Of a stretch of 64,000 nt of DNA, positions 1 through 64,000 are shown one piece after another. The position numbers and the translations under genes were made by a program. The notes beneath the pieces were generated by a model. It did no database searches and was not told the DNA's origin. It saw only the letters and a program-made list of their open reading frames with translations. Source of the stretch: Tessaracoccus caeni (GTDB taxonomy: Bacteria > Actinomycetota > Actinomycetes > Propionibacteriales > Propionibacteriaceae); assembly GCF_029211185.1 (NCBI RefSeq), contig NZ_JARGDO010000011.1:1-64000 (forward strand), written 5' to 3'. Position 1 is the first letter of the stretch, and each line of letters starts with the position of its first letter.

Positions 1-117
1 GTGATCGCTCACTTCAAGAACTGGGGCATCCTGCATACCGACTACCGACGCCCATACCGAACATTCAAAAACACGATCTCCACCGTGGTCGCTCTACACC
101 ACTGGGCCACCGCCTGA
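1..117 (+). CDS. IS5-like transposase, C-terminal fragment (cut by window edge)
   Basis: The first frame is open from base 1 to a TGA at 115-117 and encodes 38 residues containing the run HFKNWGILHTDYRRP. This resembles the C-terminal tail of actinobacterial IS5-family DDE transposases, which usually has a lysine-asparagine-tryptophan motif followed by LHTDYRRP. The catalytic DDE residues would lie upstream, outside the window. An A/T-richer stretch follows the stop (118-180) and probably contains the right end of the element, but without the left end I cannot define the inverted repeat. The family call is from motif memory; whether the element is intact cannot be judged here. Confidence 0.6.
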   Translation: MIAHFKNWGILHTDYRRPYRTFKNTISTVVALHHWATA

Positions 118-187
118 ATAAGGCTCAAGGATTTCTTTTTGTAAATCATGCTGGCGGGCGGGCGCCGTCTGAGATAGAAAGTTGCTC

Positions 188-958
188 ATGAACGTGACCC
201 CCTTGACAGTGATGTCGGCCAACCTGTGGAACATCAACGAGCCGCTGCAGGAACGCATGCGCGTGTTCTCCGCCATGGTCGCCGAACTGCGCCCGGACGT
301 GATCGCGATGCAGGAGGTTCGGCCCTTCCCGGGGTCTGCGGCCCGGCTGCAGCTGGAGCTCGTCGATGCGCTGGCCGACTACCACGTCCACTACAGCGTC
401 GGCTGCACCTGGGATGGCCAGGCCGAGGGCCTCGCCATCGCGACCCGCGAGCCCGCCGCCGATGTCCGCACCTACCGGCTACCCGGCGGCGGCACGGAGC
501 CCGACCGCGTCACCCAGTACGTGAGGGTTCCGAGCGGCGACGGCTGGGTCGGTGTGCTCAATGCCCACCTCGCCTACCAGGCGGACAGCGACGCGCTGCG
601 CGTCGCCCAGGCCGAGTTCATCGGCGACGTCGTGGCAGAGCTCGCCGAACTCAGGCCCCGCGACGGGTTCGCCGTCTGCGGCGATCTGAACGCGACGCCC
701 GACTCCGCCGCCGTCGCCCGCCTGTGCGAGCGCGGAGGCCTGGACAACCCCTGGCTCGAGATCTCCAGGGAACGCCCCAGCTTCGCCTCGGACAACCCCT
801 ACATGGGCGACTGGTCCGACACCGACTCCTGGCTGGACTACATCCTCACCCGAGGCGTGACCCCGTCAGCGCTCCGACTGATCGACGACTGGCCGGCCGG
901 CCCGGCGTCGGACCATCACTTCCTGATCGTAGAACTGGGCGAGCCCGCCGGCAGGTGA
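188..958 (+). CDS. Endonuclease/exonuclease/phosphatase (EEP) family protein
   Basis: A 256-residue single-domain protein of the EEP superfamily (DNase I, exonuclease III and inositol-phosphatase fold). All the expected metal and active-site motifs are present in order: SANLWNIN near the N terminus, MQEVR with the metal-binding Glu, NAHLAYQ with a catalytic-type His, GDLNATPDS, DSWLDYI and a C-terminal SDHH. There is no signal peptide, so it should be cytoplasmic. The substrate is unknown; the family covers nucleic acids, phosphoinositides and sphingomyelin. I chose ATG 188 over TTG 182 because the family motif follows directly. It stands alone between the transposase remnant and the convergent glycosidase block and shares a terminator hairpin with it. 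Confidence 0.8.
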   Translation: MNVTPLTVMSANLWNINEPLQERMRVFSAMVAELRPDVIAMQEVRPFPGSAARLQLELVDALADYHVHYSVGCTWDGQAEGLAIATREPAADVRTYRLPGGGTEPDRVTQYVRVPSGDGWVGVLNAHLAYQADSDALRVAQAEFIGDVVAELAELRPRDGFAVCGDLNATPDSAAVARLCERGGLDNPWLEISRERPSFASDNPYMGDWSDTDSWLDYILTRGVTPSALRLIDDWPAGPASDHHFLIVELGEPAGR

Positions 959-977
959 CACCTGCCGACGGGCTCGC
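939..977. terminator. Bidirectional hairpin terminator between convergent genes
   Basis: Two 17-nt arms (939-955 and 961-977) pair with a single mismatch around a 5-nt loop. The left arm is the last codons of the EEP gene and the right arm precedes the stop of the convergent GH18-GH20 gene. There is no long U tract, as is common in high-GC actinobacteria. Confidence 0.7.
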
Positions 978-988
978 TCATGCGGGAA

Positions 989-3409
989 TCAGCCGCGATG
1001 CTCGTCCGGGCGACGGCGCAGGCCCTCGCCACCGTGCTGCCACGGCATGGCGCCGCCGACCGGGCGGTGGTTGAGGCCCGCGGCGTCCCAGCGGTGACCC
1101 GCCTGCACGAGGCGTGCGAAGAAGTCGCCCTCTGACGCCTTCGTCGTCGCCCAGCCGATCTCGGCGAGGGCGGCGACGCGCGGGAACGCCATGTACTCGA
1201 CCTGCCGTTCCGTCGGCATGTACTCGGTCCACAGCTGCGCCTGCACGCCGAGCAGGCGGCCGGGGACGTCGTCGGGGACGCCCATCGCCGGGTCGTAGCC
1301 CAGCACCTTCTGCCAGGTGATCCCGCCGCCGATGGCGTAGGGCTCGGTCTCGTCGGTCGACTGGTACTGGTCGAGGTAGGTGTAGCCCCAGGTGCACATG
1401 ACCGCGTCGTTGCCCTGCTGAAGAGCCTTGATGCCGGGCTCGTGGCCGCGCCACGACATGATCAGCGTGCCGGGAGCCTCGTGCTCCTCGATCACCTCGT
1501 CCCACGCCACCGCCCCGCGGCTGCGCTCGGCCAGCCAGGCGCGCATACGCTCGGTGAACCAGCGCTGCAGCTCGCCCGGACCGTCGACGCCGCGGGTCTC
1601 GGCCAGTTCGGCGGCAGCCGGGCTGTTCACCCACTGCGTCTTGGGGCACTCGTCGCCGCCGATGTGGATCCAGTAGGAGTAGGGGAACACGTCGAGCAGC
1701 TGGGTGAAGATCGCCTCGACCATCTCCATGGTCTCGTCGGTGAGGTGCAGCACCTCGTCGAAGACGCCGAAGTTCGGCGCCACAGGCTTGACCTCGGTGG
1801 CCCCCGGATCGCCGAACTGCGGGTACGCGGCCAGCAGCGAGCGGACGTGGCCCGGCAGGTCGACCTCGGGCACGATCATCACGCCGCGCGCCTGCGCGTA
1901 GCCGACGAGGGCCCGCAGCTGATCCTGGGTGTAGTACCCGCCGTGCGGCTGCCCGTCGTTGGTCTCCCATGCCGGGTTGTGCGTGTGGGCGCGCCAGGAG
2001 GCGGTGCGCACCAGCTCCGGGTAGCCGTCGACCTCGAAGCGCCAGCCCTGGTCGTCGGTGAGGTGCAGGTGCAGCACGTTCAGCTTGAGCGCGGCGAGCT
2101 GGTCGATGAACCGGTAGAGGAACGGCAGCGGCTGGAAGTGCCGCGCGACGTCGAGGTGGACGCCGCGCCAGCTGAAGCGGGGCGCGTCCTCGATGGTGAC
2201 GAACGGCAGCTCGAGCGCGGCGCCGGGTACCGGGGCTGGACCGTTGACCCACGCGGGGAGCAGCTGACGCAGCGTGGCTCCCGCGGTCCAGAAGCCGGCC
2301 ACGTCGGAGGCCGCGATGGTGACGCCGTCGGCGTCGACGACGAGGCGGTAGGCCTCATCGGGCAGGGCGGGGTCGTCGATCAGGCGCACCTGGGCGTCGT
2401 CGCCGGGGACGAGGACCAGGCCCGCGCCCGGGCCGACGGCGATGTCGAGGGCCCGAATGGCCTTCTCCTCGCCCGAGACGGCGGCCACGCGCGGCAGCGT
2501 GTAGCTTCCCTCGCCCCGCACCACGGACGACGGCGTCGGGATCAGGCCCAGCGCGTTGATCCGATCGGCGCCGTGCACCAGCGCGTCGTGCACGCGGTCG
2601 ATCCACTCCCACGGCGCTGCCGCGTCGCCTGGCAGCGCGCGATAGTACTCCCACACGTCGACGCCGCCGATGTTCGGGTAGGTCGCGGCGATCTGGCTGA
2701 GGGTGGCGCACTGCCGGTCGATGTCGACGTAGCCGTGGGCATCCTCGGGGTGGCCGACGACGCCGAGCACCAGCTTGTCGACGGGGTAGACGCCGCGGTC
2801 GATGATGCGCTGGACGTCGCGGGTGTCCTCCAGGCTGCCGTAGCCGCTGTAGAACTGGATCTGCACCCAGTCGATCTGCTCGCCGCGCCGGCGGTACAGC
2901 TCCTCGTAGTCGAAGCCGGAGAGGTTGTCGCCGCCCCACATGGCGGAGGCGACGGGGGCGAGGATGATGTCGAACTCGGACCCGAAGTCGGCGCGCAGCT
3001 GGTCGATCAGGCGGATCACACCGTCGAGGCTCATGTCCTGCTCGACGTCGATATCGACGCCCTGGATGGCGTGCGCGCGCAAGAAATCGCGCAGCGCAGG
3101 GTAGTAGGTGTCGAAGTCGTCGCCGTCGAGCTTGCACATGGTGCCGGGGGCCCAGCCGCCCACCATCACCATGACGGGAACGCCGCGCTCCTGGACCTGG
3201 GCGGCCTCGGCCCACAACTGCTCGTGGTGCGGGTCATCGTGCGGGTGGTCGTTCAGGGTGACGACGCCGTCGTCGGTGATGTGAACGGCGGCGAGGATGA
3301 GGTGGGTGAGGTTGCCGCTGTCCACCATGGGGAGCAGCGGGACGAAGGTGTCGCCGTGGCCGTGTTCCTGGTGGTAGACGACGACGCGGGGCGTGGAGGA
3401 TGAAGACAT
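989..3409 (-). CDS. GH18-GH20 fusion: endo-beta-N-acetylglucosaminidase/chitinase-like plus beta-N-acetylhexosaminidase
   Basis: An 806-residue two-enzyme fusion. Residues about 1-285 form a GH18 barrel with the signature QGVDIDVEQ (D119, D121 and predicted catalytic acid E123; the first Asp of the usual DGxDxDxE is Gln). Residues about 290-415 look like a GH20b-type accessory domain, and about 425-780 form a GH20 barrel with LHLTDDQGW and HIGGDECPKTQW (catalytic pair D586-E587). There is no signal peptide. GH18 enzymes cleave the GlcNAc-beta1,4-GlcNAc core of N-glycans or chitin, and GH20 removes terminal GlcNAc. The neighbouring mannosidases favour N-glycan core processing. It is last in the minus-strand glycosidase block, 90 bp after the GH92 gene, with a GGAG about 12 nt before the ATG. 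Domain identities are firm; the substrate is inferred. Confidence 0.88.
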   Translation of the reverse strand: MSSSSTPRVVVYHQEHGHGDTFVPLLPMVDSGNLTHLILAAVHITDDGVVTLNDHPHDDPHHEQLWAEAAQVQERGVPVMVMVGGWAPGTMCKLDGDDFDTYYPALRDFLRAHAIQGVDIDVEQDMSLDGVIRLIDQLRADFGSEFDIILAPVASAMWGGDNLSGFDYEELYRRRGEQIDWVQIQFYSGYGSLEDTRDVQRIIDRGVYPVDKLVLGVVGHPEDAHGYVDIDRQCATLSQIAATYPNIGGVDVWEYYRALPGDAAAPWEWIDRVHDALVHGADRINALGLIPTPSSVVRGEGSYTLPRVAAVSGEEKAIRALDIAVGPGAGLVLVPGDDAQVRLIDDPALPDEAYRLVVDADGVTIAASDVAGFWTAGATLRQLLPAWVNGPAPVPGAALELPFVTIEDAPRFSWRGVHLDVARHFQPLPFLYRFIDQLAALKLNVLHLHLTDDQGWRFEVDGYPELVRTASWRAHTHNPAWETNDGQPHGGYYTQDQLRALVGYAQARGVMIVPEVDLPGHVRSLLAAYPQFGDPGATEVKPVAPNFGVFDEVLHLTDETMEMVEAIFTQLLDVFPYSYWIHIGGDECPKTQWVNSPAAAELAETRGVDGPGELQRWFTERMRAWLAERSRGAVAWDEVIEEHEAPGTLIMSWRGHEPGIKALQQGNDAVMCTWGYTYLDQYQSTDETEPYAIGGGITWQKVLGYDPAMGVPDDVPGRLLGVQAQLWTEYMPTERQVEYMAFPRVAALAEIGWATTKASEGDFFARLVQAGHRWDAAGLNHRPVGGAMPWQHGGEGLRRRPDEHRG

Positions 3410-3499
3410 GAAAAGAAACTCCGATGGGAAAATCTGGGTGCGATGAGATGAGGGGATGACGGGGACGTTGCGGGGACGGAGATCCCGCGCGGCCTCTCG

Positions 3500-6400
3500 T
3501 TATGGCGGCGGTGCCTGTGCGGCGGCGCGGGCACGGGGGACGAGAACCTGGACCTGCCGAAGGGAGGCGGGGCCGGACCACTCCAGCCGCAGCCGACGGC
3601 TGGGGGCGGGCAGGACGACGTCGAACGGACGGGTCTGGCACGGCCAGTCCCAGGTCTCTTCGCGGAACTGGGCGACGGGGAGCCACTCGCCGCCCTGCTC
3701 GGTGAGGACTGCGAGGTCACCTCGGCCGGGCTCGTCGAGCGTGACCGTCAGCTGGATCGTCTCGTCCGCGTCGGCGTCGAGGCTGAGCGTGAGCGACGCG
3801 GCGTCGGCGATAGGGAACGGCGTGGCGCCCTCGTCGTTGCTCAGCTCGGACGCCTCGCGGCCGTCGATCGCGACACCGGCCAGCGCGTCGCGCCACGCGA
3901 GTGCGGGAGCGTCGTCGGGGGCGAAGTACGGGACGTCGGGCATGGGCTCGCACCAGTCGACGGGGACCGCGCTCAGCTGCACCTCGAGCGTGCCGCCCTC
4001 ATGCAGCACGGAGGTGGGGATGGTGGGACGACGCCAGGGGGCGCCGTTGAGGGTGACGGCGCCGATGTAGCGGCCCTCGCCCTCGGTGCGGATGGTCAGC
4101 GCGGGCGCGCCGATGGGCGCCAGCTCGAAGACGGGCTGCCGTGGCACGCCGATCAGGAACTCGCCGGCGCCGACCTGGAGCGGATACAGCCCCATCTGGC
4201 CGAACAGGTGCCAGGCCGACATCTCGCCGTTGTCCTCGTCGCCGGGGAAGCCCTGGCCGATGTGCATGCCCAGGAAGAGCCGGCCGAGCGCTTCTTCGAC
4301 CTTCTCGGCTGCGCGCCACGGGCGGTCGGTGAACGCGTACATCCACGGCACGTGGTGGGCCGGCTGGTTCGACAGCCCGCACATGCCCAGCCTGAGGTCG
4401 CGCGCCTCGCTCATCTCGTGGATCACGAAGCCGTAGCTGCCCGAGTGCTCCAGCAGCCCGGTCTCCGGCTCGGCGAACAGATCGTCGAGGGCGTCGCCCA
4501 GGGCGCTCGGGCCGCCGAACAGCTGAGCGAGCCCCGTCCCGTCGTGATGGACGAGGAAGCGGGAGCCCCAGGCATTGGTCTCGGTGTGGCCGCCGCCCCA
4601 GATGCGCGGGTCGAAGGGCTCGTCGGCGAAGGCGCCCGAGGCGTCGCGGGGACGGAAGAACAGCGAGTCGGCGTCCAGCAGGCGGTCGTAGTCCAGGGCG
4701 CGCCCGGCCAGGTAGCGGGCCTCCGCCCGGTACCTCGCGGCCTGCGCGTCTTCGCTCCTCCGGGCCAGCTCGCGCGCGAGCACCGCCGCGCCCGCATCGT
4801 TGATGGCACCCTCGAGCGTCCACGACACCGACTCGTCGACGGTCGATGACGTGTAGCCGCGGAACAGCGTCGCCGGCAGGTCGGCCCGCCCGAAATGGGC
4901 CTCGGTGGAGGCGGCGGTGGCGTTGCGCAGCGCGGAACGATAGGCGGTGACGAGGTCGAATCCCTCGATGCCGCTGGAGACCGCGTCGGCCGCGACGATG
5001 TCGAGGCTGGTGCCCACCATGCAGTCGACCGGCACACCGGCGCTCCAGCGGGCTGACCAGTCGCCCACCCGGAAGTGCTCGAGGAAGCCCTCGACCAGTT
5101 CGCCCGCCAGCGCGGGCGCCAGCAGATGGAACGCGGGCCAGCAGGTGCGGTAGGTGTCCCAGAAGCCGTGGTCGGTGAGGAAGCTGCCCGCGTGCACTTC
5201 GCGCCCGGTCTCGGTCGCGGTGTCGGGGCCACGCCGCCGGACCGGGTCGGCGTAGCGCGGACCGTCGGGGGTCTGCTCGTGGTGGAAGGTCGGGTAGCAG
5301 AACAGCCGGTAGAGGTCGGAGGCGACGGCGCGGGCCGCGTCGTCAGAAGCCCCCGGCGCATCGACGACGCCGAGCACCGAGTTCCAGGACCGCTCGGCCG
5401 TGCGGGCGACCTCATCCAGCGGGAGGCCCTCGACGGCGCCCTTCGCGTAGGCGGCCTGCACCTGTGAGATGAAGGAGGTTCCCACCTCGACCCGCAGCGC
5501 GGCCCCCTCGTCGGGAGTGATGCGGAGGGTGGGGCCCTCGCCGGGCACCTCCTCGACCTCGGCGCCGCTGAGCGACAGCTTGTACCACGAGGTGAGCGCG
5601 GTCTCCGGGTCGCCGTCGCTGCGGACCGCCAGCCTGACCGTCGTGCCTTCGACGGCGACGTGGTCGATCCGGCCGGCCGGCACGGTCAACTGCAGATATC
5701 CGGTCTCGGGGAAGGCTACCTCGGCCAGGACGGCGTCGCTGGCGGCCGTGCCGTCGATGCGGATGCCGGAGCCGGTGCGCAGGCTGTAGCGGTGCGGCAG
5801 GGCCAGCTCGTCGTCGTGGCTGAAAGGCTCGGATACGACGCGTCCGTCGGCATCCAGCGCGCGACCGATCCGGAGCCCGAGCGGCCCCCGATCGCCGATC
5901 CAGATGCTGGGGGAGCGGGTGATCAGAAGGCCGGCGAGCCGAGGTCCGGTGCCGACGCTGTGCGCCGACCAGCTGTACGCCCAGGCCCGGTCCTCGAAGC
6001 TGGTGGCCGGCGTCAGGTAGCAGCCGCCGTGCGGAACGCCCGTCAGCGGCTGGGTGAGGCCCCGGGAACGGCGCGGCGACGAGTGAGAACCGCGGGTGGT
6101 GAGCACCCGCTCGGCCGGCGAGTCGGGCAGCGGCGCGGCCGGGGCGAGCCGCGGCCCGTCCACCCAGCCGACCAGCTCGTCGGCGGTGTCGCCATGAGCC
6201 GGTCCGGGGTCGACGATGAGCCGCACCTCGCGGATCCGGCGCCCCGCCCACGCGGAGAGATCGAGGCGGCGGTGGTTCCACTGCTCCGGCCAGTCGATAC
6301 CGCGGCGGGCGGCGGCTTCGGCGGGAAGCCCGTCCACCTCGATGGCGTCGGGGCCGACGGCGGAACCGTCGTCGAAGATCACGTCGATGCCGGTGCCGCA

Positions 6401-6643
6401 GGCGCGGAACCCGTCGGGCCAGGCCGTGGCGGCGTGGTCGTAGGCGGGGAAGACCGCCCACTCGAGGACATCGCCCTCGGCGACCTCCGTCCCAGCCAGC
6501 GGCGTCGGCCACTCCAGATGGTGGCGTCGCTCGGTGGCTGCCTCGACGACGTAGCGAAGGCAGTGGTCCGACCAAAGACCGGTTTCCGGCGCGGCGGCCG
6601 GAGCGGGTTCAGGCCCTTGGTGCGGCCTGAGCTCGGGAATCAT
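3500..6643 (-). CDS. GH92 family alpha-mannosidase / possible mannose-1-phospho-6-mannose hydrolase
   Basis: A 1047-residue GH92 protein, longer than the usual 720-800 because of an N-terminal beta-rich extension (about 1-180). The catalytic part has typical motifs: SFEDRAWAYSW, a DTYRTCWP-like run, GGGHTETNAWG, and GDEDNGEMSAW carrying the metal-assisted base residues. The position where most GH92 exo-mannosidases have NEP (the catalytic acid Glu) reads GLSNQPAHH, so the acid is replaced by Gln (Q760, codon 4364-4366). The characterised Cellulosimicrobium enzyme acting on mannose-1-phospho-6-mannose is known for this same substitution, because a phosphate leaving group needs no protonation. 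There is no signal peptide. An AGGA-type ribosome site precedes the ATG. The family call is strong; the phosphodiester specificity is inference. Confidence 0.85.
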   Translation of the reverse strand: MIPELRPHQGPEPAPAAAPETGLWSDHCLRYVVEAATERRHHLEWPTPLAGTEVAEGDVLEWAVFPAYDHAATAWPDGFRACGTGIDVIFDDGSAVGPDAIEVDGLPAEAAARRGIDWPEQWNHRRLDLSAWAGRRIREVRLIVDPGPAHGDTADELVGWVDGPRLAPAAPLPDSPAERVLTTRGSHSSPRRSRGLTQPLTGVPHGGCYLTPATSFEDRAWAYSWSAHSVGTGPRLAGLLITRSPSIWIGDRGPLGLRIGRALDADGRVVSEPFSHDDELALPHRYSLRTGSGIRIDGTAASDAVLAEVAFPETGYLQLTVPAGRIDHVAVEGTTVRLAVRSDGDPETALTSWYKLSLSGAEVEEVPGEGPTLRITPDEGAALRVEVGTSFISQVQAAYAKGAVEGLPLDEVARTAERSWNSVLGVVDAPGASDDAARAVASDLYRLFCYPTFHHEQTPDGPRYADPVRRRGPDTATETGREVHAGSFLTDHGFWDTYRTCWPAFHLLAPALAGELVEGFLEHFRVGDWSARWSAGVPVDCMVGTSLDIVAADAVSSGIEGFDLVTAYRSALRNATAASTEAHFGRADLPATLFRGYTSSTVDESVSWTLEGAINDAGAAVLARELARRSEDAQAARYRAEARYLAGRALDYDRLLDADSLFFRPRDASGAFADEPFDPRIWGGGHTETNAWGSRFLVHHDGTGLAQLFGGPSALGDALDDLFAEPETGLLEHSGSYGFVIHEMSEARDLRLGMCGLSNQPAHHVPWMYAFTDRPWRAAEKVEEALGRLFLGMHIGQGFPGDEDNGEMSAWHLFGQMGLYPLQVGAGEFLIGVPRQPVFELAPIGAPALTIRTEGEGRYIGAVTLNGAPWRRPTIPTSVLHEGGTLEVQLSAVPVDWCEPMPDVPYFAPDDAPALAWRDALAGVAIDGREASELSNDEGATPFPIADAASLTLSLDADADETIQLTVTLDEPGRGDLAVLTEQGGEWLPVAQFREETWDWPCQTRPFDVVLPAPSRRLRLEWSGPASLRQVQVLVPRARAAAQAPPP

Positions 6644-6694
6644 GCGATGTCCTAGGGGTATCTATGCAGAAGGTCAGGGTGAGATGGCTTCCGG

Positions 6695-6862
6695 TTAGGG
6701 CCTGTTGCGGAAATGGTGGCCGTAGCGAGCGGCGTCATGGTGCGTCAGATGCAAGGCGCAGGAGGAAAACGCTAGTGGACCTAACGTTGACGAGTGCAAC
6801 GAAGCAGATGGCGTGCCAGGGCGTCGCGTAGTAGGCCACTCCATTTTCGTAATAGGTCCTAA
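6695..6862. repeat. 168-bp MITE-like element with 22-bp terminal inverted repeats
   Basis: The left end 6695-6716 and the right end 6841-6862 are inverted copies that match at 18 of 22 positions; all four differences are G/A transitions. The tips read TTAGGGCC and GGTCCTAA, in the style of IS5/IS427-group ends. The interior has no convincing gene. It lies between the GH5 and GH92 genes, and the GH5 stop codon (6859-6861) falls inside its right repeat, so it may have supplied the present end of that reading frame. Confidence 0.65.
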
Positions 6863-8043
6863 ACGCGGCGCAGCGCGGCGACCTCGCCATCGGCGAAGCG
6901 GGCCTGCCACTCGTCGAAGATCGGGCCCATCGGGCTGGTGGTGCTCCGGCCGAAGCCGGTCTCCCAATCCGCAGCGAACTCCAGCGTAGTCGCGTCGTCG
7001 GACGATGCAACTCCGGGCGTGTCGATCGCTCGCAGCTCGCCGATCCGCTCGGCGAGCTGCCGTGCCTCCGGCTTGGGCGTGCCATCCGTGGTGAACAGGC
7101 CGAGGCTGTACTCGAGTTCCGGGAAGTCGAGCAGGTCGCGGCTCACGTCATGGCTGCACCACCAGGTGATCGCTTCGAGGCCAGGCGTGCCGGCCACCGC
7201 GTCGATGGTGTCGTTCAGGAAGCCGGCGGCCGCCTCGTCGCTGACGTGGGTGCGGGGTGCGCCCACCTCCTGCAGCCAGAGCGGGCGGGCGGGGTCGGGC
7301 GACCAGGCGCGGCCGAGCTCCAGGAGATACCGCGGGAACGACGCGAGAGCCGAGTGCCCGGAGCCGTAACGCGGGCCGACCTGGGAGAACACCCAGGAAT
7401 GCACCGTCGTGGCCGCGCCTCGGGTCACGGCGTGCCGCGGGGTGAACGGGTGCTCGTCCACGAACCACAGGCCGTCGTCGAAGCCGTGATGGTGCCGACC
7501 CTCCGGCCAGGCCTCTTCCAGCGGGACGAGGAGACGGTCGAACCAGGCATCGATGTCCGACGGGGTCGCGAGGGACACCGTCGGGTGCCGGTGCGAGGGG
7601 GAGGGGGCGGCGAACTGGGGGAACTCATTGCCCAACGTCATCCCGGTCATCGCAGGATGCTCGCGGAGCGCGGCCCCCAGCTCCTCCACCAGCGCCGCCT
7701 CGCCGGCGATCGCCACCTCGTCGGTGAAGAGGTTGGTCCAGTGCCAGGTCGTGACCCAGGCAGGCAGGAAGTCGTAGCTGGACAGGTGCCCGTTGAGCGC
7801 GTCCACGCTCACGTCGAGCCCCGCCGCCTGCGCGGCGTCGACCACCGCGAGCACATCGGCGATCGCCCGGGGCCGGATGAGGCCACGGTTGGGCTGCAGC
7901 AGCGGCCACAGCGGGAACACCCGCACGTGGTCGAGCCCCAGCGCCGCGATGGCCTCGAAGTCGGCCGACACCTCGTCGATGTCGAGATCCAGCCAGCTGT
8001 GGAACCAGCCCTTGCGCGGCGTGTAGTTGACTCCTACCCGCAT
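6859..8043 (-). CDS. GH5_18-like beta-mannosidase (Man-beta-1,4-GlcNAc type)
   Basis: A 394-residue TIM-barrel glycosidase with the opening VGVNYTPRKGWFHSW and the run LDHVRVFPLWPLLQPN, which I recognise from GH5 subfamily 18. The predicted acid/base is E140 in LGNEF and the nucleophile is E259 in LWLQEVGAP. There is no signal peptide. The characterised bifidobacterial GH5_18 enzyme releases mannose from the Man-beta1,4-GlcNAc core disaccharide of N-glycans. The ATG lies 2 bp after the stop of the upstream GH38 gene, so the two are probably co-transcribed and translationally coupled. Its stop lies inside the inverted repeat of a MITE-like element, so the last residues may not be ancestral. 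Barrel and catalytic residues are complete. Confidence 0.85.
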   Translation of the reverse strand: MRVGVNYTPRKGWFHSWLDLDIDEVSADFEAIAALGLDHVRVFPLWPLLQPNRGLIRPRAIADVLAVVDAAQAAGLDVSVDALNGHLSSYDFLPAWVTTWHWTNLFTDEVAIAGEAALVEELGAALREHPAMTGMTLGNEFPQFAAPSPSHRHPTVSLATPSDIDAWFDRLLVPLEEAWPEGRHHHGFDDGLWFVDEHPFTPRHAVTRGAATTVHSWVFSQVGPRYGSGHSALASFPRYLLELGRAWSPDPARPLWLQEVGAPRTHVSDEAAAGFLNDTIDAVAGTPGLEAITWWCSHDVSRDLLDFPELEYSLGLFTTDGTPKPEARQLAERIGELRAIDTPGVASSDDATTLEFAADWETGFGRSTTSPMGPIFDEWQARFADGEVAALRRV

Positions 8044-8045
8044 AT

Positions 8046-11000
8046 TCAGCGCTCCCAGCGGATGGTCGCCACCTGGAACGGGCGGAGCGTGATCCCGACC
8101 GTGCCGTCGCTGAGCGCGGTGGTGACAGCGGTGGGCGCGACCTGCTGGCCGGGGGTGCCGGCGACCAGTTCGGTTTCCAGCAGATCCGTCTCGACGGCGG
8201 AGGTGGCCGCGAAACCGGCGGTCAGGGTGGCCGTCGCACGGCGGCCGTACGGCTCGTAGAGGCGCACGATCACGTCTCCGGAGCCGTCCTCGGCCAGCTT
8301 CACGCCCTCGACGGCGACGGGGCCGTCGATATCGATCAGCGGCGCGACCGGGTTGCCGGACACGGTGCGGGGGGACAGGTTGGCCGCGTAGCCATCGGCC
8401 ACCGCCTCCTCGATGCCGGCGCCGGGGTGCACGGTGAAGGAGAAGCTGTGCTCGCCGACATCGGTGCGCGGGTCGGGGTAGCGGGCGCCTTTGAGCAGCG
8501 ACGCGCGGACCAGCGAGTAGGTGCCGCCGGCCTCGCGGGCGTGCCGGGTGACGTCCCAGCCGTAGGTCTGGCTGTTGGCGATCGCGACGCCGAAGCCGGG
8601 CTCGGACACGTGCACCCAGCGGTGCGCATTGACCTCGAACCGGTGTGCATCCCACGAGGTGTTCGTGTGCGTGGGACGCACCAGGTGGCCCATCTCGATC
8701 TCGAAGGCGGCGTGGTCGGTGTGCACGTCGACGGGCCAGGCGAGCTTGAGTAGCGAGTCGCGCTCCTTCCAGTCGACGTCCACGCGCACGTGCAGCCGCG
8801 GGTCGCCCGGAAGCAGGGTGAGCGTCTGGGTGGCCGACGAGTCGCCGAAGGCGCGCCGCACGACGACGCTGACGCCGCCGTCGGCCTCCACCAGTTCGGG
8901 CGCGCCGTCGGTGAGATTGGTGACGGTGTTGAACGCGAACGGGTCGATGTCCCAGGCGTCCCACATGTTCGGGAAGTCGGGGTGCATCTGCAGCAGGTTG
9001 CCGACGACGCCCGTCGGGATGACGTCGCGCCCGGAGGCGAGGTCGACCAGCGAGGTGACAAGGCCCTTTTCGTCGACGCTGAGCCGAACGAGGCCGTTGT
9101 CGACGGCGAGGCCCTCGGCCGTGACGACGGAGCCCGCCGTCTCGGTGACGCCGGCGCCGAGGGCGGCGACGCCGTCGCGAACCAGCGGGGAGGCGTTGAA
9201 GGTGACGGCCTGGTCGCCCGTGCCGACGAGGAGGCGCTGGGCCTCGTCGATCAGCGCGGTCAGCTCGTCGGAGATCCTCGCGAAGCCCTCGCGGACCTCG
9301 TCGTAGACCCAGGCGATGCAGGTGCCGGGCAGGATGTCGTGGAACTGGTACAGGCAGACCTCGCGCCAGATGTCGCCGAACCGCTCGAGCGGGTACTCCA
9401 TGAGGCCGCGGGCCGCGGCGGTCGCGCACCACAGCTCGGCTTCGCGCAGCAGGTGCTCGCTGCGGCGGTTGCCGGCCTTGACGGCCGCGACAGAGGTGAA
9501 CGTGCCGCGGTGGGCCTCGAGGTACAGCTCGCCGACCCAGACGCTGGGCGACTCGTGCTCGGCCTCGGCGCGGGCGAAGAACTCCGCCGGCGGCTCGATG
9601 TGCACGCGGGGCGAGCCCTCGAGATCCTTGGTGCGGGCGGCCTGCATCAGCATCTCGCGGGTGGGACCGCCGCCGCCGTCGCCGTAGCCGAACGGGACTA
9701 GCGAGGTGGCGCTGCGGCCCTTGTCGCGGAAGTTCTTGGCCGCGTGCGAGAGGTTGCCGCCGTTCAGGTCGGAGCCGTAGGTGTCGGCCGGCGGGAAGTG
9801 CGTGAAGATGCGGGTGCCGTCGATGCCCTCCCACCAGAACGAGTGGTGGGGGAACGCGTCGACCTGGTTCCAGGAGATCTTCTGAGTCAGGAACCACTGC
9901 GCGCCGGCCAGCTTGGCGAGCTGCGGGAGCGCGCCGGAGTAGCCGAAGGAGTCGGGCAGCCACACCTCGGGGCAGGTGACGCCGAACTTGTCGCGGTAGT
10001 ACGCGCGGCCGTACAGCAGCTGGCGACACATCGCCTCGCCGCCGGGCAGGTTCGCGTCGGACTCCACCCACATGCCGCCGACGGGGATGACGCCGCCGTC
10101 GGCCACAGCCTTGCGCAGGCGCTCGAACAGCTCCGGGTGATCCTCTTCGAGCCACGCCGCGTGCTGCGCCGCGGGGAAGGCGAACTTGTGCTCCGGATGA
10201 AGCTCCAGCAGGTTCAGCTGGTTGGCGACGGTGCGGGCCACCTTGCGGCGGGTCTCACGCAGGGGCCACAGCCACGCGGAGTCGATGTGGGCGTGCCCGA
10301 CGGCGGTCAGCGTGTGTGCCGAGGCCGCAGCGGGGCGTGCCAGCACGTCGGCCAGCTCGGCGCGGGCGGCGGCCGCCGTCGCGGGGACGTCGAACAGGGC
10401 GATCCGGTCGAGGGCGCGGTCCAGTGCGCGCCGGATCTCCCAGCGTCGCTCGCTGTCCTCGGGGAGCTGATCGGCGAGCTGACGCAGCGTCGTGATGTCG
10501 GCCGAGAGTTCGCGGACCTCCTGATGCACGAGGACGAGGTCGGCGCGCCGGAGCGTGTAGATGGGCGCGGGCCCCGACGTGGGCTTCTCGCCGAGCTCCG
10601 TCTCGATGAAGGCGGGAACGCCCAGCACGACGGGGTTGGCGGCGGCCTCGAGGAAGAACTCGAACCGGCCGTCGGCGTCGGGCTCGACGGGCACCCACTG
10701 GTTCCTGGGGTTGTGGCCCTTGATGATGCTGCCGTCGGCGCGGTAGACGAGGCCCTCGCACTGGAAGCCGGGGGAGTCGTACTCGCCGCCGAGGTCGATC
10801 AGGGCCTCGAGCTGCTGACCGCGATGAGACTCGGGGATGGTTCCGCGGAAGCGCATCCAGGTGGTGCCCCAGGCGGGCCCCCACGGGGCGCCGACCTGGA
10901 ACGGCTCGTAGTCGAGCGCGAGGCCGACCGACGGAGGTACCGGTTCCCCTTGGCCGACGACGCCTGGCACGGCGCCGATGGCGGTGGAGTCGGGGGCATC

Positions 11001-11117
11001 GGTCAGCGGGGCGACAGCGACCTCAAGCTGTGCGACGATGCTCACCTCCGCGGGAACGATTTTTTCCCGAAGGTGGCGGGTAACCCGCCCGTCCAGTATG
11101 GGGGCGTGATCGTGCAT
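8046..11117 (-). CDS. GH38 alpha-mannosidase
   Basis: A 1023-residue GH38 enzyme of normal length. An N-terminal jelly-roll-like region is followed by the catalytic domain, which begins with VGHAHIDSAWLWPLRET (zinc-binding His and Asp) and carries the nucleophile D389 in WLPDSFGYSGALPQ. The C-terminal half is the usual beta-rich domain. There is no signal peptide. GH38 enzymes remove alpha-linked mannose, typically from N-glycans. It is the first gene of the block that continues with the GH5_18-like enzyme 2 bp downstream. A GGAAGG sits about 11 nt before the ATG. No transporter or regulator for the locus is visible within this window. Confidence 0.92.
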   Translation of the reverse strand: MHDHAPILDGRVTRHLREKIVPAEVSIVAQLEVAVAPLTDAPDSTAIGAVPGVVGQGEPVPPSVGLALDYEPFQVGAPWGPAWGTTWMRFRGTIPESHRGQQLEALIDLGGEYDSPGFQCEGLVYRADGSIIKGHNPRNQWVPVEPDADGRFEFFLEAAANPVVLGVPAFIETELGEKPTSGPAPIYTLRRADLVLVHQEVRELSADITTLRQLADQLPEDSERRWEIRRALDRALDRIALFDVPATAAAARAELADVLARPAAASAHTLTAVGHAHIDSAWLWPLRETRRKVARTVANQLNLLELHPEHKFAFPAAQHAAWLEEDHPELFERLRKAVADGGVIPVGGMWVESDANLPGGEAMCRQLLYGRAYYRDKFGVTCPEVWLPDSFGYSGALPQLAKLAGAQWFLTQKISWNQVDAFPHHSFWWEGIDGTRIFTHFPPADTYGSDLNGGNLSHAAKNFRDKGRSATSLVPFGYGDGGGGPTREMLMQAARTKDLEGSPRVHIEPPAEFFARAEAEHESPSVWVGELYLEAHRGTFTSVAAVKAGNRRSEHLLREAELWCATAAARGLMEYPLERFGDIWREVCLYQFHDILPGTCIAWVYDEVREGFARISDELTALIDEAQRLLVGTGDQAVTFNASPLVRDGVAALGAGVTETAGSVVTAEGLAVDNGLVRLSVDEKGLVTSLVDLASGRDVIPTGVVGNLLQMHPDFPNMWDAWDIDPFAFNTVTNLTDGAPELVEADGGVSVVVRRAFGDSSATQTLTLLPGDPRLHVRVDVDWKERDSLLKLAWPVDVHTDHAAFEIEMGHLVRPTHTNTSWDAHRFEVNAHRWVHVSEPGFGVAIANSQTYGWDVTRHAREAGGTYSLVRASLLKGARYPDPRTDVGEHSFSFTVHPGAGIEEAVADGYAANLSPRTVSGNPVAPLIDIDGPVAVEGVKLAEDGSGDVIVRLYEPYGRRATATLTAGFAATSAVETDLLETELVAGTPGQQVAPTAVTTALSDGTVGITLRPFQVATIRWER

Positions 11118-11394
11118 GAATGAACGGGCCTTCCGAACGCTTTATATGTTGTCAGTGACGGTAAAGAGTGCTGAATCAATGCGGCGCTCCGCTGGGGAGC
11201 TGCCACGTGGGATGGGACGGTCCACCGCTGGCTTGTGAGTGTATTGGACACGCTCGCGCAAGATGGTGAGGTGGTGTTTATCTCCCGTGTCGTGGGCTGC
11301 GGTCGCTGCCGTCATCGATCAGTACTTGCTTAACACTAATTCGCTTTAGCAGTGTCCGCAAGACGGTCCCTGTTGGAGGTGGGGGTGGCTCTTT
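11118..11394. other. Intergenic region upstream of the glycosidase block
   Basis: About 280 bp without a believable gene on either strand. It should contain the minus-strand promoter of the GH38-led operon. I see no operator that I can name with confidence. Confidence 0.4.
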
Positions 11395-11557
11395 TCGAGG
11401 CTCCGCTGCGCTCCGCACCTCAAAGAGCGCCTATGGTGCTTCGCGCTGGTCCTGATTGTCGAGGCTCCGCTGCGCTCCGCACCTCAAAGAGCGTGAAGGG
11501 CGCTCCGCACTCGCCTTGATTGTCGAGGCTCCGCTGCGCTCCGCACCTCAAAGAGCG
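11395..11557. repeat. Three copies of a 35-bp palindromic repeat at exact 64-bp spacing
   Basis: Identical 35-bp units occur at 11395-11429, 11459-11493 and 11523-11557, each beginning TCGAGGCTCCGC and ending CTCAAAGAGCG. The 29-bp intervals are also related to each other (18 of 24 aligned bases at their 3' ends), so this is a diverged 64-bp tandem repeat. Each unit can fold through GAGG/CCTC, and copy 1 extends this with CTCTTT/AAAGAG. The array lies just 3' of the minus-strand gene 11572-13296, so it may act as its terminator. Confidence 0.8.
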
Positions 11558-11571
11558 TGGGGGAGGGTGGG

Positions 11572-13296
11572 TCAGGCCTGGGTGGCTCGTTCGCCGAGGC
11601 GCTTGGCGACCTCGGCGAGCTGGACCTCGCTGAACTGGTAGTCCTCGTACACGGTGGCGAGCAGGTAGCTGACGCGGTTGCCCGAGACGGTGATGGCCAA
11701 CTGGTAGTACACGGGCTTGTCGGAGGTCTCGCGTTCGATCGCGAATGAACGAGCCGTCACCTTGACGTCGTTCTTGCCGACCGACTTGGCTCCCTCGTGC
11801 TCCGTGACGGTGGTGCCCAACGCGCGTTCCTGACAATCGGCGAGGTTGTCGCCGAGCTTCTTGGCGAACTTCTTGGCGTCCTTGGTGTTCTCGAAGGTGA
11901 AGCGCATCTCGTCGAGGCCGAAGCCTTCCAGAGCCTTGTCATCCTGGGTCAGCAGCAGGGAGCTCTGCTCGCGCAGCGTGGGACCCGATTCGGTGGCCAG
12001 CGTCATGTCCTCGCAGCCCATGCCGCGGCTGGTCAGCTCGCCTGGCTGCGTCATCTTCCAGCGGCCCACACCGGGACGCAGGCGGGGCAGATCCGACGGG
12101 ACCAGCCAGCCGACCGGGTCGGTCTCGGGTACCACGACGGGAGCCACCTCGGCTTCGCCCGTCGGGCAGGTTCCGCCGAGCGTGCAGACCTTGGTCAGCG
12201 AGGCCCGCAGAGCGGAGGCCAGGACCGCCGGCTCCACCGGCGCGTCCAGCTGGGTCACGTCGAGGATGCCGAGAGCGTTCCCGGTGCGGGTCAGCAGCAC
12301 GGTGTGGAACTGGGTCTCGGCGTCCTCGTAGACGACGGTCAACTGATGAGTCTCGTCCGCGAGGCCGTCGACGACCGAGGACGACACGATCCTCGCGGGT
12401 ACCTCGGAGCACGCGGCCAGCGACGTCAGCCGGCCGGCCAGCACCTCCTTGGCTGCGTTCTCGTCGGCGTAGACGTCGATCTGGTGCAGCGCTGCGAGCT
12501 TGTTGTCCTCCGTGGTGCCGAGCGAGCGCTGCATCGAGACGGTGGCGTTGATCAGATCGGGGTCGGTGCTCAGGCACGCCGCCCGCCCGCGCTTGTCGGC
12601 GGGGTTGGTGGACGTGTCGGTGACGACCCAGGTGGCGGTGCCGCTGATGGCCGCGGCGTCCTTCTCGGTCAGCAGAGCCGTCTCGTTCAGCGCCGGAATG
12701 GTCGGTGAGGGCGACGGCGACGGGTTGGTCTCGACCGGCAGGTTCGAGCGCCGTATGAAGTAGGTGACGGTGGCCACGACGAGCGCGGCGGCGACGATGA
12801 TGGCCGCCCAGGTGACCAGGGCCTTGCGGTGATGCTCCCACCACGAGCCGTCGGCGGGTGGAGCCTCCACGGGCGGGGCCGGCGGTTCTGGGGAGGACGG
12901 CGATGCGGGGGTGGGCCCGGAGACGGGCGACATGGCGGACCGGCGCGGTGCCGCGTCGACGACATCCTCGGCCCCGGGCGGTGTGATCGAACTGAGAGCG
13001 GAACGCCGCGGGGCTGGACCGTCCTCCTCCGAGTAGATGCCGGAGAAGCGCTGCGGCATGGCGGGGGAGGGCACGAAGCTCTCCGGCGCGTGACTCGCGA
13101 TGTCCTCGGGGCGGGCGAACGGGCTGCGCTGTGGTGCCGCCACCTCGTCGGGGAGGTCGTTGATCTCCTCCTCGATCGGCTCGGCGCGTCGAGCCCGTGT
13201 GGGCGCTGGGGTATCGTCCACCTCGGTCGGGTCGACGGTCTCCTCGCCCTCGGAAAACAGACCGCGCCGCGCACGCGGCTTCTGCGAGTCTGTCAT
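11572..13296 (-). CDS. Single-pass membrane protein with duplicated extracellular sensor-like domain
   Basis: A 574-residue protein. Residues 1-155 are a charged, proline-rich cytoplasmic region with repeated PRRSA segments; about 160-182 form one transmembrane helix (LVTWAAIIVAAALVVATVTYF) followed by Arg-Arg; the rest is extracellular. The outside part appears to be two related units of about 170 residues (from LLTEKDAAAISG and from WKMTQPGELTS), each with paired cysteines, loosely resembling PknH-type sensor domains. I cannot assign a function. A clear GGAGGTG lies 4 nt before the ATG. It diverges from the DUF6350 gene. Topology is well supported; the sensor resemblance is weak. Confidence 0.75.
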   Translation of the reverse strand: MTDSQKPRARRGLFSEGEETVDPTEVDDTPAPTRARRAEPIEEEINDLPDEVAAPQRSPFARPEDIASHAPESFVPSPAMPQRFSGIYSEEDGPAPRRSALSSITPPGAEDVVDAAPRRSAMSPVSGPTPASPSSPEPPAPPVEAPPADGSWWEHHRKALVTWAAIIVAAALVVATVTYFIRRSNLPVETNPSPSPSPTIPALNETALLTEKDAAAISGTATWVVTDTSTNPADKRGRAACLSTDPDLINATVSMQRSLGTTEDNKLAALHQIDVYADENAAKEVLAGRLTSLAACSEVPARIVSSSVVDGLADETHQLTVVYEDAETQFHTVLLTRTGNALGILDVTQLDAPVEPAVLASALRASLTKVCTLGGTCPTGEAEVAPVVVPETDPVGWLVPSDLPRLRPGVGRWKMTQPGELTSRGMGCEDMTLATESGPTLREQSSLLLTQDDKALEGFGLDEMRFTFENTKDAKKFAKKLGDNLADCQERALGTTVTEHEGAKSVGKNDVKVTARSFAIERETSDKPVYYQLAITVSGNRVSYLLATVYEDYQFSEVQLAEVAKRLGERATQA

Positions 13297-13399
13297 GGGG
13301 CACCTCCGGAGACTTGGACCAGCCCGCTCGGCGAACGGGCGTGACCCAGATTATCAAGGCCGGAAACCCACCCGTGTGTTCGAAGGAAGGTTGTACGAC

Positions 13400-14677
13400 G
13401 TGGCGGAGCGAAACTCGACCCCCCGCACGGTCACCGTCGACCTCGACGCGGCCCCCCCGCGCCCGCATCGCAGGGTGCCCGGACCCTGGTGGGCCCTCGC
13501 CGGAGGCGGAGCGCTCGTGGTGCTCGTCGCGGGCTGGATCATCGTGGGCGGGGCGATCACGGTGGGATGGCTGGTCACACCCGACGCGACGTTCGCTCCG
13601 GTGCTCAGGCTGGCCACCCAGGGCCTCGCGCTGGCGCACGGGGTGCCGGCGCAGATCGCTCCGATCACGGTCGGCATCGCCCCGCTCGGGCTGACGCTGG
13701 TGCTCATGGCCCTCGCGGTGCCGATCACGTCGCTGGCCGCTCGCCAGGCCGCCAGCGATTCGGGCAAGCCCGACGACACCGGCCGCATCTGGGTCGACGT
13801 CGAACCCTTCGTGCTGCGGGTCGGGCTCACCTTCACCGCCACCTATACCCTCGGCCTGGTGTTGGTCACGACGACCGTCCTGGGCACCGGAACCGGCTGG
13901 AACGCCGTTCTCGGCGGCGTGCTGGTGGGTGGCCTCGCCGGCTTCTGGGGTGCGGCCCGCGGTGTCGGCTACGACCTCACGGCGCGCGTCCCGGCATGGG
14001 CCAGGGCGCTGCCCCGAGCCTTGACGTTGTCGTCGCTCGCTCTGCTCGCCGGCGGAGCGGCGGTGCTCACCTACGCCTTGTGGTCCGGACGCGCGCAGGT
14101 GGAGAGCCTGATGGAATCGCTTGGCGGCGGTGCCGTCGGCGGCGTCCTGCTCTTGCTCCTTCAACTCGCCTACCTCCCCAACGCGGTCCTGTGGGGCATC
14201 TCGTTCGTCCTGGGGTCAGGGGTGCGGCTGGGTGAACTCACCAGCCTCAGCATGCAGGGCAGCGAGGTGGGGTTCCTTCCCGCGCTTCCGATCTTCGGCG
14301 CCGTCCCCGAGCAGATCGGGCAGTGGGCCTACGCCTGGCTCGTCGTCGGCCTGTTCGCCGGGGCCGTCGCCGGCGCGGTGGTCGTTCTGGACCGTCCCCG
14401 GGCCCATCCGTTGGAGACCACCGCGGCCGGAGCGATCGCGGGTCTCGTCGCGGCGGTGCCCGTGGTGCTGGCAGGCCTCGTATCGGGCGGTGCGCTCGGT
14501 ACGGAACGGCTGGCCTGGTTGGGCCCGGACCTCGGCCGGCTCGTCGTTTTCCCGCCGGCCGTGCTGGGCCTGGCCGGCGCGCTCGCCGGCTTGGCGATCG
14601 GCCTCTGGATCCGTCCGCCCGACAAACCGGAAGACAAGGCGCCCGCGCAGGAGGGTGGCTCCGAGGCCGTAAGCTAG
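13400..14677 (+). CDS. DUF6350 integral membrane protein
   Basis: A 425-residue polytopic membrane protein with around ten hydrophobic segments and short cytoplasmic tails, ending in a charged tail (DKPEDKAPAQE). I chose GTG 13400 because GAAGGAAGG lies 9 nt upstream; the frame stays open further 5' but only over the opposite-strand gene. DUF6350 proteins usually sit directly before purN in actinobacteria, as here, where the purN GTG begins 4 bp after this stop. The function is unknown. It shares a roughly 100-bp divergent promoter region with the sensor-like membrane protein. Confidence 0.82.
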   Translation: MAERNSTPRTVTVDLDAAPPRPHRRVPGPWWALAGGGALVVLVAGWIIVGGAITVGWLVTPDATFAPVLRLATQGLALAHGVPAQIAPITVGIAPLGLTLVLMALAVPITSLAARQAASDSGKPDDTGRIWVDVEPFVLRVGLTFTATYTLGLVLVTTTVLGTGTGWNAVLGGVLVGGLAGFWGAARGVGYDLTARVPAWARALPRALTLSSLALLAGGAAVLTYALWSGRAQVESLMESLGGGAVGGVLLLLLQLAYLPNAVLWGISFVLGSGVRLGELTSLSMQGSEVGFLPALPIFGAVPEQIGQWAYAWLVVGLFAGAVAGAVVVLDRPRAHPLETTAAGAIAGLVAAVPVVLAGLVSGGALGTERLAWLGPDLGRLVVFPPAVLGLAGALAGLAIGLWIRPPDKPEDKAPAQEGGSEAVS

Positions 14678-14681
14678 GCGC

Positions 14682-15263
14682 GTGACTTTGCGCGTCGTCG
14701 TCCTCTTGTCCGGAACAGGCACCCTGTGTCAGGCGCTGTTCGACGCGATCGACGCCGGTCAGGTGGATGCCCAGGTGGTGGCCGTCATCGCGGATCAGGG
14801 CGACGCTCAGGGCCTCGAACGGGCCAGGACGCGCGGCATTCCTGCGATCTCTCATCCGTTCGCCAAGGGATCCGACCGGGGCGCATGGGACGCGGAGTTG
14901 CGCGACATCGTCGCCTCGTGTCAGCCGGATCTGGTGGCCAGCGCCGGCTTCATGAAGCTGCTCGGGCCCGCGTTCCTGGAGGCGTTCGGCGGGCGCACCA
15001 TCAACACGCACCCGGCGCTGCTGCCGTCCTTCCCCGGAATGCACGGGCCGCGCGACGCACTGCGGGCCGGCGTCAAGGTCTCCGGGGCCACCGTCTTCCT
15101 CGTCGATGCCGGCGTCGACACCGGTAAGATCCTGCTGCAAGAGGCCGTGAACGTACACGACGACGACACGGTTGACACCCTGCACGAACGCATCAAGGTG
15201 GTCGAACGCCGCCTGCTGGTCAAAGCCGTGGCCGAATGGCCGCCCCCGTCCGCTCACATCTGA
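14682..15263 (+). CDS. purN: Phosphoribosylglycinamide formyltransferase PurN
   Basis: A 193-residue enzyme that transfers the formyl group of 10-formyl-THF to GAR in purine synthesis. Motifs in order: [13 protein letters not shown] (substrate loop), [22 protein letters not shown] (catalytic Asn and His) and GVDTGKIL with the catalytic Asp. The length is standard for the family. It starts with GTG 4 bp after the DUF6350 stop and is followed by purH 8 bp later, so it is part of the purN-purH-folD operon. FolD later in the same operon makes the 10-formyl-THF that PurN and PurH use. Confidence 0.95.
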
Positions 15264-15271
15264 GGAGAAGC

Positions 15272-16831
<1,560 letters not shown>

Positions 16832-16904
16832 ACGGCGCCGTCATCAAACGGCGCTGTCACTGAGCACAGCTTCCATTCCCACAACCCGACCGAGAGGGGC
16901 GCAG

Positions 16905-17765
16905 ATGACCGCGCAGAGACTCGACGGCAAGGCCACCGCCGCCGCGATCAAGCAGGAACTCACTACCCGCGTGGCGGCGCTGCGCGAGCGCGGTGTGGTT
17001 CCGGGTCTGGCGACGGTGCTCGTCGGATCCGATCCGGCCAGCCAGAACTACGTGCGGATGAAGCACCGCGACTGCGAGCAGGTGGGCATCGCCTCGATCC
17101 AGGTGGAGCTGCCCGAGAACGCCACGGCAGAGCAGCTGCAGGAGGCGATCGAGGGCCTGAACAACGATCCCGCCTGCACCGGCTACATCGTCCAGCTGCC
17201 CATCCCTCGCCACCTCGACGAGAACTGGGCGCTGTCCCTGATCGATCCCGACAAGGACGCCGACGGGCTGCACCCCATCAACCTCGGCCGCCTGGTGCTG
17301 AACGAGCCCGCGACGCTGCCCTGCACGCCGCGGGGCATCGTCGAGCTGCTGCGTCGCCACGATGTGGAGCTGCGCGGGGCCGAGGTGTGCGTGGTGGGCC
17401 GCGGCATCACCGTCGGGCGTCCGCTGGGCCTGATCCTCACCCGTCGCAGTGAGAACTCCACCGTGACCTTGTGCCATACCGGTACCCGCGATCTCGCCGA
17501 GCACACTCAGAAAGCGGACATCGTGGTGGCCGCTGCAGGCGTGCCGGGCATGATCACGGCCGACATGATCAAGGACGGAGCTGTGCTCGTCGACGTCGGC
17601 GTCAGCAGGGTGGACGGCAAGACCGTCGGCGACCTGGCCGCTGACGTGTGGGACAAGGCTTCATGGGTGACCCCCAACCCCGGTGGCGTCGGCCCGATGA
17701 CCCGCGCGATGCTGCTCAGCAACGTCGTCGATCGCGCTGAGGCGCTGCATCCGGCAGAGGGCTGA
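16905..17765 (+). CDS. folD: Methylenetetrahydrofolate dehydrogenase / cyclohydrolase FolD
   Basis: A 286-residue enzyme that interconverts methylene-, methenyl- and 10-formyl-THF, supplying the formyl donor for PurN and PurH just upstream. Motifs: [16 protein letters not shown] (with the catalytic Lys), [33 protein letters not shown] and the NADP site [19 protein letters not shown] precedes the ATG by 5 nt. The 73-bp gap from purH carries a short direct repeat (AAACGGCGC then GTCA) but no convincing terminator, so co-transcription is likely. Length is standard. Confidence 0.96.
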
Positions 17766-17772
17766 CCTGCCG

Positions 17773-18066
17773 ATGCCGAACAAGCCCGACAAACCCGTCG
17801 AGTTCTATCCCACCAACCCGTGGCCGGCCGCCGCGTCGTTGGCGTTGATGGCGGCGGGCGTCGGTTTTGCCATCGCCGGGCACTGGAAACGAGCCGCCCT
17901 GCTGTTCGCGACGTCGATGGCTCTCGGCGCCATGCTGAGGCTGGTGCTGTCCCGGGAACAGGCCGGGCTACTGGTGGTTCGGCGTCGCTCGATCGACGTT
18001 CTGGTGATGACGATCCTCGCGGTCGGCATCGCCGCCGTGGCGCTCGTCGTGCCTCCCATGCGCTGA
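17773..18066 (+). CDS. DUF3017 small membrane protein
   Basis: A 97-residue protein with three predicted transmembrane helices (about 17-34, 39-58 and 74-93) separated by short Arg-rich loops. DUF3017 proteins characteristically follow folD in actinobacteria, as here (7 bp after its stop), which supports both the assignment and the start. No function is known. It is the last gene of the operon and is followed by a strong hairpin. Confidence 0.85.
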   Translation: MPNKPDKPVEFYPTNPWPAAASLALMAAGVGFAIAGHWKRAALLFATSMALGAMLRLVLSREQAGLLVVRRRSIDVLVMTILAVGIAAVALVVPPMR

Positions 18067-18072
18067 CTGCGG

Positions 18073-18119
18073 ACAGAGAGAACGGCCCTCCCGCGCACGG
18101 GGAGGGCCGTTCTCTCTGT
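18073..18119. terminator. Strong bidirectional terminator
   Basis: A perfect stem of about 20 bp (18073-18092 with 18100-18119) around a 7-nt loop lies between the stops of the convergent DUF3017 and mdh genes. It is symmetric and ends in U-rich bases on one side and A-rich bases on the other, so it can serve both directions. Confidence 0.9.
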
Positions 18120-18137
18120 GGTGAGCGATTCAGCCGA

Positions 18138-19127
18138 TCAGATCAGGCCGAGCTCCGTGACGGCGTCGCGCTCGTCGACCAGTTCGGCGACGGAGGCGTC
18201 GATCTTGGCGCGGGAGAACTCGTTCAGCTCCAGGCCCTGGACGATGCTGTACTGGCCATCCTTGACGGTGCAGGGGAACGACGAGATCAGGCCCTCGGGC
18301 ACGCCGTAGGAGCCGTCGGACGGCACGGCCATGGAGACCCAGTCGCCCTCGGGGGTGCCGAGCACCCAGTCGCGCATGTGCTCGACGGTGGCGTTGGCGG
18401 CCGAGGCAGCCGACGACAGGCCGCGGGCCTCGATGATCGCCGCGCCGCGCTTGGCGACGGTGGGGATGAAGGTGGACTCGATCCAGTCCTGATCGTTGAC
18501 CAGCTCGGCGGCGTTCTTGTCGCCGACCTTGGCGTTGAACAGGTCGGGGTACTGGGTGGCCGAGTGGTTGCCCCAGATGGTCATGTGCGAGACGTCGGTG
18601 ACGGAGGCGCCGACCTTGCTGGCGAGCTGCGAGAGCGCGCGGTTGTGGTCGAGGCGGGTCAGCGCGTTGAACCGCTCGACGGGGATGTCGGGCGCATTGC
18701 GGCTGGCGATCAGGGCGTTGGTGTTGGCCGGGTTGCCGGTGATCAGCACCTTGACGTCGTCGGCGGCCACCTCGTTCAGGGCGCGGCCCTGAGCGGTGAA
18801 GATGGCGCCGTTGGCGCTCAGCAGATCGCCGCGCTCCATGCCGGCCTTGCGGGGCATGGCGCCGACGAGCATGGCCAGGTTGACGCCGTCGAAGACCTTG
18901 TTGGGGTCGTCGCCGATCTCGATGTTGACGAGGTTGCCGAAGGCGCAGTCGTCGAGCTCCATGACGACGCCCTCGAGCGCCTTCAGGGCCGGGGTGATCT
19001 CAAGCAGACGCAGTTCGATGGGGGTGTCGCCCAGCAGCGAGCCACTCGCGATCCTGAACAACAGGGAGTAGCAGATTTGGCCAGCGGCACCGGTAACGGC
19101 GATCTTTACGGGAGCGGCAGTGCTCAC
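18138..19127 (-). CDS. mdh: Malate dehydrogenase (NAD)
   Basis: A 329-residue enzyme interconverting malate and oxaloacetate. NAD-binding [15 protein letters not shown] is near the N terminus, followed by [24 protein letters not shown] with substrate-binding arginines, [18 protein letters not shown] with the catalytic Asp and [13 protein letters not shown] with the catalytic His. This is the group-1 type related to cytosolic MDH. It starts at GTG 19127 with AGAGGA about 10 nt upstream, and it diverges from purU. In propionate-producing relatives it works in the succinate-propionate route, but the sequence itself shows only the MDH activity. Confidence 0.96.
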
Positions 19128-19260
19128 AGTGGTTCAGTCCTCTCGTGGGATTGGTCGACGCGTCCGACTCTACCCCTCGCGGGCCGGCCCGAGTTTCCCG
19201 GGCTCCCTGTACGACGCCTGGCGGGGAGTCGGCGTTGGGCTCGAACCCCTCTGGTGCAGG

Positions 19261-19266
19261 TACAGT
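19261..19266 (+). promoter_or_regulatory. -10 box of purU (leaderless)
   Basis: TACAGT lies exactly 7 nt before the purU ATG at 19274 and there is no Shine-Dalgarno sequence. Transcription would start at or next to the A of the start codon. Confidence 0.65.
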
Positions 19267-19273
19267 TGCGCCC

Positions 19274-20113
19274 ATGCATCACCTCGTGGTCACCCTGCAT
19301 TGCCCTGATCGTCCGGGCATCGTGCACGCACTGACCGGCGCGATCGTCGCAGCCGAAGGCAACATCATCGAGTTGCAGCAGTTCTCGTCGCCCGATACCG
19401 GACGCTTCTTCACCCGCATCGAGGTGACCGGGGCGTCTGGGGACGATCTGACAAGGGAGATCGCCGGCGTCGCCGAAGGACTGTCGGCCACCTACCAGGT
19501 CGATGATGCCGGACGTCCCATGCGCACGCTGCTGCTGGCGTCGAAGGCCGAGCACTGCGTCAACGACCTGCTGTTCCGCGCCCGCGGGGGCGAGTTGCCG
19601 ATCGAGGTGGCCGGCATCATGGCCAATCATGCGGTGCTCGCGCCGATGGCCCGCTTCTACGGCGTGCCCTTCCGGCACCGCACGGTGACCCCCGATACCA
19701 AGGCGGCTTTCGAGGCCGAGGTGATGGAGTTCGTCACGTCGCACGACATTGAGCTGGTGGTGCTGGCCCGCTACATGCAGATCCTCAGCCCCGAGCTGTG
19801 CGAGTTCCTTGCCGGCCGGGCGATCAACATCCATCACTCGTTCCTGCCGGGCTTCAAGGGTGCAAACCCGTACCGCCAGGCCCATACCCGCGGCGTGAAG
19901 CTGATCGGCGCCACCGCCCACTTCGTGACCAGCGAACTCGACGAGGGCCCGATCATCGAGCAGAACGTGGTTCGCGTCGACCACTCCATGAGCGTGTCCA
20001 AGCTGGTGAGCAAGGGTCAGGCGCAGGAGTCGCAGACCCTGGCCGAGGCCGTGCGGCTGTTCGCGGAGCATCGGGTGCTGGCCGACGGCAGCCGGACCGT
20101 CATCTTCCGCTGA
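19274..20113 (+). CDS. purU: Formyltetrahydrofolate deformylase PurU
   Basis: A 279-residue enzyme that hydrolyses 10-formyl-THF to THF and formate, balancing one-carbon pools. Residues about 1-80 form an ACT domain (VVTLHCPDRPGIVHALTGAI) and about 85-279 a PurN-like formyltransferase fold with ARYMQILSP, INIHHSFLPGFKGANPY (catalytic Asn and His) and TSELDEGPIIEQ (catalytic Asp). The start is fixed by the ACT motif and the TACAGT box 7 nt upstream. It diverges from mdh and is followed 38 bp later by the CNNM gene. Confidence 0.95.
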   Translation: MHHLVVTLHCPDRPGIVHALTGAIVAAEGNIIELQQFSSPDTGRFFTRIEVTGASGDDLTREIAGVAEGLSATYQVDDAGRPMRTLLLASKAEHCVNDLLFRARGGELPIEVAGIMANHAVLAPMARFYGVPFRHRTVTPDTKAAFEAEVMEFVTSHDIELVVLARYMQILSPELCEFLAGRAINIHHSFLPGFKGANPYRQAHTRGVKLIGATAHFVTSELDEGPIIEQNVVRVDHSMSVSKLVSKGQAQESQTLAEAVRLFAEHRVLADGSRTVIFR

Positions 20114-20151
20114 TCTCGCGACCCGACAACAAGGGGGTATCAACCACTACC

Positions 20152-21474
20152 GTGTGGTCCGACATAGCACTGATCTTTCTCTTCATCCTGATCGGAGGCA
20201 CCTTCGCCGCGGCGGAGATGGCATTGGTCACCCTGCGCGACAGCCAGGTCAAGCAACTCGCGGGCAAGGGGCAGCGCGGGCGCACCGTCGAGAAGCTCAC
20301 CCGCAATCCCAACAACTTCCTGTCCGCCGTGCAGATCGGCGTGACGCTCTCTGGCTTCCTGTCGGCCTCCTTCGGCGCGGCCACCATCGCCCCGGACATC
20401 ACGCCGTCCATCGTGGCTCTCGGCGTGCCGGAGAGCGTCGCCTCACCGCTGGTGCTGGTGGTGATCACCATCGTGATCTCCTACTTCTCCATCGTGATCG
20501 GGGAGCTGACGGCCAAGCGGCTCGCTATGCAGCGGGCGGAGGCCTTCTCGCTGGCGCTCGCCCCGCTGGTGTCGGGCATCGCCACCCTGCTGCGCCCGGT
20601 GATCTGGTTCCTCGGCATCTCCACGGACGCTCTGGTCCGGGTGCTCGGCGGCGACCCCACTCAGGCCCGTGACGTGATGACCGACGACGAGATCCGTCAG
20701 ATGGTGTCCAACTCCGCGACGCTGGGACAGGAGGAGCGGCGCATCGTCGACGAGGTGTTCGACGCGGGCGAGCGCAGCCTGCGCGAGGTGATGGTGCCGC
20801 GTACCGAAGTCGACTTCCTGCCGGCCGACATGCCGATCCAGCAGGCCTACCGCGAGGTGCGAGGCGCCCCGCGCTCGCGTTACCCCGTGACGGACGGCAC
20901 GTCCGATCGGATCATCGGCTTCCTGCACGTGCGTGACCTGATGGACGTCGAGGGCGCAGCCCGGGCCGGCGACCTGCGCTCCATCGTGCGGCCGGTGCTG
21001 AGCCTGCCCGAGACGGTGAAGATCCTGCGCGCCATGACGGCGATGCGCAAGGAGGGGTCGCATCTGGCGATCGTGCGCGACGAGTACGGCGGCACCGCCG
21101 GCATCGTCACGCTCGAGGATCTGATGGAGGAGCTGATCGGCGACATCACCGACGAGTACGACGTTCCCGAGGCGCATACCGCGCGCATCGACGAGCTCGA
21201 CGGGCTCACCACGATCGAGGAGTTCGCGGATCTGACCGGCTACATCATTCCGGAAGGGCCCTACGACACCGTCGCCGGCTTCTTCATGGCCACTCACGGC
21301 GACCTGCCCGCCTTGAGGGAGAGCGTCACGGTGCAGCTGGCGCCGAAGGAGGCCGACGAGGACGCGGTCGACGGGGTGTTCACCCTCGAGGTGACCGCGA
21401 TGGACGGCCGCCGGGCCTCCTGGTTCGCCCTGCGGCGGGTCGAACAGCCCCAGGGGGAGGCCGACGATGCCTGA
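20152..21474 (+). CDS. CNNM/HlyC-CorC family membrane transporter-like protein
   Basis: A 440-residue protein. Residues 1-190 are a DUF21/CNNM membrane domain with about four hydrophobic segments (ALIFLFILIGGTFAAAEMAL; VLVVITIVISYFSIVIGE). Then come an acidic helix (MTDDEIRQM), two CBS domains (VMVPRTEVDFLP; EGSHLAIVRDEYGGTAGIVTLEDLMEELIGDI) and a C-terminal CorC_HlyC transporter-associated domain. Homologues bind Mg-ATP and take part in Mg2+ (or Co2+) efflux and resistance; the older haemolysin name is misleading. GTG 20152 is the first in-frame start next to the membrane domain, with AAGGGGG upstream at a long spacing. Its last 8 bp overlap the next gene. Confidence 0.88.
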   Translation: MWSDIALIFLFILIGGTFAAAEMALVTLRDSQVKQLAGKGQRGRTVEKLTRNPNNFLSAVQIGVTLSGFLSASFGAATIAPDITPSIVALGVPESVASPLVLVVITIVISYFSIVIGELTAKRLAMQRAEAFSLALAPLVSGIATLLRPVIWFLGISTDALVRVLGGDPTQARDVMTDDEIRQMVSNSATLGQEERRIVDEVFDAGERSLREVMVPRTEVDFLPADMPIQQAYREVRGAPRSRYPVTDGTSDRIIGFLHVRDLMDVEGAARAGDLRSIVRPVLSLPETVKILRAMTAMRKEGSHLAIVRDEYGGTAGIVTLEDLMEELIGDITDEYDVPEAHTARIDELDGLTTIEEFADLTGYIIPEGPYDTVAGFFMATHGDLPALRESVTVQLAPKEADEDAVDGVFTLEVTAMDGRRASWFALRRVEQPQGEADDA

Positions 21475-22678
21475 CGACGGATCCAATCTGCTGACCGGTC
21501 CGGAGATCGCCCCGCTGCTGGAGGCGGCGGTGACGCATGCGGGCGGACGCCTGGTGGAGTGGACGCTGGACCAGGTGGACCATTCGCCGGAGAAGTTCAC
21601 GACGGCCACCTACCAGGCCAGGATCGTCTGGGCGCATGGCGAGCGGGTCGAACTGCTGGGGGTCAGCATGAGGGCTCAGGGCCTGGAGCCATCGGACTCG
21701 AACGCGTTGATCTTCGAGCACGGCTCGCGTCGGGCCGCGGTGTGGTTGTACCCGCACGACCCCGACCTGCCGGGCCTGAAGCGGGCGACGTTCTCCACCA
21801 CGATGACCGAGATCCTGCGCGAGGCCGGGGTGCTTCCACCGACGGTGGGCCCGCATCAGGTGCAGCTGTCGATCGTCGCCTACCGGCCGCGGCGGCGCGC
21901 CGTCGTGAAGGTGGACGTGCCCGATCTGAAGGTGACGTTCTACGTGAAGGTGCTGAGGGAGCGCTTGTTCACCGACGTGCTGAACAAGCACGTGATGCTG
22001 CGCTCGGCGGGAGTGCCGGCGCCGGAGGTGGTGGCGCACACCGACGACTTCCTGCTTGTGCTGCGGGCCCTTCCCGGCCGGCCGCTGGCGCACGCGATCT
22101 TCGACGACGACGCCCCCTGCAAGGCCGAGCAGCTGATCGCCATCCTCGACGCGATGCCAGCCTCGGTGGCGAAGCTGGAGCGGCGTCCGGCCTGGCCCGA
22201 CTCGGTGCAGCACTACGCCCGCCTGGTGGGGGAGCCGCTGCCCGACGTCCGCGGCGACCTCGACCGCTTGGTGCAGACCATCGGCAGCGGGCTGTCCGGG
22301 CTCCCGAAGGGCGACGAGCCCACCCATGGCGACTTCCATGAGGGCCAGGTGCACGTCGGCGGCGGACGGATCCTTGGGGTGCTCGACGTGGACACCATCG
22401 GGCCCGGCCGCCGGGCCGACGATCTGGCCTGCTTGATCGCGCATCTGGCCACCATCAACGGCATGAACGCAGCCCAGGAAGCCAGGGTGCGCGCACTGCT
22501 GGCGCAGTGGGTTCCGGTGTTCGACCGGCGCGTGGATCCCGTCGAGTTGAGGCTGCGTGCAGCCGCGGTGATCATCTCGCTGGCCACTGGTCCGTACCGT
22601 CTCCAGGAGGCGGGCTGGCAGCAGCAGACGCACTCGATGATCCAGGCGGCGACCGCGCTTGTGAAGCAGGTGACGTGA
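21467..22678 (+). CDS. Aminoglycoside-phosphotransferase-fold protein with N-terminal extension
   Basis: A 403-residue protein. The C-terminal part (about 150-403) is a kinase-like APH fold: VKVLRERLFTDVLNKHVMLRSAGVPAPEVV includes the ATP-site Lys, THGDFHEGQVHV the catalytic loop and LGVLDVDTIGPGRRADDLA the metal-binding Asp. The first 150 residues form a separate alpha/beta region (WLYPHDPDLPGLKR) that I do not recognise. The substrate is unknown; maltokinase-like or other small-molecule kinase roles are possible. It overlaps the upstream CNNM gene by 8 bp, so translation is likely coupled. A drug-resistance role should not be assumed from the fold. Confidence 0.75.
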   Translation: MPDDGSNLLTGPEIAPLLEAAVTHAGGRLVEWTLDQVDHSPEKFTTATYQARIVWAHGERVELLGVSMRAQGLEPSDSNALIFEHGSRRAAVWLYPHDPDLPGLKRATFSTTMTEILREAGVLPPTVGPHQVQLSIVAYRPRRRAVVKVDVPDLKVTFYVKVLRERLFTDVLNKHVMLRSAGVPAPEVVAHTDDFLLVLRALPGRPLAHAIFDDDAPCKAEQLIAILDAMPASVAKLERRPAWPDSVQHYARLVGEPLPDVRGDLDRLVQTIGSGLSGLPKGDEPTHGDFHEGQVHVGGGRILGVLDVDTIGPGRRADDLACLIAHLATINGMNAAQEARVRALLAQWVPVFDRRVDPVELRLRAAAVIISLATGPYRLQEAGWQQQTHSMIQAATALVKQVT

Positions 22679-22742
22679 GGATGACACCGTAACCGGGTAG
22701 TGTGCTGCGAGGTTGTCCAATGTTTCAGGGAGGGAAGTCCGG

Positions 22743-23816
22743 ATGTCCGAGGACATGATCAAGATGCTGCCGAAGGTGGCGCTCCATGATCATCTGGACG
22801 GTGGCCTGCGGCCGCAGACCGTGATCGATCACTGCCGCGAGGCGTCCCAGGAGTTGCCGTCGTGCGACCCCAACACGCTTCGGCAATGGTTCTTCGACTC
22901 GGCTGATTCGGGGAACCTCGTCGACTATCTGCAGACCTTCGAGTACACCGTCGCCGCCATGCAGACGCGCGAGCATCTCAAGCGCGTTGCGCGCGAGTTC
23001 GTGCACGATCAGGCGGCTGACGGCGTCGTCTACGCCGAGGCGCGGTGGGCCCCGGAGCAGCACACTCGGCACGGCCTGAGCATGCGCCAGGCCGTCGAGG
23101 CGGTGCGCGACGGCCTGCACGAAGGCATGGCCGAGGCCGCCGAGGTGGGGGCGCCGATCGTCGCGCGTCAGATCCTGACCTCGATGCGGCATGGCGAGCC
23201 GACGCTCGACGTGGCCCAGCTGGCGGTGGAGTTCCGCGACGACACCGTCGTCGGATTCGACATCGCGGGCGCGGAGGACGGCTGGTCGCCCACCCGCTTC
23301 GACAAGGTCTTCGAGTTCCTGCGCCGCAAGAACATGCAGTACACCATCCATGCGGGCGAGGCCTCCGGCCCCAAGTCGATCTGGGAGGCCGTGCAGCTGT
23401 GCGGCGCTCGTCGGGTCGGCCACGGCGTGCGGATCTGCGAGGAGATCGACTTCGATCATCCCGACGGTCCCCGGATGGGCCGCCTGGCGCACTACCTGAT
23501 CGACACGCAGATCCCGCTGGAGATCGCGATCACCTCCAACGCCCAGACCGGCGTCGTGGAGCGGTTCGAGGACCACCCGGCCGGCGTGCTGCGCGAGCTC
23601 GGCTTCAACATCACCATCAACTGCGACAACCGCCTGATGAGCGGCACCACGATGTCGGAGGAATTCCGTCGCGGCTTCGAGGCCTTCGGCTGGGGCCTCT
23701 CCGACATGCACGAGATCACCGTCGCCGCCATGAACGCCGCCTTCTGCTCCCACGAGGAGAAGCAGCGCCTGCTCCGCGACCTGATCGAGCCGGCCTACGC
23801 GCGCTTCGGCCGGTGA
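22743..23816 (+). CDS. add: Adenosine deaminase
   Basis: A 357-residue enzyme converting adenosine or deoxyadenosine to inosine. Metal ligands are in LHDHLDGGLRP (the usual HxH) and IHAGEASG, the catalytic Glu is in HAGE, then VGHGVRI, and a late metal Asp in NCDNRLMSGT. AGGGAGGG precedes ATG 22743 by about 8 nt. Inosine made here could be phosphorolysed by the purine nucleoside phosphorylase at 40426-41226. The stop overlaps the next gene in GTGA. Confidence 0.93.
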   Translation: MSEDMIKMLPKVALHDHLDGGLRPQTVIDHCREASQELPSCDPNTLRQWFFDSADSGNLVDYLQTFEYTVAAMQTREHLKRVAREFVHDQAADGVVYAEARWAPEQHTRHGLSMRQAVEAVRDGLHEGMAEAAEVGAPIVARQILTSMRHGEPTLDVAQLAVEFRDDTVVGFDIAGAEDGWSPTRFDKVFEFLRRKNMQYTIHAGEASGPKSIWEAVQLCGARRVGHGVRICEEIDFDHPDGPRMGRLAHYLIDTQIPLEIAITSNAQTGVVERFEDHPAGVLRELGFNITINCDNRLMSGTTMSEEFRRGFEAFGWGLSDMHEITVAAMNAAFCSHEEKQRLLRDLIEPAYARFGR

Positions 23817-24697
23817 TCGTCGCCGCCGCCGACGGCTCCTCCCTGTCCAACCCCGGTCCCGCCGGCTGGGCCTGGTACGTCTCCGACGACGCGTGGGCAG
23901 CCGGCGGATGGGAACGCGGCACCAACAACATGGGCGAGCTCATGGCGGTGCTGGATCTGCTGCACTCCACCGCGCACGTCGATGAGCCGCTGCACGTGCT
24001 GTGCGACTCGCAGTACGTGATCAATTCGCTCACCAAGTGGCTGCCGGGCTGGAAGCGCAAGGGCTGGAAGAAGGGCGACGGGAAGCCGGTGTTGAACGTC
24101 GACCTGATGAAGGCGCTCGACGAGGCCCTGCGCGGACGCAAAGTGACGTTCGAGTGGGTCAAGGGGCATTCCGGCCACGATATGAACGAGGCCGCCGACC
24201 AGCGCGCCCGGGCCGCCGCCACCGCCTATCAGCAGGGCAAGGAACCCGATCGCGGTCCGGGCTACCCCGGATCGACGCCCCTTGAGGGGCGAGCGCCGGC
24301 GAGCCTCGAAACGGCCCAGCGCGAAGCCCCACGTGACGACGCACCCCAGCCCGACCTGTTCTCGGGTTCCGGGGGCATCGTCGAGGACGAGCCGGCTCCG
24401 CGACCCGTGCCCGGTTCGGCGTCGCCGCGCAACAAGGCTGCGCTGGTACGCGCGTCACGGTCCCTGTTCGACGCCCCGTCTCTCGCTCCGCGGCATCCCG
24501 ACTTCGTCTGTCACGCCGACGGTGCTGAACGCGATGCCTTGCCGTGGCCCGGTCCTGTCTCGGCCGAGCTGCTCTCGGTCGATGCGCTGGGTCCGGAGTC
24601 GGCGCTGGTTCGGGCGCAGACCGGCGACGCCTTGGCCGCGCTCGTGTGGATCCAGCTTCCCGGCGGCTGGTACCTGCGCTTCGCCGCGCTTTCCTGA
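23813..24697 (+). CDS. rnhA: Ribonuclease HI with C-terminal extension
   Basis: A 294-residue protein. Residues 1-145 are an RNase H fold that degrades the RNA strand of RNA-DNA hybrids: DGSSLSNPG (first Asp), NMGELMAVLD (Glu), CDSQYVINS (Asp), VKGHSGHDMNEAADQRAR (the His loop and last Asp). WLPGWKRKGWKKGDGKPV is the basic handle. After a disordered acidic/proline linker (about 150-195) there is a second region of about 100 residues (HADGAERDALPWPGP to the end) that I cannot assign. It starts at GTG in a 4-bp overlap with add. Standard bacterial RNase HI is about 150-160 residues, so the tail is the unusual part. Confidence 0.88.
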   Translation: MIVAAADGSSLSNPGPAGWAWYVSDDAWAAGGWERGTNNMGELMAVLDLLHSTAHVDEPLHVLCDSQYVINSLTKWLPGWKRKGWKKGDGKPVLNVDLMKALDEALRGRKVTFEWVKGHSGHDMNEAADQRARAAATAYQQGKEPDRGPGYPGSTPLEGRAPASLETAQREAPRDDAPQPDLFSGSGGIVEDEPAPRPVPGSASPRNKAALVRASRSLFDAPSLAPRHPDFVCHADGAERDALPWPGPVSAELLSVDALGPESALVRAQTGDALAALVWIQLPGGWYLRFAALS

Positions 24698-24777
24698 GGG
24701 CGGAGATGGGCCGAGGGCCTGATGACCGTCTCGGCCCCGAAGAAGACGAAAGTCGCTTCTGCGCTGTCGTACCCGCC

Positions 24778-24786
24778 TGTTAGGCT
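24778..24786 (+). promoter_or_regulatory. Extended -10 promoter of secreted paralogue 1
   Basis: TGTTAGGCT matches the pattern TGN-TANGCT that recurs before all four genes of the array. The -10 box begins 54 nt before the GTG. Confidence 0.6.
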
Positions 24787-24834
24787 CCCGCCATCGGTGG
24801 TCGAGGGCCCATCGACCCAACGAAGGGAGGCGCC

Positions 24835-25818
24835 GTGCAGGCTGCCAGGTCAATCAGATCCATCGTGAGGCGCACGATCGCCGCGGGAGTGATGCTCGCG
24901 CTGGCGTTCGTCGGACTCGTCGCTCAACCTGCTGCGGCGGGGGATACGGGCCTCATCATCAGCAAGGTCGGCTCGGCGAGCCCGGCCGTGAGGCTGGACC
25001 CCGGCCTCTACGAGATCACGTTCAGCTACTCCGCGTCGTCGTACGACCTGATGCAGTCGGCCTGGTTGATCTCGAAGGAAGACGGCGAGATCGTGCCGGA
25101 AATGGTCGTGGCGTTCGGCTCCGGCGAGAAGGGATCGTCGAGGCGGATCTTCCTGTCGGATGGTCGCAAGCTGTGGCTCGATGTTCATGTGGACGACGAT
25201 GTCGCCTGGCGCGCTACGGTCAAGCCGGTGATCGCTCCTACCGCGGTGAAGACGTCGCTGTCGGTATCCGCGAAGGGTGTGAATGCCTCGAAGCCGGTCC
25301 TGCTGGAGAAGGGCGTCTATTCCTATAAGGCGTCTTACTCCGGCAACGAGGACGACGTCGATGTGAACTTCGTGGCGATCAGCGCGTTCGATCTCGCGAG
25401 TCAACGGGAGCATGTCCTCGTCGAGCAGCAGCAATCCGTCGGCGGGAAGGAGACCGGCACCTTCATCGTCGCGCGGCGCGGCCTGGTCTGGATCGACACC
25501 GCGATCGCGTCGTTCGCCCCGTGGAAGGTCACCCTGAAGCGGCTGCCGGGCGTCACGTCGTCCGCCAATCCGAAGATCTCGGGGACGGCCAAGGTGGGCA
25601 AGACGCTGACGGCCAAGCCGGGAACGTGGAAGCCCTCTGGTGTGACGCTGAGCTACCAGTGGTATCGCGATGGCAAGAAGATCGAGGGCGCGACGAAGAA
25701 GACCTACAAGCTCACCAAGTCCGACAAGGGCAAGAAGATCGTGGTGAAGGTGAAGGGCAAGAAGTCCGGTTACTCGTGGACGACCAAGGCGTCCAAGGCC
25801 ACGTCGAAGGTCACGTAG
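24835..25818 (+). CDS. Secreted Ig-like repeat protein, paralogue 1 of 4
   Basis: A 327-residue protein with a signal peptide (RRTIAAGVMLALAFVGL, predicted cleavage after AQPAAAG). Residues about 38-240 are two consecutive beta-rich units, each built as 'LxxGxYxxxxSYS ... W' (VRLDPGLYEITFSYSAS and VLLEKGVYSYKASYSGN). Residues about 245-327 are one copy of an Ig-like repeat (PKISGTAKVGKTLTAKPGTW; YQWYRDGK; DKGKKIVVKVKGKKSGY). There is no LPxTG motif, so it should be secreted or loosely wall-bound through its very Lys-rich tail. GAAGGGAGG precedes the GTG. The function is unknown; the repeat type is common in actinobacterial adhesin-like and hydrolase proteins. Confidence 0.8.
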   Translation: MQAARSIRSIVRRTIAAGVMLALAFVGLVAQPAAAGDTGLIISKVGSASPAVRLDPGLYEITFSYSASSYDLMQSAWLISKEDGEIVPEMVVAFGSGEKGSSRRIFLSDGRKLWLDVHVDDDVAWRATVKPVIAPTAVKTSLSVSAKGVNASKPVLLEKGVYSYKASYSGNEDDVDVNFVAISAFDLASQREHVLVEQQQSVGGKETGTFIVARRGLVWIDTAIASFAPWKVTLKRLPGVTSSANPKISGTAKVGKTLTAKPGTWKPSGVTLSYQWYRDGKKIEGATKKTYKLTKSDKGKKIVVKVKGKKSGYSWTTKASKATSKVT

Positions 25819-25830
25819 GCCGGCATCGTT

Positions 25831-25866
25831 CGAGGGCCGCTTTCGCGATCGCGGAGGCGGCCCTCG
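25831..25866 (+). terminator. Terminator after secreted paralogue 1
   Basis: CGAGGGCCGC (25831-25840) pairs perfectly with GCGGCCCTCG (25857-25866); an inner CGCGATCGCG can extend the fold. A similar hairpin follows paralogue 3. Confidence 0.75.
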
Positions 25867-25882
25867 GCCTGTCCGCGCCGGC

Positions 25883-25891
25883 TGATACGCT
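25883..25891 (+). promoter_or_regulatory. Extended -10 promoter of secreted paralogue 2
   Basis: TGATACGCT, with the -10 box starting 53 nt before GTG 25939. It is preceded directly by the terminator of paralogue 1, so the gene is transcribed separately. Confidence 0.6.
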
Positions 25892-25938
25892 CCCCTCAAC
25901 GGCAGCATCGAGGCTGCTACGCATGGAGGGGGATCGCC

Positions 25939-26910
25939 GTGCAGGCGAACAGATCATTCACGTCGACGATGAGGCGCGCCGTTGTCGCATGCCTCGCGCT
26001 CGCGCTGGCCTTCACCGGCCTCGTCGCTCAGCCGGCCGCCGCGGCCACCTACAAGACGCTCAACGGCAAGGGCTCCTATATCTCGAAGGACTTCCGGCTG
26101 GATCCGGGGGTCTACCGGCTCGACTTCTCCTTCTACGGCGAAACCAACGACTACGTCCGGGTCTACCTCAGGAGCGAGATCTACGGCGACGTCGACCTGG
26201 TGGCCGACGATGTGGCGCCTTCAGGCTCGACGCGACGCATCGTCGGGTCGGACGGCGAGGCGCTCTGGCTCGATGTGGACGTGGCCGACGACGTGCGCTG
26301 GACGGCGACCTTCGCGCCCGAGTCGCTGCCCAACAACGGGGTGAAGTCGTTCTCGACCTCGGGTCACGGGATGAGCACCTCCGACCTGTACGTGCTGGAG
26401 AAGGGCACCTATTCCTACACGGCCTCGTACTCCGGCAACACGTACGACGGCCAGCCAGGTGCCGTCGAACTGGTGGCCGTCGATGCCACGGCAGGCAAGG
26501 GGCACATCCTTGTCGAGGCCAAGGCATCGTCGAAGGGCACGAAGACGGGCACCTTCACGATCAAGGAACGCGCCTATTTCTGGATCGATGCCTATGCCTG
26601 GCCCAGCGCCACCTGGAAGGTCAAGGCCAAGCTGCTGAAGAAGATGACCACCTCGCCGACGCCGAAGATCTCTGGCACCGCGAAGGTGGGTAAGACGCTG
26701 ACGGCGAAGCCGGGGACGTGGAAGCCGTCGGGTGTGAAGCTCGGCTATCAGTGGTACCGGGATGGCAAGAAGATCTCGGGAGCGACGAAGTCGACCTACA
26801 AGGTCTCGAAGTCGGACAAGGGCAAGCGGATCACTGTGAAGGTGACGGGCTCGAAATCTGGCTATATCTCCGTCACCAAGACATCCGGCAAGACGTCGAA
26901 GGTCACGTAG
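25939..26910 (+). CDS. Secreted Ig-like repeat protein, paralogue 2 of 4
   Basis: A 323-residue protein of the same architecture: signal peptide (VVACLALALAFTGLVAQPAAAA), two beta-rich units (FRLDPGVYRLDFSFYG; YVLEKGTYSYTASYSGN) and one C-terminal Ig-like repeat (PKISGTAKVGKTLTAKPGTW ... YQWYRDGKKISGATKSTY). The repeat DNA is nearly identical to those in the neighbouring genes, while the N-terminal units have diverged, suggesting the repeats are homogenised by recombination and the front domains vary. GGAGGGGG precedes the GTG. I see only a weak terminator-like fold after the stop. Function unknown. Confidence 0.8.
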   Translation: MQANRSFTSTMRRAVVACLALALAFTGLVAQPAAAATYKTLNGKGSYISKDFRLDPGVYRLDFSFYGETNDYVRVYLRSEIYGDVDLVADDVAPSGSTRRIVGSDGEALWLDVDVADDVRWTATFAPESLPNNGVKSFSTSGHGMSTSDLYVLEKGTYSYTASYSGNTYDGQPGAVELVAVDATAGKGHILVEAKASSKGTKTGTFTIKERAYFWIDAYAWPSATWKVKAKLLKKMTTSPTPKISGTAKVGKTLTAKPGTWKPSGVKLGYQWYRDGKKISGATKSTYKVSKSDKGKRITVKVTGSKSGYISVTKTSGKTSKVT

Positions 26911-26974
26911 CCGGTCTCCGTCGAGGGCCACGCCTGCCCTGGCTGACGCGACCCTTCCGTCTGTCCGGGGTCGT

Positions 26975-26983
26975 TGATACGCT
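26975..26983 (+). promoter_or_regulatory. Extended -10 promoter of secreted paralogue 3
   Basis: TGATACGCT, identical to that of paralogue 2, with the -10 box starting 53 nt before GTG 27031. Confidence 0.6.
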
Positions 26984-27030
26984 CCTTTTACCCGGCGCAG
27001 GGGCCGTCAGGTGTACCGAAGGGGGTTGCC

Positions 27031-28287
27031 GTGCAGACGCAGACATCAATCTTTTCGACCGTGAGACGCGTGATCGTGGTGGGCGTGGTGCTCGCGCTCG
27101 CGCTTACCGGACTCGTCGCTCGACCGGCTGCGGCGGGGGACGGTGGTTTCACCGTCAGCGGGGTCGGACCAGGTGAGCCGGCGCTGAACGTCGAGAAGGG
27201 CTTCTACGAGCTTGATTTCGAGTATTCGGCGCCGGAGCCCGGCGGCGGGCCGCTGGTGTGGGTGATGTGGAAGGTCGAGCACAACGGCGACTGGGTTCCG
27301 GATACCCTCGTCGCCAATGCCTTCGACGAAGCGGGAACGACCAAGCGGGTCTTCTACTCCGATGGCAGGGAGTACTGGCTCGGCGTTCAAGCCTCCGATG
27401 ACGTGGAGTGGAGCGCGACGGTCCGGCCTCTGACCGAACCCACCACGGTGAAGACGTCGCTGTCGGCATCGGCCAAGGGCTTGAGCGCCTCGCGGCTCGT
27501 CTTGCTGGAGAAGGGGGTCTACTCGTATAGCGCTTCGTACTCCGGCAACCGCGGGCAGAACGTGCATATCAGCGTGCAGGATCGCTTCGGTTCGCGGATG
27601 CACAACCTCGTCTGGGAGGACGAGTCCAGCAGCGGAAAGGAGACCGGCACCTTCACCATCACCGAGAGAGGACTGGTCTGGGTCGACGCCCTCGTGGGGC
27701 CGGGTACGTCGTGGAAGGTCGACGCCAAACTCGTCGCCTCGAAGAAGCTGACGGCGACGCCGACGCCGAAGATTTCGGGTACGGCTCAGGTGGGTAAGAC
27801 GCTGACGGTGAAGCCGGATACGTGGAAGCCGTCTGGGGTGAAGCTGAGCTATCAGTGGCTGCGCGACGGCAAGGCGATCAAGGGCGCGACGAAGTCGACC
27901 TACAAGCTCACCAGCTCGGATAAGGGCAAGAAGATCTCGGTGAAGGTGAAGGGATCCAAGTCTGGTTACAGCTCGGTGACCAAGACGTCGTCGAAGACGA
28001 AGGCGGTCAAGGCCGGAAAGTTGTCGTCGACGCCGACGCCCAAGATCTCGGGGACCGCGAAGCTCGGCAAGACGCTGACCGTGAAGCCGGGCACCTGGAA
28101 GCCGTCGGGCGTGAAGTTCAGCTACCAGTGGTACCGCAATGGCAAGAAGATCTCGGGAGCGACGAAGTCGACCTACAAGATCTCCAAGTACAACGTCGGC
28201 AAGAAGATCACGGTGAAGGTGAAGGGATCCAAGTCGGGCTACACCTCCGTGACGAAGACATCCAAGGCCACATCGAAGGTCCCGTAG
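27031..28287 (+). CDS. Secreted Ig-like repeat protein, paralogue 3 of 4
   Basis: A 418-residue protein: signal peptide (VIVVGVVLALALTGLVARPAAAG), two beta-rich units (LNVEKGFYELDFEYS; VLLEKGVYSYSASYSGN) and two Ig-like repeats of about 85 residues joined by a Lys-rich hinge (KTKAVKAGKLSSTP). The frame is open upstream of GTG 27031, but GAAGGGGG precedes this GTG and the signal peptide begins directly after it. The second repeat differs slightly (KYNVGKKITVKVKG). It is longer than paralogues 1 and 2 by exactly one repeat. Function unknown; predicted extracellular. Confidence 0.8.
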   Translation: MQTQTSIFSTVRRVIVVGVVLALALTGLVARPAAAGDGGFTVSGVGPGEPALNVEKGFYELDFEYSAPEPGGGPLVWVMWKVEHNGDWVPDTLVANAFDEAGTTKRVFYSDGREYWLGVQASDDVEWSATVRPLTEPTTVKTSLSASAKGLSASRLVLLEKGVYSYSASYSGNRGQNVHISVQDRFGSRMHNLVWEDESSSGKETGTFTITERGLVWVDALVGPGTSWKVDAKLVASKKLTATPTPKISGTAQVGKTLTVKPDTWKPSGVKLSYQWLRDGKAIKGATKSTYKLTSSDKGKKISVKVKGSKSGYSSVTKTSSKTKAVKAGKLSSTPTPKISGTAKLGKTLTVKPGTWKPSGVKFSYQWYRNGKKISGATKSTYKISKYNVGKKITVKVKGSKSGYTSVTKTSKATSKVP

Positions 28288-28307
28288 TCCGCGAAACCTC
28301 TTGAATC

Positions 28308-28339
28308 GAGGGCCGTCCCGCAATCGCGGGGCGGCCCTC
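28308..28339 (+). terminator. Terminator after secreted paralogue 3
   Basis: GAGGGCCG and the adjoining CCCGC pair with GCGGG and CGGCCCTC across a short AATC loop. The fold is closely similar to the hairpin after paralogue 1, so gene and terminator appear to have been duplicated as a unit. Confidence 0.75.
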
Positions 28340-28356
28340 ATTATGTCAGGCGGCGC

Positions 28357-28365
28357 TGCTAGGCT
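28357..28365 (+). promoter_or_regulatory. Extended -10 promoter of secreted paralogue 4
   Basis: TGCTAGGCT, with the -10 box starting 55 nt before GTG 28415; it completes the set of four. Confidence 0.6.
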
Positions 28366-28414
28366 TCCGCCAACCGACGCAGGGGCCGTCGGATGTACAA
28401 CATAGGGGGCTGCC

Positions 28415-29875
28415 GTGCAGGCGCATACATCATTCTTTTCAGCTTTTCGGCGTGCCGTCGTCGCATGCCTTGTTCTCGCGCTGGCTTTCGTGGGGCTCGT
28501 CGCTCAGCCCGCCGCCGCGGCGGACTCGGAGCGGGTCAGCGGTAGCGGGACGGGGGAGTCAGACTACTTCTGGCTCGACGAGGGCATCTACACCATCGAC
28601 TTCGAGTACTCGGACAACGTCGACGGGTTGGTGGCCGCCTGGCTGATCAGCGAGCAGATCGGGGATTACGACATCACCGCGCTGTCTGTAGAGGCCGCCG
28701 ACACCACGCGAACGGTCGTGTGGGTGTTCGAGGGCGACTACTTCTGGTTCGACGTCGATGCGGAATCGGGTGCCGCTTGGAGCGCCGAGGTTGCTCCGGC
28801 GACGTTGCCTGCCAAGGCCGAGCGGTCGTTCTCGGCCAGCAACCGGGGCCTCAACAGTTCTCAGATCGTCCTCCTGGAAGCGGGAAAGTACGACTTCACG
28901 GCGTCCTACTCCGGCAATGCTGTCATCGATCTTGCTTTCGACGCTGAACTGCTCCTCGTCGATCCCAGCAACGACGACTACCACGAACTCCTGTTCGAGG
29001 AGGAGTCGACCAGCGGAAAGCGGACCGGAACCTTCGAGCTTGAGAAGGCCGGCTACGTCTGGGTGGGCGCCTTCGGCGCACCCGGGATGACCTGGACGGT
29101 CGACGCCGCGCTGCACGCGCCGAAGAAGCTCACCACCACGCCGACGCCGAAGATCTCCGGAACCGCGCAGGTCGGAAAGAAGCTGACCGCGACGCCGGGG
29201 ACGTGGGCGCCGTCTGGGGTGAAGCTGAGCTATCAGTGGCTGCGCGATGGCAAGGCGATCAAGGGTGCGACCAAGTCCACCTACACGCTGACCAGCAGCG
29301 ACAAGGGTAAGAAGATCTCGGTTCAGGTGAAGGGATCCAAGTCCGGCTACACCTCGGTGACCAAGACGTCCTCGAAGACCAGTGCCGTCAAGGCGGGAAC
29401 GCTGTCTTCGGCCACCCCGAAGATCTCTGGCACGGCTCAGGTGGGCAAGAAGCTGACGGCCAAGCCGGGCACGTGGAAGCCGTCGGGCGTGACGTTCAGC
29501 TACCAGTGGCTGCGCAACGGCGCCAAGATCAAGGGCGCGACCAAGTCGACCTACACGCTCACCAACTCCGACAAGGGCAAGAAGATCTCGGTGAAGGTGA
29601 CGGGCAAGAAGTCGGGCTACACGTCGGTGACGAAGACCTCGGCGAAGACCAGCTCGGTGAAGGCGAAGGCGGCGTCGAAGCCCGCTTCCAAGCCGTCGTC
29701 GACGGCCCCGACGAGCCGCGGTACGTGTCCGTCCTCGGCGCCGATCAAGGGTAATGCGAGCTCCATGATCTACCACATGAAGGGCCAGCGCTTCTACGAC
29801 AGGACCAACCCGGAGGAGTGCTTCAGCAGCGAGTCGGCAGCGAAGAAGGCCGGCTACCGAAAGGCGAAGGTCTAG
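28415..29875 (+). CDS. Secreted Ig-like repeat protein, paralogue 4, with C-terminal Cys-pair domain
   Basis: A 486-residue protein: signal peptide (AVVACLVLALAFVGLVAQPAAAAD), two acidic beta-rich units (FWLDEGIYTIDFEYSDN; VLLEAGKYDFTASYSGN), two Ig-like repeats, a Ser/Ala/Lys/Pro linker and a final domain of about 48 residues absent from the other three. That domain runs from CPSSAPIKGN through SSMIYHMKGQRFYDRT and EECFSSESAAKKAGY, and resembles the small actinobacterial module that NCBI calls the sunset domain, often found at the C terminus of secreted nucleases and hydrolases. Its two cysteines could form a disulfide. A GGGGG run lies 8 nt before the GTG. The function is unknown. Confidence 0.8.
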   Translation: MQAHTSFFSAFRRAVVACLVLALAFVGLVAQPAAAADSERVSGSGTGESDYFWLDEGIYTIDFEYSDNVDGLVAAWLISEQIGDYDITALSVEAADTTRTVVWVFEGDYFWFDVDAESGAAWSAEVAPATLPAKAERSFSASNRGLNSSQIVLLEAGKYDFTASYSGNAVIDLAFDAELLLVDPSNDDYHELLFEEESTSGKRTGTFELEKAGYVWVGAFGAPGMTWTVDAALHAPKKLTTTPTPKISGTAQVGKKLTATPGTWAPSGVKLSYQWLRDGKAIKGATKSTYTLTSSDKGKKISVQVKGSKSGYTSVTKTSSKTSAVKAGTLSSATPKISGTAQVGKKLTAKPGTWKPSGVTFSYQWLRNGAKIKGATKSTYTLTNSDKGKKISVKVTGKKSGYTSVTKTSAKTSSVKAKAASKPASKPSSTAPTSRGTCPSSAPIKGNASSMIYHMKGQRFYDRTNPEECFSSESAAKKAGYRKAKV

Positions 29876-29891
29876 GTCTCTGCTGCTGGGG

Positions 29892-30590
29892 TCAGTTGCT
29901 TCGGCTGTTTACTGGCCTCGCGTTTGCCGGCGGTTCTCCGACCTCGTCGACGGTGTGCCCGCTGCAAGGGATCTTGGTGACGCTGGCCCGCTCGATGCGC
30001 GACACGACGAACCATCGCATCGCGTCGCGCAACAGGCACCAGCCGACCAGATACCACCGGCCGTTGGTGGAGGCGAAAAGCACGGGCTCGACGTCTCGGG
30101 TGGTCGTGGTGCCGTCCGCCGATGAGTAGCAGATCCGGACGACGCGCTGCTCGACCATCGCCTCTTCCAGCGCCGACTTGGTCGCGCGCGACGATGAAGG
30201 GGGTGCGTTGACCCACACCCGGCTGGCCAGCTCGTCGGCTCTGGCTCGGGTGGCGGGCTCGAGGACGTCCATGATCTTCCGGATCCCGGCCGCGGCCAGA
30301 TCGGCGTAAGGGGCATCGGACGCGGCGGAGACCGTAGCCATGAGTGCGACGGCCTGGGCGGGGGACAGGCTGACCGGCGGTAAGGACGCGCTGGTGGCCA
30401 GTCCGTAGCCCCCGCCCGGGCCTGGCCGGGACCAGATTGGGGCGCCGCTGCCCTCCAGCGCGGCGAGGTCTCTCTTGATGGTGCGCTCGGACACCTCGAA
30501 CTCTCGCGCCAGCCTCTCGGCAGAGAGTCCTCGTGTGCCGGCCCGACGCAATGTCTCGAAGAGAGCATGGAGCCGTTCCGCTCGCTTCAT
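29892..30590 (-). CDS. YafY-type HTH/WYL-domain transcriptional regulator
   Basis: A 232-residue regulator. Residues 1-60 are a DeoR/HTH_11 winged helix (RLAREFEVSERTIKRDLAALEGSGAPI, then GGGYGL in the wing). Residues about 130-220 are a WYL-type domain (LFASTNGRWYLVGWCLLRDAMRWFVVSRI), a ligand-sensing fold. The start has two adjacent ATG codons; the second (30590) has GGAG at a better distance. It diverges from an alpha/beta hydrolase gene, and a palindrome in the 73-bp gap is a good candidate operator. The likely role is repression or activation of that hydrolase and of itself; the ligand is unknown. Confidence 0.87.
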   Translation of the reverse strand: MKRAERLHALFETLRRAGTRGLSAERLAREFEVSERTIKRDLAALEGSGAPIWSRPGPGGGYGLATSASLPPVSLSPAQAVALMATVSAASDAPYADLAAAGIRKIMDVLEPATRARADELASRVWVNAPPSSSRATKSALEEAMVEQRVVRICYSSADGTTTTRDVEPVLFASTNGRWYLVGWCLLRDAMRWFVVSRIERASVTKIPCSGHTVDEVGEPPANARPVNSRSN

Positions 30591-30611
30591 CATTCGACTC
30601 CGAACAAATTC

Positions 30612-30630
30612 ATGTCATAAATAGTGACAT
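30612..30630. promoter_or_regulatory. Candidate operator for the YafY/WYL regulator
   Basis: ATGTCA (30612-30617) and TGACAT (30625-30630) form a perfect inverted repeat with a 7-bp A/T-rich centre, in the middle of the divergent gap. The spacing suits a dimeric winged-helix protein. Confidence 0.5.
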
Positions 30631-30663
30631 ACACCTGTCTCCAGGGCCTGAGAGAGTCGTCAC

Positions 30664-31413
30664 ATGACAACGAACACGAGCAGTCCGACCATCATTCTCA
30701 TCGCCGGCCATTGGCTGGGTGCCTGGGCATGGGATGAGGTTCTTGAGCACCTGGCAACCGGCAACTCTGAGGCCGTCGCGATCACGCTGCCCGGTCTCGA
30801 TCCGCACGACCCGGAGCGTGCGTCGAGGAACCTCGACGATCAGGTCGCGGCGATCCTGGAACTCATCGCTGAACGCGGGGGATCCGCGGCTCAGCCGGTG
30901 GTGCTCGTCGCTCACAGTGGGGCCAACGCCCCCGTCAGCCTCGTTCTCGACCGGCACCCCGAGCTGGTTCGTCGGGTGGTGTGGGTCGATTCCGGCCCTG
31001 CGGCGGCGGGGATGGCATTCGCTCCCGACCTCCCGGAAGAGGTGGAGGAGCTGCCGTTGCCGTTGTTCGACGACCTTGCCCAAGAGGCGAGCCTCGAAGG
31101 GCTGAGCGCCGAGCATCTCGAGCGATTCCGGGTCAGGGCAGTACCCGAGCCGGGCGCCGTTCTTCGCCAGACCGTCGAGCTCACGAACGATGCCCGACTC
31201 GCGGTTCCGACCACGCTGGTGTGCTGCTCCCTGCCGAGCGCGCAGGTGCTGGAACTCGCCCAGGCCGGCCACCCCATGTTCGCCGAGGTCGCGAACCTCG
31301 CGACCCTCGACGTCGTCGATCTCCCCACCGGCCACTGGCCCATGTGGAGCTGCCCCGCCGATCTCGCGCGCATCCTCAACTCGGCGGCCGAGGCGAGCCG
31401 GGAACTTCGATAA
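30664..31413 (+). CDS. Alpha/beta-fold hydrolase
   Basis: A 249-residue esterase-like protein. The oxyanion region is AGHWLGAWAW, the nucleophile elbow is VAHSGAN (S85), and the probable catalytic His is in LPTGHWPMW near the C terminus. The length and the HxG-type opening match the AB_hydrolase_6 group that includes salicylate-esterase-like and dienelactone-like enzymes. It is cytoplasmic, with no signal peptide. The substrate is unknown. It is transcribed divergently from a WYL regulator, which suggests induction by its substrate or a related compound. GAGAGAG precedes the ATG. It converges on an aminoglycoside-phosphotransferase-family gene. Confidence 0.82.
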   Translation: MTTNTSSPTIILIAGHWLGAWAWDEVLEHLATGNSEAVAITLPGLDPHDPERASRNLDDQVAAILELIAERGGSAAQPVVLVAHSGANAPVSLVLDRHPELVRRVVWVDSGPAAAGMAFAPDLPEEVEELPLPLFDDLAQEASLEGLSAEHLERFRVRAVPEPGAVLRQTVELTNDARLAVPTTLVCCSLPSAQVLELAQAGHPMFAEVANLATLDVVDLPTGHWPMWSCPADLARILNSAAEASRELR

Positions 31414-31438
31414 CAGGCCCTCGGAGAGGGTCGCTGAG

Positions 31439-32182
31439 TCACTGAAGCGCTGTGGCCCAGACGTGTTGGTGGTCTCTGACGTAGCGGACTACGCCCTCCC
31501 AGTGGGGGCGGTGGAAGGTTTCGTACATCGAGGCCCAAGGCTCGTGGCCGATCTCATGCGATGATCGCAGCAAGTTGAGCATGGCGGCGGTGCGCTGTTG
31601 CATGGTGCCCGGGAGAGCTGAGCGGAGGGTGTCGTCTGCGTCGTAGCCGTCGACGAAGGCTGCCAGGTTCTTTGCGGCCTCCGTGGGTGGCTGCTGGACA
31701 TCGTTCAGGGTGAACGCCTGAGCGGCGTAGGCCAGATCCCAGAGGCGGGTGCTGGGGGCGGCGGCGTCCCAGTCGATGAACACCCATCTCTCGCCGATCA
31801 TCAGGTTCCAAGGGGCGAGGTCGTTGTGGCAGATCAGGTCGCCACCCGGGGCGGGGATGGCCGTCTCCCAGACGGCGTCGTCGGGCGGGACGAAACTCGC
31901 ACTGGCATCGTGGATAGCGCGGACGAGGCGCCCAATCCGGCGCAGTTCGTCGAGAGTGAGCGGATCGGAGTCGATGGCGAGCCGACCAGGAACAAACTCG
32001 GTGACCTGCCGACCCTGCTCGTCTTGGCCCAGCGGCTCGGGGACGTCGATTCCGGTGGCGCGTACGTGCGCCACGAAGGCCAGGACCGATGGGGTGGATG
32101 CGGTCCATGCCTTGCGCACCGTCTGTCCGACGCGCACCACCTGTCCACTGGCATTTCCGCCCGCAAGCTGCTGCTCGTCCAC
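31439..32182 (-). CDS. APH-family small-molecule kinase
   Basis: A 247-residue phosphotransferase fold with VRKAWTASTPSVLAFVAHV at the front (ATP-site Lys), the catalytic loop ICHNDLAPWNLMIGE and the metal-binding FIDWDAAAPSTRLWDLAYA. This group is often annotated as aminoglycoside phosphotransferase, but most members have no proven antibiotic substrate. It starts at GTG in a TAGTG overlap with the ychJ stop, so translation is coupled. Codons here look more A/T-tolerant than in the housekeeping genes, but I did not compute this. It converges on the hydrolase gene. Confidence 0.82.
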   Translation of the reverse strand: MDEQQLAGGNASGQVVRVGQTVRKAWTASTPSVLAFVAHVRATGIDVPEPLGQDEQGRQVTEFVPGRLAIDSDPLTLDELRRIGRLVRAIHDASASFVPPDDAVWETAIPAPGGDLICHNDLAPWNLMIGERWVFIDWDAAAPSTRLWDLAYAAQAFTLNDVQQPPTEAAKNLAAFVDGYDADDTLRSALPGTMQQRTAAMLNLLRSSHEIGHEPWASMYETFHRPHWEGVVRYVRDHQHVWATALQ

Positions 32183-32562
32183 TAGCTGTGAACTCCGTCG
32201 ACGTAGAACCAGCGCCCGTCGATCAGGGTGAAGCGGCTGCGCTCGCGCAGCGTCCCGTTTTGGCCGCCCGCATCACGCCATGACGCGGCGAAGGCGACGG
32301 TGCCCGTCTCGTCCCAGGCTTTACCTGCCTCCGTCGACTCGATGACCAGCCCTGTCCACGTGGTTCCGTCGTCCAGGTCCAGGGTTGCGGGACGAGTGGT
32401 CGGATGCCAGGTCTCTCTCAGATACTCCTCAAGCCCAAGCGCGAAGGCCGAATACCGCGACCTCATGAGCGCCACCGCCGTCGGCGCCGGCCGCCCCGCA
32501 TGAAACCGCCCGCAGCATCGCGCATACGCACGCCCGGTATCGCAGGGACAGATCTCGCTCAT
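32182..32562 (-). CDS. ychJ: YchJ/UPF0225 family SEC-C motif protein
   Basis: A 126-residue YchJ-like protein. The N-terminal SEC-C-like zinc motif is CPCDTGRAYARCCG, followed by the YchJ signature LMRSRYSAFALGLEEYLRETWHPTTRP and a NTF2-like body (FAASWRDAGG; RERSRFTLIDGRWFYVDG). The function is unknown. TAGGCT lies 6 nt before the ATG with no ribosome site, so the mRNA is probably leaderless. It leads a two-gene unit with the APH-type kinase. Confidence 0.88.
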   Translation of the reverse strand: MSEICPCDTGRAYARCCGRFHAGRPAPTAVALMRSRYSAFALGLEEYLRETWHPTTRPATLDLDDGTTWTGLVIESTEAGKAWDETGTVAFAASWRDAGGQNGTLRERSRFTLIDGRWFYVDGVHS

Positions 32563-32643
32563 GGCCTCAGCCTAGGCGCTGGCTGATGAGGAACCGGCGA
32601 GACCGCGCCAGAAGGCTGCGGGGGTGGTCGTGCGCATAACGAT

Positions 32644-32694
32644 GGCTGAGCGGGGGTGATCTGTGCAATACGTACAGATCACCCCCGCTCAGCC
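32644..32694. repeat. Long hairpin with 9-nt loop (hairpin family member A)
   Basis: A perfect 21-bp stem (32644-32664 with 32674-32694) closes a 9-nt loop GCAATACGT. On the plus strand it is followed by ACTTTTATT. It lies downstream of the minus-strand gene 32725-33096 and could terminate it, but the poly-U side faces the other way. A second hairpin at 33958-34016 shares its apical GATCTGT/ACAGATC stem and loop pattern. Confidence 0.75.
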
Positions 32695-32724
32695 ACTTTT
32701 ATTCCGGCGCCAGCCTGGTGGGAA

Positions 32725-33096
32725 CTACTGCAGCACCGGATTGAGGGAGATTTCGGTGGTTGTGACGTCCACCCAGTGGCCGGATGGGGGCTGATCGAGC
32801 ATCGGATCCGTCCAGCGGATGCGGAGATGCTCGGGAGTGACCTCCATGAGTTCGGCTTCCAGCCAGTCTTCAGTCCCCGCGAGACGAATCCACCACGTCT
32901 CGGCGAGGGAAGCAAGACCCCGCTCATGCACGACATCCACGGCGTGTTCGTAGTCGGTCGGCTTGCCGAGGGCTGCCCCGAAGGAGGTCGTGGGGATCCA
33001 GGAGCCTTGTGTGGGGACGACGCCGCCAAGCAGCTCTCCGTCGTCACGCAGGATGTCCTCTGGTGTGGGGAGATCTGGCGAGGTGTAAGTTCTCAT
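32725..33096 (-). CDS. Hypothetical protein, probable target of the divergent MerR regulator
   Basis: A 123-residue acidic protein with no signal peptide or membrane segment. Visible parts are an N-terminal MRTYTSPDLPTPEDILRDDGELLGG, a central DYEHAVDVVHERGLASLAETWWIRL and a beta-rich end (EDWLEAELMEVTPEHLRIRWTDP). I do not recognise a family. Support for it being real comes from the promoter: a -35 TTGACC and a -10 TAGCGT with a 19-bp spacer that contains the MerR-type dyad, and an ATG 6 nt after the -10, consistent with a leaderless transcript. Confidence 0.65.
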   Translation of the reverse strand: MRTYTSPDLPTPEDILRDDGELLGGVVPTQGSWIPTTSFGAALGKPTDYEHAVDVVHERGLASLAETWWIRLAGTEDWLEAELMEVTPEHLRIRWTDPMLDQPPSGHWVDVTTTEISLNPVLQ

Positions 33097-33102
33097 GTCC
33101 CA

Positions 33103-33133
33103 ACGCTAAGAATTGACGTAACGTGAAGGTCAA
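33103..33133 (-). promoter_or_regulatory. MerR-type promoter/operator, 19-bp spacer
   Basis: Reading the minus strand, TTGACC (33133-33128), 19 bp, then TAGCGT (33108-33103). The inverted repeat TTGAC-N11-GTCAA (33113-33133) lies between the boxes. Overlong 19-20 bp spacers with a central dyad are the hallmark of promoters activated by MerR-family regulators. Confidence 0.65.
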
Positions 33134-33152
33134 TACCGGGAGGTGGAGGTCG

Positions 33153-33920
33153 GTGGAGCGGTCGATCGGAGATGTCGCGCGAATGACCGGTGTCACCACG
33201 CGGACTCTGCGTCACTACGACGACATCGGTCTGCTGAGGCCCGTCAGGGTGAGTGCTAACGGATATCGCTGGTACGGGCGCGAGGAGTTACTCCGGCTGC
33301 AGCGCATCCTGTTGTTGCGCGAGTTGCGACTTCCCTTGCCCGAGATCCAGGCTTTGCTCGACAACGGCACGGATGAGGCGGCGTTTCTGCGTCAGCATCG
33401 GGAGCGGCTCCAGGCCGAGCGCGCGCGTCTCGACCAGGTTCTCGAGACCGTCGGGAGGACGATCGACGATCTCGAAGGAGCGAGTGAGCTAGAGGATGAG
33501 GAGTTCTTCGTCGGCTTGAGGCGGCGAACCGAGGAACTCCGGGCGGATCTCTCCGAGCGGTTTGGTCCGGAAGTGGATGTGCACTTTGACGTGGCCGAGG
33601 CCAGCCTGGCCGGGTGGACGCGGGAGGATCACGAACGGGCCGCAGAGCGTGGACGCGATCTGCACGGCCGGTTGGCTGCCGCCCGAACCGTGGGCCTGAT
33701 GCCGGACGACGATGAGGTGCTGGATCTCATGGCCGAGCACTATGAGGGAGTCCTCGAGTTCTGGCCGGCGACTCCTGCGGGCTATTACGCCCTCGCCGAA
33801 GCGACCACCGACAGCCCGCAGCAACGCGCGCTGCTCACCGACGTCGATCCCGATCTGCCCGACTGGCTGGCCGAGTCCATCCGCGCCTACGCCGTCCGTC
33901 GGCTGGGGTACCAGCCCTGA
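33153..33920 (+). CDS. MerR family regulator with TipAS-like ligand domain
   Basis: A 255-residue protein. Residues 1-70 are a MerR winged helix (IGDVARMTGVTTRTLRHYDDIGLLRP; NGYRWYGREELLRLQRILLLREL); about 75-120 form the dimerisation coiled coil; about 140-255 are a helical TipAS-type domain (EVLDLMAEHYEGVLEFWPATPAGYYALAEA), a fold that binds drugs or peptides. I prefer GTG 33153 because GGGAGG lies 9 nt upstream; an earlier in-frame GTG at 33123 would start inside the operator. The divergent hypothetical gene carries a MerR-type promoter and is the likely target. Confidence 0.85.
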   Translation: MERSIGDVARMTGVTTRTLRHYDDIGLLRPVRVSANGYRWYGREELLRLQRILLLRELRLPLPEIQALLDNGTDEAAFLRQHRERLQAERARLDQVLETVGRTIDDLEGASELEDEEFFVGLRRRTEELRADLSERFGPEVDVHFDVAEASLAGWTREDHERAAERGRDLHGRLAAARTVGLMPDDDEVLDLMAEHYEGVLEFWPATPAGYYALAEATTDSPQQRALLTDVDPDLPDWLAESIRAYAVRRLGYQP

Positions 33921-33957
33921 TCGTGGTTCTGTCTGGCGTGGGATGTCGGCATTCCTT

Positions 33958-34016
33958 CAGCTACTGATGCGGCACGATCTGTGAAAGAGGTACAGATCGC
34001 GCCGTATGGGTAGCTG
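33958..34016. repeat. Long hairpin with 9-nt loop (hairpin family member B)
   Basis: CAGCTAC (33958) pairs with GTAGCTG (ending 34016), ATGCGGC with GCCGTAT (one wobble), and CGATCTGT with ACAGATCG around the 9-nt loop GAAAGAGGT. It sits between the MerR stop and metG. Apical stem and loop follow the same pattern as the hairpin at 32644-32694. Confidence 0.7.
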
Positions 34017-34051
34017 AGCGGCAGCGACAGCGGGCATATGCGCGGCGACGA

Positions 34052-34057
34052 TAGGAT
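34052..34057 (+). promoter_or_regulatory. -10 box of metG (leaderless)
   Basis: TAGGAT lies 7 nt before ATG 34065. The two earlier in-frame ATGs (34038, 34056) are upstream of or within this box, which decides the start. Confidence 0.65.
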
Positions 34058-34064
34058 GACCGTC

Positions 34065-35846
34065 ATGTCTGACGTTCTCGCTGCCGTCGCTTGGCCTTAT
34101 GCCAACGGCCCCCGCCATATCGGTCACGTTTCGGGCTTCGGAGTTCCCTCCGATGTCTTCTCCCGCTACATGCGCATGGCGGGCCACAACGTGCTGATGG
34201 TGTCGGGCTCCGACGAGCACGGCACGGCCATCCAGGTGAAGGCCGACGCCGAGGGCCTGACCGCCCGTCAGACCGCCGACAAATACCACGCGCAGATCGT
34301 CTCCGACCTGCAGGGGCTCGGCCTCAGCTACGACCTGTACACCCGCACCACGACGCCCAACCACTACCGCGTCGTGCAGGAGATCTTCACCGCTCTGCAC
34401 AACAACGGCTACATCGTGGCGAAGACCCAGATGGGAGCCATCTCCCCATCGACCGGCCGCACCCTGCCCGATCGCTTCATCGAGGGCACCTGTCCGCTCT
34501 GCGGCTACGACAACGCGCGCGGTGACCAGTGCGACAACTGCGGCAACCAGCTGGACCCGGCCGACCTGATCGATCCCAAGTCGAAGATCAACGGCGAGAC
34601 CCCGAAGTTCGTCGAGACCGAGCACTTCTTCCTCGACCTGCCCAAGGTGGCCCCGCAGCTCACCGAATGGCTCGACAGCCGCGAGGACTGGCGGCCCAAC
34701 GTGCTCAAGTTCTCGCACAACCTGCTGGAGAACATCCGCGAGCGCGCCATCACCCGCGACCTCGACTGGGGCGTGCCGATCCCGCTCGACGGCTGGCGCG
34801 ACGCCCCCATGAAGCGCATCTACGTGTGGTTCGACGCCGTGATCGGCTACCTCTCGGCCTCCGTCGAATGGGCCCGCCGATCCGGGGATCCTGAGGCCTG
34901 GCGCCGGTTCTGGAACGAGGAGACCGCGCAGTCGTTCTACTTCATGGGCAAGGACAACATCGTCTTCCATTCCGTGATCTGGCCCGGCATCCTGTTGGGC
35001 GCCAACGGCCAGGGTGAGCTGGGCGGCGAGATCCGCGAGGCGCTCGGCGAGCTGCAGCTGCCCACCGAGGTGGTCTCGTCGGAGTTCATGACCATGCGTG
35101 GCTCGAAGGTGTCGTCGTCGCGCGGGGCGTCGATCTTCGTCGGCCAGTTCCTGGAGGAGTTCGGCCCCGACGCGCTGCGTTACTACATCGCCGTGGCCGG
35201 CCCCGAGAACCAGGACACCGACTTCACCTGGGAGGAGTTCGTCCGCCGGATCAACTTCGAGCTAGCCAACGAGTGGGGCAACCTGGTGAACCGCTCGATC
35301 TCGATGGCGTTCAAGAACAACGGTGCGATCCCCGCTGCCAATGAGCTCACCGACGACGACCGCGCCCTGCTGGACGCCGCCAAGACCGCCTTCGACACCG
35401 TGGGCGATCACATCGCCGCGCGCCGCTTCAAGGCGGGCATCACCGAGGCGATGCGCATCGTCGGCCTGGCCAACAAGTACCTCTCCGACCAGGAGCCCTG
35501 GAAGCTCAAGGACAATCCGGATCGCCGCGACACCGTGCTGCACGTCGCGCTCCAGGTGGTCAGCGACTGCAACACCCTGCTCACCCCGTTCCTGCCGCAC
35601 TCGGCGCAGAAGATCTTTGAGGCGCTGGGCAACGAGGGCGTGTGGGCGGCCCAGCCGCAGATCGTCGAGGTGACCGACGAGGATCTCACCTACCCCACGC
35701 TGCAGGGCGACTACGCCTCGCAGCAGGCAGTGTGGGCCTCGCGCCCGATCGTCGCGGGTACGCCGCTGGCCAAGCCGTCGCCGCTGTTCCAGAAGCTTGA
35801 CGACAAGCTGGGCCAGACCGGCCCGGAGTGGGCGCCGATCGGCTGA
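34065..35846 (+). CDS. metG: Methionyl-tRNA synthetase
   Basis: A 593-residue class I synthetase that charges initiator and elongator tRNA-Met. Order of motifs: [12 protein letters not shown] (HIGH), [10 protein letters not shown], a zinc knuckle with two CxxC pairs ([17 protein letters not shown]), [13 protein letters not shown], and [10 protein letters not shown] at the KMSKS position (KVSSS, a variant of the consensus). The helical anticodon-binding domain follows (WGNLVNRS). There is no C-terminal EMAP/Trbp111 dimerisation domain. ATG 34065 is supported by TAGGAT 7 nt upstream. It converges on the DUF2207 gene with only 17 bp between the stops. Confidence 0.95.
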
Positions 35847-35863
35847 GCCCGTGTGAGGGCGGC

Positions 35864-37702
35864 CTACCAGGAGCCGCCGCCACCGCCGCCGAAGCCGCCG
35901 CCTCCGCTGAAGCCGCTGAAGCCCGACGAGCTGCCCGTCGACGACGTCATGCCGGAGGCCACCGCCGTGGTCATGGCGCTCGACAGCGCGGACGACATGG
36001 TGTTCAGCGCCGAGGAGAAGTAGAAGGCGTTGTACAGGTTCGCGCCCGGGTACCAGCTGAGGTCGGCCTGGTAGACGCCGCTCTCGCCGAGTTCGGAGAA
36101 CACCTTCGCCCAGCGATCGGCCACGCCGAAGATCATCGCGTAGGGCAGGTAGCGGCTGAACACGTCGATGCCCTCCTCGAACTTGATCTGGTCGGCCTCG
36201 GCCGTGCGCAGATACAGCTCGAATCCCTTCGTCTGCGCCAGCACCGCGGAGCCTTCTGCCGTGCGCGTGCGGAACTTGCCGGTGAGGGCCAGGATGCCGA
36301 TGCCGAACAGCACCAGCGGAATGCCCACCAGCCCCCAGCCTGCCATGCCGAGGACCAGTGTCACCATGAAGCCGCCGATGGTGAGCAGGATGCCGGCCAC
36401 CAGGGGAGCAACGACGGCGTAGTCGGGGCGGCGATGGAACCAGCGGTTGGCCACCATCTGCTTGTACAGCCGCTCCTTCGTCTTGGGCTGGAGTGTCGCG
36501 TATCGCTCGCCCTTCAGGTCGTCCATCGTGACGACGGGGCCTGTCTTGAAGAGCTTGGTGAGCAGCTTGGCCTCGAAGGCCTTGAGCTCACCGCTCTGCG
36601 GAGGGATGGGCAGCTGCACCAGGCGGATCTCCTGGCTGGGCAGCGTCTCGATGCGCAGGTAGCGGCGCACGGCGAGGTCGACGATGGTGGCCGAGATGTC
36701 GATGTTGTTCGCAGTGGCGTCCATCAGGGTGCCGATCTCGCCGGGCGTCGATCCCTTCGGCGGCTGGAACTGCACCGCGACCGTGGTCTTGCCCTGCTGC
36801 TTGCCGCGCGCGGCCTCCTGGCCCCTTGCGGGCGTGACGCCCGGGGTGAGCCCGACGAACACCTCATCGCGAGTGAACCGGCGCCGCACCGCGACCCAGC
36901 CGAGGACGGCCGCGGCGAGGCTGACGCCGGTGGCGCCGGCGGTCACGGGAGTCACCTCGAAGAAGTTGCGCATCGTGTTGCCGAAGGTGGGAATCTCGCG
37001 CAGCGTCTGCTGCACCCCGCCGAAGGTTCCCGCGGGGAATCCGGCGACGACCTGCATGGGCGTCCGCGAGTCCAATGCGTCGATGGAGAACGTGGCGGTG
37101 TCACCCGATACTGACGACTCGCACTTTTCCTGCACGGTGTAGGGGCCGTAGAAGCAGTCGGCCTGGGAGACCGCGGTGGGTCCGGTGATGGAGATCTGGA
37201 CGTCCCGGAAGGACGAGTTCCAGTAGGGGCCGATGGCGTTCCAGCTGAATTCATCCATCCCGCTCTCCGGGTGATCGGAGACGATGAAGCCCGCGACGTC
37301 GTAGCTCACGGTGTATTGCTGCGGCTCGCGGTACCGGTGGTCCTGGTGGCCGACCCGGATGCCGACCGCCCCGTTCTCGCGTTCCTGCTGCATATCGACG
37401 CGCGCCCCCGTGTCGGAGGTGACCTGCCAGTTGGAGTAGTCGAAGACATACTGCATGTTGGGTTGGTTGTCCCCGGCGTCCTGGTACTCGGGGAAGAACA
37501 GGATGGGGCCGCGGCCGCTCACCACCGAGAAGTCCATCACCATGTCGATGGTCACTTGGGCGACGCCCTCGGGCGTGAGGTTGACGTCGACGTGGTACTT
37601 GGTGATCGGCGCGGCGTCGTCGGCCCTCGCTGGAGCGACGATGCTGAACACGCCCACGAGGGCCAGGAGAAGGGCGGATAAGGCGACACGCGCTGTTCTC
37701 AT
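35864..37702 (-). CDS. DUF2207 membrane protein
   Basis: A 612-residue membrane protein: N-terminal signal or anchor (ALSALLLALVGVFSIVAPARA), a large extracytoplasmic beta-rich DUF2207 domain (ITKYHVDVNLTPEGVAQVTIDMVMDF onward), a transmembrane helix near residue 280 (AAAVLGWVAV), a cytoplasmic segment with a winged-helix-like part, two closely spaced helices near 430-475 and a Gly/Ser-rich tail ending GGGGGSW. Function unknown. I chose ATG 37702 because TACCCT lies 7 nt upstream, predicting a leaderless mRNA. It diverges from the NlpC/P60 gene. Confidence 0.87.
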   Translation of the reverse strand: MRTARVALSALLLALVGVFSIVAPARADDAAPITKYHVDVNLTPEGVAQVTIDMVMDFSVVSGRGPILFFPEYQDAGDNQPNMQYVFDYSNWQVTSDTGARVDMQQERENGAVGIRVGHQDHRYREPQQYTVSYDVAGFIVSDHPESGMDEFSWNAIGPYWNSSFRDVQISITGPTAVSQADCFYGPYTVQEKCESSVSGDTATFSIDALDSRTPMQVVAGFPAGTFGGVQQTLREIPTFGNTMRNFFEVTPVTAGATGVSLAAAVLGWVAVRRRFTRDEVFVGLTPGVTPARGQEAARGKQQGKTTVAVQFQPPKGSTPGEIGTLMDATANNIDISATIVDLAVRRYLRIETLPSQEIRLVQLPIPPQSGELKAFEAKLLTKLFKTGPVVTMDDLKGERYATLQPKTKERLYKQMVANRWFHRRPDYAVVAPLVAGILLTIGGFMVTLVLGMAGWGLVGIPLVLFGIGILALTGKFRTRTAEGSAVLAQTKGFELYLRTAEADQIKFEEGIDVFSRYLPYAMIFGVADRWAKVFSELGESGVYQADLSWYPGANLYNAFYFSSALNTMSSALSSAMTTAVASGMTSSTGSSSGFSGFSGGGGFGGGGGGSW

Positions 37703-37745
37703 GTGTTCCAGGGTACCGACGCACTCCAGCCCTCCCACCCTCAGG

Positions 37746-37766
37746 AACGCTCACCAGATGAGCGTT
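37746..37766. promoter_or_regulatory. Palindrome in the DUF2207-NlpC/P60 divergent gap
   Basis: AACGCTCA and TGAGCGTT are perfect inverted arms around a 5-nt centre. Just downstream, CTGAGAAAGTT and CTGAGAAAACTT form a near-direct repeat. Either could be a regulatory site for the peptidoglycan hydrolase gene. Confidence 0.4.
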
Positions 37767-37872
37767 TGAACTGAGAAAGTTGCGAACCAAGCTGAGAAAA
37801 CTTAAGCTGCTTCACAGAATCACCTTGGGGGTGAGCCGCCCGACGCGGCGTGGATGGAAAATGAGGATCTGA

Positions 37873-38676
37873 ATGAAGTTCAGCAAAACGCTGATTGCAC
37901 TGACCTGCTCGCTGGCCGTCGGCCTGGGTATGGCCGGTGCGCCCATGGCGCACGCCGACGAGACCGTGTCCGCCGAGACGACGGCCGCGGCCGCGACGTC
38001 CACGGCGAAGAAGGCAGCAGCGGTCAAGCCGCAGAGCACCTCGACCAAGATCACCACGGTGCCCAAGAATGTCACCCTGGGTGACAAGGTCACCGTGAAG
38101 GGCAGCGTGAAGCCGGCCCGCAAGGTCACCGTCTCGCTGCAGCGCTGGACCGGCGAGAAGTGGACGACGATCGCCAAGACCAAGACCAGCTCCAAGGGCA
38201 CCTACAGCGTCAAGGCGAAGCTCAGCAAGAAGGGCAACAACAAGCTCCGGGTCACGACGCCGGCCAGCAAGACCTACGAGGCCTCGAAGTCGTTGAAGCC
38301 CGTCGTGAAGGTGAAGGCCGCCAAGGTCGACAAGGCCAAGCTGGCCGTGAGGGCCGCCATGGCCAAGGTTGGCAAGAGCTACCGCCACGGCGCCACCGGC
38401 CCGAACGCGTTCGACTGCTCGGGCCTGACCACCTATGCCTTCAAGCAGGTCGGCATCAAGCTGCCGCGCACCTCGCGTGCTCAACTGTCCGCGGGGAAGC
38501 GGGTGTCGAAGAGCAACCTCAAGCCCGGCGACCTCGTCTTCTTCTACAGCCCCGTGAGCCACGTCGCCATCTACATCGGCGACGGCGAGATCGTGCACGC
38601 CGGCAACCGTCGCACCGGCGTCAACGTCACCAAGATGAAGTACATGCCGTTCGCGGGGGCTCGGCGAGTCGCCTGA
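37873..38676 (+). CDS. Secreted NlpC/P60 peptidoglycan endopeptidase
   Basis: A 267-residue secreted hydrolase: signal peptide (KTLIALTCSLAVGLGMAGAPMAHA), Ala/Lys-rich linker, an Ig-like beta-sandwich (about 57-145; TVPKNVTLGDKVTVKGSVKPARKV) and a C-terminal NlpC/P60 domain with C182 (FDCSGLT), H230 (SHVAIYIG) and H242. Members cleave D-Glu-DAP type bonds in the peptide stem during wall remodelling. GAGG lies 8 nt before the ATG. The high Lys content outside the domains should help wall binding. It is convergent with pmmB and shares a perfect terminator. Confidence 0.92.
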   Translation: MKFSKTLIALTCSLAVGLGMAGAPMAHADETVSAETTAAAATSTAKKAAAVKPQSTSTKITTVPKNVTLGDKVTVKGSVKPARKVTVSLQRWTGEKWTTIAKTKTSSKGTYSVKAKLSKKGNNKLRVTTPASKTYEASKSLKPVVKVKAAKVDKAKLAVRAAMAKVGKSYRHGATGPNAFDCSGLTTYAFKQVGIKLPRTSRAQLSAGKRVSKSNLKPGDLVFFYSPVSHVAIYIGDGEIVHAGNRRTGVNVTKMKYMPFAGARRVA

Positions 38677-38691
38677 CCCTCGGAATCTGCA

Positions 38692-38725
38692 ACAGCGCCC
38701 GGCCTTCTCGAAGGCCGGGCGCTGT
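38692..38725. terminator. Bidirectional terminator between NlpC/P60 and pmmB
   Basis: A perfect 15-bp stem (38692-38706 with 38711-38725) closed by a CTCG tetraloop lies between two convergent stops. Confidence 0.9.
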
Positions 38726-38742
38726 CGTCGTATCAAGAGGTT

Positions 38743-40413
38743 CTAGACGCCCAGGGCGGTGGCCATCTCGGTGCGGAGCTGCGCCAGGCGACGGGCGCCT
38801 TCGACGCGAGCGGCGGCGGGGTCTGCCGACTCCTCGACGCTCAGTCGCGCCTCCAGGTAGCACTTCAGCTTGGGCTCGGTGCCGGAAGGACGAGCGACGA
38901 CGTGCACCGTCGCGCCGGTCAGCTCGATGCCGTCGGTGGGCGGCAGATCAGGTGTGCCGATGGCCAGGTCCGTAACCGCAACCGGCTCGCCGAGCAGCGT
39001 GGCCGGGGGAGCCTGTCGCAGGCGGGCCATGGCGTCGGTGATGATCGACAGGTCGGCGACCCGCACCGACAGCTGGCTGGTGGCGTGCAGCCCGTCGCGG
39101 ACCGTGATCTCATTCAGCCGGTCCGCCAGGCTGAGGCCGTTGGCCTTCAGGTCTGCGACGATCCGCAGCACGGTCATGGCGGCGCTGATCCCGTCCTTGT
39201 CCGGCACCGCGGCCGAGTCGAGGCAGTAGCCGATGGCCTCCTCGTACCCGAAAGCCAGCTCCGGCACGCGGCCGATCCACTTGAATCCGGTGAGCGTGAT
39301 GCGGTGCTCGCGGCCCGCGGCCCTAGCCATCGTGGCGAGCCAGGTGGAGGACACCACCGAGTTGGCGAACCGTCCGGGCGCGCCCCGACGGATCGCGTCG
39401 TCACCCAGGAGCGCGCCCAGCTCGTCGCCGGTGAGCATCCGCCAGTCGCCGTCGGCCACGGCGGCCACGGCGCAGCGGTCGGCGTCGGGGTCGTTGGCGA
39501 TCACCACGTCCGCCGAGGTCTCCCGGGCCTGCGCGAGGGCCAGGTCGATCGCGCCGGGCTCCTCGGGGTTGGGGAAGGCGACGGTGGGGAAGTCGGGATT
39601 GGGCTCGGCCTGCTCGTGCACCTCGTGGGCCGCGGGGAAGCCGATGGCGTGCGCGGCGGCGCGTACCGTCTTGCTGCCCACGCCGTGCATGGCGGTGTAG
39701 ACCCACTGCACGTCGCGGGGAGCGCTCTCGGGCACGAGCGTGGCGGCGCGCAGCACGTAGGCTTCCGGCAGTTCGCCGCCTACCGTTGAGTACTCGGCGG
39801 CGCGCGGCAGTTCCAGCACCGAGCCTTCGGCGACGGCGGCGATCTGAGCCGCGATCTCACCGTCGACGGGCGGCACGATCTGCGAGCCGTCGCCAAGGTA
39901 GACCTTGTAGCCGTTGTCCTGCGGCGGGTTGTGCGAGGCGGTCACCACGACGCCGGCGACGCAGCCGTAGTGCTGGATGCCGAAGGCCACCACCGGGGTG
40001 GGCGTCGGCTCGGCGGTGAGCAGCACCTGGAAGCCCGCGCCGGCCATGATCTCGGCGGTGTCGCGGGCGAAGTCGGCGGACTTGTGGCGGGCGTCGTAGC
40101 CGACGATCACCTTTCCACCGCCCTGTCCCTGGGCCTTCAGCCAGGCCGCGAACCCTGCTGCCGCCTGGGTTACGACGACGCGGTTCATCCGCGCCGGGCC
40201 GGGCCCGAGCGGGCCGCGCAACCCGGCAGTGCCGAACTCCAGCGGCCCGGCGAAGGCCGATACCAGCTCGGCGACGGCCGGTTCCGAGATGGTGGGATCG
40301 TCGGCCTGCGACTGCACCAGCAGGTGGTCGAGCTCTTGGCGGGTGTCATCGTCGATGTCGGCGTCGCGCCAGGCGGTGGCGGTTCGGAGCAGTTCTTCGG
40401 TGATGGCGGTCAT
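38743..40413 (-). CDS. pmmB: Phospho-sugar mutase (PmmB / phosphopentomutase-like)
   Basis: A 556-residue alpha-D-phosphohexomutase superfamily enzyme. Motifs: LEFGTAGLRGPLGPGPARMN, TASHNPPQDNGYKVY (phosphoserine loop), NDPDADRCAV (metal), GYEEAIGYC and, near the C terminus, RPSGTEPKLKCYLE (phosphate binding). The FGTAGLRG opening and length match the PGM2-like branch, whose members can act as phosphopentomutases. Only 12 bp separate it from the upstream purine nucleoside phosphorylase stop, so conversion of ribose-1-P to ribose-5-P is a likely job. The same gene pair occurs in Mycobacterium (deoD-pmmB). Confidence 0.88.
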   Translation of the reverse strand: MTAITEELLRTATAWRDADIDDDTRQELDHLLVQSQADDPTISEPAVAELVSAFAGPLEFGTAGLRGPLGPGPARMNRVVVTQAAAGFAAWLKAQGQGGGKVIVGYDARHKSADFARDTAEIMAGAGFQVLLTAEPTPTPVVAFGIQHYGCVAGVVVTASHNPPQDNGYKVYLGDGSQIVPPVDGEIAAQIAAVAEGSVLELPRAAEYSTVGGELPEAYVLRAATLVPESAPRDVQWVYTAMHGVGSKTVRAAAHAIGFPAAHEVHEQAEPNPDFPTVAFPNPEEPGAIDLALAQARETSADVVIANDPDADRCAVAAVADGDWRMLTGDELGALLGDDAIRRGAPGRFANSVVSSTWLATMARAAGREHRITLTGFKWIGRVPELAFGYEEAIGYCLDSAAVPDKDGISAAMTVLRIVADLKANGLSLADRLNEITVRDGLHATSQLSVRVADLSIITDAMARLRQAPPATLLGEPVAVTDLAIGTPDLPPTDGIELTGATVHVVARPSGTEPKLKCYLEARLSVEESADPAAARVEGARRLAQLRTEMATALGV

Positions 40414-40425
40414 CGCGGTCTCACC

Positions 40426-41226
40426 TCACAGCTTCGCGACGATGCCGGCCAGCAGCGCCGCGAGTCGCGGGCCCGCGTCGCGCCCGGCCGCCAGCACTTC
40501 GCTGTGATCCAGGTTGGTCTCGCTCAACCCGGCTGCGGCGTTGGTGACGAGCGAGAGGCCCAGCACCTCGAGCCCGGCCTCGCGGGCCGCCGTGGTCTCC
40601 AGCGTGGTGGACATGCCCACCAGATCGCCGCCGAGGATGCCGGCCATCCGGACCTCGGCGGGGGTCTCGTACTGCGGGCCGGGGAACTGCACGTACACGC
40701 CTTCGGGCAGGCCCGGCTCCACCTCGTGGGCGAGCGCACGCAGGCGCAACGAATAGGCCTCGGACATGTCGATGAAGGTGGCACCCACCAGCGGGGTCGC
40801 TGCGGTCAGGTTGATGTGGTCCTTGAGCAGGACGACGGTGCCCGGAGCCCAGTCGGGATTCAGGCCGCCGCACCCGTTGGTGAGCACCAGCGTCTTGGCT
40901 CCCCACGCGGCTGCGGTGCGCACGCCATGCGCCACCGCGGCCACCCCGCGACCCTCGTAGTAGTGGGTGCGGCCGGTGAAGATGGCGGCCACTTTGCCGT
41001 TCGTGGTGCGCACCACGACGATGGCCCCGCCGTGGCCGGCAACAACGGGCTTCGCGAAGCCCGGCACGTCGCCGAGCGCGATCTCGGCGAGCTTCTCGCC
41101 CAGCTGATCGGCGCCGCTGGCCCAGCCGGAGCCCAGCACCAGTGCCAGGTCGATCTGCTCCACGCCGAGCGTCGAGGAAAGGAACTGCGCGGCCGCGGCC
41201 GCCTGGTCATGCGGATTCTCGATCAT
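40426..41226 (-). CDS. punA: Purine nucleoside phosphorylase
   Basis: A 266-residue PNP of the trimeric class: ALVLGSGWASGADQLGE (phosphate site), GRTHYYEGRG, LTNGCGGLNPDWAPG, KDHINLTAATPL, FPGPQYETPAEVRM and STTLETTAAREAGLEVLGLSLVTNAAAG. It splits inosine and guanosine into base and ribose-1-P. ATG 41226 is supported by TATCCT 7 nt upstream (leaderless); the frame extends further 5' but into the divergent lpdA promoter. It is co-transcribed with pmmB 12 bp downstream. Confidence 0.93.
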   Translation of the reverse strand: MIENPHDQAAAAAQFLSSTLGVEQIDLALVLGSGWASGADQLGEKLAEIALGDVPGFAKPVVAGHGGAIVVVRTTNGKVAAIFTGRTHYYEGRGVAAVAHGVRTAAAWGAKTLVLTNGCGGLNPDWAPGTVVLLKDHINLTAATPLVGATFIDMSEAYSLRLRALAHEVEPGLPEGVYVQFPGPQYETPAEVRMAGILGGDLVGMSTTLETTAAREAGLEVLGLSLVTNAAAGLSETNLDHSEVLAAGRDAGPRLAALLAGIVAKL

Positions 41227-41284
41227 GCTGGCAAGGATATGCCGATCGGCTTCCAGCCGCGCCGAGTGTGCGAGGATGTTCTGC

Positions 41285-42685
41285 GTGACCAAGGTAGTGA
41301 TCATCGGCGGGGGACCAGGTGGCTACGAGGCCGCGCTGGTCGGCAAGCAACTGGGTGGCGACGTCACCGTGATCGAACGCGAAGGCATGGGTGGCGCGGC
41401 GGTGCTCACCGACTGCGTGCCGTCGAAGGCGCTCATCGCCACCACCGAAGTGGTCGCGCGCATCCAGAGCGCCAAGCAGATCGGGCTCAAGTTCCACGGC
41501 GAGGCGCACGAGATCGTGCAGGTCGACCTGGGCGAGGTCAATCAGCGCGTGATGGAACTGGCCGAGGCCCAGTCCCGCGATATCCGCGCACGGCTCGAGG
41601 CCGACGGCATCCGGATCATCCACGGCAGCGCACGGCTGGACGGCCGCGAGCGCGTGATCGCGACGACGGCGGACGGCGAGGAGGTGCTGCCCGCCGACAT
41701 CATCCTGGTGGCCACCGGTACCACGCCGCGCGAGCTGCCGGACGCACCCTGCGACGGCAAACGGATCCTCAATTGGAAGCAGGTCTACAACCTCGACGAG
41801 GTGCCCGAACGACTGATCGTCGTGGGCTCGGGCGTCACGGGCGCCGAGTTCGCCTCCGCCTACGACGCCATCGGCTGCGACGTGGTGCTGGTGAGTTCCC
41901 GCAAACAGGTGCTACCCACCCAGGACCAGGACGCCTCCGCGGTGATCCAGCGCAACTTCGAGGCGCGGGGCATGACCATCATGTCCGAGTGCCGCGCCGT
42001 CGCCGCGCGGTGCGAGGACGACGGGGTGATCGTCACTCTTGCCGATGGGCAGGAGGTGCGGGGGTCGCACTGTTTGATGGCGGTGGGGGCCACGCCGAAC
42101 ACCGAGGGCCTCGGTCTGGAAGAGGCCGGGGTGGCCTTGTCGCCGTCGGGTCACATCGTCGTCGACAAGGTGAGTCGCACGTCGGTGCGCAACATCTACG
42201 CGGCTGGCGACGTCACGGGCGTCTTCGCGCTGGCATCGGTGGCCGCGATGCAGGGACGGGTCGCGATGTGGCATTCGCTGGGCGACGCCGTCACGCCGAT
42301 GGATCTGCGCCTGGTGTCGTCCAACGTGTTCACCACGCCCGAGGTGGCGACGGTGGGGGTCACTCAGAGCCAGGTCGACGCGGGGGAGGTGCGCGTCTCG
42401 TCCGTGCTGCTGCCGCTGGCGCCCAATGCTCGCTCCAAGATGCAGTCGTTCACCGACGGCTTCGTGAAGCTGTTCTGCCTGCCCACCACCGGCATCATCA
42501 TCGGCGGTGTCGTGGTGGCACCACGCGCGTCCGAGCTGATCCACGCTGTCTCGCTGGCGGTGGCGCAGCGTGTGAACGTGGACGACTTCTCGCACGTCTT
42601 CACGGTCTATCCCTCGATGTCGGGGTCGCTGGCCGAGGCGGCGCGGCGCCTGCACCGCCGCACCTCGCCGCTGCTGACGAACTGA
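41285..42685 (+). CDS. lpdA: LpdA-type NAD(P)H-quinone dehydrogenase (flavoprotein disulfide reductase family)
   Basis: A 466-residue protein with the FAD motif IIGGGPGGYEAALVG, an NAD(P)-binding VVGSGVTGAEFASAY, an FAD-binding IYAAGDVTGVFALA and a C-terminal dimerisation domain. The redox-loop position reads GGAAVLTDCVPSK, so only one of the two active-site cysteines is present. This single-Cys pattern is known from M. tuberculosis LpdA (Rv3303c), which reduces quinones and not lipoamide. GTG 41285 has GAGGAT 7 nt upstream. It diverges from punA, as in mycobacterial synteny, and a glycosyltransferase gene follows 7 bp later. Confidence 0.9.
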   Translation: MTKVVIIGGGPGGYEAALVGKQLGGDVTVIEREGMGGAAVLTDCVPSKALIATTEVVARIQSAKQIGLKFHGEAHEIVQVDLGEVNQRVMELAEAQSRDIRARLEADGIRIIHGSARLDGRERVIATTADGEEVLPADIILVATGTTPRELPDAPCDGKRILNWKQVYNLDEVPERLIVVGSGVTGAEFASAYDAIGCDVVLVSSRKQVLPTQDQDASAVIQRNFEARGMTIMSECRAVAARCEDDGVIVTLADGQEVRGSHCLMAVGATPNTEGLGLEEAGVALSPSGHIVVDKVSRTSVRNIYAAGDVTGVFALASVAAMQGRVAMWHSLGDAVTPMDLRLVSSNVFTTPEVATVGVTQSQVDAGEVRVSSVLLPLAPNARSKMQSFTDGFVKLFCLPTTGIIIGGVVVAPRASELIHAVSLAVAQRVNVDDFSHVFTVYPSMSGSLAEAARRLHRRTSPLLTN

Positions 42686-42692
42686 CCCGGCC

Positions 42693-43919
42693 ATGGCGAC
42701 GGTGCTCTTCGGCGCGGTGATGTTCAACCTCGCCGAGGTCACCCGGATGATCGAGATCGCGAGGGCACTAGACCCGCGCCACACGCCCGTGTTCTTCGGT
42801 TTCGAGGATGATTACGTCTCGCTGGTCACCGGCGCCGGCTTCGAGTACCGCGCACTGGAGCCAGCCTGGACGGCGGAACAACGGTTCCAGGCGCTGCGCT
42901 TCGATCAGGCCAAGACGCTGCGCAATCCGTTCACCGTCGAGCTCGTCGCAGCGAGGGTGGCCATGGAGCGCGCCCTGATTCGCGAGACCGGGGCGGAGGC
43001 GGTGGTGATCGGCACCAACGCCACGTCGATGATCTCTGCTCGGGCAGAAGGGGTGACGCTGTGGTACGCGGTGCCGTTCGCGCTCACCCGCCCGCACATC
43101 GCGCAGACGCGCCGGCTGGGCCTCGTGCCTGGGAACGGACGCGGGGCGGGTCTGTTGGACGTCGTCGCCACCCGGGCCTTCCGCTGGATCTACAACCACG
43201 CGCCGCTGGGACCTCGATCGTTTACGCGGGTGGCCCGCGCCAACGGGCTGCCCCCGCTGCGGACCGTGGTGTCTCTCCTCGAAGCCGACCGGAACCTGCT
43301 CACCGTCATGCCTGACGAGTTGCGCGGGTACACGCTGCCGGATGGGTACGAAAGGGTCGGGCCGATCTTCGCTCACCTGGACGCGCCCATGCCGGAACTG
43401 GTGCACGAACTTGCCTCCCGGTCCGAGCCCTTGGTGTATCTGGGGCTTGGGTCTTCAGCCAGCCGCACGGTGGCGCTCGCGGCAGCCCGTCGGTTGGGCT
43501 CCCTGCCGATCAACGTCGTCGCTCCGATCCGCCACTACCTGAGCCCGGGTGACGCGCTGCCGCCCAATGTGCACGTTACCGATCTCATTCCTGCGCACCG
43601 GCTCGACGGGCTCGTCGACGCCGCCGTTCTTCACGGCGGCCAGGGCACGGTGCAGACCGCCTGCGCCACCGGCGTCCCATTCGTCGGGATGGGGCTGCAG
43701 CCGGAGCAGGCCTGGAACGTGGCGGTGTGCGCGGCGCGAGGCAACGCGATCGCACTCTCGCCGCGAGACGCCGGAACGCCGAAGCTCAGCGATGCCGTGC
43801 GCCGGTTGTCGGAGGAAGGCGCCTTCCGGCGAACGGCCGCCGAGGTGGCCCGCGAGTACGAGGCCGAGGACGGCGCCGCCGCGAGCGCCCGCCTGATCGA
43901 GGAAGCCCTTGGTGGGTGA
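42693..43919 (+). CDS. GT1-like glycosyltransferase
   Basis: A 408-residue GT-B fold enzyme. The N-terminal half begins VLFGAVMFNLAEVTRMIEIARAL; the C-terminal half has the nucleotide-sugar site (VYLGLGSSAS; VVAPIRHYL; AAVLHGGQGTVQTACATGVPFVGMGLQPEQAWN), typical of UDP-glucuronosyl/macrolide-type transferases. Donor and acceptor are unknown; natural-product or lipid glycosylation are both possible. It lies 7 bp after lpdA and is probably co-transcribed. There is no membrane segment. Confidence 0.83.
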   Translation: MATVLFGAVMFNLAEVTRMIEIARALDPRHTPVFFGFEDDYVSLVTGAGFEYRALEPAWTAEQRFQALRFDQAKTLRNPFTVELVAARVAMERALIRETGAEAVVIGTNATSMISARAEGVTLWYAVPFALTRPHIAQTRRLGLVPGNGRGAGLLDVVATRAFRWIYNHAPLGPRSFTRVARANGLPPLRTVVSLLEADRNLLTVMPDELRGYTLPDGYERVGPIFAHLDAPMPELVHELASRSEPLVYLGLGSSASRTVALAAARRLGSLPINVVAPIRHYLSPGDALPPNVHVTDLIPAHRLDGLVDAAVLHGGQGTVQTACATGVPFVGMGLQPEQAWNVAVCAARGNAIALSPRDAGTPKLSDAVRRLSEEGAFRRTAAEVAREYEAEDGAAASARLIEEALGG

Positions 43920-44019
43920 GATGTGTCGAGGGAGTATCTCGGGAATCCGGTGCCTCTTCCTCCCACGTTTTCGATGAGCTTGCCGCTTTTCGACAATTCG
44001 GAGGCGATCTCGGTGCATG

Positions 44020-44040
44020 ATGATACCGGATTGGTATCAT
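44020..44040. promoter_or_regulatory. Operator/promoter of the toxin-antitoxin pair
   Basis: ATGATACC (44020-44027) and GGTATCAT (44033-44040) are perfect inverted arms around 5 bp. The -10 box TATCAT (44035-44040) is part of the right arm and lies 7 nt before ATG 44048, so a bound antitoxin would block transcription. Confidence 0.75.
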
Positions 44041-44047
44041 TGTGGGC

Positions 44048-44251
44048 ATGGCCATGACTTTGAGACTCCGACCCGAAGACGAGCGCGCCCTCGCGGAACT
44101 CGCGGAGGCCGAGGGAGTCAGCAAACAGGAGGCGACCGTGCGTGCGATTCATGAGGCTGTCTCGCGGCGGCAGCATCAGGGGCGGGTGCGTGATCTTTCG
44201 GCGGCGGCTCGTGAGCGATATGCCGACGTTCTCGAGCGTCTCGGCCGGTGA
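44048..44251 (+). CDS. Ribbon-helix-helix antitoxin
   Basis: A 67-residue CopG/MetJ-like protein: the beta strand MTLRLRPEDERAL and helices LAELAEAEGVSKQEATVRAIHEAV form a DNA-binding RHH, and the C-terminal tail (RDLSAAARERYADVLERLGR) would bind and neutralise the toxin. ATG 44048 is chosen because TATCAT is 7 nt upstream; GTG 44042 and ATG 44054 are alternatives. It overlaps the toxin gene by 4 bp (GTGA) and should repress its own promoter through the palindrome that overlaps the -10 box. Confidence 0.85.
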   Translation: MAMTLRLRPEDERALAELAEAEGVSKQEATVRAIHEAVSRRQHQGRVRDLSAAARERYADVLERLGR

Positions 44252-44619
44252 CGACCTTCCTGTCGCTCGAGGACCTGCTCGCCCTCATCGAAGATCTGGG
44301 GGTGGGTCCCGTGCGGGATCTGGGTCTTCTCGACTCTGCCGCGCACCGGCCGACCTCGGTGGTGTTCGGCAGCGACGTCTACCCGAGCCTTGATCACAAG
44401 GCAGCTGTGCTTCTCGAGTCGCTCGTGAAGAACCATGCCCTTGTCGATGGAAACAAGCGTCTGGGATGGCTTGCGGTCGTCGTCTTCTACGGCCTCAACG
44501 ATGTCGATCTGGACGCTCCGGATGACGATGCCTACGATCTCGTCATTGGCGTCGCGTCGGGACAGCTGGGGTACGAGCACGTAGCGCTCCTTTTCGCGCA
44601 CTGGAGGACGGCATCATGA
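44248..44619 (+). CDS. doc: Doc/Fic-family toxin
   Basis: A 123-residue single-domain Fic-fold toxin. The core motif is NHALVDGNKRLGW (H63, D67, N69, K70, R71), matching HxFxDGNKR with Leu in the Phe position; the flap and supporting helices (LDHKAAVLLESLV) are present. Doc proteins phosphorylate elongation factor Tu and arrest translation until neutralised. It begins at GTG overlapping the antitoxin stop. The partner here is RHH-type, not the Phd type of phage P1. All key residues are intact, so the pair is probably functional. Confidence 0.87.
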   Translation: MTTFLSLEDLLALIEDLGVGPVRDLGLLDSAAHRPTSVVFGSDVYPSLDHKAAVLLESLVKNHALVDGNKRLGWLAVVVFYGLNDVDLDAPDDDAYDLVIGVASGQLGYEHVALLFAHWRTAS

Positions 44620-44759
44620 CCAGTGACAGCCAAACGCTCAACCTCGTGTCGCACGTGTAACAACTCGGTTTCATGGCTAGGAAATTGGTAAGGGCACTCT
44701 TACGCTAATCAGCGCCGCGAACGTCGTGGTGCGTCAGTGAGCCGACACGGGAGCTGCAT

Positions 44760-47700
44760 ATGATCGAGCCCAGCCTCGGGCTGTACGACCCTCGCCTCGA
44801 GAAGAGCGCGTGCGGCGTCGGCTTCATCACCCGCAAGGACGGCACGCAGAGCCATGACGTGATCGCCCGCGGAGATCAGGCGCTCTGCTCGATCCCGCAC
44901 CGCGGTGGCATGTCGGCCGAGGGCGTTGGCGACGGTGCCGGTGTCAACATCGACCTGTCGGTCGCGTTCTTCAGTGCGCTGACCGGAGTCGAGCTCGAGG
45001 GCGGGCGCTTCGGTGTCGGCAACTTCTTCCTGCCCGACGATCGCGAGCAGTGGGCCCGTGCCCGCGCGCTCATCGACGATGCCCTGGCCGACGCCGGCCT
45101 CGAGACGATGCTCGTCCGCGAGGTTCCTGTCGATGCCAGCGCCATCCGCCCGCGCGCTCTGGCCTACCAGCTGCCGATCATGCAGTGGGTCTTTCGTCTC
45201 GATGCGGCGAAAGCCGCTCCCGCAGGTGCTGTCGCCGACCGCGACCGGATCGACCGCGCCACCAACGCCGCGCTGCTGGCCGTCGAGGCGAAGGCCTACG
45301 CGGATCCCACCCTCGCAGGGCTCTATCCGCTGTCGCTCAGCGCACGCACCCAGGTTCTCAAAGGGCGACTGAACGCCGGCGAGGTCATCTCGTACTTCAC
45401 CGATCTGCGCGATCCGCGGCATGCGGTGCGCTCGCTCTACTTCCACACGCGCTTCTCCACCAACACCGAGCCGCACCCCACGATGGCACAGCCGTTCCGG
45501 TTGATGGCGCACAACGGCGAGCTCAACACCGACCGCAAGAACCGCATCTCCGACGAGGCGCTCGCCAGTGCGCGGCGCCGGAGTATCGTGCGCCCGCCGG
45601 GGCAGTCCGACTCCAGCCGCCTCGACCAGACGCTGCAGAGCCGGGTGTTCGACGACGGCCTCGACCTCGTCGAGGCGGTGGTCTCGCTGATGCCGCCGGC
45701 GTGGGAGAACGATCAGACGCTCACCCCCGGCATCCGCGCGATGCTCGAGTACTTCTCCCTCTATGAGGAGAAGAACGACGGCCCCGCGGCGTTGATCTTC
45801 AGCAACGGCGACGTGATCGGCGCGCGCCTGGACCGCTTGGGGTTGCGGCCGCTGCGCACCGTCGAGACCTCGGAGTACCTCATGGTCTCCTCAGAGGCGG
45901 GCCAGGTCGCCTTCCCCGACGAGGAGGTCACTCGACGAGGACGGATCGAGGCCGGCGGCATGCTGTACCACGATCATCGCGACGGACGCACCTATCGCAC
46001 GCGCGAGGCGCTGGAGCTGCTCTCGGAGTGCCGGGATTATGCGAGGTTGCTGGACGAGGCGCGCGTCGATCTTGACGCGCAGCCCGCGCCCGCGTTCCAC
46101 CGGGGGACGTCCACCCTCGGCTATGACGGCGATCTCACGCTCGCGGGCCGCTACGTCGCCTATTCGCTCAACCAGGAGAGCTTCCGGTTCATGATGGACC
46201 CGATGCTCGCCGACGGGTCTGAGCGGATCACCGCGATGGGTTACGGCAACGCGATCAACGCGCTTTCCGATCAGGAGGGCGGGATGGCGAAGTACTTCTC
46301 GCAGCGTTTCGCGCAGGTGACCAACCCGCCGCTGGACTCGCTGCGCGAGGCCGACGGCATGAGCATGCGGGTGGCGCTCGGCGCCAAGCCCGACGGCGGA
46401 GAGCAACGGCGCAAGCAGATCGTGCTGTCGTCGCCGATCCTCGGTCACCTCGACATGGTGCGCCTGCGTGAGCAGCGGATCTCGCCGCTGCGTCGCTTCG
46501 ACCTCCTGTTCGAGCCGGATCCCGCGGATGCCGAGCGCAACGCCGAATCGGTCGTCGCGGCGCTCGATTCCCTCTGCGATGAGGTCACGGCGTTCGCGCG
46601 CGAAGAGGGCGGCATCGCCCTGCTGTCGGATCGCGCGATCTCCACGACGCGCGCGCCGATCCCGCTGCTGCTCGCGATCGCTGCGGTGAACCAGCGGCTC
46701 ATCGACGACGGCCTGCGGCTGCGGGTCTCGCTGGTAGCCGAGAGCGGGCAGCTGCCGTCGTCGCACCACATCGCTGCGGCACTCGGCTTCGGAGCGTCCG
46801 CGGTCTACAGCCTCAGTGCCCGGCTGCGCGCGGAGGAGAAGTATCCGTCGGCACCGGCACCGGCCGGTGAGTACACCGACACCGACCGCGCCTTCGCGAG
46901 GTTCCGCAAGGCCGCGGAGAAGGCGCTGGGCAAGACGATGGGCCGCGTGGGCCTCTGCACGGTCGAGAGCTACATCGGCGGCGAGTTCTTCGAGCCCAAC
47001 TATCTGGACACGAACGACCCCGTGCTGGCGCGCTGCTTCCCGCATATGGCGACGCCCGTCGGCGGGGTCAGTTTCTCGCGCATCGTCGCAGCCGCCGCGG
47101 GGTGGCACGCACGCGGCTGCGTCGTCTCCGCGGAATCGGAGGTGCCGCTGCTGGGACTGTTCAAGGAACGCTCCGACGGTGCCGGCCATTCATTCGGCAC
47201 GACGGCGGTCCGCGGTTTCGCCGGCATGACCGAGGAGCCGCACACGTTCGGCACCGACGAGGCCGACCAGGCCGACGACGCTGATGGTTCCGCGCTCAGC
47301 CGCCTCACGCTCGGCCAGCTCGACGACGCGTTCGGGCTCACCGATGACGTGTATGTCCACAGCGGCCTGGCGGCGCTCACCGACGCGCAGATCGATGAGT
47401 TCGGCCTCACCCCCGGCTATCGCGCCTTCCGCGAGGCGACGCGCGCCGAGCGTTCGCGGCGCCCGTCCGCCCTCCGTGACGTGCTGGCCCTGCCGGCGGA
47501 TGTGGCGGGGCTACGCACCGCCGGGGAGTTCAACGATGAACTCGGACGTTTCTCGACGGTGGGCAACGCGAGCATTCTCGTGCGAGGCCTCGACGTGCGT
47601 CATCTCGGCGACGGGCGTCACCGCGTCCGGTTCATCGATGCGGCGGCCGCGACGGCCGAGCGCTACGAGGCGTTCGCGGAGTTCGTCGCCGCGTTTGCGC

Positions 47701-50312
47701 CCGGCGACCTCGACAGCTGGAGCGTCGACGATGACGGGCTTGAACTCGTCGTGCACGGCCATGCGGCGGAGCTGCTCGACCTGCTCGAGCCGGCACCGTC
47801 GAGCATTCCCCTCGCCAGCGTGCAGCCGGCCCACGAGATCACCCGCTGCCTCGCCTCCGGCGCGATGAGTCACGGTGCGCTCGTCGCCTCCGCGCACGAG
47901 GCCGTCGCACACGGGACGAACATGGTCGGCGGTATGTCGAACTGCGGTGAGGGCGGCGAGCACCTTTCCCGCTACGGGACGATCCGCGGGTCGCGTATCA
48001 AGCAGTTCGCGTCGGGACGCTTCGGCATTTGGGCGGGCTATCTCGCGGACCCCATGCTCGAAGAGCTGGAGATCAAGATCGGTCAGGGGGCCAAGCCCGG
48101 AGAGGGCGGCCAGTTGCCCGCGCCGAAGGTGACCGTCGATATCGCCGCCGCGCGAGGCGGCACGCCAGGGGTCGAGCTGATCTCCCCACCGCCGCACCAC
48201 GACACCTACTCCATCGAAGACCTTGCGCAGCTCATCCACGACTGCAAGGCCGCTCGCGTCCGGGTCGTCGTGAAACTCGTGTCGTCGGAGGGCATCGGCA
48301 CGATCGCGGTCGGCGTCGCGAAGGCCGGCGCCGACGTGATCAACGTCGCCGGCAACACCGGCGGCACGGGTGCTGCCGCCGTCACGAGCCTCAAATACGC
48401 GGGCCGCTCGGCCGAGATCGGCGTCGCAGAGGTGCACCAGGCGCTCGTCGCGAACGGACTGCGCGACAAGGTGGTGCTGCGCTGCTCGGGCGCCCATCAG
48501 ACCGGCGGCGACGTGGTGATGTCCGCGCTGCTCGGCGGCGACAGCTTCGAGTTCGGCACCACCGCGCTCATGATGCTCAAGTGCGTGATGGCCAAGAACT
48601 GCAATATCAAGTGCCCCGCCGGGCTCACCACGAACGCCGAGGCCTTCGACGGTGACCCGCGCGCGCTCGCCCAGTATCTCCTCAATATCGCCCACGATGT
48701 CCGCGAGATCCTCGCGCGCCTCGGCCTCCGGTCGTTGCGCGAGGCGCGTGGCCGAACCGATCTGGCGCAGCTGCTCGACCACCCCGCGAGCGTCGGCACC
48801 CTCGACGTGCGCGCGATGCTCGCGCGGGTGCCCGAACGTCACGTGCCCGACCCGGTGTATCTCGAGAAGAACTTCGCGGTCGACGACGCACTCATCCGAG
48901 ACGTTCGCGCCGCGCTCGTCGATCGGGCGGAGCCGAGCATCGAGCTGGAGGTCGGCAGGTTGCGCAACAGCGACAAGACCGTCGGCGGACAACTCTCGAT
49001 CGACATCGAGCGCATGCTGAACCACGAGTTGGACCAGTCGACGTTGGCGGCGCTGCCGTCGGTGTACACCGACGAACGCGGCCGCAGCTGGCTTGCCGAC
49101 GGCACCATCCGCATCCGCTCGCACGGCTCCGCAGGCCAGTCCTATGGTGCGTTCTGCAACGACGGCATCGAACTCCTCCACACCGGCACCGCGAACGATG
49201 GCGTCGGCAAGAGCCAATGCGGCGGCCAGATCGTCATCCGCACCCCCGGTGGCGGAAGCACGACGCCGGGCGGCAACGTGCTCATCGGCAACTTTGCGCT
49301 GTTCGGTGCGACGGGCGGGCGCACCTTCGTCGAGGGCGAAGCCGGCGACCGGTTCGCGGTGCGCAACTCCGGCGCAACAGCCGTCATCGAGGGCTTCGGA
49401 GACTTCGGCTGCGAGTACATGACCAACGGCGCGGTGCTCAACCTCGGCTCGGCGGGCAAGGGCCTGGGCAACGGCATGAGCGGCGGTTTCCTCTACCAGT
49501 ACGACCCCGAGGGCACGATCCGCGACCGGGTCAGCGCCGATTCGCTGCTCGTCTTCCCGATCACCGACCAGGAGCACGGCGCATTCCATGAGGATGCCGT
49601 GCTGCTCCTGCTGCGCTGGCATCGGGACGCCACAGGGTCGGCGCTCGCGTCGCGCCTGCTTGCCGAGTGGGAGACCGAACGGCAGCACGTCTTCTGCGGC
49701 ATGCCGCGTGCGCTGTTGCTCACCCAGGATGCCGACGCGATCCTCGCAGCCTCCACCCGCAAGGCGCTGCTCGACGAACTCGCGACCTCGGTGGCGACCG
49801 AGAAGCTGCGTTCGTTCAAGCTCGACTACCGCGCGGGCCGCCCCGTGCTGGGCGGCCGCGTGCCCCGGGAGCCCTCCGACGACTGGTTTGGCCTGCTCTC
49901 CGCGTATACGGTGCTCGCCATCGCCCGCGACCTCGCGCAGCAGCGCGTGCCCGGTGCGACGGGTCCGGACGACCCGCGCGTCCACGACGCGGCTCGCAAG
50001 CTGGTGCTCACCGAGGACTTCTTCGTCATGCAGAAGGTGATGAAGTACCTCCGCGGGAAGCTCGACCGCTTCGACGACACCGAGCTGGCGACCCTCGTCT
50101 CCATCCGGCGGCTCGCCGATTACACGCGCTCCCTCGAGCTGCGCAACGTCCGTGGGATGGACGCGCCCGGCACCTATGGCTGGATCCTGCACCAGCAGAT
50201 CAAGAACGCCGCGCGCAGCGATTCCGCGCGCTTCGACGAGCTGCTCGCCCAGTCCGCCCTTGATGACCTCGCGGCGGGCGCGGCGAGGCTCCTAGCGAAG
50301 GCAACCTCATGA
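44760..50312 (+). CDS. gltB: Divergent glutamate synthase large subunit with C-terminal extension
   Basis: A 1850-residue protein against about 1500 for usual GltB. A 17-residue propeptide precedes Cys18 (SACGVGF), the predicted amidotransferase nucleophile; HNGELNTDRKNR is in the glutaminase domain. The FMN/synthase domain contains IPLASVQPAHEI, SNCGEGGEH (normally NTGEGGE), GGTGAAAVTSLKYAG and the iron-sulfur cysteines C1275, C1281 and C1285 (CX5CX3C; the canonical spacing is CX5CX4C). A GXGXG beta-helix domain follows (GGQIVIRTPGG), then about 200 extra helical residues (1653-1850). A gltD gene is absent; a diflavin reductase overlaps the stop by 4 bp. Predicted reaction: 2-oxoglutarate plus glutamine to two glutamates, but a different acceptor cannot be excluded. 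Confidence 0.87.
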   Translation: MIEPSLGLYDPRLEKSACGVGFITRKDGTQSHDVIARGDQALCSIPHRGGMSAEGVGDGAGVNIDLSVAFFSALTGVELEGGRFGVGNFFLPDDREQWARARALIDDALADAGLETMLVREVPVDASAIRPRALAYQLPIMQWVFRLDAAKAAPAGAVADRDRIDRATNAALLAVEAKAYADPTLAGLYPLSLSARTQVLKGRLNAGEVISYFTDLRDPRHAVRSLYFHTRFSTNTEPHPTMAQPFRLMAHNGELNTDRKNRISDEALASARRRSIVRPPGQSDSSRLDQTLQSRVFDDGLDLVEAVVSLMPPAWENDQTLTPGIRAMLEYFSLYEEKNDGPAALIFSNGDVIGARLDRLGLRPLRTVETSEYLMVSSEAGQVAFPDEEVTRRGRIEAGGMLYHDHRDGRTYRTREALELLSECRDYARLLDEARVDLDAQPAPAFHRGTSTLGYDGDLTLAGRYVAYSLNQESFRFMMDPMLADGSERITAMGYGNAINALSDQEGGMAKYFSQRFAQVTNPPLDSLREADGMSMRVALGAKPDGGEQRRKQIVLSSPILGHLDMVRLREQRISPLRRFDLLFEPDPADAERNAESVVAALDSLCDEVTAFAREEGGIALLSDRAISTTRAPIPLLLAIAAVNQRLIDDGLRLRVSLVAESGQLPSSHHIAAALGFGASAVYSLSARLRAEEKYPSAPAPAGEYTDTDRAFARFRKAAEKALGKTMGRVGLCTVESYIGGEFFEPNYLDTNDPVLARCFPHMATPVGGVSFSRIVAAAAGWHARGCVVSAESEVPLLGLFKERSDGAGHSFGTTAVRGFAGMTEEPHTFGTDEADQADDADGSALSRLTLGQLDDAFGLTDDVYVHSGLAALTDAQIDEFGLTPGYRAFREATRAERSRRPSALRDVLALPADVAGLRTAGEFNDELGRFSTVGNASILVRGLDVRHLGDGRHRVRFIDAAAATAERYEAFAEFVAAFAPGDLDSWSVDDDGLELVVHGHAAELLDLLEPAPSSIPLASVQPAHEITRCLASGAMSHGALVASAHEAVAHGTNMVGGMSNCGEGGEHLSRYGTIRGSRIKQFASGRFGIWAGYLADPMLEELEIKIGQGAKPGEGGQLPAPKVTVDIAAARGGTPGVELISPPPHHDTYSIEDLAQLIHDCKAARVRVVVKLVSSEGIGTIAVGVAKAGADVINVAGNTGGTGAAAVTSLKYAGRSAEIGVAEVHQALVANGLRDKVVLRCSGAHQTGGDVVMSALLGGDSFEFGTTALMMLKCVMAKNCNIKCPAGLTTNAEAFDGDPRALAQYLLNIAHDVREILARLGLRSLREARGRTDLAQLLDHPASVGTLDVRAMLARVPERHVPDPVYLEKNFAVDDALIRDVRAALVDRAEPSIELEVGRLRNSDKTVGGQLSIDIERMLNHELDQSTLAALPSVYTDERGRSWLADGTIRIRSHGSAGQSYGAFCNDGIELLHTGTANDGVGKSQCGGQIVIRTPGGGSTTPGGNVLIGNFALFGATGGRTFVEGEAGDRFAVRNSGATAVIEGFGDFGCEYMTNGAVLNLGSAGKGLGNGMSGGFLYQYDPEGTIRDRVSADSLLVFPITDQEHGAFHEDAVLLLLRWHRDATGSALASRLLAEWETERQHVFCGMPRALLLTQDADAILAASTRKALLDELATSVATEKLRSFKLDYRAGRPVLGGRVPREPSDDWFGLLSAYTVLAIARDLAQQRVPGATGPDDPRVHDAARKLVLTEDFFVMQKVMKYLRGKLDRFDDTELATLVSIRRLADYTRSLELRNVRGMDAPGTYGWILHQQIKNAARSDSARFDELLAQSALDDLAAGAARLLAKATS

Positions 50313-52045
50313 GTCTCCTCCAAGCGCTGCCCGACGCGCCCTTCAGTTCCGAGCAGCAGGCGTGGCTCTCCGGCTTCTTCGCGGGGATGGTCGCGGCGCG
50401 CAGTGACGACCCAGCCACGGGCACGGCGGCCACGCTCACCGTCGACGTGCTGTTCGGCAGTCAGACCGGCACGAGTGAGTTCCTCGCGGAAGACCTCGCC
50501 GCCGCCGCTCGCGCACGCGGGATGGCGGTGACGCTGCGTCCGCTCGACGACATCACGCCCGACGACCTGCCGGGCATGGGTCGCGTGCTCGTCGTCACGT
50601 CCACCTACGGCGAGGGCGAGATGCCCGACAATGCCGAGCTGTTCTGGGAGGCGCTGGCCGCTGACACCGCGCCCCGGCTCGAAGACGTGCGCTTCGGTGT
50701 GCTGGCGCTCGGCGACAGTGGCTACGACGACTTCTGCCAGGCGGGAAAGCTCATCGACCTGCGGTTCGAGCAGCTCGGCGCCGCCCGTCTGCTCCCGCGC
50801 GTCGATTGCGACGTGGACTACGAGGATGCGGCGAACGCCTGGATCGACGACGTCATTGCTCTGCTGGCGGCCGAGGCGCCGGGATCCGCTCCCGCGCCGG
50901 CATCCGGAGCCCCCGCAGCACCCGCGAGGCAACGGCCGAAGTGGAACCGCAAGTCACCCTATTCCTCGCGACTCGCGGAGAACCGGCTGCTGTCGGGCAC
51001 GGGGAGCGCGAAGGAGATCCGGCACTTCGAGCTGGATCTCGGCGACAGCGGCATCGAGTACCAGGCCGGCGACGCGCTCGCGGTTGTGCCGCGAAACGAC
51101 CCGAGCCTCGTGGAGTTGCTGCTGGAGCGTCTGGCCCTCGATCCCGAGATCGAGATCGGCGGCGCGGCCCTGCGCGCCCAGCTGGCGCAGGGTTGGGAGA
51201 TCTCGACCCCGTCCAAGGATCTGCTGGCCCTGCTGGCTGAGCGCGCACCGCGCAGCGAGTTGGGAGATCTGTTCGCTCGCGACGAGCGCGAGCCGCTCGA
51301 GTCGTGGCTGTGGGGCAAGGACACGCTCGATCTGCTGCATGCGGTGCCGGACGTCCGGCTCGACGCGGCGGACATCGCGGCCGTGTTCCGTCCCCTGCAG
51401 CATCGTGCCTACTCGATCTCGTCGAGCCCGCTGCACAGCCCGGATCGCATCCATCTGACCGTCGCGGCGGTGCGCCACGGCAGTGCGCGCGTGCACCACG
51501 GAGTCTGCTCGACGTTCCTCGCCGACCGCCTCGGCGATGACGATCCGGTCGGCATCTTCCTGCAACCCAACACCGCCTTCCGCCCGCCCGTGGACGACGC
51601 TGCACCGGTCGTCATGATCGGTCCTGGCACCGGTATCGCCCCGTTCCGAGGCTTCCTGCAGGAGCGTGCGGCACGCGGCGCGACGGGGAAGAACTGGCTG
51701 TTCTTCGGTGACCAGCATCGCGCGTCCGACTTCATCTACGCCGACGAGATCGAGCAGTACGCCGCCAGCGGTCTGCTCACCAGACTCGACCTCGCATTCT
51801 CGCGCGACCAGCAGGAGAAGATCTACGTACAGACGCGGATGCGGGAACAGGCCGCCGAGCTCTACTCGTGGCTGGAGGACGGCGGCCATGTGTACGTATG
51901 CGGCGACGCATCGCGGATGGCCCGCGACGTCGACCGCGCGCTCACCGACATCGTGGCGGCGCAGCGCCGCCGGGGCGATGACGACGCCGCCGAGTACGTC
52001 GCAGCGCTGAAACGGGACAAGCGCTATGTGAGGGACGTGTACTGA
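50309..52045 (+). CDS. CysJ-type diflavin (FMN/FAD) NADPH reductase
   Basis: A 578-residue diflavin reductase. Residues about 45-188 are a flavodoxin domain (LFGSQTGTSE; TSTYGEGEMPDN; LALGDSGYDDFC), then a Pro/Ala linker, then an FNR-type module (RAYSISSSP for FAD, HHGVCSTFL, GPGTGIAPFRGFLQER for NADPH, YVCGDASRMARDVD) ending KRYVRDVY with a C-terminal Tyr stacking on the FAD. Such proteins pass electrons from NADPH one at a time to a haem or iron-sulfur partner such as sulfite reductase. No sulfite reductase gene is nearby. It overlaps gltB by ATGA, so its partner is most likely that iron-sulfur protein. The N-terminal PFSSEQQAWLSGFFAG is typical of stand-alone CysJ-like proteins. Confidence 0.9.
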   Translation: MSLLQALPDAPFSSEQQAWLSGFFAGMVAARSDDPATGTAATLTVDVLFGSQTGTSEFLAEDLAAAARARGMAVTLRPLDDITPDDLPGMGRVLVVTSTYGEGEMPDNAELFWEALAADTAPRLEDVRFGVLALGDSGYDDFCQAGKLIDLRFEQLGAARLLPRVDCDVDYEDAANAWIDDVIALLAAEAPGSAPAPASGAPAAPARQRPKWNRKSPYSSRLAENRLLSGTGSAKEIRHFELDLGDSGIEYQAGDALAVVPRNDPSLVELLLERLALDPEIEIGGAALRAQLAQGWEISTPSKDLLALLAERAPRSELGDLFARDEREPLESWLWGKDTLDLLHAVPDVRLDAADIAAVFRPLQHRAYSISSSPLHSPDRIHLTVAAVRHGSARVHHGVCSTFLADRLGDDDPVGIFLQPNTAFRPPVDDAAPVVMIGPGTGIAPFRGFLQERAARGATGKNWLFFGDQHRASDFIYADEIEQYAASGLLTRLDLAFSRDQQEKIYVQTRMREQAAELYSWLEDGGHVYVCGDASRMARDVDRALTDIVAAQRRRGDDDAAEYVAALKRDKRYVRDVY

Positions 52046-52230
52046 TGGCCTCGCATCCGAACGGCCCCGACGACGCCGCCTGCTGTGGCTGCGACCGTGT
52101 CCACGACGCCCGGGAGCAGATCGCCGCCTCGCTTACTGGCGGGCGTAAGAGTCCTGGAGCACCGGGGTATCTAGGCGCGGCGATTCGGGGGAGAAGACCA
52201 CAGAGCGCTGCATCGCGTAGCTGGCGATGA
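52045..52230 (+). pseudogene. Short CCxC open frame, probable 5' remnant of a third operon gene
   Basis: The ATG overlaps the last base of the diflavin reductase stop (TGATG), the usual arrangement for a coupled third gene. The first 30 residues (HPNGPDDAACCGCDRVHDAREQIAASLTGG) look genuine and carry a Cys-Cys-Gly-Cys cluster. From about 52133 the frame runs antisense through the 3' end of the convergent GT2-GtrA gene and becomes Arg/Ser-rich, as expected of non-coding frame. I infer that recombination removed the rest of the gene. A natural 61-residue overlapping gene is the alternative. Confidence 0.5.
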
Positions 52231-53212
52231 ACAGCGCCGCCTCGGTGGCGATCTTCGCGACGATCAGCGGGATGCCGATTCCGGTGAGGGCGCTGAGCAG
52301 GCCGTAGTTGGCGGCCAGCAGGATGACGGCCAGTCCGCCGTAGCGCAGCGCTGCGGTGCGCGCCGGAACCTCGCGGCCATGGCCGAAGACCACGCTGCGG
52401 TTTACCACGAAGTTCACCGACGCGCTGATCAGGCGTGCTCCGACCACCGAAGCCAGCAGGTGGCCGGTCAGGGCGTTCAGCACCAGCAGGGCGACGGTGT
52501 CCACGCCGAAGGCGAGCAGGCCGGATCCGGCGAAGCGCAGCAGAGGGGCGTAGATGCGGGCCGAGTCGCGCAGCGGGCGGAAATGGCTGGAGGAGTTGCC
52601 GTCGGTATAGATCGTCTCGATCGGCACCGTCGCCAGCCTCACGCCCGATTCCGGGGCGCGTAGCAGCATCTGGAACTCGTACTCGAAGCGGTCTCCGGGG
52701 AGCGTTTGCGCCCAGTCCATCGCCGCGGGCGAGAGGGCGCGCAGCCCGGTCTGGGTGTCGGGGATGTCCTGGCCCGTCGCGGCCCGGTAGGCCCAGCGCG
52801 TGACGGTGTTGCCGAGTCGGCTGCGCGCCGGAACCTCGCCGGCGAACGCCCGGCAGCCGAGCACCACCACCCGGTCGTCCTCCGGCGCATCCTCCAGGGC
52901 GGCGGCGACGGCGACGATGTCCGCGGCGGTGTGCTGGCCGTCGCAGTCGGCTGTGACGACGGCCGCCCCGGGCCAGACGGAGGCGATCGCGGCGAAGCCG
53001 GTGCGCAGCGCCGCCCCCTTGCCGCGGTTCTCCGTGTGAGCAAGCACCGACGCGCCGACGCGAGCGGCCGCGTCGAAGATCGGGGCATAGGCGGGGCCCG
53101 AGCCGTCGTCGACGATCATGATCGGGGTGTGGGGAAGGCGCAGGCTGAGCTCTCCGACCAGGGTGACCAGGCGCGAGTCCGGCTCGTACGCGGGGATGAG
53201 GATGACGAACAT
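52133..53212 (-). CDS. GT2 glycosyltransferase fused to a GtrA membrane domain
   Basis: A 359-residue protein. Residues 1-220 are a GT-A fold (ILIPAYEPD; MIVDDGSG; NRGKGAALRTGF; DCDGQH as the DxD-type metal site; TQTGLRALS). Residues about 228-345 are four transmembrane helices of the GtrA family (FVVNRSVVFG). Such fusions transfer sugars to polyprenyl phosphate and flip or deliver them for wall polymer glycosylation. GGAG precedes the ATG. It lies 9 bp after the phosphodiester glycosidase gene and is co-transcribed with it. Its 3' end overlaps the truncated frame from the gltB operon. Confidence 0.88.
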   Translation of the reverse strand: MFVILIPAYEPDSRLVTLVGELSLRLPHTPIMIVDDGSGPAYAPIFDAAARVGASVLAHTENRGKGAALRTGFAAIASVWPGAAVVTADCDGQHTAADIVAVAAALEDAPEDDRVVVLGCRAFAGEVPARSRLGNTVTRWAYRAATGQDIPDTQTGLRALSPAAMDWAQTLPGDRFEYEFQMLLRAPESGVRLATVPIETIYTDGNSSSHFRPLRDSARIYAPLLRFAGSGLLAFGVDTVALLVLNALTGHLLASVVGARLISASVNFVVNRSVVFGHGREVPARTAALRYGGLAVILLAANYGLLSALTGIGIPLIVAKIATEAALFIASYAMQRSVVFSPESPRLDTPVLQDSYARQ

Positions 53213-53221
53213 GGATGGCTC

Positions 53222-54157
53222 CTAACCGATGTAGAGGATGTCGCTGGTGGCGCGCTCGCCGCCGTTGGAGGGGTGGTTGACCACCTCGCCGTCGAACCAG
53301 AGCTCGCTGGAGCCGCCGCCGTCGAGGTTGTAGGCGGTCGTCGCGCCGAGATCCTGCATGAGCTGGGCCAGCTCCGTCATCGACATGCCTCGGCTGTAGC
53401 CCCGCTCGCGCCCGTCGACCACCACGAAGACGAAGTGGTTCTCGTCGATCACCCCGATCGCGGTGCGGGGATGGGTGCCCTGGACGGAGTGATTGCCGAC
53501 GTTGGTGTCGATCTCCACCTCGTCGATGCCCTCGACGATCTGGCCGTCGTCCACGAGCGCCGGCCCGAAGCTGAGGGTCTGCCAGGCGCCGTCGGCGAGC
53601 AGCTCGTCGGCGGAGGTCTCGGTCTCGTCGTAGATCGCCATGGTGCCGTCGCGGTAGATCACCAGGCCGGTGCGGGCGGGGTCGTCGCGGTAGACGACGC
53701 CGTTGCGGATCAGGATGCCGTCGTCACGGAAGCCGTAGTAGTCGCCGTTGATGGCCAGCCGGGCTCCGTTGTCCTCGGCCATCTCGCTGACCAGTTGGGT
53801 GATGTTGGTGCCGAACTGGTTTTCGGCGAAGGCGGAGCGGAGCTGGGTGGCGTCGGAGACCACGACGTCGGCCACGTGGTAGGTGACGGTGTCGTCGCCG
53901 CTGCCGAGGGTCTTGGTCTCCACCGTGACGGAGGCCTCGGACTCCGCGTCGTCGCTGTTCGCGGCTGCTGGAGTGGCGGACGCGGTCTGAGAGGCGGCCT
54001 CGTGAGCCGCCACGTCGGTGATCTCGACGTGCGGGATCAGAAAACGGTCGAGTGCCCATCCGGTGGTGCCGCCGAGCAGCAGCAGGACGGGCAGCACGAC
54101 GGCGAGGAGGGTGCGGCGCAGGCGCCGGGGACGGGAATTCGCGGTGCGTCTGGTCAT
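53222..54157 (-). CDS. Membrane-anchored phosphodiester glycosidase (NAGPA) domain protein
   Basis: A 311-residue protein: Arg-rich N terminus, signal anchor (LLAVVLPVLLLLGGTTGWAL), disordered Ala/Ser/Glu linker and a NAGPA/DUF2233 domain (LAINGDYYGF; QGTHPRTAIGV; FVVVDGRERGYSRGMSM; TTAYNLDGGGSSEL). Characterised relatives hydrolyse GlcNAc-1-phosphodiesters; bacterial ones are linked to exopolysaccharide or wall teichoic acid turnover. ATG 54157 has TACAAC 7 nt upstream within a palindrome. It heads a two-gene unit with the GT2-GtrA protein, pointing to cell-envelope glycan work. Confidence 0.87.
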   Translation of the reverse strand: MTRRTANSRPRRLRRTLLAVVLPVLLLLGGTTGWALDRFLIPHVEITDVAAHEAASQTASATPAAANSDDAESEASVTVETKTLGSGDDTVTYHVADVVVSDATQLRSAFAENQFGTNITQLVSEMAEDNGARLAINGDYYGFRDDGILIRNGVVYRDDPARTGLVIYRDGTMAIYDETETSADELLADGAWQTLSFGPALVDDGQIVEGIDEVEIDTNVGNHSVQGTHPRTAIGVIDENHFVFVVVDGRERGYSRGMSMTELAQLMQDLGATTAYNLDGGGSSELWFDGEVVNHPSNGGERATSDILYIG

Positions 54158-54159
54158 GT

Positions 54160-54176
54160 GTTCCGTTGTACGGAAC
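54160..54176. promoter_or_regulatory. Palindrome overlapping the -10 box of the NAGPA gene
   Basis: GTTCCG and CGGAAC form a perfect inverted repeat around TTGTA. On the minus strand TACAAC lies inside it, 7 nt before the ATG, so a protein bound here would cover the promoter. Confidence 0.5.
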
Positions 54177-54250
54177 GAGGTCGTGGGCGGGATATGGCCG
54201 GCCTGTGGGTCTGCTGTGGCCTGGCGTGGTCGGCAAGATTCCAGCGGAAT

Positions 54251-57200
54251 CTACAGGTGGCTTTCAGGGCCTCCGGTCGAAAGCAGTCTCCTCCTGCGCA
54301 TGATCAGTACGCCTGCGCTGACCATGAGCACCAACCCACCGACGGTCCACAGAAGGTCGCCCGGGCCGCCAGCGAGAGGTAGCTCGAAGGCCTTGAGGTC
54401 GATCACTCTGATCGTCCACGTGCCGTTGTCTTCGCTCACGGTGACCTGCGGATGGTCGCCGTGCACGACGACCGAGCCGTCGGCGGCGATCTCGAACGGC
54501 ACCTCCTCGGCGAGGAGGGAATAGCCCTCGGGAGCGCGGGTCTCGCGCAGCCAGTAGTGGCCGACGGGGATGCCCGTCAGCTCGACCATGCCCGCCATGT
54601 CTCCAGGCGTCAGGGCAGGATCGGCCAGCGGCGTGGCTGCCGGCTGCCCTCCGTCATCGGCGAGCACCTCGAAATCGGCGCCGTAGATCGGCTGCGGGCC
54701 GCTGGGGCCATCGACCATCTTCCACACCCGCACGGCGCCGGCGATGTCGGTCGAGGTGCAGGTCTGGTACCGCGGATTGGGCTGGCAGCCGTCCGTCGGG
54801 GGAAGGTCGCCGTCGTTGAGCAGGAAGTTGTCCGCGACGCTGTTTCCGCGCTGCCCGTTGGGCCTCACCTCCACGTGGTACTCGATCGTGTAGATGGTGC
54901 CGTCGGCGGGAACCGTGCCCGTGAGCGCGATCTGATTGCCGGTGCGGGCGGCGGCCAGCGTGGCCAGCCCGGGCGGCGAGCCGGGCTCGAGCACCACATC
55001 GGCGTCGTCCAGCACGTCGGCCAGATGATCGACCATGTCGACCGTGGCGGGAATATCCCCGGAGTTGCGGAAGTGGAGTTGATAGCTCAGCACCGTTCCC
55101 GCGATCACGGAGTTGCTGCTCGAGGAGACGGTCTTCCAGTACTCCAGGCCGGCTGCGGGCACGCTCACCGGCGCGCAGGCGGGGTGTCCTGGTATGGCAT
55201 TGCGCTCGTCCACGCAGACCTCGTTGAACAGCGTGTATTCGCCGTCGTCATTGGCCCCGGTATAGGTGACGGTGTAGGTGAGGATGACGGGGTCGTCGAC
55301 CGCGAGCTCACCCCTCCACGACAAGGTCTTGGCGACCGGATCGAACTCCGCAAAGCCGAAGTTGCCGTTGATGGAGTTGAGGGTGGCCTTGTCCAGGACG
55401 GCGCTCATGTCGTCGAGCATCGTCGCGGGGGCGTCATCCGTGTACACGCCGGGGCCGCGGTTGATGAGCGTCACGGTGTAGGTCACCTGTTGTCCGAGCA
55501 TCGGCAGTTCGGTCTCGTCGGCGGTCTTGGTGACCTCTAGGCGAGGCAGGAGGGTGAGCGTCTCGGCGCACGAGTCGTCATCGACGGCACATGTGGTGGG
55601 CTTCTCCGGGCTCATGGGGTTCTCCGGGATCCATGCCATGTTGCGCAGTTCGCCGTTGGTGACCTTGCCGATGGTCACGGTGTAGGTGATCTCCACCGTG
55701 GCGCCGGCGGCCAGCGGTCCCGACCAGCGAAGCATCTTCGTGGCGGGGTCGAAGGTCGTGGTGCCGACCTCGGGGCCGCCCGGAGCGCCGGCGAGCTTGG
55801 CGGTGACGCCCACCCAGTTCGCCTCGTCGAGTACGTCGCTCAGGTCGTCGACGACGTGGGCCGGCGTGAACAGCGTGTATGCGCCAGCTCCGGTGTTCTC
55901 CAGTGACACGGTGTAGCTCACGGTGTCGCCGGGACGGCTGTCGGCCGTGGCGGTGGTCTGTTTGGTGACCGCGGAGGAGCGGGTGACGGGCGGGCAGCCG
56001 GTCACCATCTGGGGGAGACCGTATCGGCTGCGTGATCCGGCGGCCAGAGCGAACCCGCTCTGGGTGAACGCCGGGGTGGCAGCGTCGGGATTGGTGACGA
56101 CGTTGAGTGCGGATCCGGCCCAGGTTGCGACATACATGCGACCATCCGGGGCCCTGCGTACTTGGCCACCGTCGCCCGCCAGTTCGCCGAGGAGTTCCTC
56201 GGTACCCTTCACCTCCGACCCGGTAGTCGCGCCCGCGACGCGGTACCGGTAGAGACGGCCGGTGTCGAAGATCTTCGTCGTGTACACATAGTCGCCTGCG
56301 GGTGAGAACTCGGCGTTGTAGCCGTGCCTGCCAGTGTCCGCCCCTTCCAAGAGCTGCCATTCGTACCGCTGCCGGATCTTGCCCGTGGCGGCGTTGAAGT
56401 TCAGCATCCTGACCTTGGACGATCCCGCGGTAGCGAGTGGGCCAGTAGTGGTCAGCTGCACGAGTTGGGTGTAGTCGGCGTTGAAGGCGAGTGTGCCGTA
56501 CCGGTTGCCATTGTTGTTCGACATGGTGCTGACCACCGGGATGCCCGTCACGGGGCCGTCGGCGTCGAACTCGTAGGCGAGGATGTTGGGGGAGTTGTTG
56601 GTGTAGGTCAGCACCCAATAGCCGTCGCCCGTGGCGTTGGGTGCCGCGGTGATCGCTTCCGACGCGGTGTTGCTGGCTCCGAGGTTGACGTTCTTCGTGC
56701 TGGTCACAGCGCCGAGTCCGTTGTTCTGGGTCATGTCCACGACGGAGTAGCGCAGTTGGCCGTTCTTAGCGGTCTGGTTCACGTCGGTGTTCGTGGTGAC
56801 GACGAAGAACTTGCCTGGTTGACCAGCCACCGGGAAGGAAGCCACCGTTTGCGTTGCCGAGGCGTTGCCGGTCAGGTCGGTTCCGTTGACCATGACGTTG
56901 CTGTTGCGGTCGAACACGCTTTGGCCGTTGGACCAGAACTGCAGGTTGCCCTGCTCGTCGGTGACGACGGTGGAGCCTTCCGTCGTGGTTTGGGTGGTGC
57001 GGAAAGGCTGACTGGTGGTGCCGCTGGCACCGAAGTCGATGCCTGCCTGGGTGCCGAAGAACCAGAAGCGTTCGGTGCCGCGTCGGTCCTCGACCGGACA
57101 GACCAAGGGAAGTGTGGGCATCATCGTCACCGTCTCAGCGCAGGAGTCGTCCTCCTCGGTGCAGGTGGCGGGCTTGATGGGGTTAGCGGGATCGTCGGGG

Positions 57201-60200
57201 ATCCAGGCGATGTTGCGCAGCTTGCCGTCCAGGTCGTCGCCGATGGTGATGGTGTAGGTGATGTCGACGGTGGCATCAACGGCCAGCGGTCCGGACCAGC
57301 GCAGCAGCTTCGTTACCGGGTTGAAGGTGAGGGTGCCCACATCCGGGCCGGCGGGAGCGGAGGCGAGTTTGGCTGACGCGCCCACCCAAGTCGACTCGTC
57401 GAGCACCTCGCTCAGGTCATCGACGACATGGGCAGGAGCGGCGCTGTTGTAGGCGCCGGCACCGGTGTTATGGAGCGACACGGTGTAGCTCACGGTGTCA
57501 CCGAGACGGCTGGCGGCCGACGCGGTGGTTGTCTTGGTCACTGACGAGGAGCGGGTGACGGGCGGGCAGCCGGTCACCATCTGGGGCAATCCGCCCTGAC
57601 TCGTCGACCCCGCAGGCAGCGGAAAACCGTTCTGAGTGTAGGTCGGGGTGGTCGCGTCGGGATTGGTCACGATGCTGAGCGCCGTTCCGTTGGTGTTGGC
57701 GACGTACATGCGTCCATCGGGTGCCCTTCGCACCTGACCGCCCTGGCTTCCCATCGACCCGAGGTACAGCTCGGTGTCTTTCACCTCCTCCCCGGTGGTT
57801 GCCCCGGCGATGCGGTAGCGGTAGAGACGCGAGGTTTCGAAGACCTTAGTCGCGTACACGTAGTCGCCCGAGGGTGAGAAGTCCGCGGCGTAGCCGTGCC
57901 GGCCTGAGTTGGGCGCCGCCGGCTTCATCGGCATTCCCCACTCAAGACGCTGCTCGACCTCGCCGGTGGCCGCATTGAAGTCCAGCAGCCGCAGCTTGGA
58001 CCAGGTGCCGGTGCCGTTGGTTCCCTGAGCCGTCAGCTGCACCAACTGTGTGTAGTCGGCATTGAACGACAGCGTGGCGTACCGGTTTCCGTTGTCGGAG
58101 GGCATAACGCTGATCACGGCCTGGCCTGTGACGGGACCGTTGGCGTTGAATTGGTAGGCGAGGATGTTGGGAGTGCTGTTGGTGGAGGTGAGCACCCAGT
58201 AGCCGTCGCCGGTTGCGTTGGGCACGGCCGTGATCGCCTCGGACGCCGTGTTGGCCTGCCCGAGAAGGACGTTCTTCGCCGTGACGGCACCCAGCCCGCC
58301 GTTCAGCGTCATGTCCACCGTGTGGTAGTGCAACTGCCTCGTGGTGCTGTTGTTGACGTCGGTGGTGGTGGTGATAAGGAAGAACTTCCCAGGCTGACCC
58401 GCCGCCGGGAAGGAGGCCACGGTCTGCACCGCCGAGGAGTTGCCGAGCAGCCCTGTCCCGTTGGACATCACGCCCCCGTTGCGGTCGAACACGCTTTGGC
58501 CATTGGACCAGAACTGCAGGTTGCCCTGCTCGTCGGTGACGACGGTAGAACCTTCGGAGGTGTCCTGAGTGCCTAGGAACGCCGCTCCAGGGGCTGTCCC
58601 GGTGGCTCCGAAGTCGATGCCTGCCTTGTTGCCGAAGAACCAGTAGCGCTCGGTGCCGCGTCGTTCCTCCGCGGAGCAGATCATCGGCAGCGGCGGCATC
58701 TGGGTGGTGGTCTCGCCACAGGGGGCGCCGGTTGCGGAGCAGCTCTCCGGTGTGGGAGCCTCGGCGGGATCAGCCGGGCTCCACGCGATGTTGTGCAGCT
58801 TGCGGTTGGATACCGTGCGCTCCACCACGACGTCGTAGGTGATAGTCACGGTCTTGCCCATGGCGAGCGGGCCGGTCCACGTCAGGCGCTTTGAGACCGG
58901 ATCCCACACGGGCGCGGTGACGTTCACTCCGTCCACCTTGGCGGTGGCGACGCCGGTGAAACTCGCGTCGTCGACGACATCGGTCAGATCGTCGAACAGA
59001 TGTACGGGGTTGCTGGAGGTGTAGTGGGCGTCGCCGGTGTTGGTCAGGTTCACCGTGTAGCTCACGGTCTCACCGGGGAGGGTGAGTTCGGTGGCCGTGG
59101 TGGACTTGGTGATCTCCAGATCCGGATCACACGGAGAGCCGAAGTTGTCGAGCCAGCTGTCGTCGTCACCGCTGGCGCCCTCGGCGCCGATGTAGATCTG
59201 CTTGAGACTGCCCAGGATGCGCTGGAACATCGCGGCCGGAGGGGCGGAGCCGCTCGGCCCGTCGTCGTAGGTGAACGGGCCGGTGAGCCATCGGCTGCGA
59301 CTCAGCGGGATGGTCACCCGATACCACTCGCCTACGTCGCGCACTTGGTTGGTGGTGAGGAACCAGATTCGTTCGCCGTCGGTGCTCTCGAGCGCGATGT
59401 ACATCGGGTAAAGGAACCCGTTTTTCTCGGGGATGTAGTAGAAGTCATAGCTGAAGCTATGCCCCACCAGGTTGCGGTAGTCGGTGACGTACCCTCCGGC
59501 CTGCAGATCCGGCGAGACGAACTCGGTCCAGTTGGTATCAAGGTCGTGGGTGTGCAGCGCGCCTCCGGGGCGCCCGCCGGTCGGCACGCGGACGGCCGGG
59601 TGCCGCGCGATCGTGTCGTCGATGCCAAACTCGGTGCTGCGCACCATCCAGCCGGCGTTGTCCTCCTCGAAGGTGGTCACGGTGCAGCTGCCGAGGAACA
59701 GCGGGGGCGGCGGGTCGATCGTCGTCGTGGTGGCGCCACACGGCTCCCCGTCGGGAGTGACCGCCTGGCTGCCACCGCCCGTCGGAACCTCGCAGCTCGC
59801 GGGTGGGGTCAGGTCGGCCGGATCGGCCGGCGACCAGGCGACGTTGGACAGCACGCGGGGCTGGTCAGTGAGGCGGTCGAGATGGATGTCGTAGGTGATC
59901 GTCACCGTCTTGCCGACGGCGAGCGGGCCGCTCCAGGACAATCGGGTGTTTCCGGCGCTCCAGGTGGGTGCGGTGACCGGGCTGCCATCGACCTTTGCCG
60001 TCGCGGTGCCGGTGAAGGTGGCGCCGGCCGCGCTCATCACGTCGGAGAGATCGTCCTCGATACGGGCCGGGTTTCCCACCGTGTAGTCCACGATCCCGGT
60101 GTTGGTGGCTGTGATCTGGTACGAAACCGTGCTGCCCAAGGCAGTGGGCGCCGACGCCGTGGCTTGCTTCGCGATCGCCAAGTGGGGAGGGATCCCGCTG

Positions 60201-60700
60201 CCCAGCGGGGAAAAGATAATGCCCGGATCGTCGGCAGGCGCATCAGCGGGCTGCTCTTCGTTGCTCGGCTCGTCGGAGGACTTCTTCTTGCCGGCCGGCT
60301 TGTCGTCAGGCTTCTCCTGGTCGGTCGGCTCGTCGTCAGGCTGGTCCTCTCCGGTCTCGGCGGGGTCCGCTTCTTCTTCCTCGTCCTCGGGAGACAGAGG
60401 GGTCGATTCTTCGTCAGGTGAGGGCAGCTCCTCTGCAGGGGGCTCCTGGTCGACGACGGGGGTCTCGTCCTCGGCGGGAGGGGCCTGCACGGTGGGATCG
60501 GAGGGATCGTTCGATAGCTCAGACGATGCGTCCGGGAGTGAGGTGCCTTCGGTGCCCTCGTCCGCGACGGCGTACATCGAGCTGGGGAGGGTCGCGGTGT
60601 TGAGGAGGGTTGGCGCTCCCACCGCGAGCAGGGTGCACAGAGCAAGCGAAACCAAGCGGATGAGCGGTCGTCGTGACGACCTGCTGTTCCGCGCGAACAT
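54251..60700 (-). CDS. Giant LPxTG-like cell-wall surface protein (DUF11, propeller-like and SpaA modules)
   Basis: A 2149-residue protein: signal peptide (LIRLVSLALCTLLAVGA), an acidic low-complexity stalk (about 45-165, rich in Glu, Asp and Pro), then six DUF11-type beta-sandwiches (for example LGSTVSYQITATNTG, PGETVSYTVNLTNTG). A lectin/LamG-like insert (about 340-520) lies between modules 1 and 2. Two copies of a 360-residue propeller-like domain (from RGTERYWFF to QMVTGCPPV, about 679-1044 and 1206-1567) separate modules 2, 3 and 4. Then come a SpaA-type prealbumin domain (about 1988-2090), the sorting signal LPLAGG (near 2107), a transmembrane helix and an RRRR tail. It should be sortase-anchored and adhesin-like. 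ATG 60700 is chosen over TTG 60712. Confidence 0.88.
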   Translation of the reverse strand: MFARNSRSSRRPLIRLVSLALCTLLAVGAPTLLNTATLPSSMYAVADEGTEGTSLPDASSELSNDPSDPTVQAPPAEDETPVVDQEPPAEELPSPDEESTPLSPEDEEEEADPAETGEDQPDDEPTDQEKPDDKPAGKKKSSDEPSNEEQPADAPADDPGIIFSPLGSGIPPHLAIAKQATASAPTALGSTVSYQITATNTGIVDYTVGNPARIEDDLSDVMSAAGATFTGTATAKVDGSPVTAPTWSAGNTRLSWSGPLAVGKTVTITYDIHLDRLTDQPRVLSNVAWSPADPADLTPPASCEVPTGGGSQAVTPDGEPCGATTTTIDPPPPLFLGSCTVTTFEEDNAGWMVRSTEFGIDDTIARHPAVRVPTGGRPGGALHTHDLDTNWTEFVSPDLQAGGYVTDYRNLVGHSFSYDFYYIPEKNGFLYPMYIALESTDGERIWFLTTNQVRDVGEWYRVTIPLSRSRWLTGPFTYDDGPSGSAPPAAMFQRILGSLKQIYIGAEGASGDDDSWLDNFGSPCDPDLEITKSTTATELTLPGETVSYTVNLTNTGDAHYTSSNPVHLFDDLTDVVDDASFTGVATAKVDGVNVTAPVWDPVSKRLTWTGPLAMGKTVTITYDVVVERTVSNRKLHNIAWSPADPAEAPTPESCSATGAPCGETTTQMPPLPMICSAEERRGTERYWFFGNKAGIDFGATGTAPGAAFLGTQDTSEGSTVVTDEQGNLQFWSNGQSVFDRNGGVMSNGTGLLGNSSAVQTVASFPAAGQPGKFFLITTTTDVNNSTTRQLHYHTVDMTLNGGLGAVTAKNVLLGQANTASEAITAVPNATGDGYWVLTSTNSTPNILAYQFNANGPVTGQAVISVMPSDNGNRYATLSFNADYTQLVQLTAQGTNGTGTWSKLRLLDFNAATGEVEQRLEWGMPMKPAAPNSGRHGYAADFSPSGDYVYATKVFETSRLYRYRIAGATTGEEVKDTELYLGSMGSQGGQVRRAPDGRMYVANTNGTALSIVTNPDATTPTYTQNGFPLPAGSTSQGGLPQMVTGCPPVTRSSSVTKTTTASAASRLGDTVSYTVSLHNTGAGAYNSAAPAHVVDDLSEVLDESTWVGASAKLASAPAGPDVGTLTFNPVTKLLRWSGPLAVDATVDITYTITIGDDLDGKLRNIAWIPDDPANPIKPATCTEEDDSCAETVTMMPTLPLVCPVEDRRGTERFWFFGTQAGIDFGASGTTSQPFRTTQTTTEGSTVVTDEQGNLQFWSNGQSVFDRNSNVMVNGTDLTGNASATQTVASFPVAGQPGKFFVVTTNTDVNQTAKNGQLRYSVVDMTQNNGLGAVTSTKNVNLGASNTASEAITAAPNATGDGYWVLTYTNNSPNILAYEFDADGPVTGIPVVSTMSNNNGNRYGTLAFNADYTQLVQLTTTGPLATAGSSKVRMLNFNAATGKIRQRYEWQLLEGADTGRHGYNAEFSPAGDYVYTTKIFDTGRLYRYRVAGATTGSEVKGTEELLGELAGDGGQVRRAPDGRMYVATWAGSALNVVTNPDAATPAFTQSGFALAAGSRSRYGLPQMVTGCPPVTRSSAVTKQTTATADSRPGDTVSYTVSLENTGAGAYTLFTPAHVVDDLSDVLDEANWVGVTAKLAGAPGGPEVGTTTFDPATKMLRWSGPLAAGATVEITYTVTIGKVTNGELRNMAWIPENPMSPEKPTTCAVDDDSCAETLTLLPRLEVTKTADETELPMLGQQVTYTVTLINRGPGVYTDDAPATMLDDMSAVLDKATLNSINGNFGFAEFDPVAKTLSWRGELAVDDPVILTYTVTYTGANDDGEYTLFNEVCVDERNAIPGHPACAPVSVPAAGLEYWKTVSSSSNSVIAGTVLSYQLHFRNSGDIPATVDMVDHLADVLDDADVVLEPGSPPGLATLAAARTGNQIALTGTVPADGTIYTIEYHVEVRPNGQRGNSVADNFLLNDGDLPPTDGCQPNPRYQTCTSTDIAGAVRVWKMVDGPSGPQPIYGADFEVLADDGGQPAATPLADPALTPGDMAGMVELTGIPVGHYWLRETRAPEGYSLLAEEVPFEIAADGSVVVHGDHPQVTVSEDNGTWTIRVIDLKAFELPLAGGPGDLLWTVGGLVLMVSAGVLIMRRRRLLSTGGPESHL

Positions 60701-60819
60701 TTCGTCTCGCAACGATGCCCCTTCGATAGACCCCCCCGAGTCTTGGCCAGGGACAAGAGTAGCGAATCGGCACGGAGGAGACGACCCGCGGTCTCACCAG
60801 CGCGACGGACGGCCGCCGA

Positions 60820-61629
60820 TCAGCCGAGATCGTCGAGCAGACCCATCAGAAGACCGAAACCGCCGACCATCATGGCGCCGGTGAGCAGGCCGCTCGTGGG
60901 GTCGTCGCCATAGCGGCGGTAGTAGCCCTGCGCCCACGGAGCGTAGTCGCGGTTCTCCCAGTAGGGAACCATGCCGTGGCCCGACGGCACCATCCGCACG
61001 TTGGGGCTCGCGCCCACTTGGACGCGCTGCGCGTCGGCCTCGCACGCGGGAACCTGCCGAGGAGCGCCGCCCTGGGGAGCCCAGGTGATGTCGCGGGTGG
61101 ACGGGCCGTGTGCCGGATCGAAGAAGCAGGGCGGACGCTTGGCGGGCAGCGGCTGACCGTTCACCCGGGCACGCACGCACGCCATCGCGAAGCGGCCCTC
61201 TTCGAGGATCTCGGCGACCCGTCGGATGTCGACGTCGTACTGTGCGCGGACGAGGTGTTCCTTGGCCGCGTCGTAGGCATCGAGGGCTCGGGTGTAGTCC
61301 TGGTTGGCGTCGGCGTCGAGGGTGCGGCCGACGACGTCGAGGTCGAGATCGCGCAGTTCGGTGCCGAAGGTGGTGATGTCGGAGTCGCATGCCTGGCGTG
61401 CAGCCGGGGTGAGCGGGTAGACGGGCTGGGGGCTCTGGTGATGCCCCATCATCTGGTGCCCCATCGGGCCCATCAGCTGGCTCATGGGGTGGTGCCCCAT
61501 CGGTGCCTGCGGATGCTGCATGAGCGGAGGAGCCTGCCGCTGGCGGCTGGAGATCTGTGCTGACCTACGCATGCCAGTGACGACGGTGCCGACCAGCATC
61601 ACGACGAATATAAACAGCAGCAGGTCCAT
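60820..61629 (-). CDS. Membrane-anchored Met/His-rich protein, function unknown
   Basis: A 269-residue protein. Residues 1-20 form a transmembrane anchor (LLLFIFVVMLVGTVVTGM). About 35-70 is a low-complexity Met, His, Pro and Gln stretch (GHHPMSQLMGPMGHQMMGHH), which could bind copper or another soft metal. About 75-180 is a helical region with three conserved-looking cysteines, one in MACVRARVNGQPLPAKRPPC; then PACEADAQRVQVG and a Tyr/Trp-rich segment, and a final glycine-rich hydrophobic helix (GLLTGAMMVGGFGLLMGLL). I do not recognise a named family. It lies upstream of the giant surface protein on the same strand. Confidence 0.72.
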   Translation of the reverse strand: MDLLLFIFVVMLVGTVVTGMRRSAQISSRQRQAPPLMQHPQAPMGHHPMSQLMGPMGHQMMGHHQSPQPVYPLTPAARQACDSDITTFGTELRDLDLDVVGRTLDADANQDYTRALDAYDAAKEHLVRAQYDVDIRRVAEILEEGRFAMACVRARVNGQPLPAKRPPCFFDPAHGPSTRDITWAPQGGAPRQVPACEADAQRVQVGASPNVRMVPSGHGMVPYWENRDYAPWAQGYYRRYGDDPTSGLLTGAMMVGGFGLLMGLLDDLG

Positions 61630-61662
61630 CTTTTCCCTCTCAACTTCCCCTCAAATGTAGCC

Positions 61663-61693
61663 GGGGACTCCAAGCACGTCGCTTGGAGTCCCC
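61663..61693. terminator. Terminator after the acyl-CoA carboxylase gene
   Basis: GGGGACTCCAAGC and GCTTGGAGTCCCC form a perfect 13-bp stem around ACGTC, 35 bp beyond the stop of the minus-strand carboxylase gene. Confidence 0.85.
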
Positions 61694-61727
61694 AGTATGT
61701 TCCGCGAGTCTGTGCGGTAGCTGTGAG

Positions 61728-63503
61728 CTACTCCGCGTCGACGATCTCGCAGACGACGAAGCCGCTGGTGATCGCGTCGCCGGCGGCCACCTTCAGCGCC
61801 GCGATCACGCCGCTGCGGTGGGCGTTCAGCGGCTGCTCCATCTTCATCGCCTCGATGACGACGACGGCGTCACCCTCCGCAACCTCGGTTCCTTCCTCGA
61901 CGTTGACCTTCACCACCGTGCACTGCATGGGGGAGACCAGGGCGTTGCCACTGGGGGCCGAGACCTTGCTGCCGCCACGGTCGCGCTTGGTGGGCTTCTT
62001 CGCCACCTTGCTCGCCGCAGGGCGAGTGGCGGCGAAGCTGCCGGGCAGTTTGACCTCGACGCGTTTGCCGTTGACCTCGACGACGATGACCTCCGGCTCG
62101 TCCTCGTCTTCGGCTTCTCCCAGCAAGCCGGTGTAGGCGGGGATCGTGCCGGTGAACTCGGTCTCGATCCAGCGCGTGTGCACAGCGAAATCGCCGTCAT
62201 CGGCGGTGTAGGCGGGGTCGTTCAGCACCGCCTGATGGAACGGCACCACCGTCGGCATGCCCTCGATCACCAACTCGTCGAGCGCGCGTCGCGAACGGGC
62301 CAGCGCCTGTTCTCGGTTCGCGCCGGTGACGATGATCTTGGCCACCAGCGAATCGAAGGCGCCGGGCACGGTCATGCCGACGTGGTAGCCCTCGTCGACG
62401 CGGACGCCAGGGCCGGATGGGGCGTGCCACTTCACCAGGGTGCCGGGGGCCGGCATGAAGTTGCGGCCCGCGTCCTCGGCGTTGATCCGGTACTCGATCG
62501 CGTGGCCGCGCACGTCCGGATCGCCGTAGCCGAGTTCCTCACCCTGGGCGATGCGGAACATCTCGCGCACCAGATCGATGCCGGTGACCTCCTCGGAGAC
62601 GGGGTGCTCCACCTGGAGGCGGGTGTTCACCTCGAGGAAGGAGATGCGGCCGTCGGTGGCCACCAGGAACTCGCAGGTGCCCGCGCCCACGTAGCCGGCT
62701 TCACGAAGAATGGCCTTGGACGAGGTGTAGAGGGTTTCGATCTGCTCCTCGGTGAGGAATGGGGCAGGTGCCTCTTCCACCAGCTTCTGGTGACGGCGCT
62801 GGAGCGAGCAGTCGCGCGTCGAGACCACCACGACGTTGCCGTGCGCGTCGGCGAGGCATTGGGTCTCCACATGGCGCGGCTTGTCCAGATACTGCTCGAC
62901 GAAGCACTCGCCCCGGCCGAAGGCTGTCACGGCTTCGCGTGTCGCCGATTCGAAAAGCTCGGCCACCTCGCCCAGCTCACGGGCCACCTTGAGACCGCGC
63001 CCACCGCCGCCGTAGGCCGCCTTGATCGCGATCGGCAGACCGTACTGCTCGGCGAACGCGATCACCTCGTCGGTGCCCGCGACGGGATCCGCCGTGCCGT
63101 GCACCAGGGGAGCGCCCACCTTCTGCGCGATGTGACGCGCCTTCACCTTGTCGCCGAGATTGTCGATGGCCGAGGGAGGAGGGCCGATCCAGATCAGTCC
63201 GGCGTCGATGACGGCCTGGGCGAAGTCGGCGTTCTCCGCGAGGAAGCCGTAGCCGGGATGCACCGCCTCCGCGCCGGAGCGCTCGGCGATGTCGAGCAGC
63301 TTGGCGACGTTCAGATAGGTGTCGGCGGGCGTCGCACCGTTCAGGGCGAATGCCTCGTCGGCGAGCGTGACGAACAGCGAATCTGAATCGGAGTCGGCGT
63401 AGGCGGCCACCGAGGCGATGCCCGCGTCGCGTGCGGCACGAATGACCCGAACGGCGATCTCTCCCCGGTTAGCGATCAGGACTTTGGTTATGGCGTTGGC
63501 CAC
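61728..63503 (-). CDS. accA3: Acetyl/propionyl-CoA carboxylase alpha chain (biotin carboxylase plus BCCP)
   Basis: A 591-residue fusion. Residues 1-450 are biotin carboxylase ([47 protein letters not shown] as the ATP-grasp glycine loop; [42 protein letters not shown]). After a Lys/Arg-rich linker the C-terminal 75 residues are a biotinyl domain with EAMKMEQPL. It carboxylates its own biotin for a separate carboxyltransferase beta chain, making malonyl-CoA or methylmalonyl-CoA for lipid or propionate metabolism. GAGGAGG lies 4 nt before the GTG start. No beta chain is in the window. Confidence 0.93.
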
Positions 63504-63601
63504 GATGCCTCCTCAATAACGCTTCATCGGGGAGTGTATAGCCATCCTCTCGGGGCTGTCCGACGAAACACTCGTCCTGGGGAAGTGCCATGATGGACCC
63601 C

Positions 63602-64000
63602 ATGCCGGTTCCACAGTTCATCCTGGATCTTCGCCGCCACATAGGCACCATGCCGCTCTGGCTGATGGGCACGTCGGTGGTGGTGCTGCGCGAAGGAGCG
63701 GGGGGTGCCGAGGTGCTCCTCGTCAAGCGCTCTGACAACGGCCTCTGGGCGCTGATCAGCGGCATCGTCGATCCGGGAGAGCATCCCAAGGTCACCGCCG
63801 TGCGCGAGGCCAAGGAAGAGGCATGCGTCGACATCAGCATCGAGCGGATGCTGTGGCTGGGTGTCACCGAGCCCAGCACCTACGACAACGGCGACGTGTG
63901 TCAGTACCTCGATCACGGCTTCAGGGCGCGCTACCTGGGTGGTGAGCCTGCCGTGGGTGACGAGGAGTCGCTGGAAGTGGCATGGTTCCCCGTCGACGAT
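63602..64000 (+). CDS. NUDIX hydrolase, N-terminal part (cut by window edge)
   Basis: 133 codons are visible. The NUDIX box is complete: G-IVDPGE-HPKVTAV-REAKEEACV, with the Glu residues that bind Mg2+ in REAKEE. It is preceded by TSVVVLREGAGGAEVLLVKRSDNGLWALI. The substrate (a nucleoside diphosphate linked to X) is unknown. ATG 63602 has CATGAT 7 nt upstream, in the same leaderless pattern as other genes here; ATG 63590 and 63593 are in-frame alternatives. It diverges from the carboxylase gene. Confidence 0.85.
   Translation, partial: MPVPQFILDLRRHIGTMPLWLMGTSVVVLREGAGGAEVLLVKRSDNGLWALISGIVDPGEHPKVTAVREAKEEACVDISIERMLWLGVTEPSTYDNGDVCQYLDHGFRARYLGGEPAVGDEESLEVAWFPVDD

Follow-up and report, generated by a model that had tools for sequence, protein, structure and literature searches.

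A probable glutamate synthase variant found in many bacteria appears to be powered by a flavin-only reductase

Glutamate synthase holds a central place in ammonia assimilation. In the 64-kb stretch of DNA that was analyzed (the window), a gene for a GltB-like protein runs directly into one for a CysJ-type diflavin reductase. The part of the review PMC8097209 used here names only glutamate synthases powered by GltD, by ferredoxin or, in a fused form, by NADH. Our literature searches for such a GltB/diflavin reductase pair returned no description, nor did we find any record of its enzymatic activity, complex formation or spectroscopy. We estimate a probability of roughly 85% that the two proteins work as an NADPH-dependent glutamate synthase, with a dedicated diflavin reductase in place of GltD. 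This variant, which appears to have been overlooked, occurs in many bacteria and would draw its electrons from a flavin-only protein.

An earlier note on this DNA had described a GltB-type protein overlapping a CysJ-type reductase by 4 bp, with Cys18, an FMN domain, three iron-sulfur cysteines and a GXGXG domain in the former. The open reading frames, the shared ATGA and the Pfam domains confirmed the arrangement, and Pfam together with alignment confirmed the parts of the GltB-like protein (Table 1). The note was also correct that the window holds neither gltD nor a sulfite reductase gene: tblastn with E. coli GltD gave no match in the window at E ≤ 1e-20 or E ≤ 1e-8, CysI likewise gave none, and the sole PF01077 gene of the genome lies on another contig. 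Elsewhere in the same genome, on contig C7, ordinary gltB and gltD genes lie side by side, and the GltB-like/reductase pair is therefore an extra system in this organism. These coexisting genes, like the link to iron described below, were beyond what the earlier note could see.

Table 1 Features of the GltB-like/reductase locus in the window.
Feature	Position	Strand	Remarks
Sequence weakly resembling a half-site of a DtxR/IdeR iron box	44684..44702	+	6 mismatches to the loose and 8 to the strict consensus; unconvincing
GltB-like (alpha-GltS-type) protein	44760..50312	+	1850 aa, stop included in coordinates; ORF and Pfam
Catalytic Cys18 codon, opening the CGVGF motif	44811..44813	+	by homology, becomes N-terminal once the propeptide is removed
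Region with ~150-aa insert between central and FMN domains (residues ~826-1010)	47235..47789	+	gap in ordinary GltB, alignment A1
FMN/2-oxoglutarate domain (residues 1000-1323)	47757..48728	+	PF01645
3Fe-4S cysteines C1275, C1281, C1285	48582..48614	+	C-x5-C-x3-C spacing
GXGXG domain (residues 1423-1605)	49026..49574	+	PF01493
C-terminal extension of ~200 aa, mostly helical	49707..50309	+	missing from two ordinary GltBs in alignment A1
ATGA overlap of GltB-like stop and reductase start	50309..50312	+	4 bp shared
CysJ-type diflavin reductase (flavodoxin-FMN, FAD and NADPH domains)	50309..52045	+	578 aa; Pfam

The GltB-like protein scored above the Pfam cut-offs for GATase_2, Glu_syn_central, Glu_synthase and GXGXG, and thus has the class II amidotransferase with N-terminal Cys and the central, FMN and GXGXG domains that define the large subunit of NADPH-GOGAT. 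It is ~36–38% identical to the ordinary GltBs compared and, at 1011.5 bits, falls below the cut-off of 1047 for the NCBIfam GltB equivalog NF008730, as do three of its relatives (1028.5, 1032.6 and 1044.3 bits). The equivalent of Cys18 is a Cys in all 91 variant and all 14 ordinary GltB frames. The equivalents of the 2-oxoglutarate contacts E903, K966, Q978 and R992 are kept in 91/91 variant frames. All 91 also hold the three cysteines expected for a 3Fe-4S cluster, spaced C-x5-C-x3-C as opposed to C-x5-C-x4-C in 14/14 ordinary GltBs, so that the cluster loop of the variant is one residue shorter; the charge of the cluster segment differs only slightly from that of ordinary GltB. With the exception of one F to Y exchange, the glutaminase, 2-oxoglutarate and cluster residues are invariant across the 91 frames (88 of them distinct). 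A predicted model of residues 800-1850 (mean pLDDT 69.7) found its best matches only among known GltS structures, and a model of residues 1590-1850, which cover the C-terminal extension, reached pLDDT 83 and did not match any PDB fold at E ≤ 0.001. The GltB tree carried a long-branch warning, and the GltB genes of two loci (L103 and L125) were in pieces and kept as such.

In the reductase, Flavodoxin_1, FAD_binding_1 and NAD_binding_1 exceeded their Pfam cut-offs, and the NADPH motif of CysJ and CPR was present in 86/86 reductases including that of the window. Their flavodoxin domains are acidic (median net charge −15). True CysJ and a CysJ-like module joined to a molybdopterin enzyme both occur in genomes with the pair or in related ones, but they branch apart from the GOGAT-linked reductases. 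The GOGAT-linked reductases did not form one clade on the quick trees; the full tree, obtained by quick search only, has long branches, and after three long rows had been dropped the pruned quick tree still needed two changes for this group, so a single origin is unsupported there.

The two genes travel together. The reductase gene lies directly downstream of the variant GltB gene in 82/82 loci from Actinomycetota and alpha-, beta- and gammaproteobacteria; these loci go back to the best 80 among 428 confirmed relatives, a set that may also include other types, and are therefore biased to close relatives (two of the 80, L055 and L057, repeat loci G097 and G073). The same arrangement was found in 5/5 loci of a later sample and in 4/4 annotated plasmid records (5 of 9 plasmid records examined). 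When the nearest start codon was taken, the gap was at most 100 bp in 84 and the overlap exactly 4 bp in 63 of 86 loci. The identity matrices of the two proteins correlated across these 86 loci with r = 0.973, a value reached in 0/2000 permutations. The pairing is far beyond chance. GltD and CysI gave no tblastn match in 100 stretches with the variant; only E. coli queries were counted here, as a second query, taken from the sulfite reductase stretch of the window genome, was possibly a shadow frame. A third conserved partner was considered and rejected, as the most frequent gene cluster beyond the pair recurred in just 6 of the 25 genus representatives. The protein encoded downstream in Ketogulonicigenium had no Pfam match. 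The co-occurrence and adjacency that the earlier note had proposed to check, away from gltD and cysI, were thus borne out. Its counter-scenario, in which the reductase homologues neighbor sulfite or nitrate reductases, failed on the separate branching described above, and its view of the reductase as a dedicated partner in place of GltD is supported by adjacency and co-divergence.

Some carriers appear to have no other glutamate synthase. Full-length ordinary GltB was absent from 7 of 50 carrier genomes (those of 50 of the best 80 loci, several being drafts or MAGs), and the same 7 had no GltD (TIGR01317). At most 24 GltD candidates were scored per genome, and for G546, G550, G556, G589 and G591 this absence therefore rests on part of the candidates. 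A search of the Pantoea ananatis family added 4/5 further carriers without full-length ordinary GltB and without GltD, and GltD was absent from 3/5 carriers of the later sample. In 6/7 loci from Pantoea relatives, the pair occupies the gltBD site beside arcB. P. ananatis is described as a glutamate production organism and, in the section of PMC12364357 (2025) that cites Hara 2012, its gltB knockout is reported to be a glutamate auxotroph; the gene concerned (PAJ_RS19710) would be of the variant type. The displacement of gltBD and this second-hand phenotype support a putative glutamate synthase activity of the pair. The pair hence seems to be the sole glutamate synthase of some bacteria, among them Pantoea relatives, and P. 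ananatis seems to depend on it.

Three other explanations have to be weighed against this reading. The GltB-like protein could be a glutamate synthase fed by ferredoxin or by another GltD-like protein, with the reductase a separate enzyme that merely co-travels. Ferredoxin-GOGAT demonstrates that an alpha-GltS can use a soluble donor (PMC8097209, in the part used here), and these genomes or their relatives also hold CysJ-type proteins that work with different partners. However, adjacency without exception (82/82 and 5/5), co-divergence at r = 0.97, the missing CysI in 100 stretches and the recurrence of no third gene in over 6 of the 25 genus representatives make this explanation improbable. 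Somewhat less probable still, the pair could be an amidotransferase-reductase whose substrate is a different keto acid. The insert and the extension (Table 1) would fit such an enzyme, as would two changes in the FMN domain that are specific to the variant and present in 91/91 frames (the D of the DGG motif is S, and PWE has become xAE) and that might alter substrate or potential. Yet the 2-oxoglutarate contacts are kept throughout, the gene is the only full-length one of glutamate synthase type found in several genomes, the Pantoea relatives carry the pair where gltBD would stand, and the P. ananatis gltB mutant is a reported glutamate auxotroph. An enzyme for another substrate was rejected on the residues conserved in the 91 variant frames.

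We give the least credence, very little indeed, to a misplaced CysJ that serves a sulfite or nitrite reductase. The window reductase passed the cut-off of NCBIfam NF004859 (452 vs 432), and public annotations of its relatives read ‘sulfite reductase flavoprotein’ or ‘sulfite reductase subunit alpha’, but with 601.7 bits it missed the cut-off of 668.15 for TIGR01931 (CysJ); it shares the domain set and NADPH motif of CysJ without an adjacent cysI. Four Pantoea-type carrier genomes hold a true CysJ (898–924 bits) separate from the pair reductase. We rejected this assignment on these separate proteins, the distinct tree branch, the location of the PF01077 gene and the lack of CysI near the pair.

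If the diflavin reductase indeed stands in for GltD in an NADPH-dependent glutamate synthase, glutamine would be hydrolyzed at Cys18 (mature Cys1) and the ammonia channeled from the glutaminase site to the FMN site, where 2-oxoglutarate would be aminated and reduced to glutamate. Electrons would flow from NADPH via FAD to FMN within the reductase, and its acidic flavodoxin domain would pass them singly and directly to the GltB-like protein, whose 3Fe-4S cluster would then reduce its FMN; the two proteins presumably form a physical complex. Both 4Fe-4S clusters of GltD would be dispensed with, lowering the demand from ~11 to ~3 Fe per unit, figures that follow from established cofactor counts. 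The pairing, the residue conservation, the replacement at the gltBD site and, for some of the loci, iron boxes are read directly from sequence; the complex, the electron path and a probable iron-sparing role are inferred.

A DtxR/IdeR 19-bp iron box (≤5 mismatches) lies upstream of the pair in 28/71 actinobacterial loci vs 2/1420 shuffles. The random stretches used as controls in a separate scan came out of these loci themselves and could include genuine boxes. Curtobacterium with 21 and Streptomyces with 19 loci make up a disproportionate share of the 88 loci scanned. None of the 17 proteobacterial and none of the 21 Curtobacterium loci had such a box. Fur sites, the type scanned for in the 17 proteobacterial loci, showed no excess over shuffles. 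Iron control of the pair is thus not general across lineages, and the pair is probably derepressed by iron starvation in many Actinomycetota, judging from the boxes; the claim does not extend to the window organism, where no convincing box precedes the pair. Streptomyces GQFP, one of the seven genomes without GltB and GltD, has a box-like site with 2 mismatches to the loose consensus, which is odd for an only glutamate synthase. A HemS-like gene, the largest cluster outside the pair (≤6 of 25 genus representatives) before a looser search, follows the pair in 34/86 loci by that looser search and is absent from the window.

We regard it as moderately likely that the pair adds a fourth architecture to GltBD, fused NADH-GOGAT and Fd-GOGAT. 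It would be a two-gene NADPH-GOGAT that is horizontally mobile and saves iron by using FMN and FAD for both 4Fe-4S clusters of GltD, derepressed via DtxR/IdeR in iron-starved Actinomycetota, sometimes in one operon with a HemS-like haem protein, and having displaced gltBD in place and become essential in Pantoea relatives. If true, a flavin-only donor would change the accepted electron path of glutamate synthase, explain genomes seemingly without GltD, correct the annotation ‘sulfite reductase subunit alpha’ and tie nitrogen assimilation to iron supply. It would also offer a simpler system to probe the purpose of the 4Fe-4S clusters in GltD.

GltD is an adrenodoxin-reductase-like protein with two 4Fe-4S clusters. 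With GltB/GltD the variant shares the alpha-subunit domains, catalytic Cys, FMN site and three cluster cysteines, the use of NADPH as the primary electron source (judged by motif), the two-gene operon and, in Pantoea relatives, the chromosomal slot, whereas it differs in its flavin-only partner, the shorter cluster loop, the insert and the C-terminal extension. Like the ferredoxin-GOGAT of plants and cyanobacteria, it has an alpha subunit without GltD and would feed single electrons to the 3Fe-4S cluster, but the donor is encoded by a dedicated, adjoining NADPH diflavin reductase gene rather than being free ferredoxin; this constant neighbor also sets it apart from stand-alone ferredoxin-GOGAT. 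The CysJI system has the same type of NADPH-FAD-FMN reductase, and its CysJ likewise hands on electrons one at a time to a partner with Fe-S; in the variant, however, the partner is a GltB-like protein instead of CysI, the reductase lies on a separate branch, and Pantoea carriers also keep CysJ. The molybdopterin oxidoreductase fusion (L045) likewise dedicates a CysJ-like module to another redox enzyme, albeit fused, with a different partner and on a branch of its own. Finally, in the switch from ferredoxin to flavodoxin under iron shortage, as outlined in part of PMC9938188, electron carriers with Fe-S give way to one with flavin, whereas the variant would exchange a whole subunit and its two 4Fe-4S clusters, along with a GltB to match.

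The GltB-like protein of the pair was 38% identical overall to both E. coli GltB and the ordinary GltB of its own genome, and scored 1011.5 bits, just below the 1047-bit NCBI cut-off for GltB equivalogs. Alignment with ordinary GltB revealed ~150 inserted residues preceding the FMN domain; the C-terminal extension, which had no match among solved structures, is perhaps the part on which the reductase docks. The stop codon of the variant gltB and the start codon of the reductase gene have ATGA in common. The reductase missed the cysJ cut-off (602 vs 668) and exceeded that of the looser ‘sulfite reductase subunit alpha’ model. In the 4.16 Mb assembly containing the window, an ordinary gltB and gltD adjoin each other on another contig, and the single PF01077 (sulfite/nitrite reductase) gene is located on a third.

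Coordinates of features in the window and in the comparison set (L, loci; G, genomes; C1, contig)
Stretch	Feature	Position	Strand	Remarks
Window	Fic/DOC death-on-curing-type protein	44248-44619	+	Just upstream of the pair; TIGR01550 above cut-off
Window	Weak half-site of iron box	44684-44702		
Window	Variant gltB-like gene	44760-50312	+	1850 aa; all four Pfam domains of glutamate synthase alpha subunit found
Window	C-terminal extension of GltB-like protein	49527-50309	+	~200 residues, conserved, helical; beyond ordinary GltB
Window	CysJ-type diflavin reductase gene	50309-52045	+	578 aa
Window	Surface-type protein	54251-60712	-	2153 aa; six DUF7927 stretches, DUF11 and SpaA domains
L045	CysJ-like module fused to molybdopterin oxidoreductase	5069-9970	-	In a relative
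L059	HemS/ChuX-domain gene	13896-14702		Directly downstream of reductase
L135	HemS/ChuX-domain gene	16193-17002		Directly downstream of reductase
L114	Second CysJ-like gene	1678-3327		Mycobacterial; ~3 kb upstream of pair; long separate branch
L131	Second CysJ-like gene	1670-3265		As L114
L126	Variant pair	6482-13813		Corticibacter populi
L126	Ordinary gltB	16238-20323		~2.4 kb past reductase
G619:C1	Glutamate synthase domain with stop codons	569457-570274		P. ananatis family search; no other match
G695:C1	Glutamate synthase domain with stop codons	398324-398962		As G619

The earlier note had proposed, from the gene overlap in the window, that this GltB type is served by a dedicated NADPH diflavin reductase in place of GltD. 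Of the family's 147 genomes, with that of the window counted, three contained variant GltB, adjoined by the reductase each time, and 396 genomes of the phylum yielded two additional variants, both paired. With the variant FMN core as query, a scan of 84,980 species genomes returned at least 428 confirmed relatives, some perhaps not of the variant type. Among the best 80 of these and the two phylum finds, a reductase match lay immediately downstream of the variant gltB at 82/82 loci, two of which (L055 and L057) repeat loci of genomes G097 and G073 and a few of whose matches were cut by contig ends. These loci spread over Actinomycetota and alpha-, beta- and gammaproteobacteria. Screening two other classes (385 and 369 genomes) added five true variants, each paired with the reductase; the one weak match there was to an ordinary GltB, accompanied by a GltD match. 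Neither GltD nor CysI was matched in 100 stretches containing the pair. Nine plasmid records matched; of five inspected, four were annotated with the gene order of the pair (a gene labelled gltB or ‘glutamate synthase-related protein’, followed by one bearing a sulfite reductase flavoprotein name) and the fifth was unannotated. Among 86 loci with both genes complete, taking the start codon nearest to the GltB stop, 63 had the exact 4-bp overlap and 84 a distance of ≤100 bp. Pairwise identities of variant GltB and reductase were strongly correlated (r = 0.973; 0/2000 permutations).

Across 91 variant frames (88 distinct), the N-terminal Cys, HRG, HNGE and the three cluster cysteines were invariant, as were RFSTNT (one F to Y excepted) and the equivalents of Synechocystis E903, K966, Q978 and R992, which we take to be 2-oxoglutarate contacts. 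The cluster cysteines were spaced C-x5-C-x3-C in 91/91 variants vs C-x5-C-x4-C in 14/14 ordinary proteins, and the variants differed from ordinary GltB by D to S in the DGG motif and PWE to xAE. In a quick tree, one branch divided variant from ordinary GltB (SH-aLRT 100, with a long-branch warning). The GOGAT-linked reductases kept the NADPH 2'-phosphate motif (86/86); their flavodoxin domain is acidic, with a median net charge of -15, and their sequences end in RDVY (85/86). True CysJ was separate from them in the quick tree, and four Pantoea-type carriers retained a separate true CysJ. Because the GOGAT-linked reductases require two changes on a pruned tree, they perhaps do not form one clade. 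The fusion of a CysJ-like module to a molybdopterin oxidoreductase in a relative (L045) is a third use of this reductase type.

For 50 of the 80 loci, the host genome was searched for GltD (TIGR01317, E ≤ 1e-30), which was present in 43. It was not found in Leucobacter weissii, Streptomyces sp. GQFP, Sediminivirga luteola, Methylobacillus arboreus, a SAR92 bacterium, Pantoea ananatis and P. conspicua, the absence being less sure in five of these seven, where 24 of 28–83 candidates were scored. With every candidate scored, none of the seven contained an ordinary GltB frame of ~1500 aa. One metagenome-assembled genome (G579) had GltD and only partial GltB frames. Among the five later variants, GltD was not detected in three genomes (G843, G1372, G1272), matched weakly in G1049 and matched well in G1418. 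A search of the P. ananatis family (the tool's grouping) gave glutamate-synthase matches in 92/149 genomes, with the variant in six. Five of these carriers were without ordinary GltB, and GltD was not found in G589, G655, G704, G710 and G737 (every candidate scored in the last four); the sixth, G678, has GltD.

The strongest hint of function is the gene order at arcB. In six of seven such loci of Pantoea relatives the pair adjoins arcB (rapZ-mtgA-arcB-pair), in the very slot that gltB-gltD occupies in E. coli, as it does in three ordinary relatives (L144, L145, L150); G678 retained gltBD at arcB and carries the pair elsewhere. Pantoea variant GltB shares 82% identity with its counterpart in the betaproteobacterium Corticibacter, so the pair was probably acquired horizontally, displacing gltBD in place. 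The replacements among Pantoea relatives perhaps represent one event and are therefore not independent counts. According to PMC12364357, P. ananatis AJ13355 lacks a close homologue of E. coli GOGAT, its gltB (PAJ_RS19710) is 64% identical to Agrobacterium gltB, and a P. ananatis gltB knockout reportedly caused glutamate auxotrophy (citing Hara 2012). A word search of that paper, which names E. coli gltBD, found no mention of gltD or cysJ. In P. ananatis LMG 2665, variant GltB is the sole PF01645 match and is 68–69% identical to four rhizobial variants vs 36% to one ordinary rhizobial GltB, so PAJ_RS19710 is very probably the variant. Adjacency, correlated identities and gltBD replacement uphold and extend the reading of the pair as a glutamate synthase to which the dedicated reductase would supply electrons from NADPH in place of GltD. 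The pair also appears mobile and able to replace GltBD.

Upstream of variant gltB (350 nt before the catalytic Cys codon), a DtxR/IdeR-type box (consensus TTAGGTTAGSCTAACCTAA; PMC8464063) with ≤5 mismatches was present at 28/71 actinobacterial loci vs 2/1420 dinucleotide shuffles; a looser consensus (≤4 mismatches) matched 33/88 loci vs 3/440 random stretches from the same loci. Boxes occurred in Streptomyces (11/19), Mycolicibacterium (3/3), Tsukamurella (3/3), Herbiconiux, Micropruina and Microbacterium (1/1 each), and none was found in Curtobacterium (0/21), Plantibacter (0/4), Rhodococcus (0/2) or proteobacterial loci (0/17). Five ordinary actinobacterial gltB genes had 7–9 mismatches to the box upstream. 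At 34/86 loci, the gene directly downstream of the reductase resembles one for a HemS/ChuX-domain protein (besides L059 and L135, for example, L064, L058, L093, L053, L068 and L090). Pfam HemS scored above cut-off in 7/8 of the downstream proteins tested and in a Tsukamurella plasmid copy; the Ketogulonicigenium protein had no Pfam match, and siderophore-uptake genes come next there. A further user of the reductase might be the HemS-like protein, in breaking down haem. Because the window contains only a weak half-site and no HemS-like gene, an iron role there is one we infer.

In part of its range, boxes and neighbours suggest, the pair is probably an iron-starvation enzyme, a link absent from the earlier note. 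An iron-containing glutamate synthase is among the enzymes lowered in the iron-sparing response of Bacillus (PMC9938188). As GltD contains two 4Fe-4S clusters (PMC8097209), the diflavin form would save ~8 of 11 irons.
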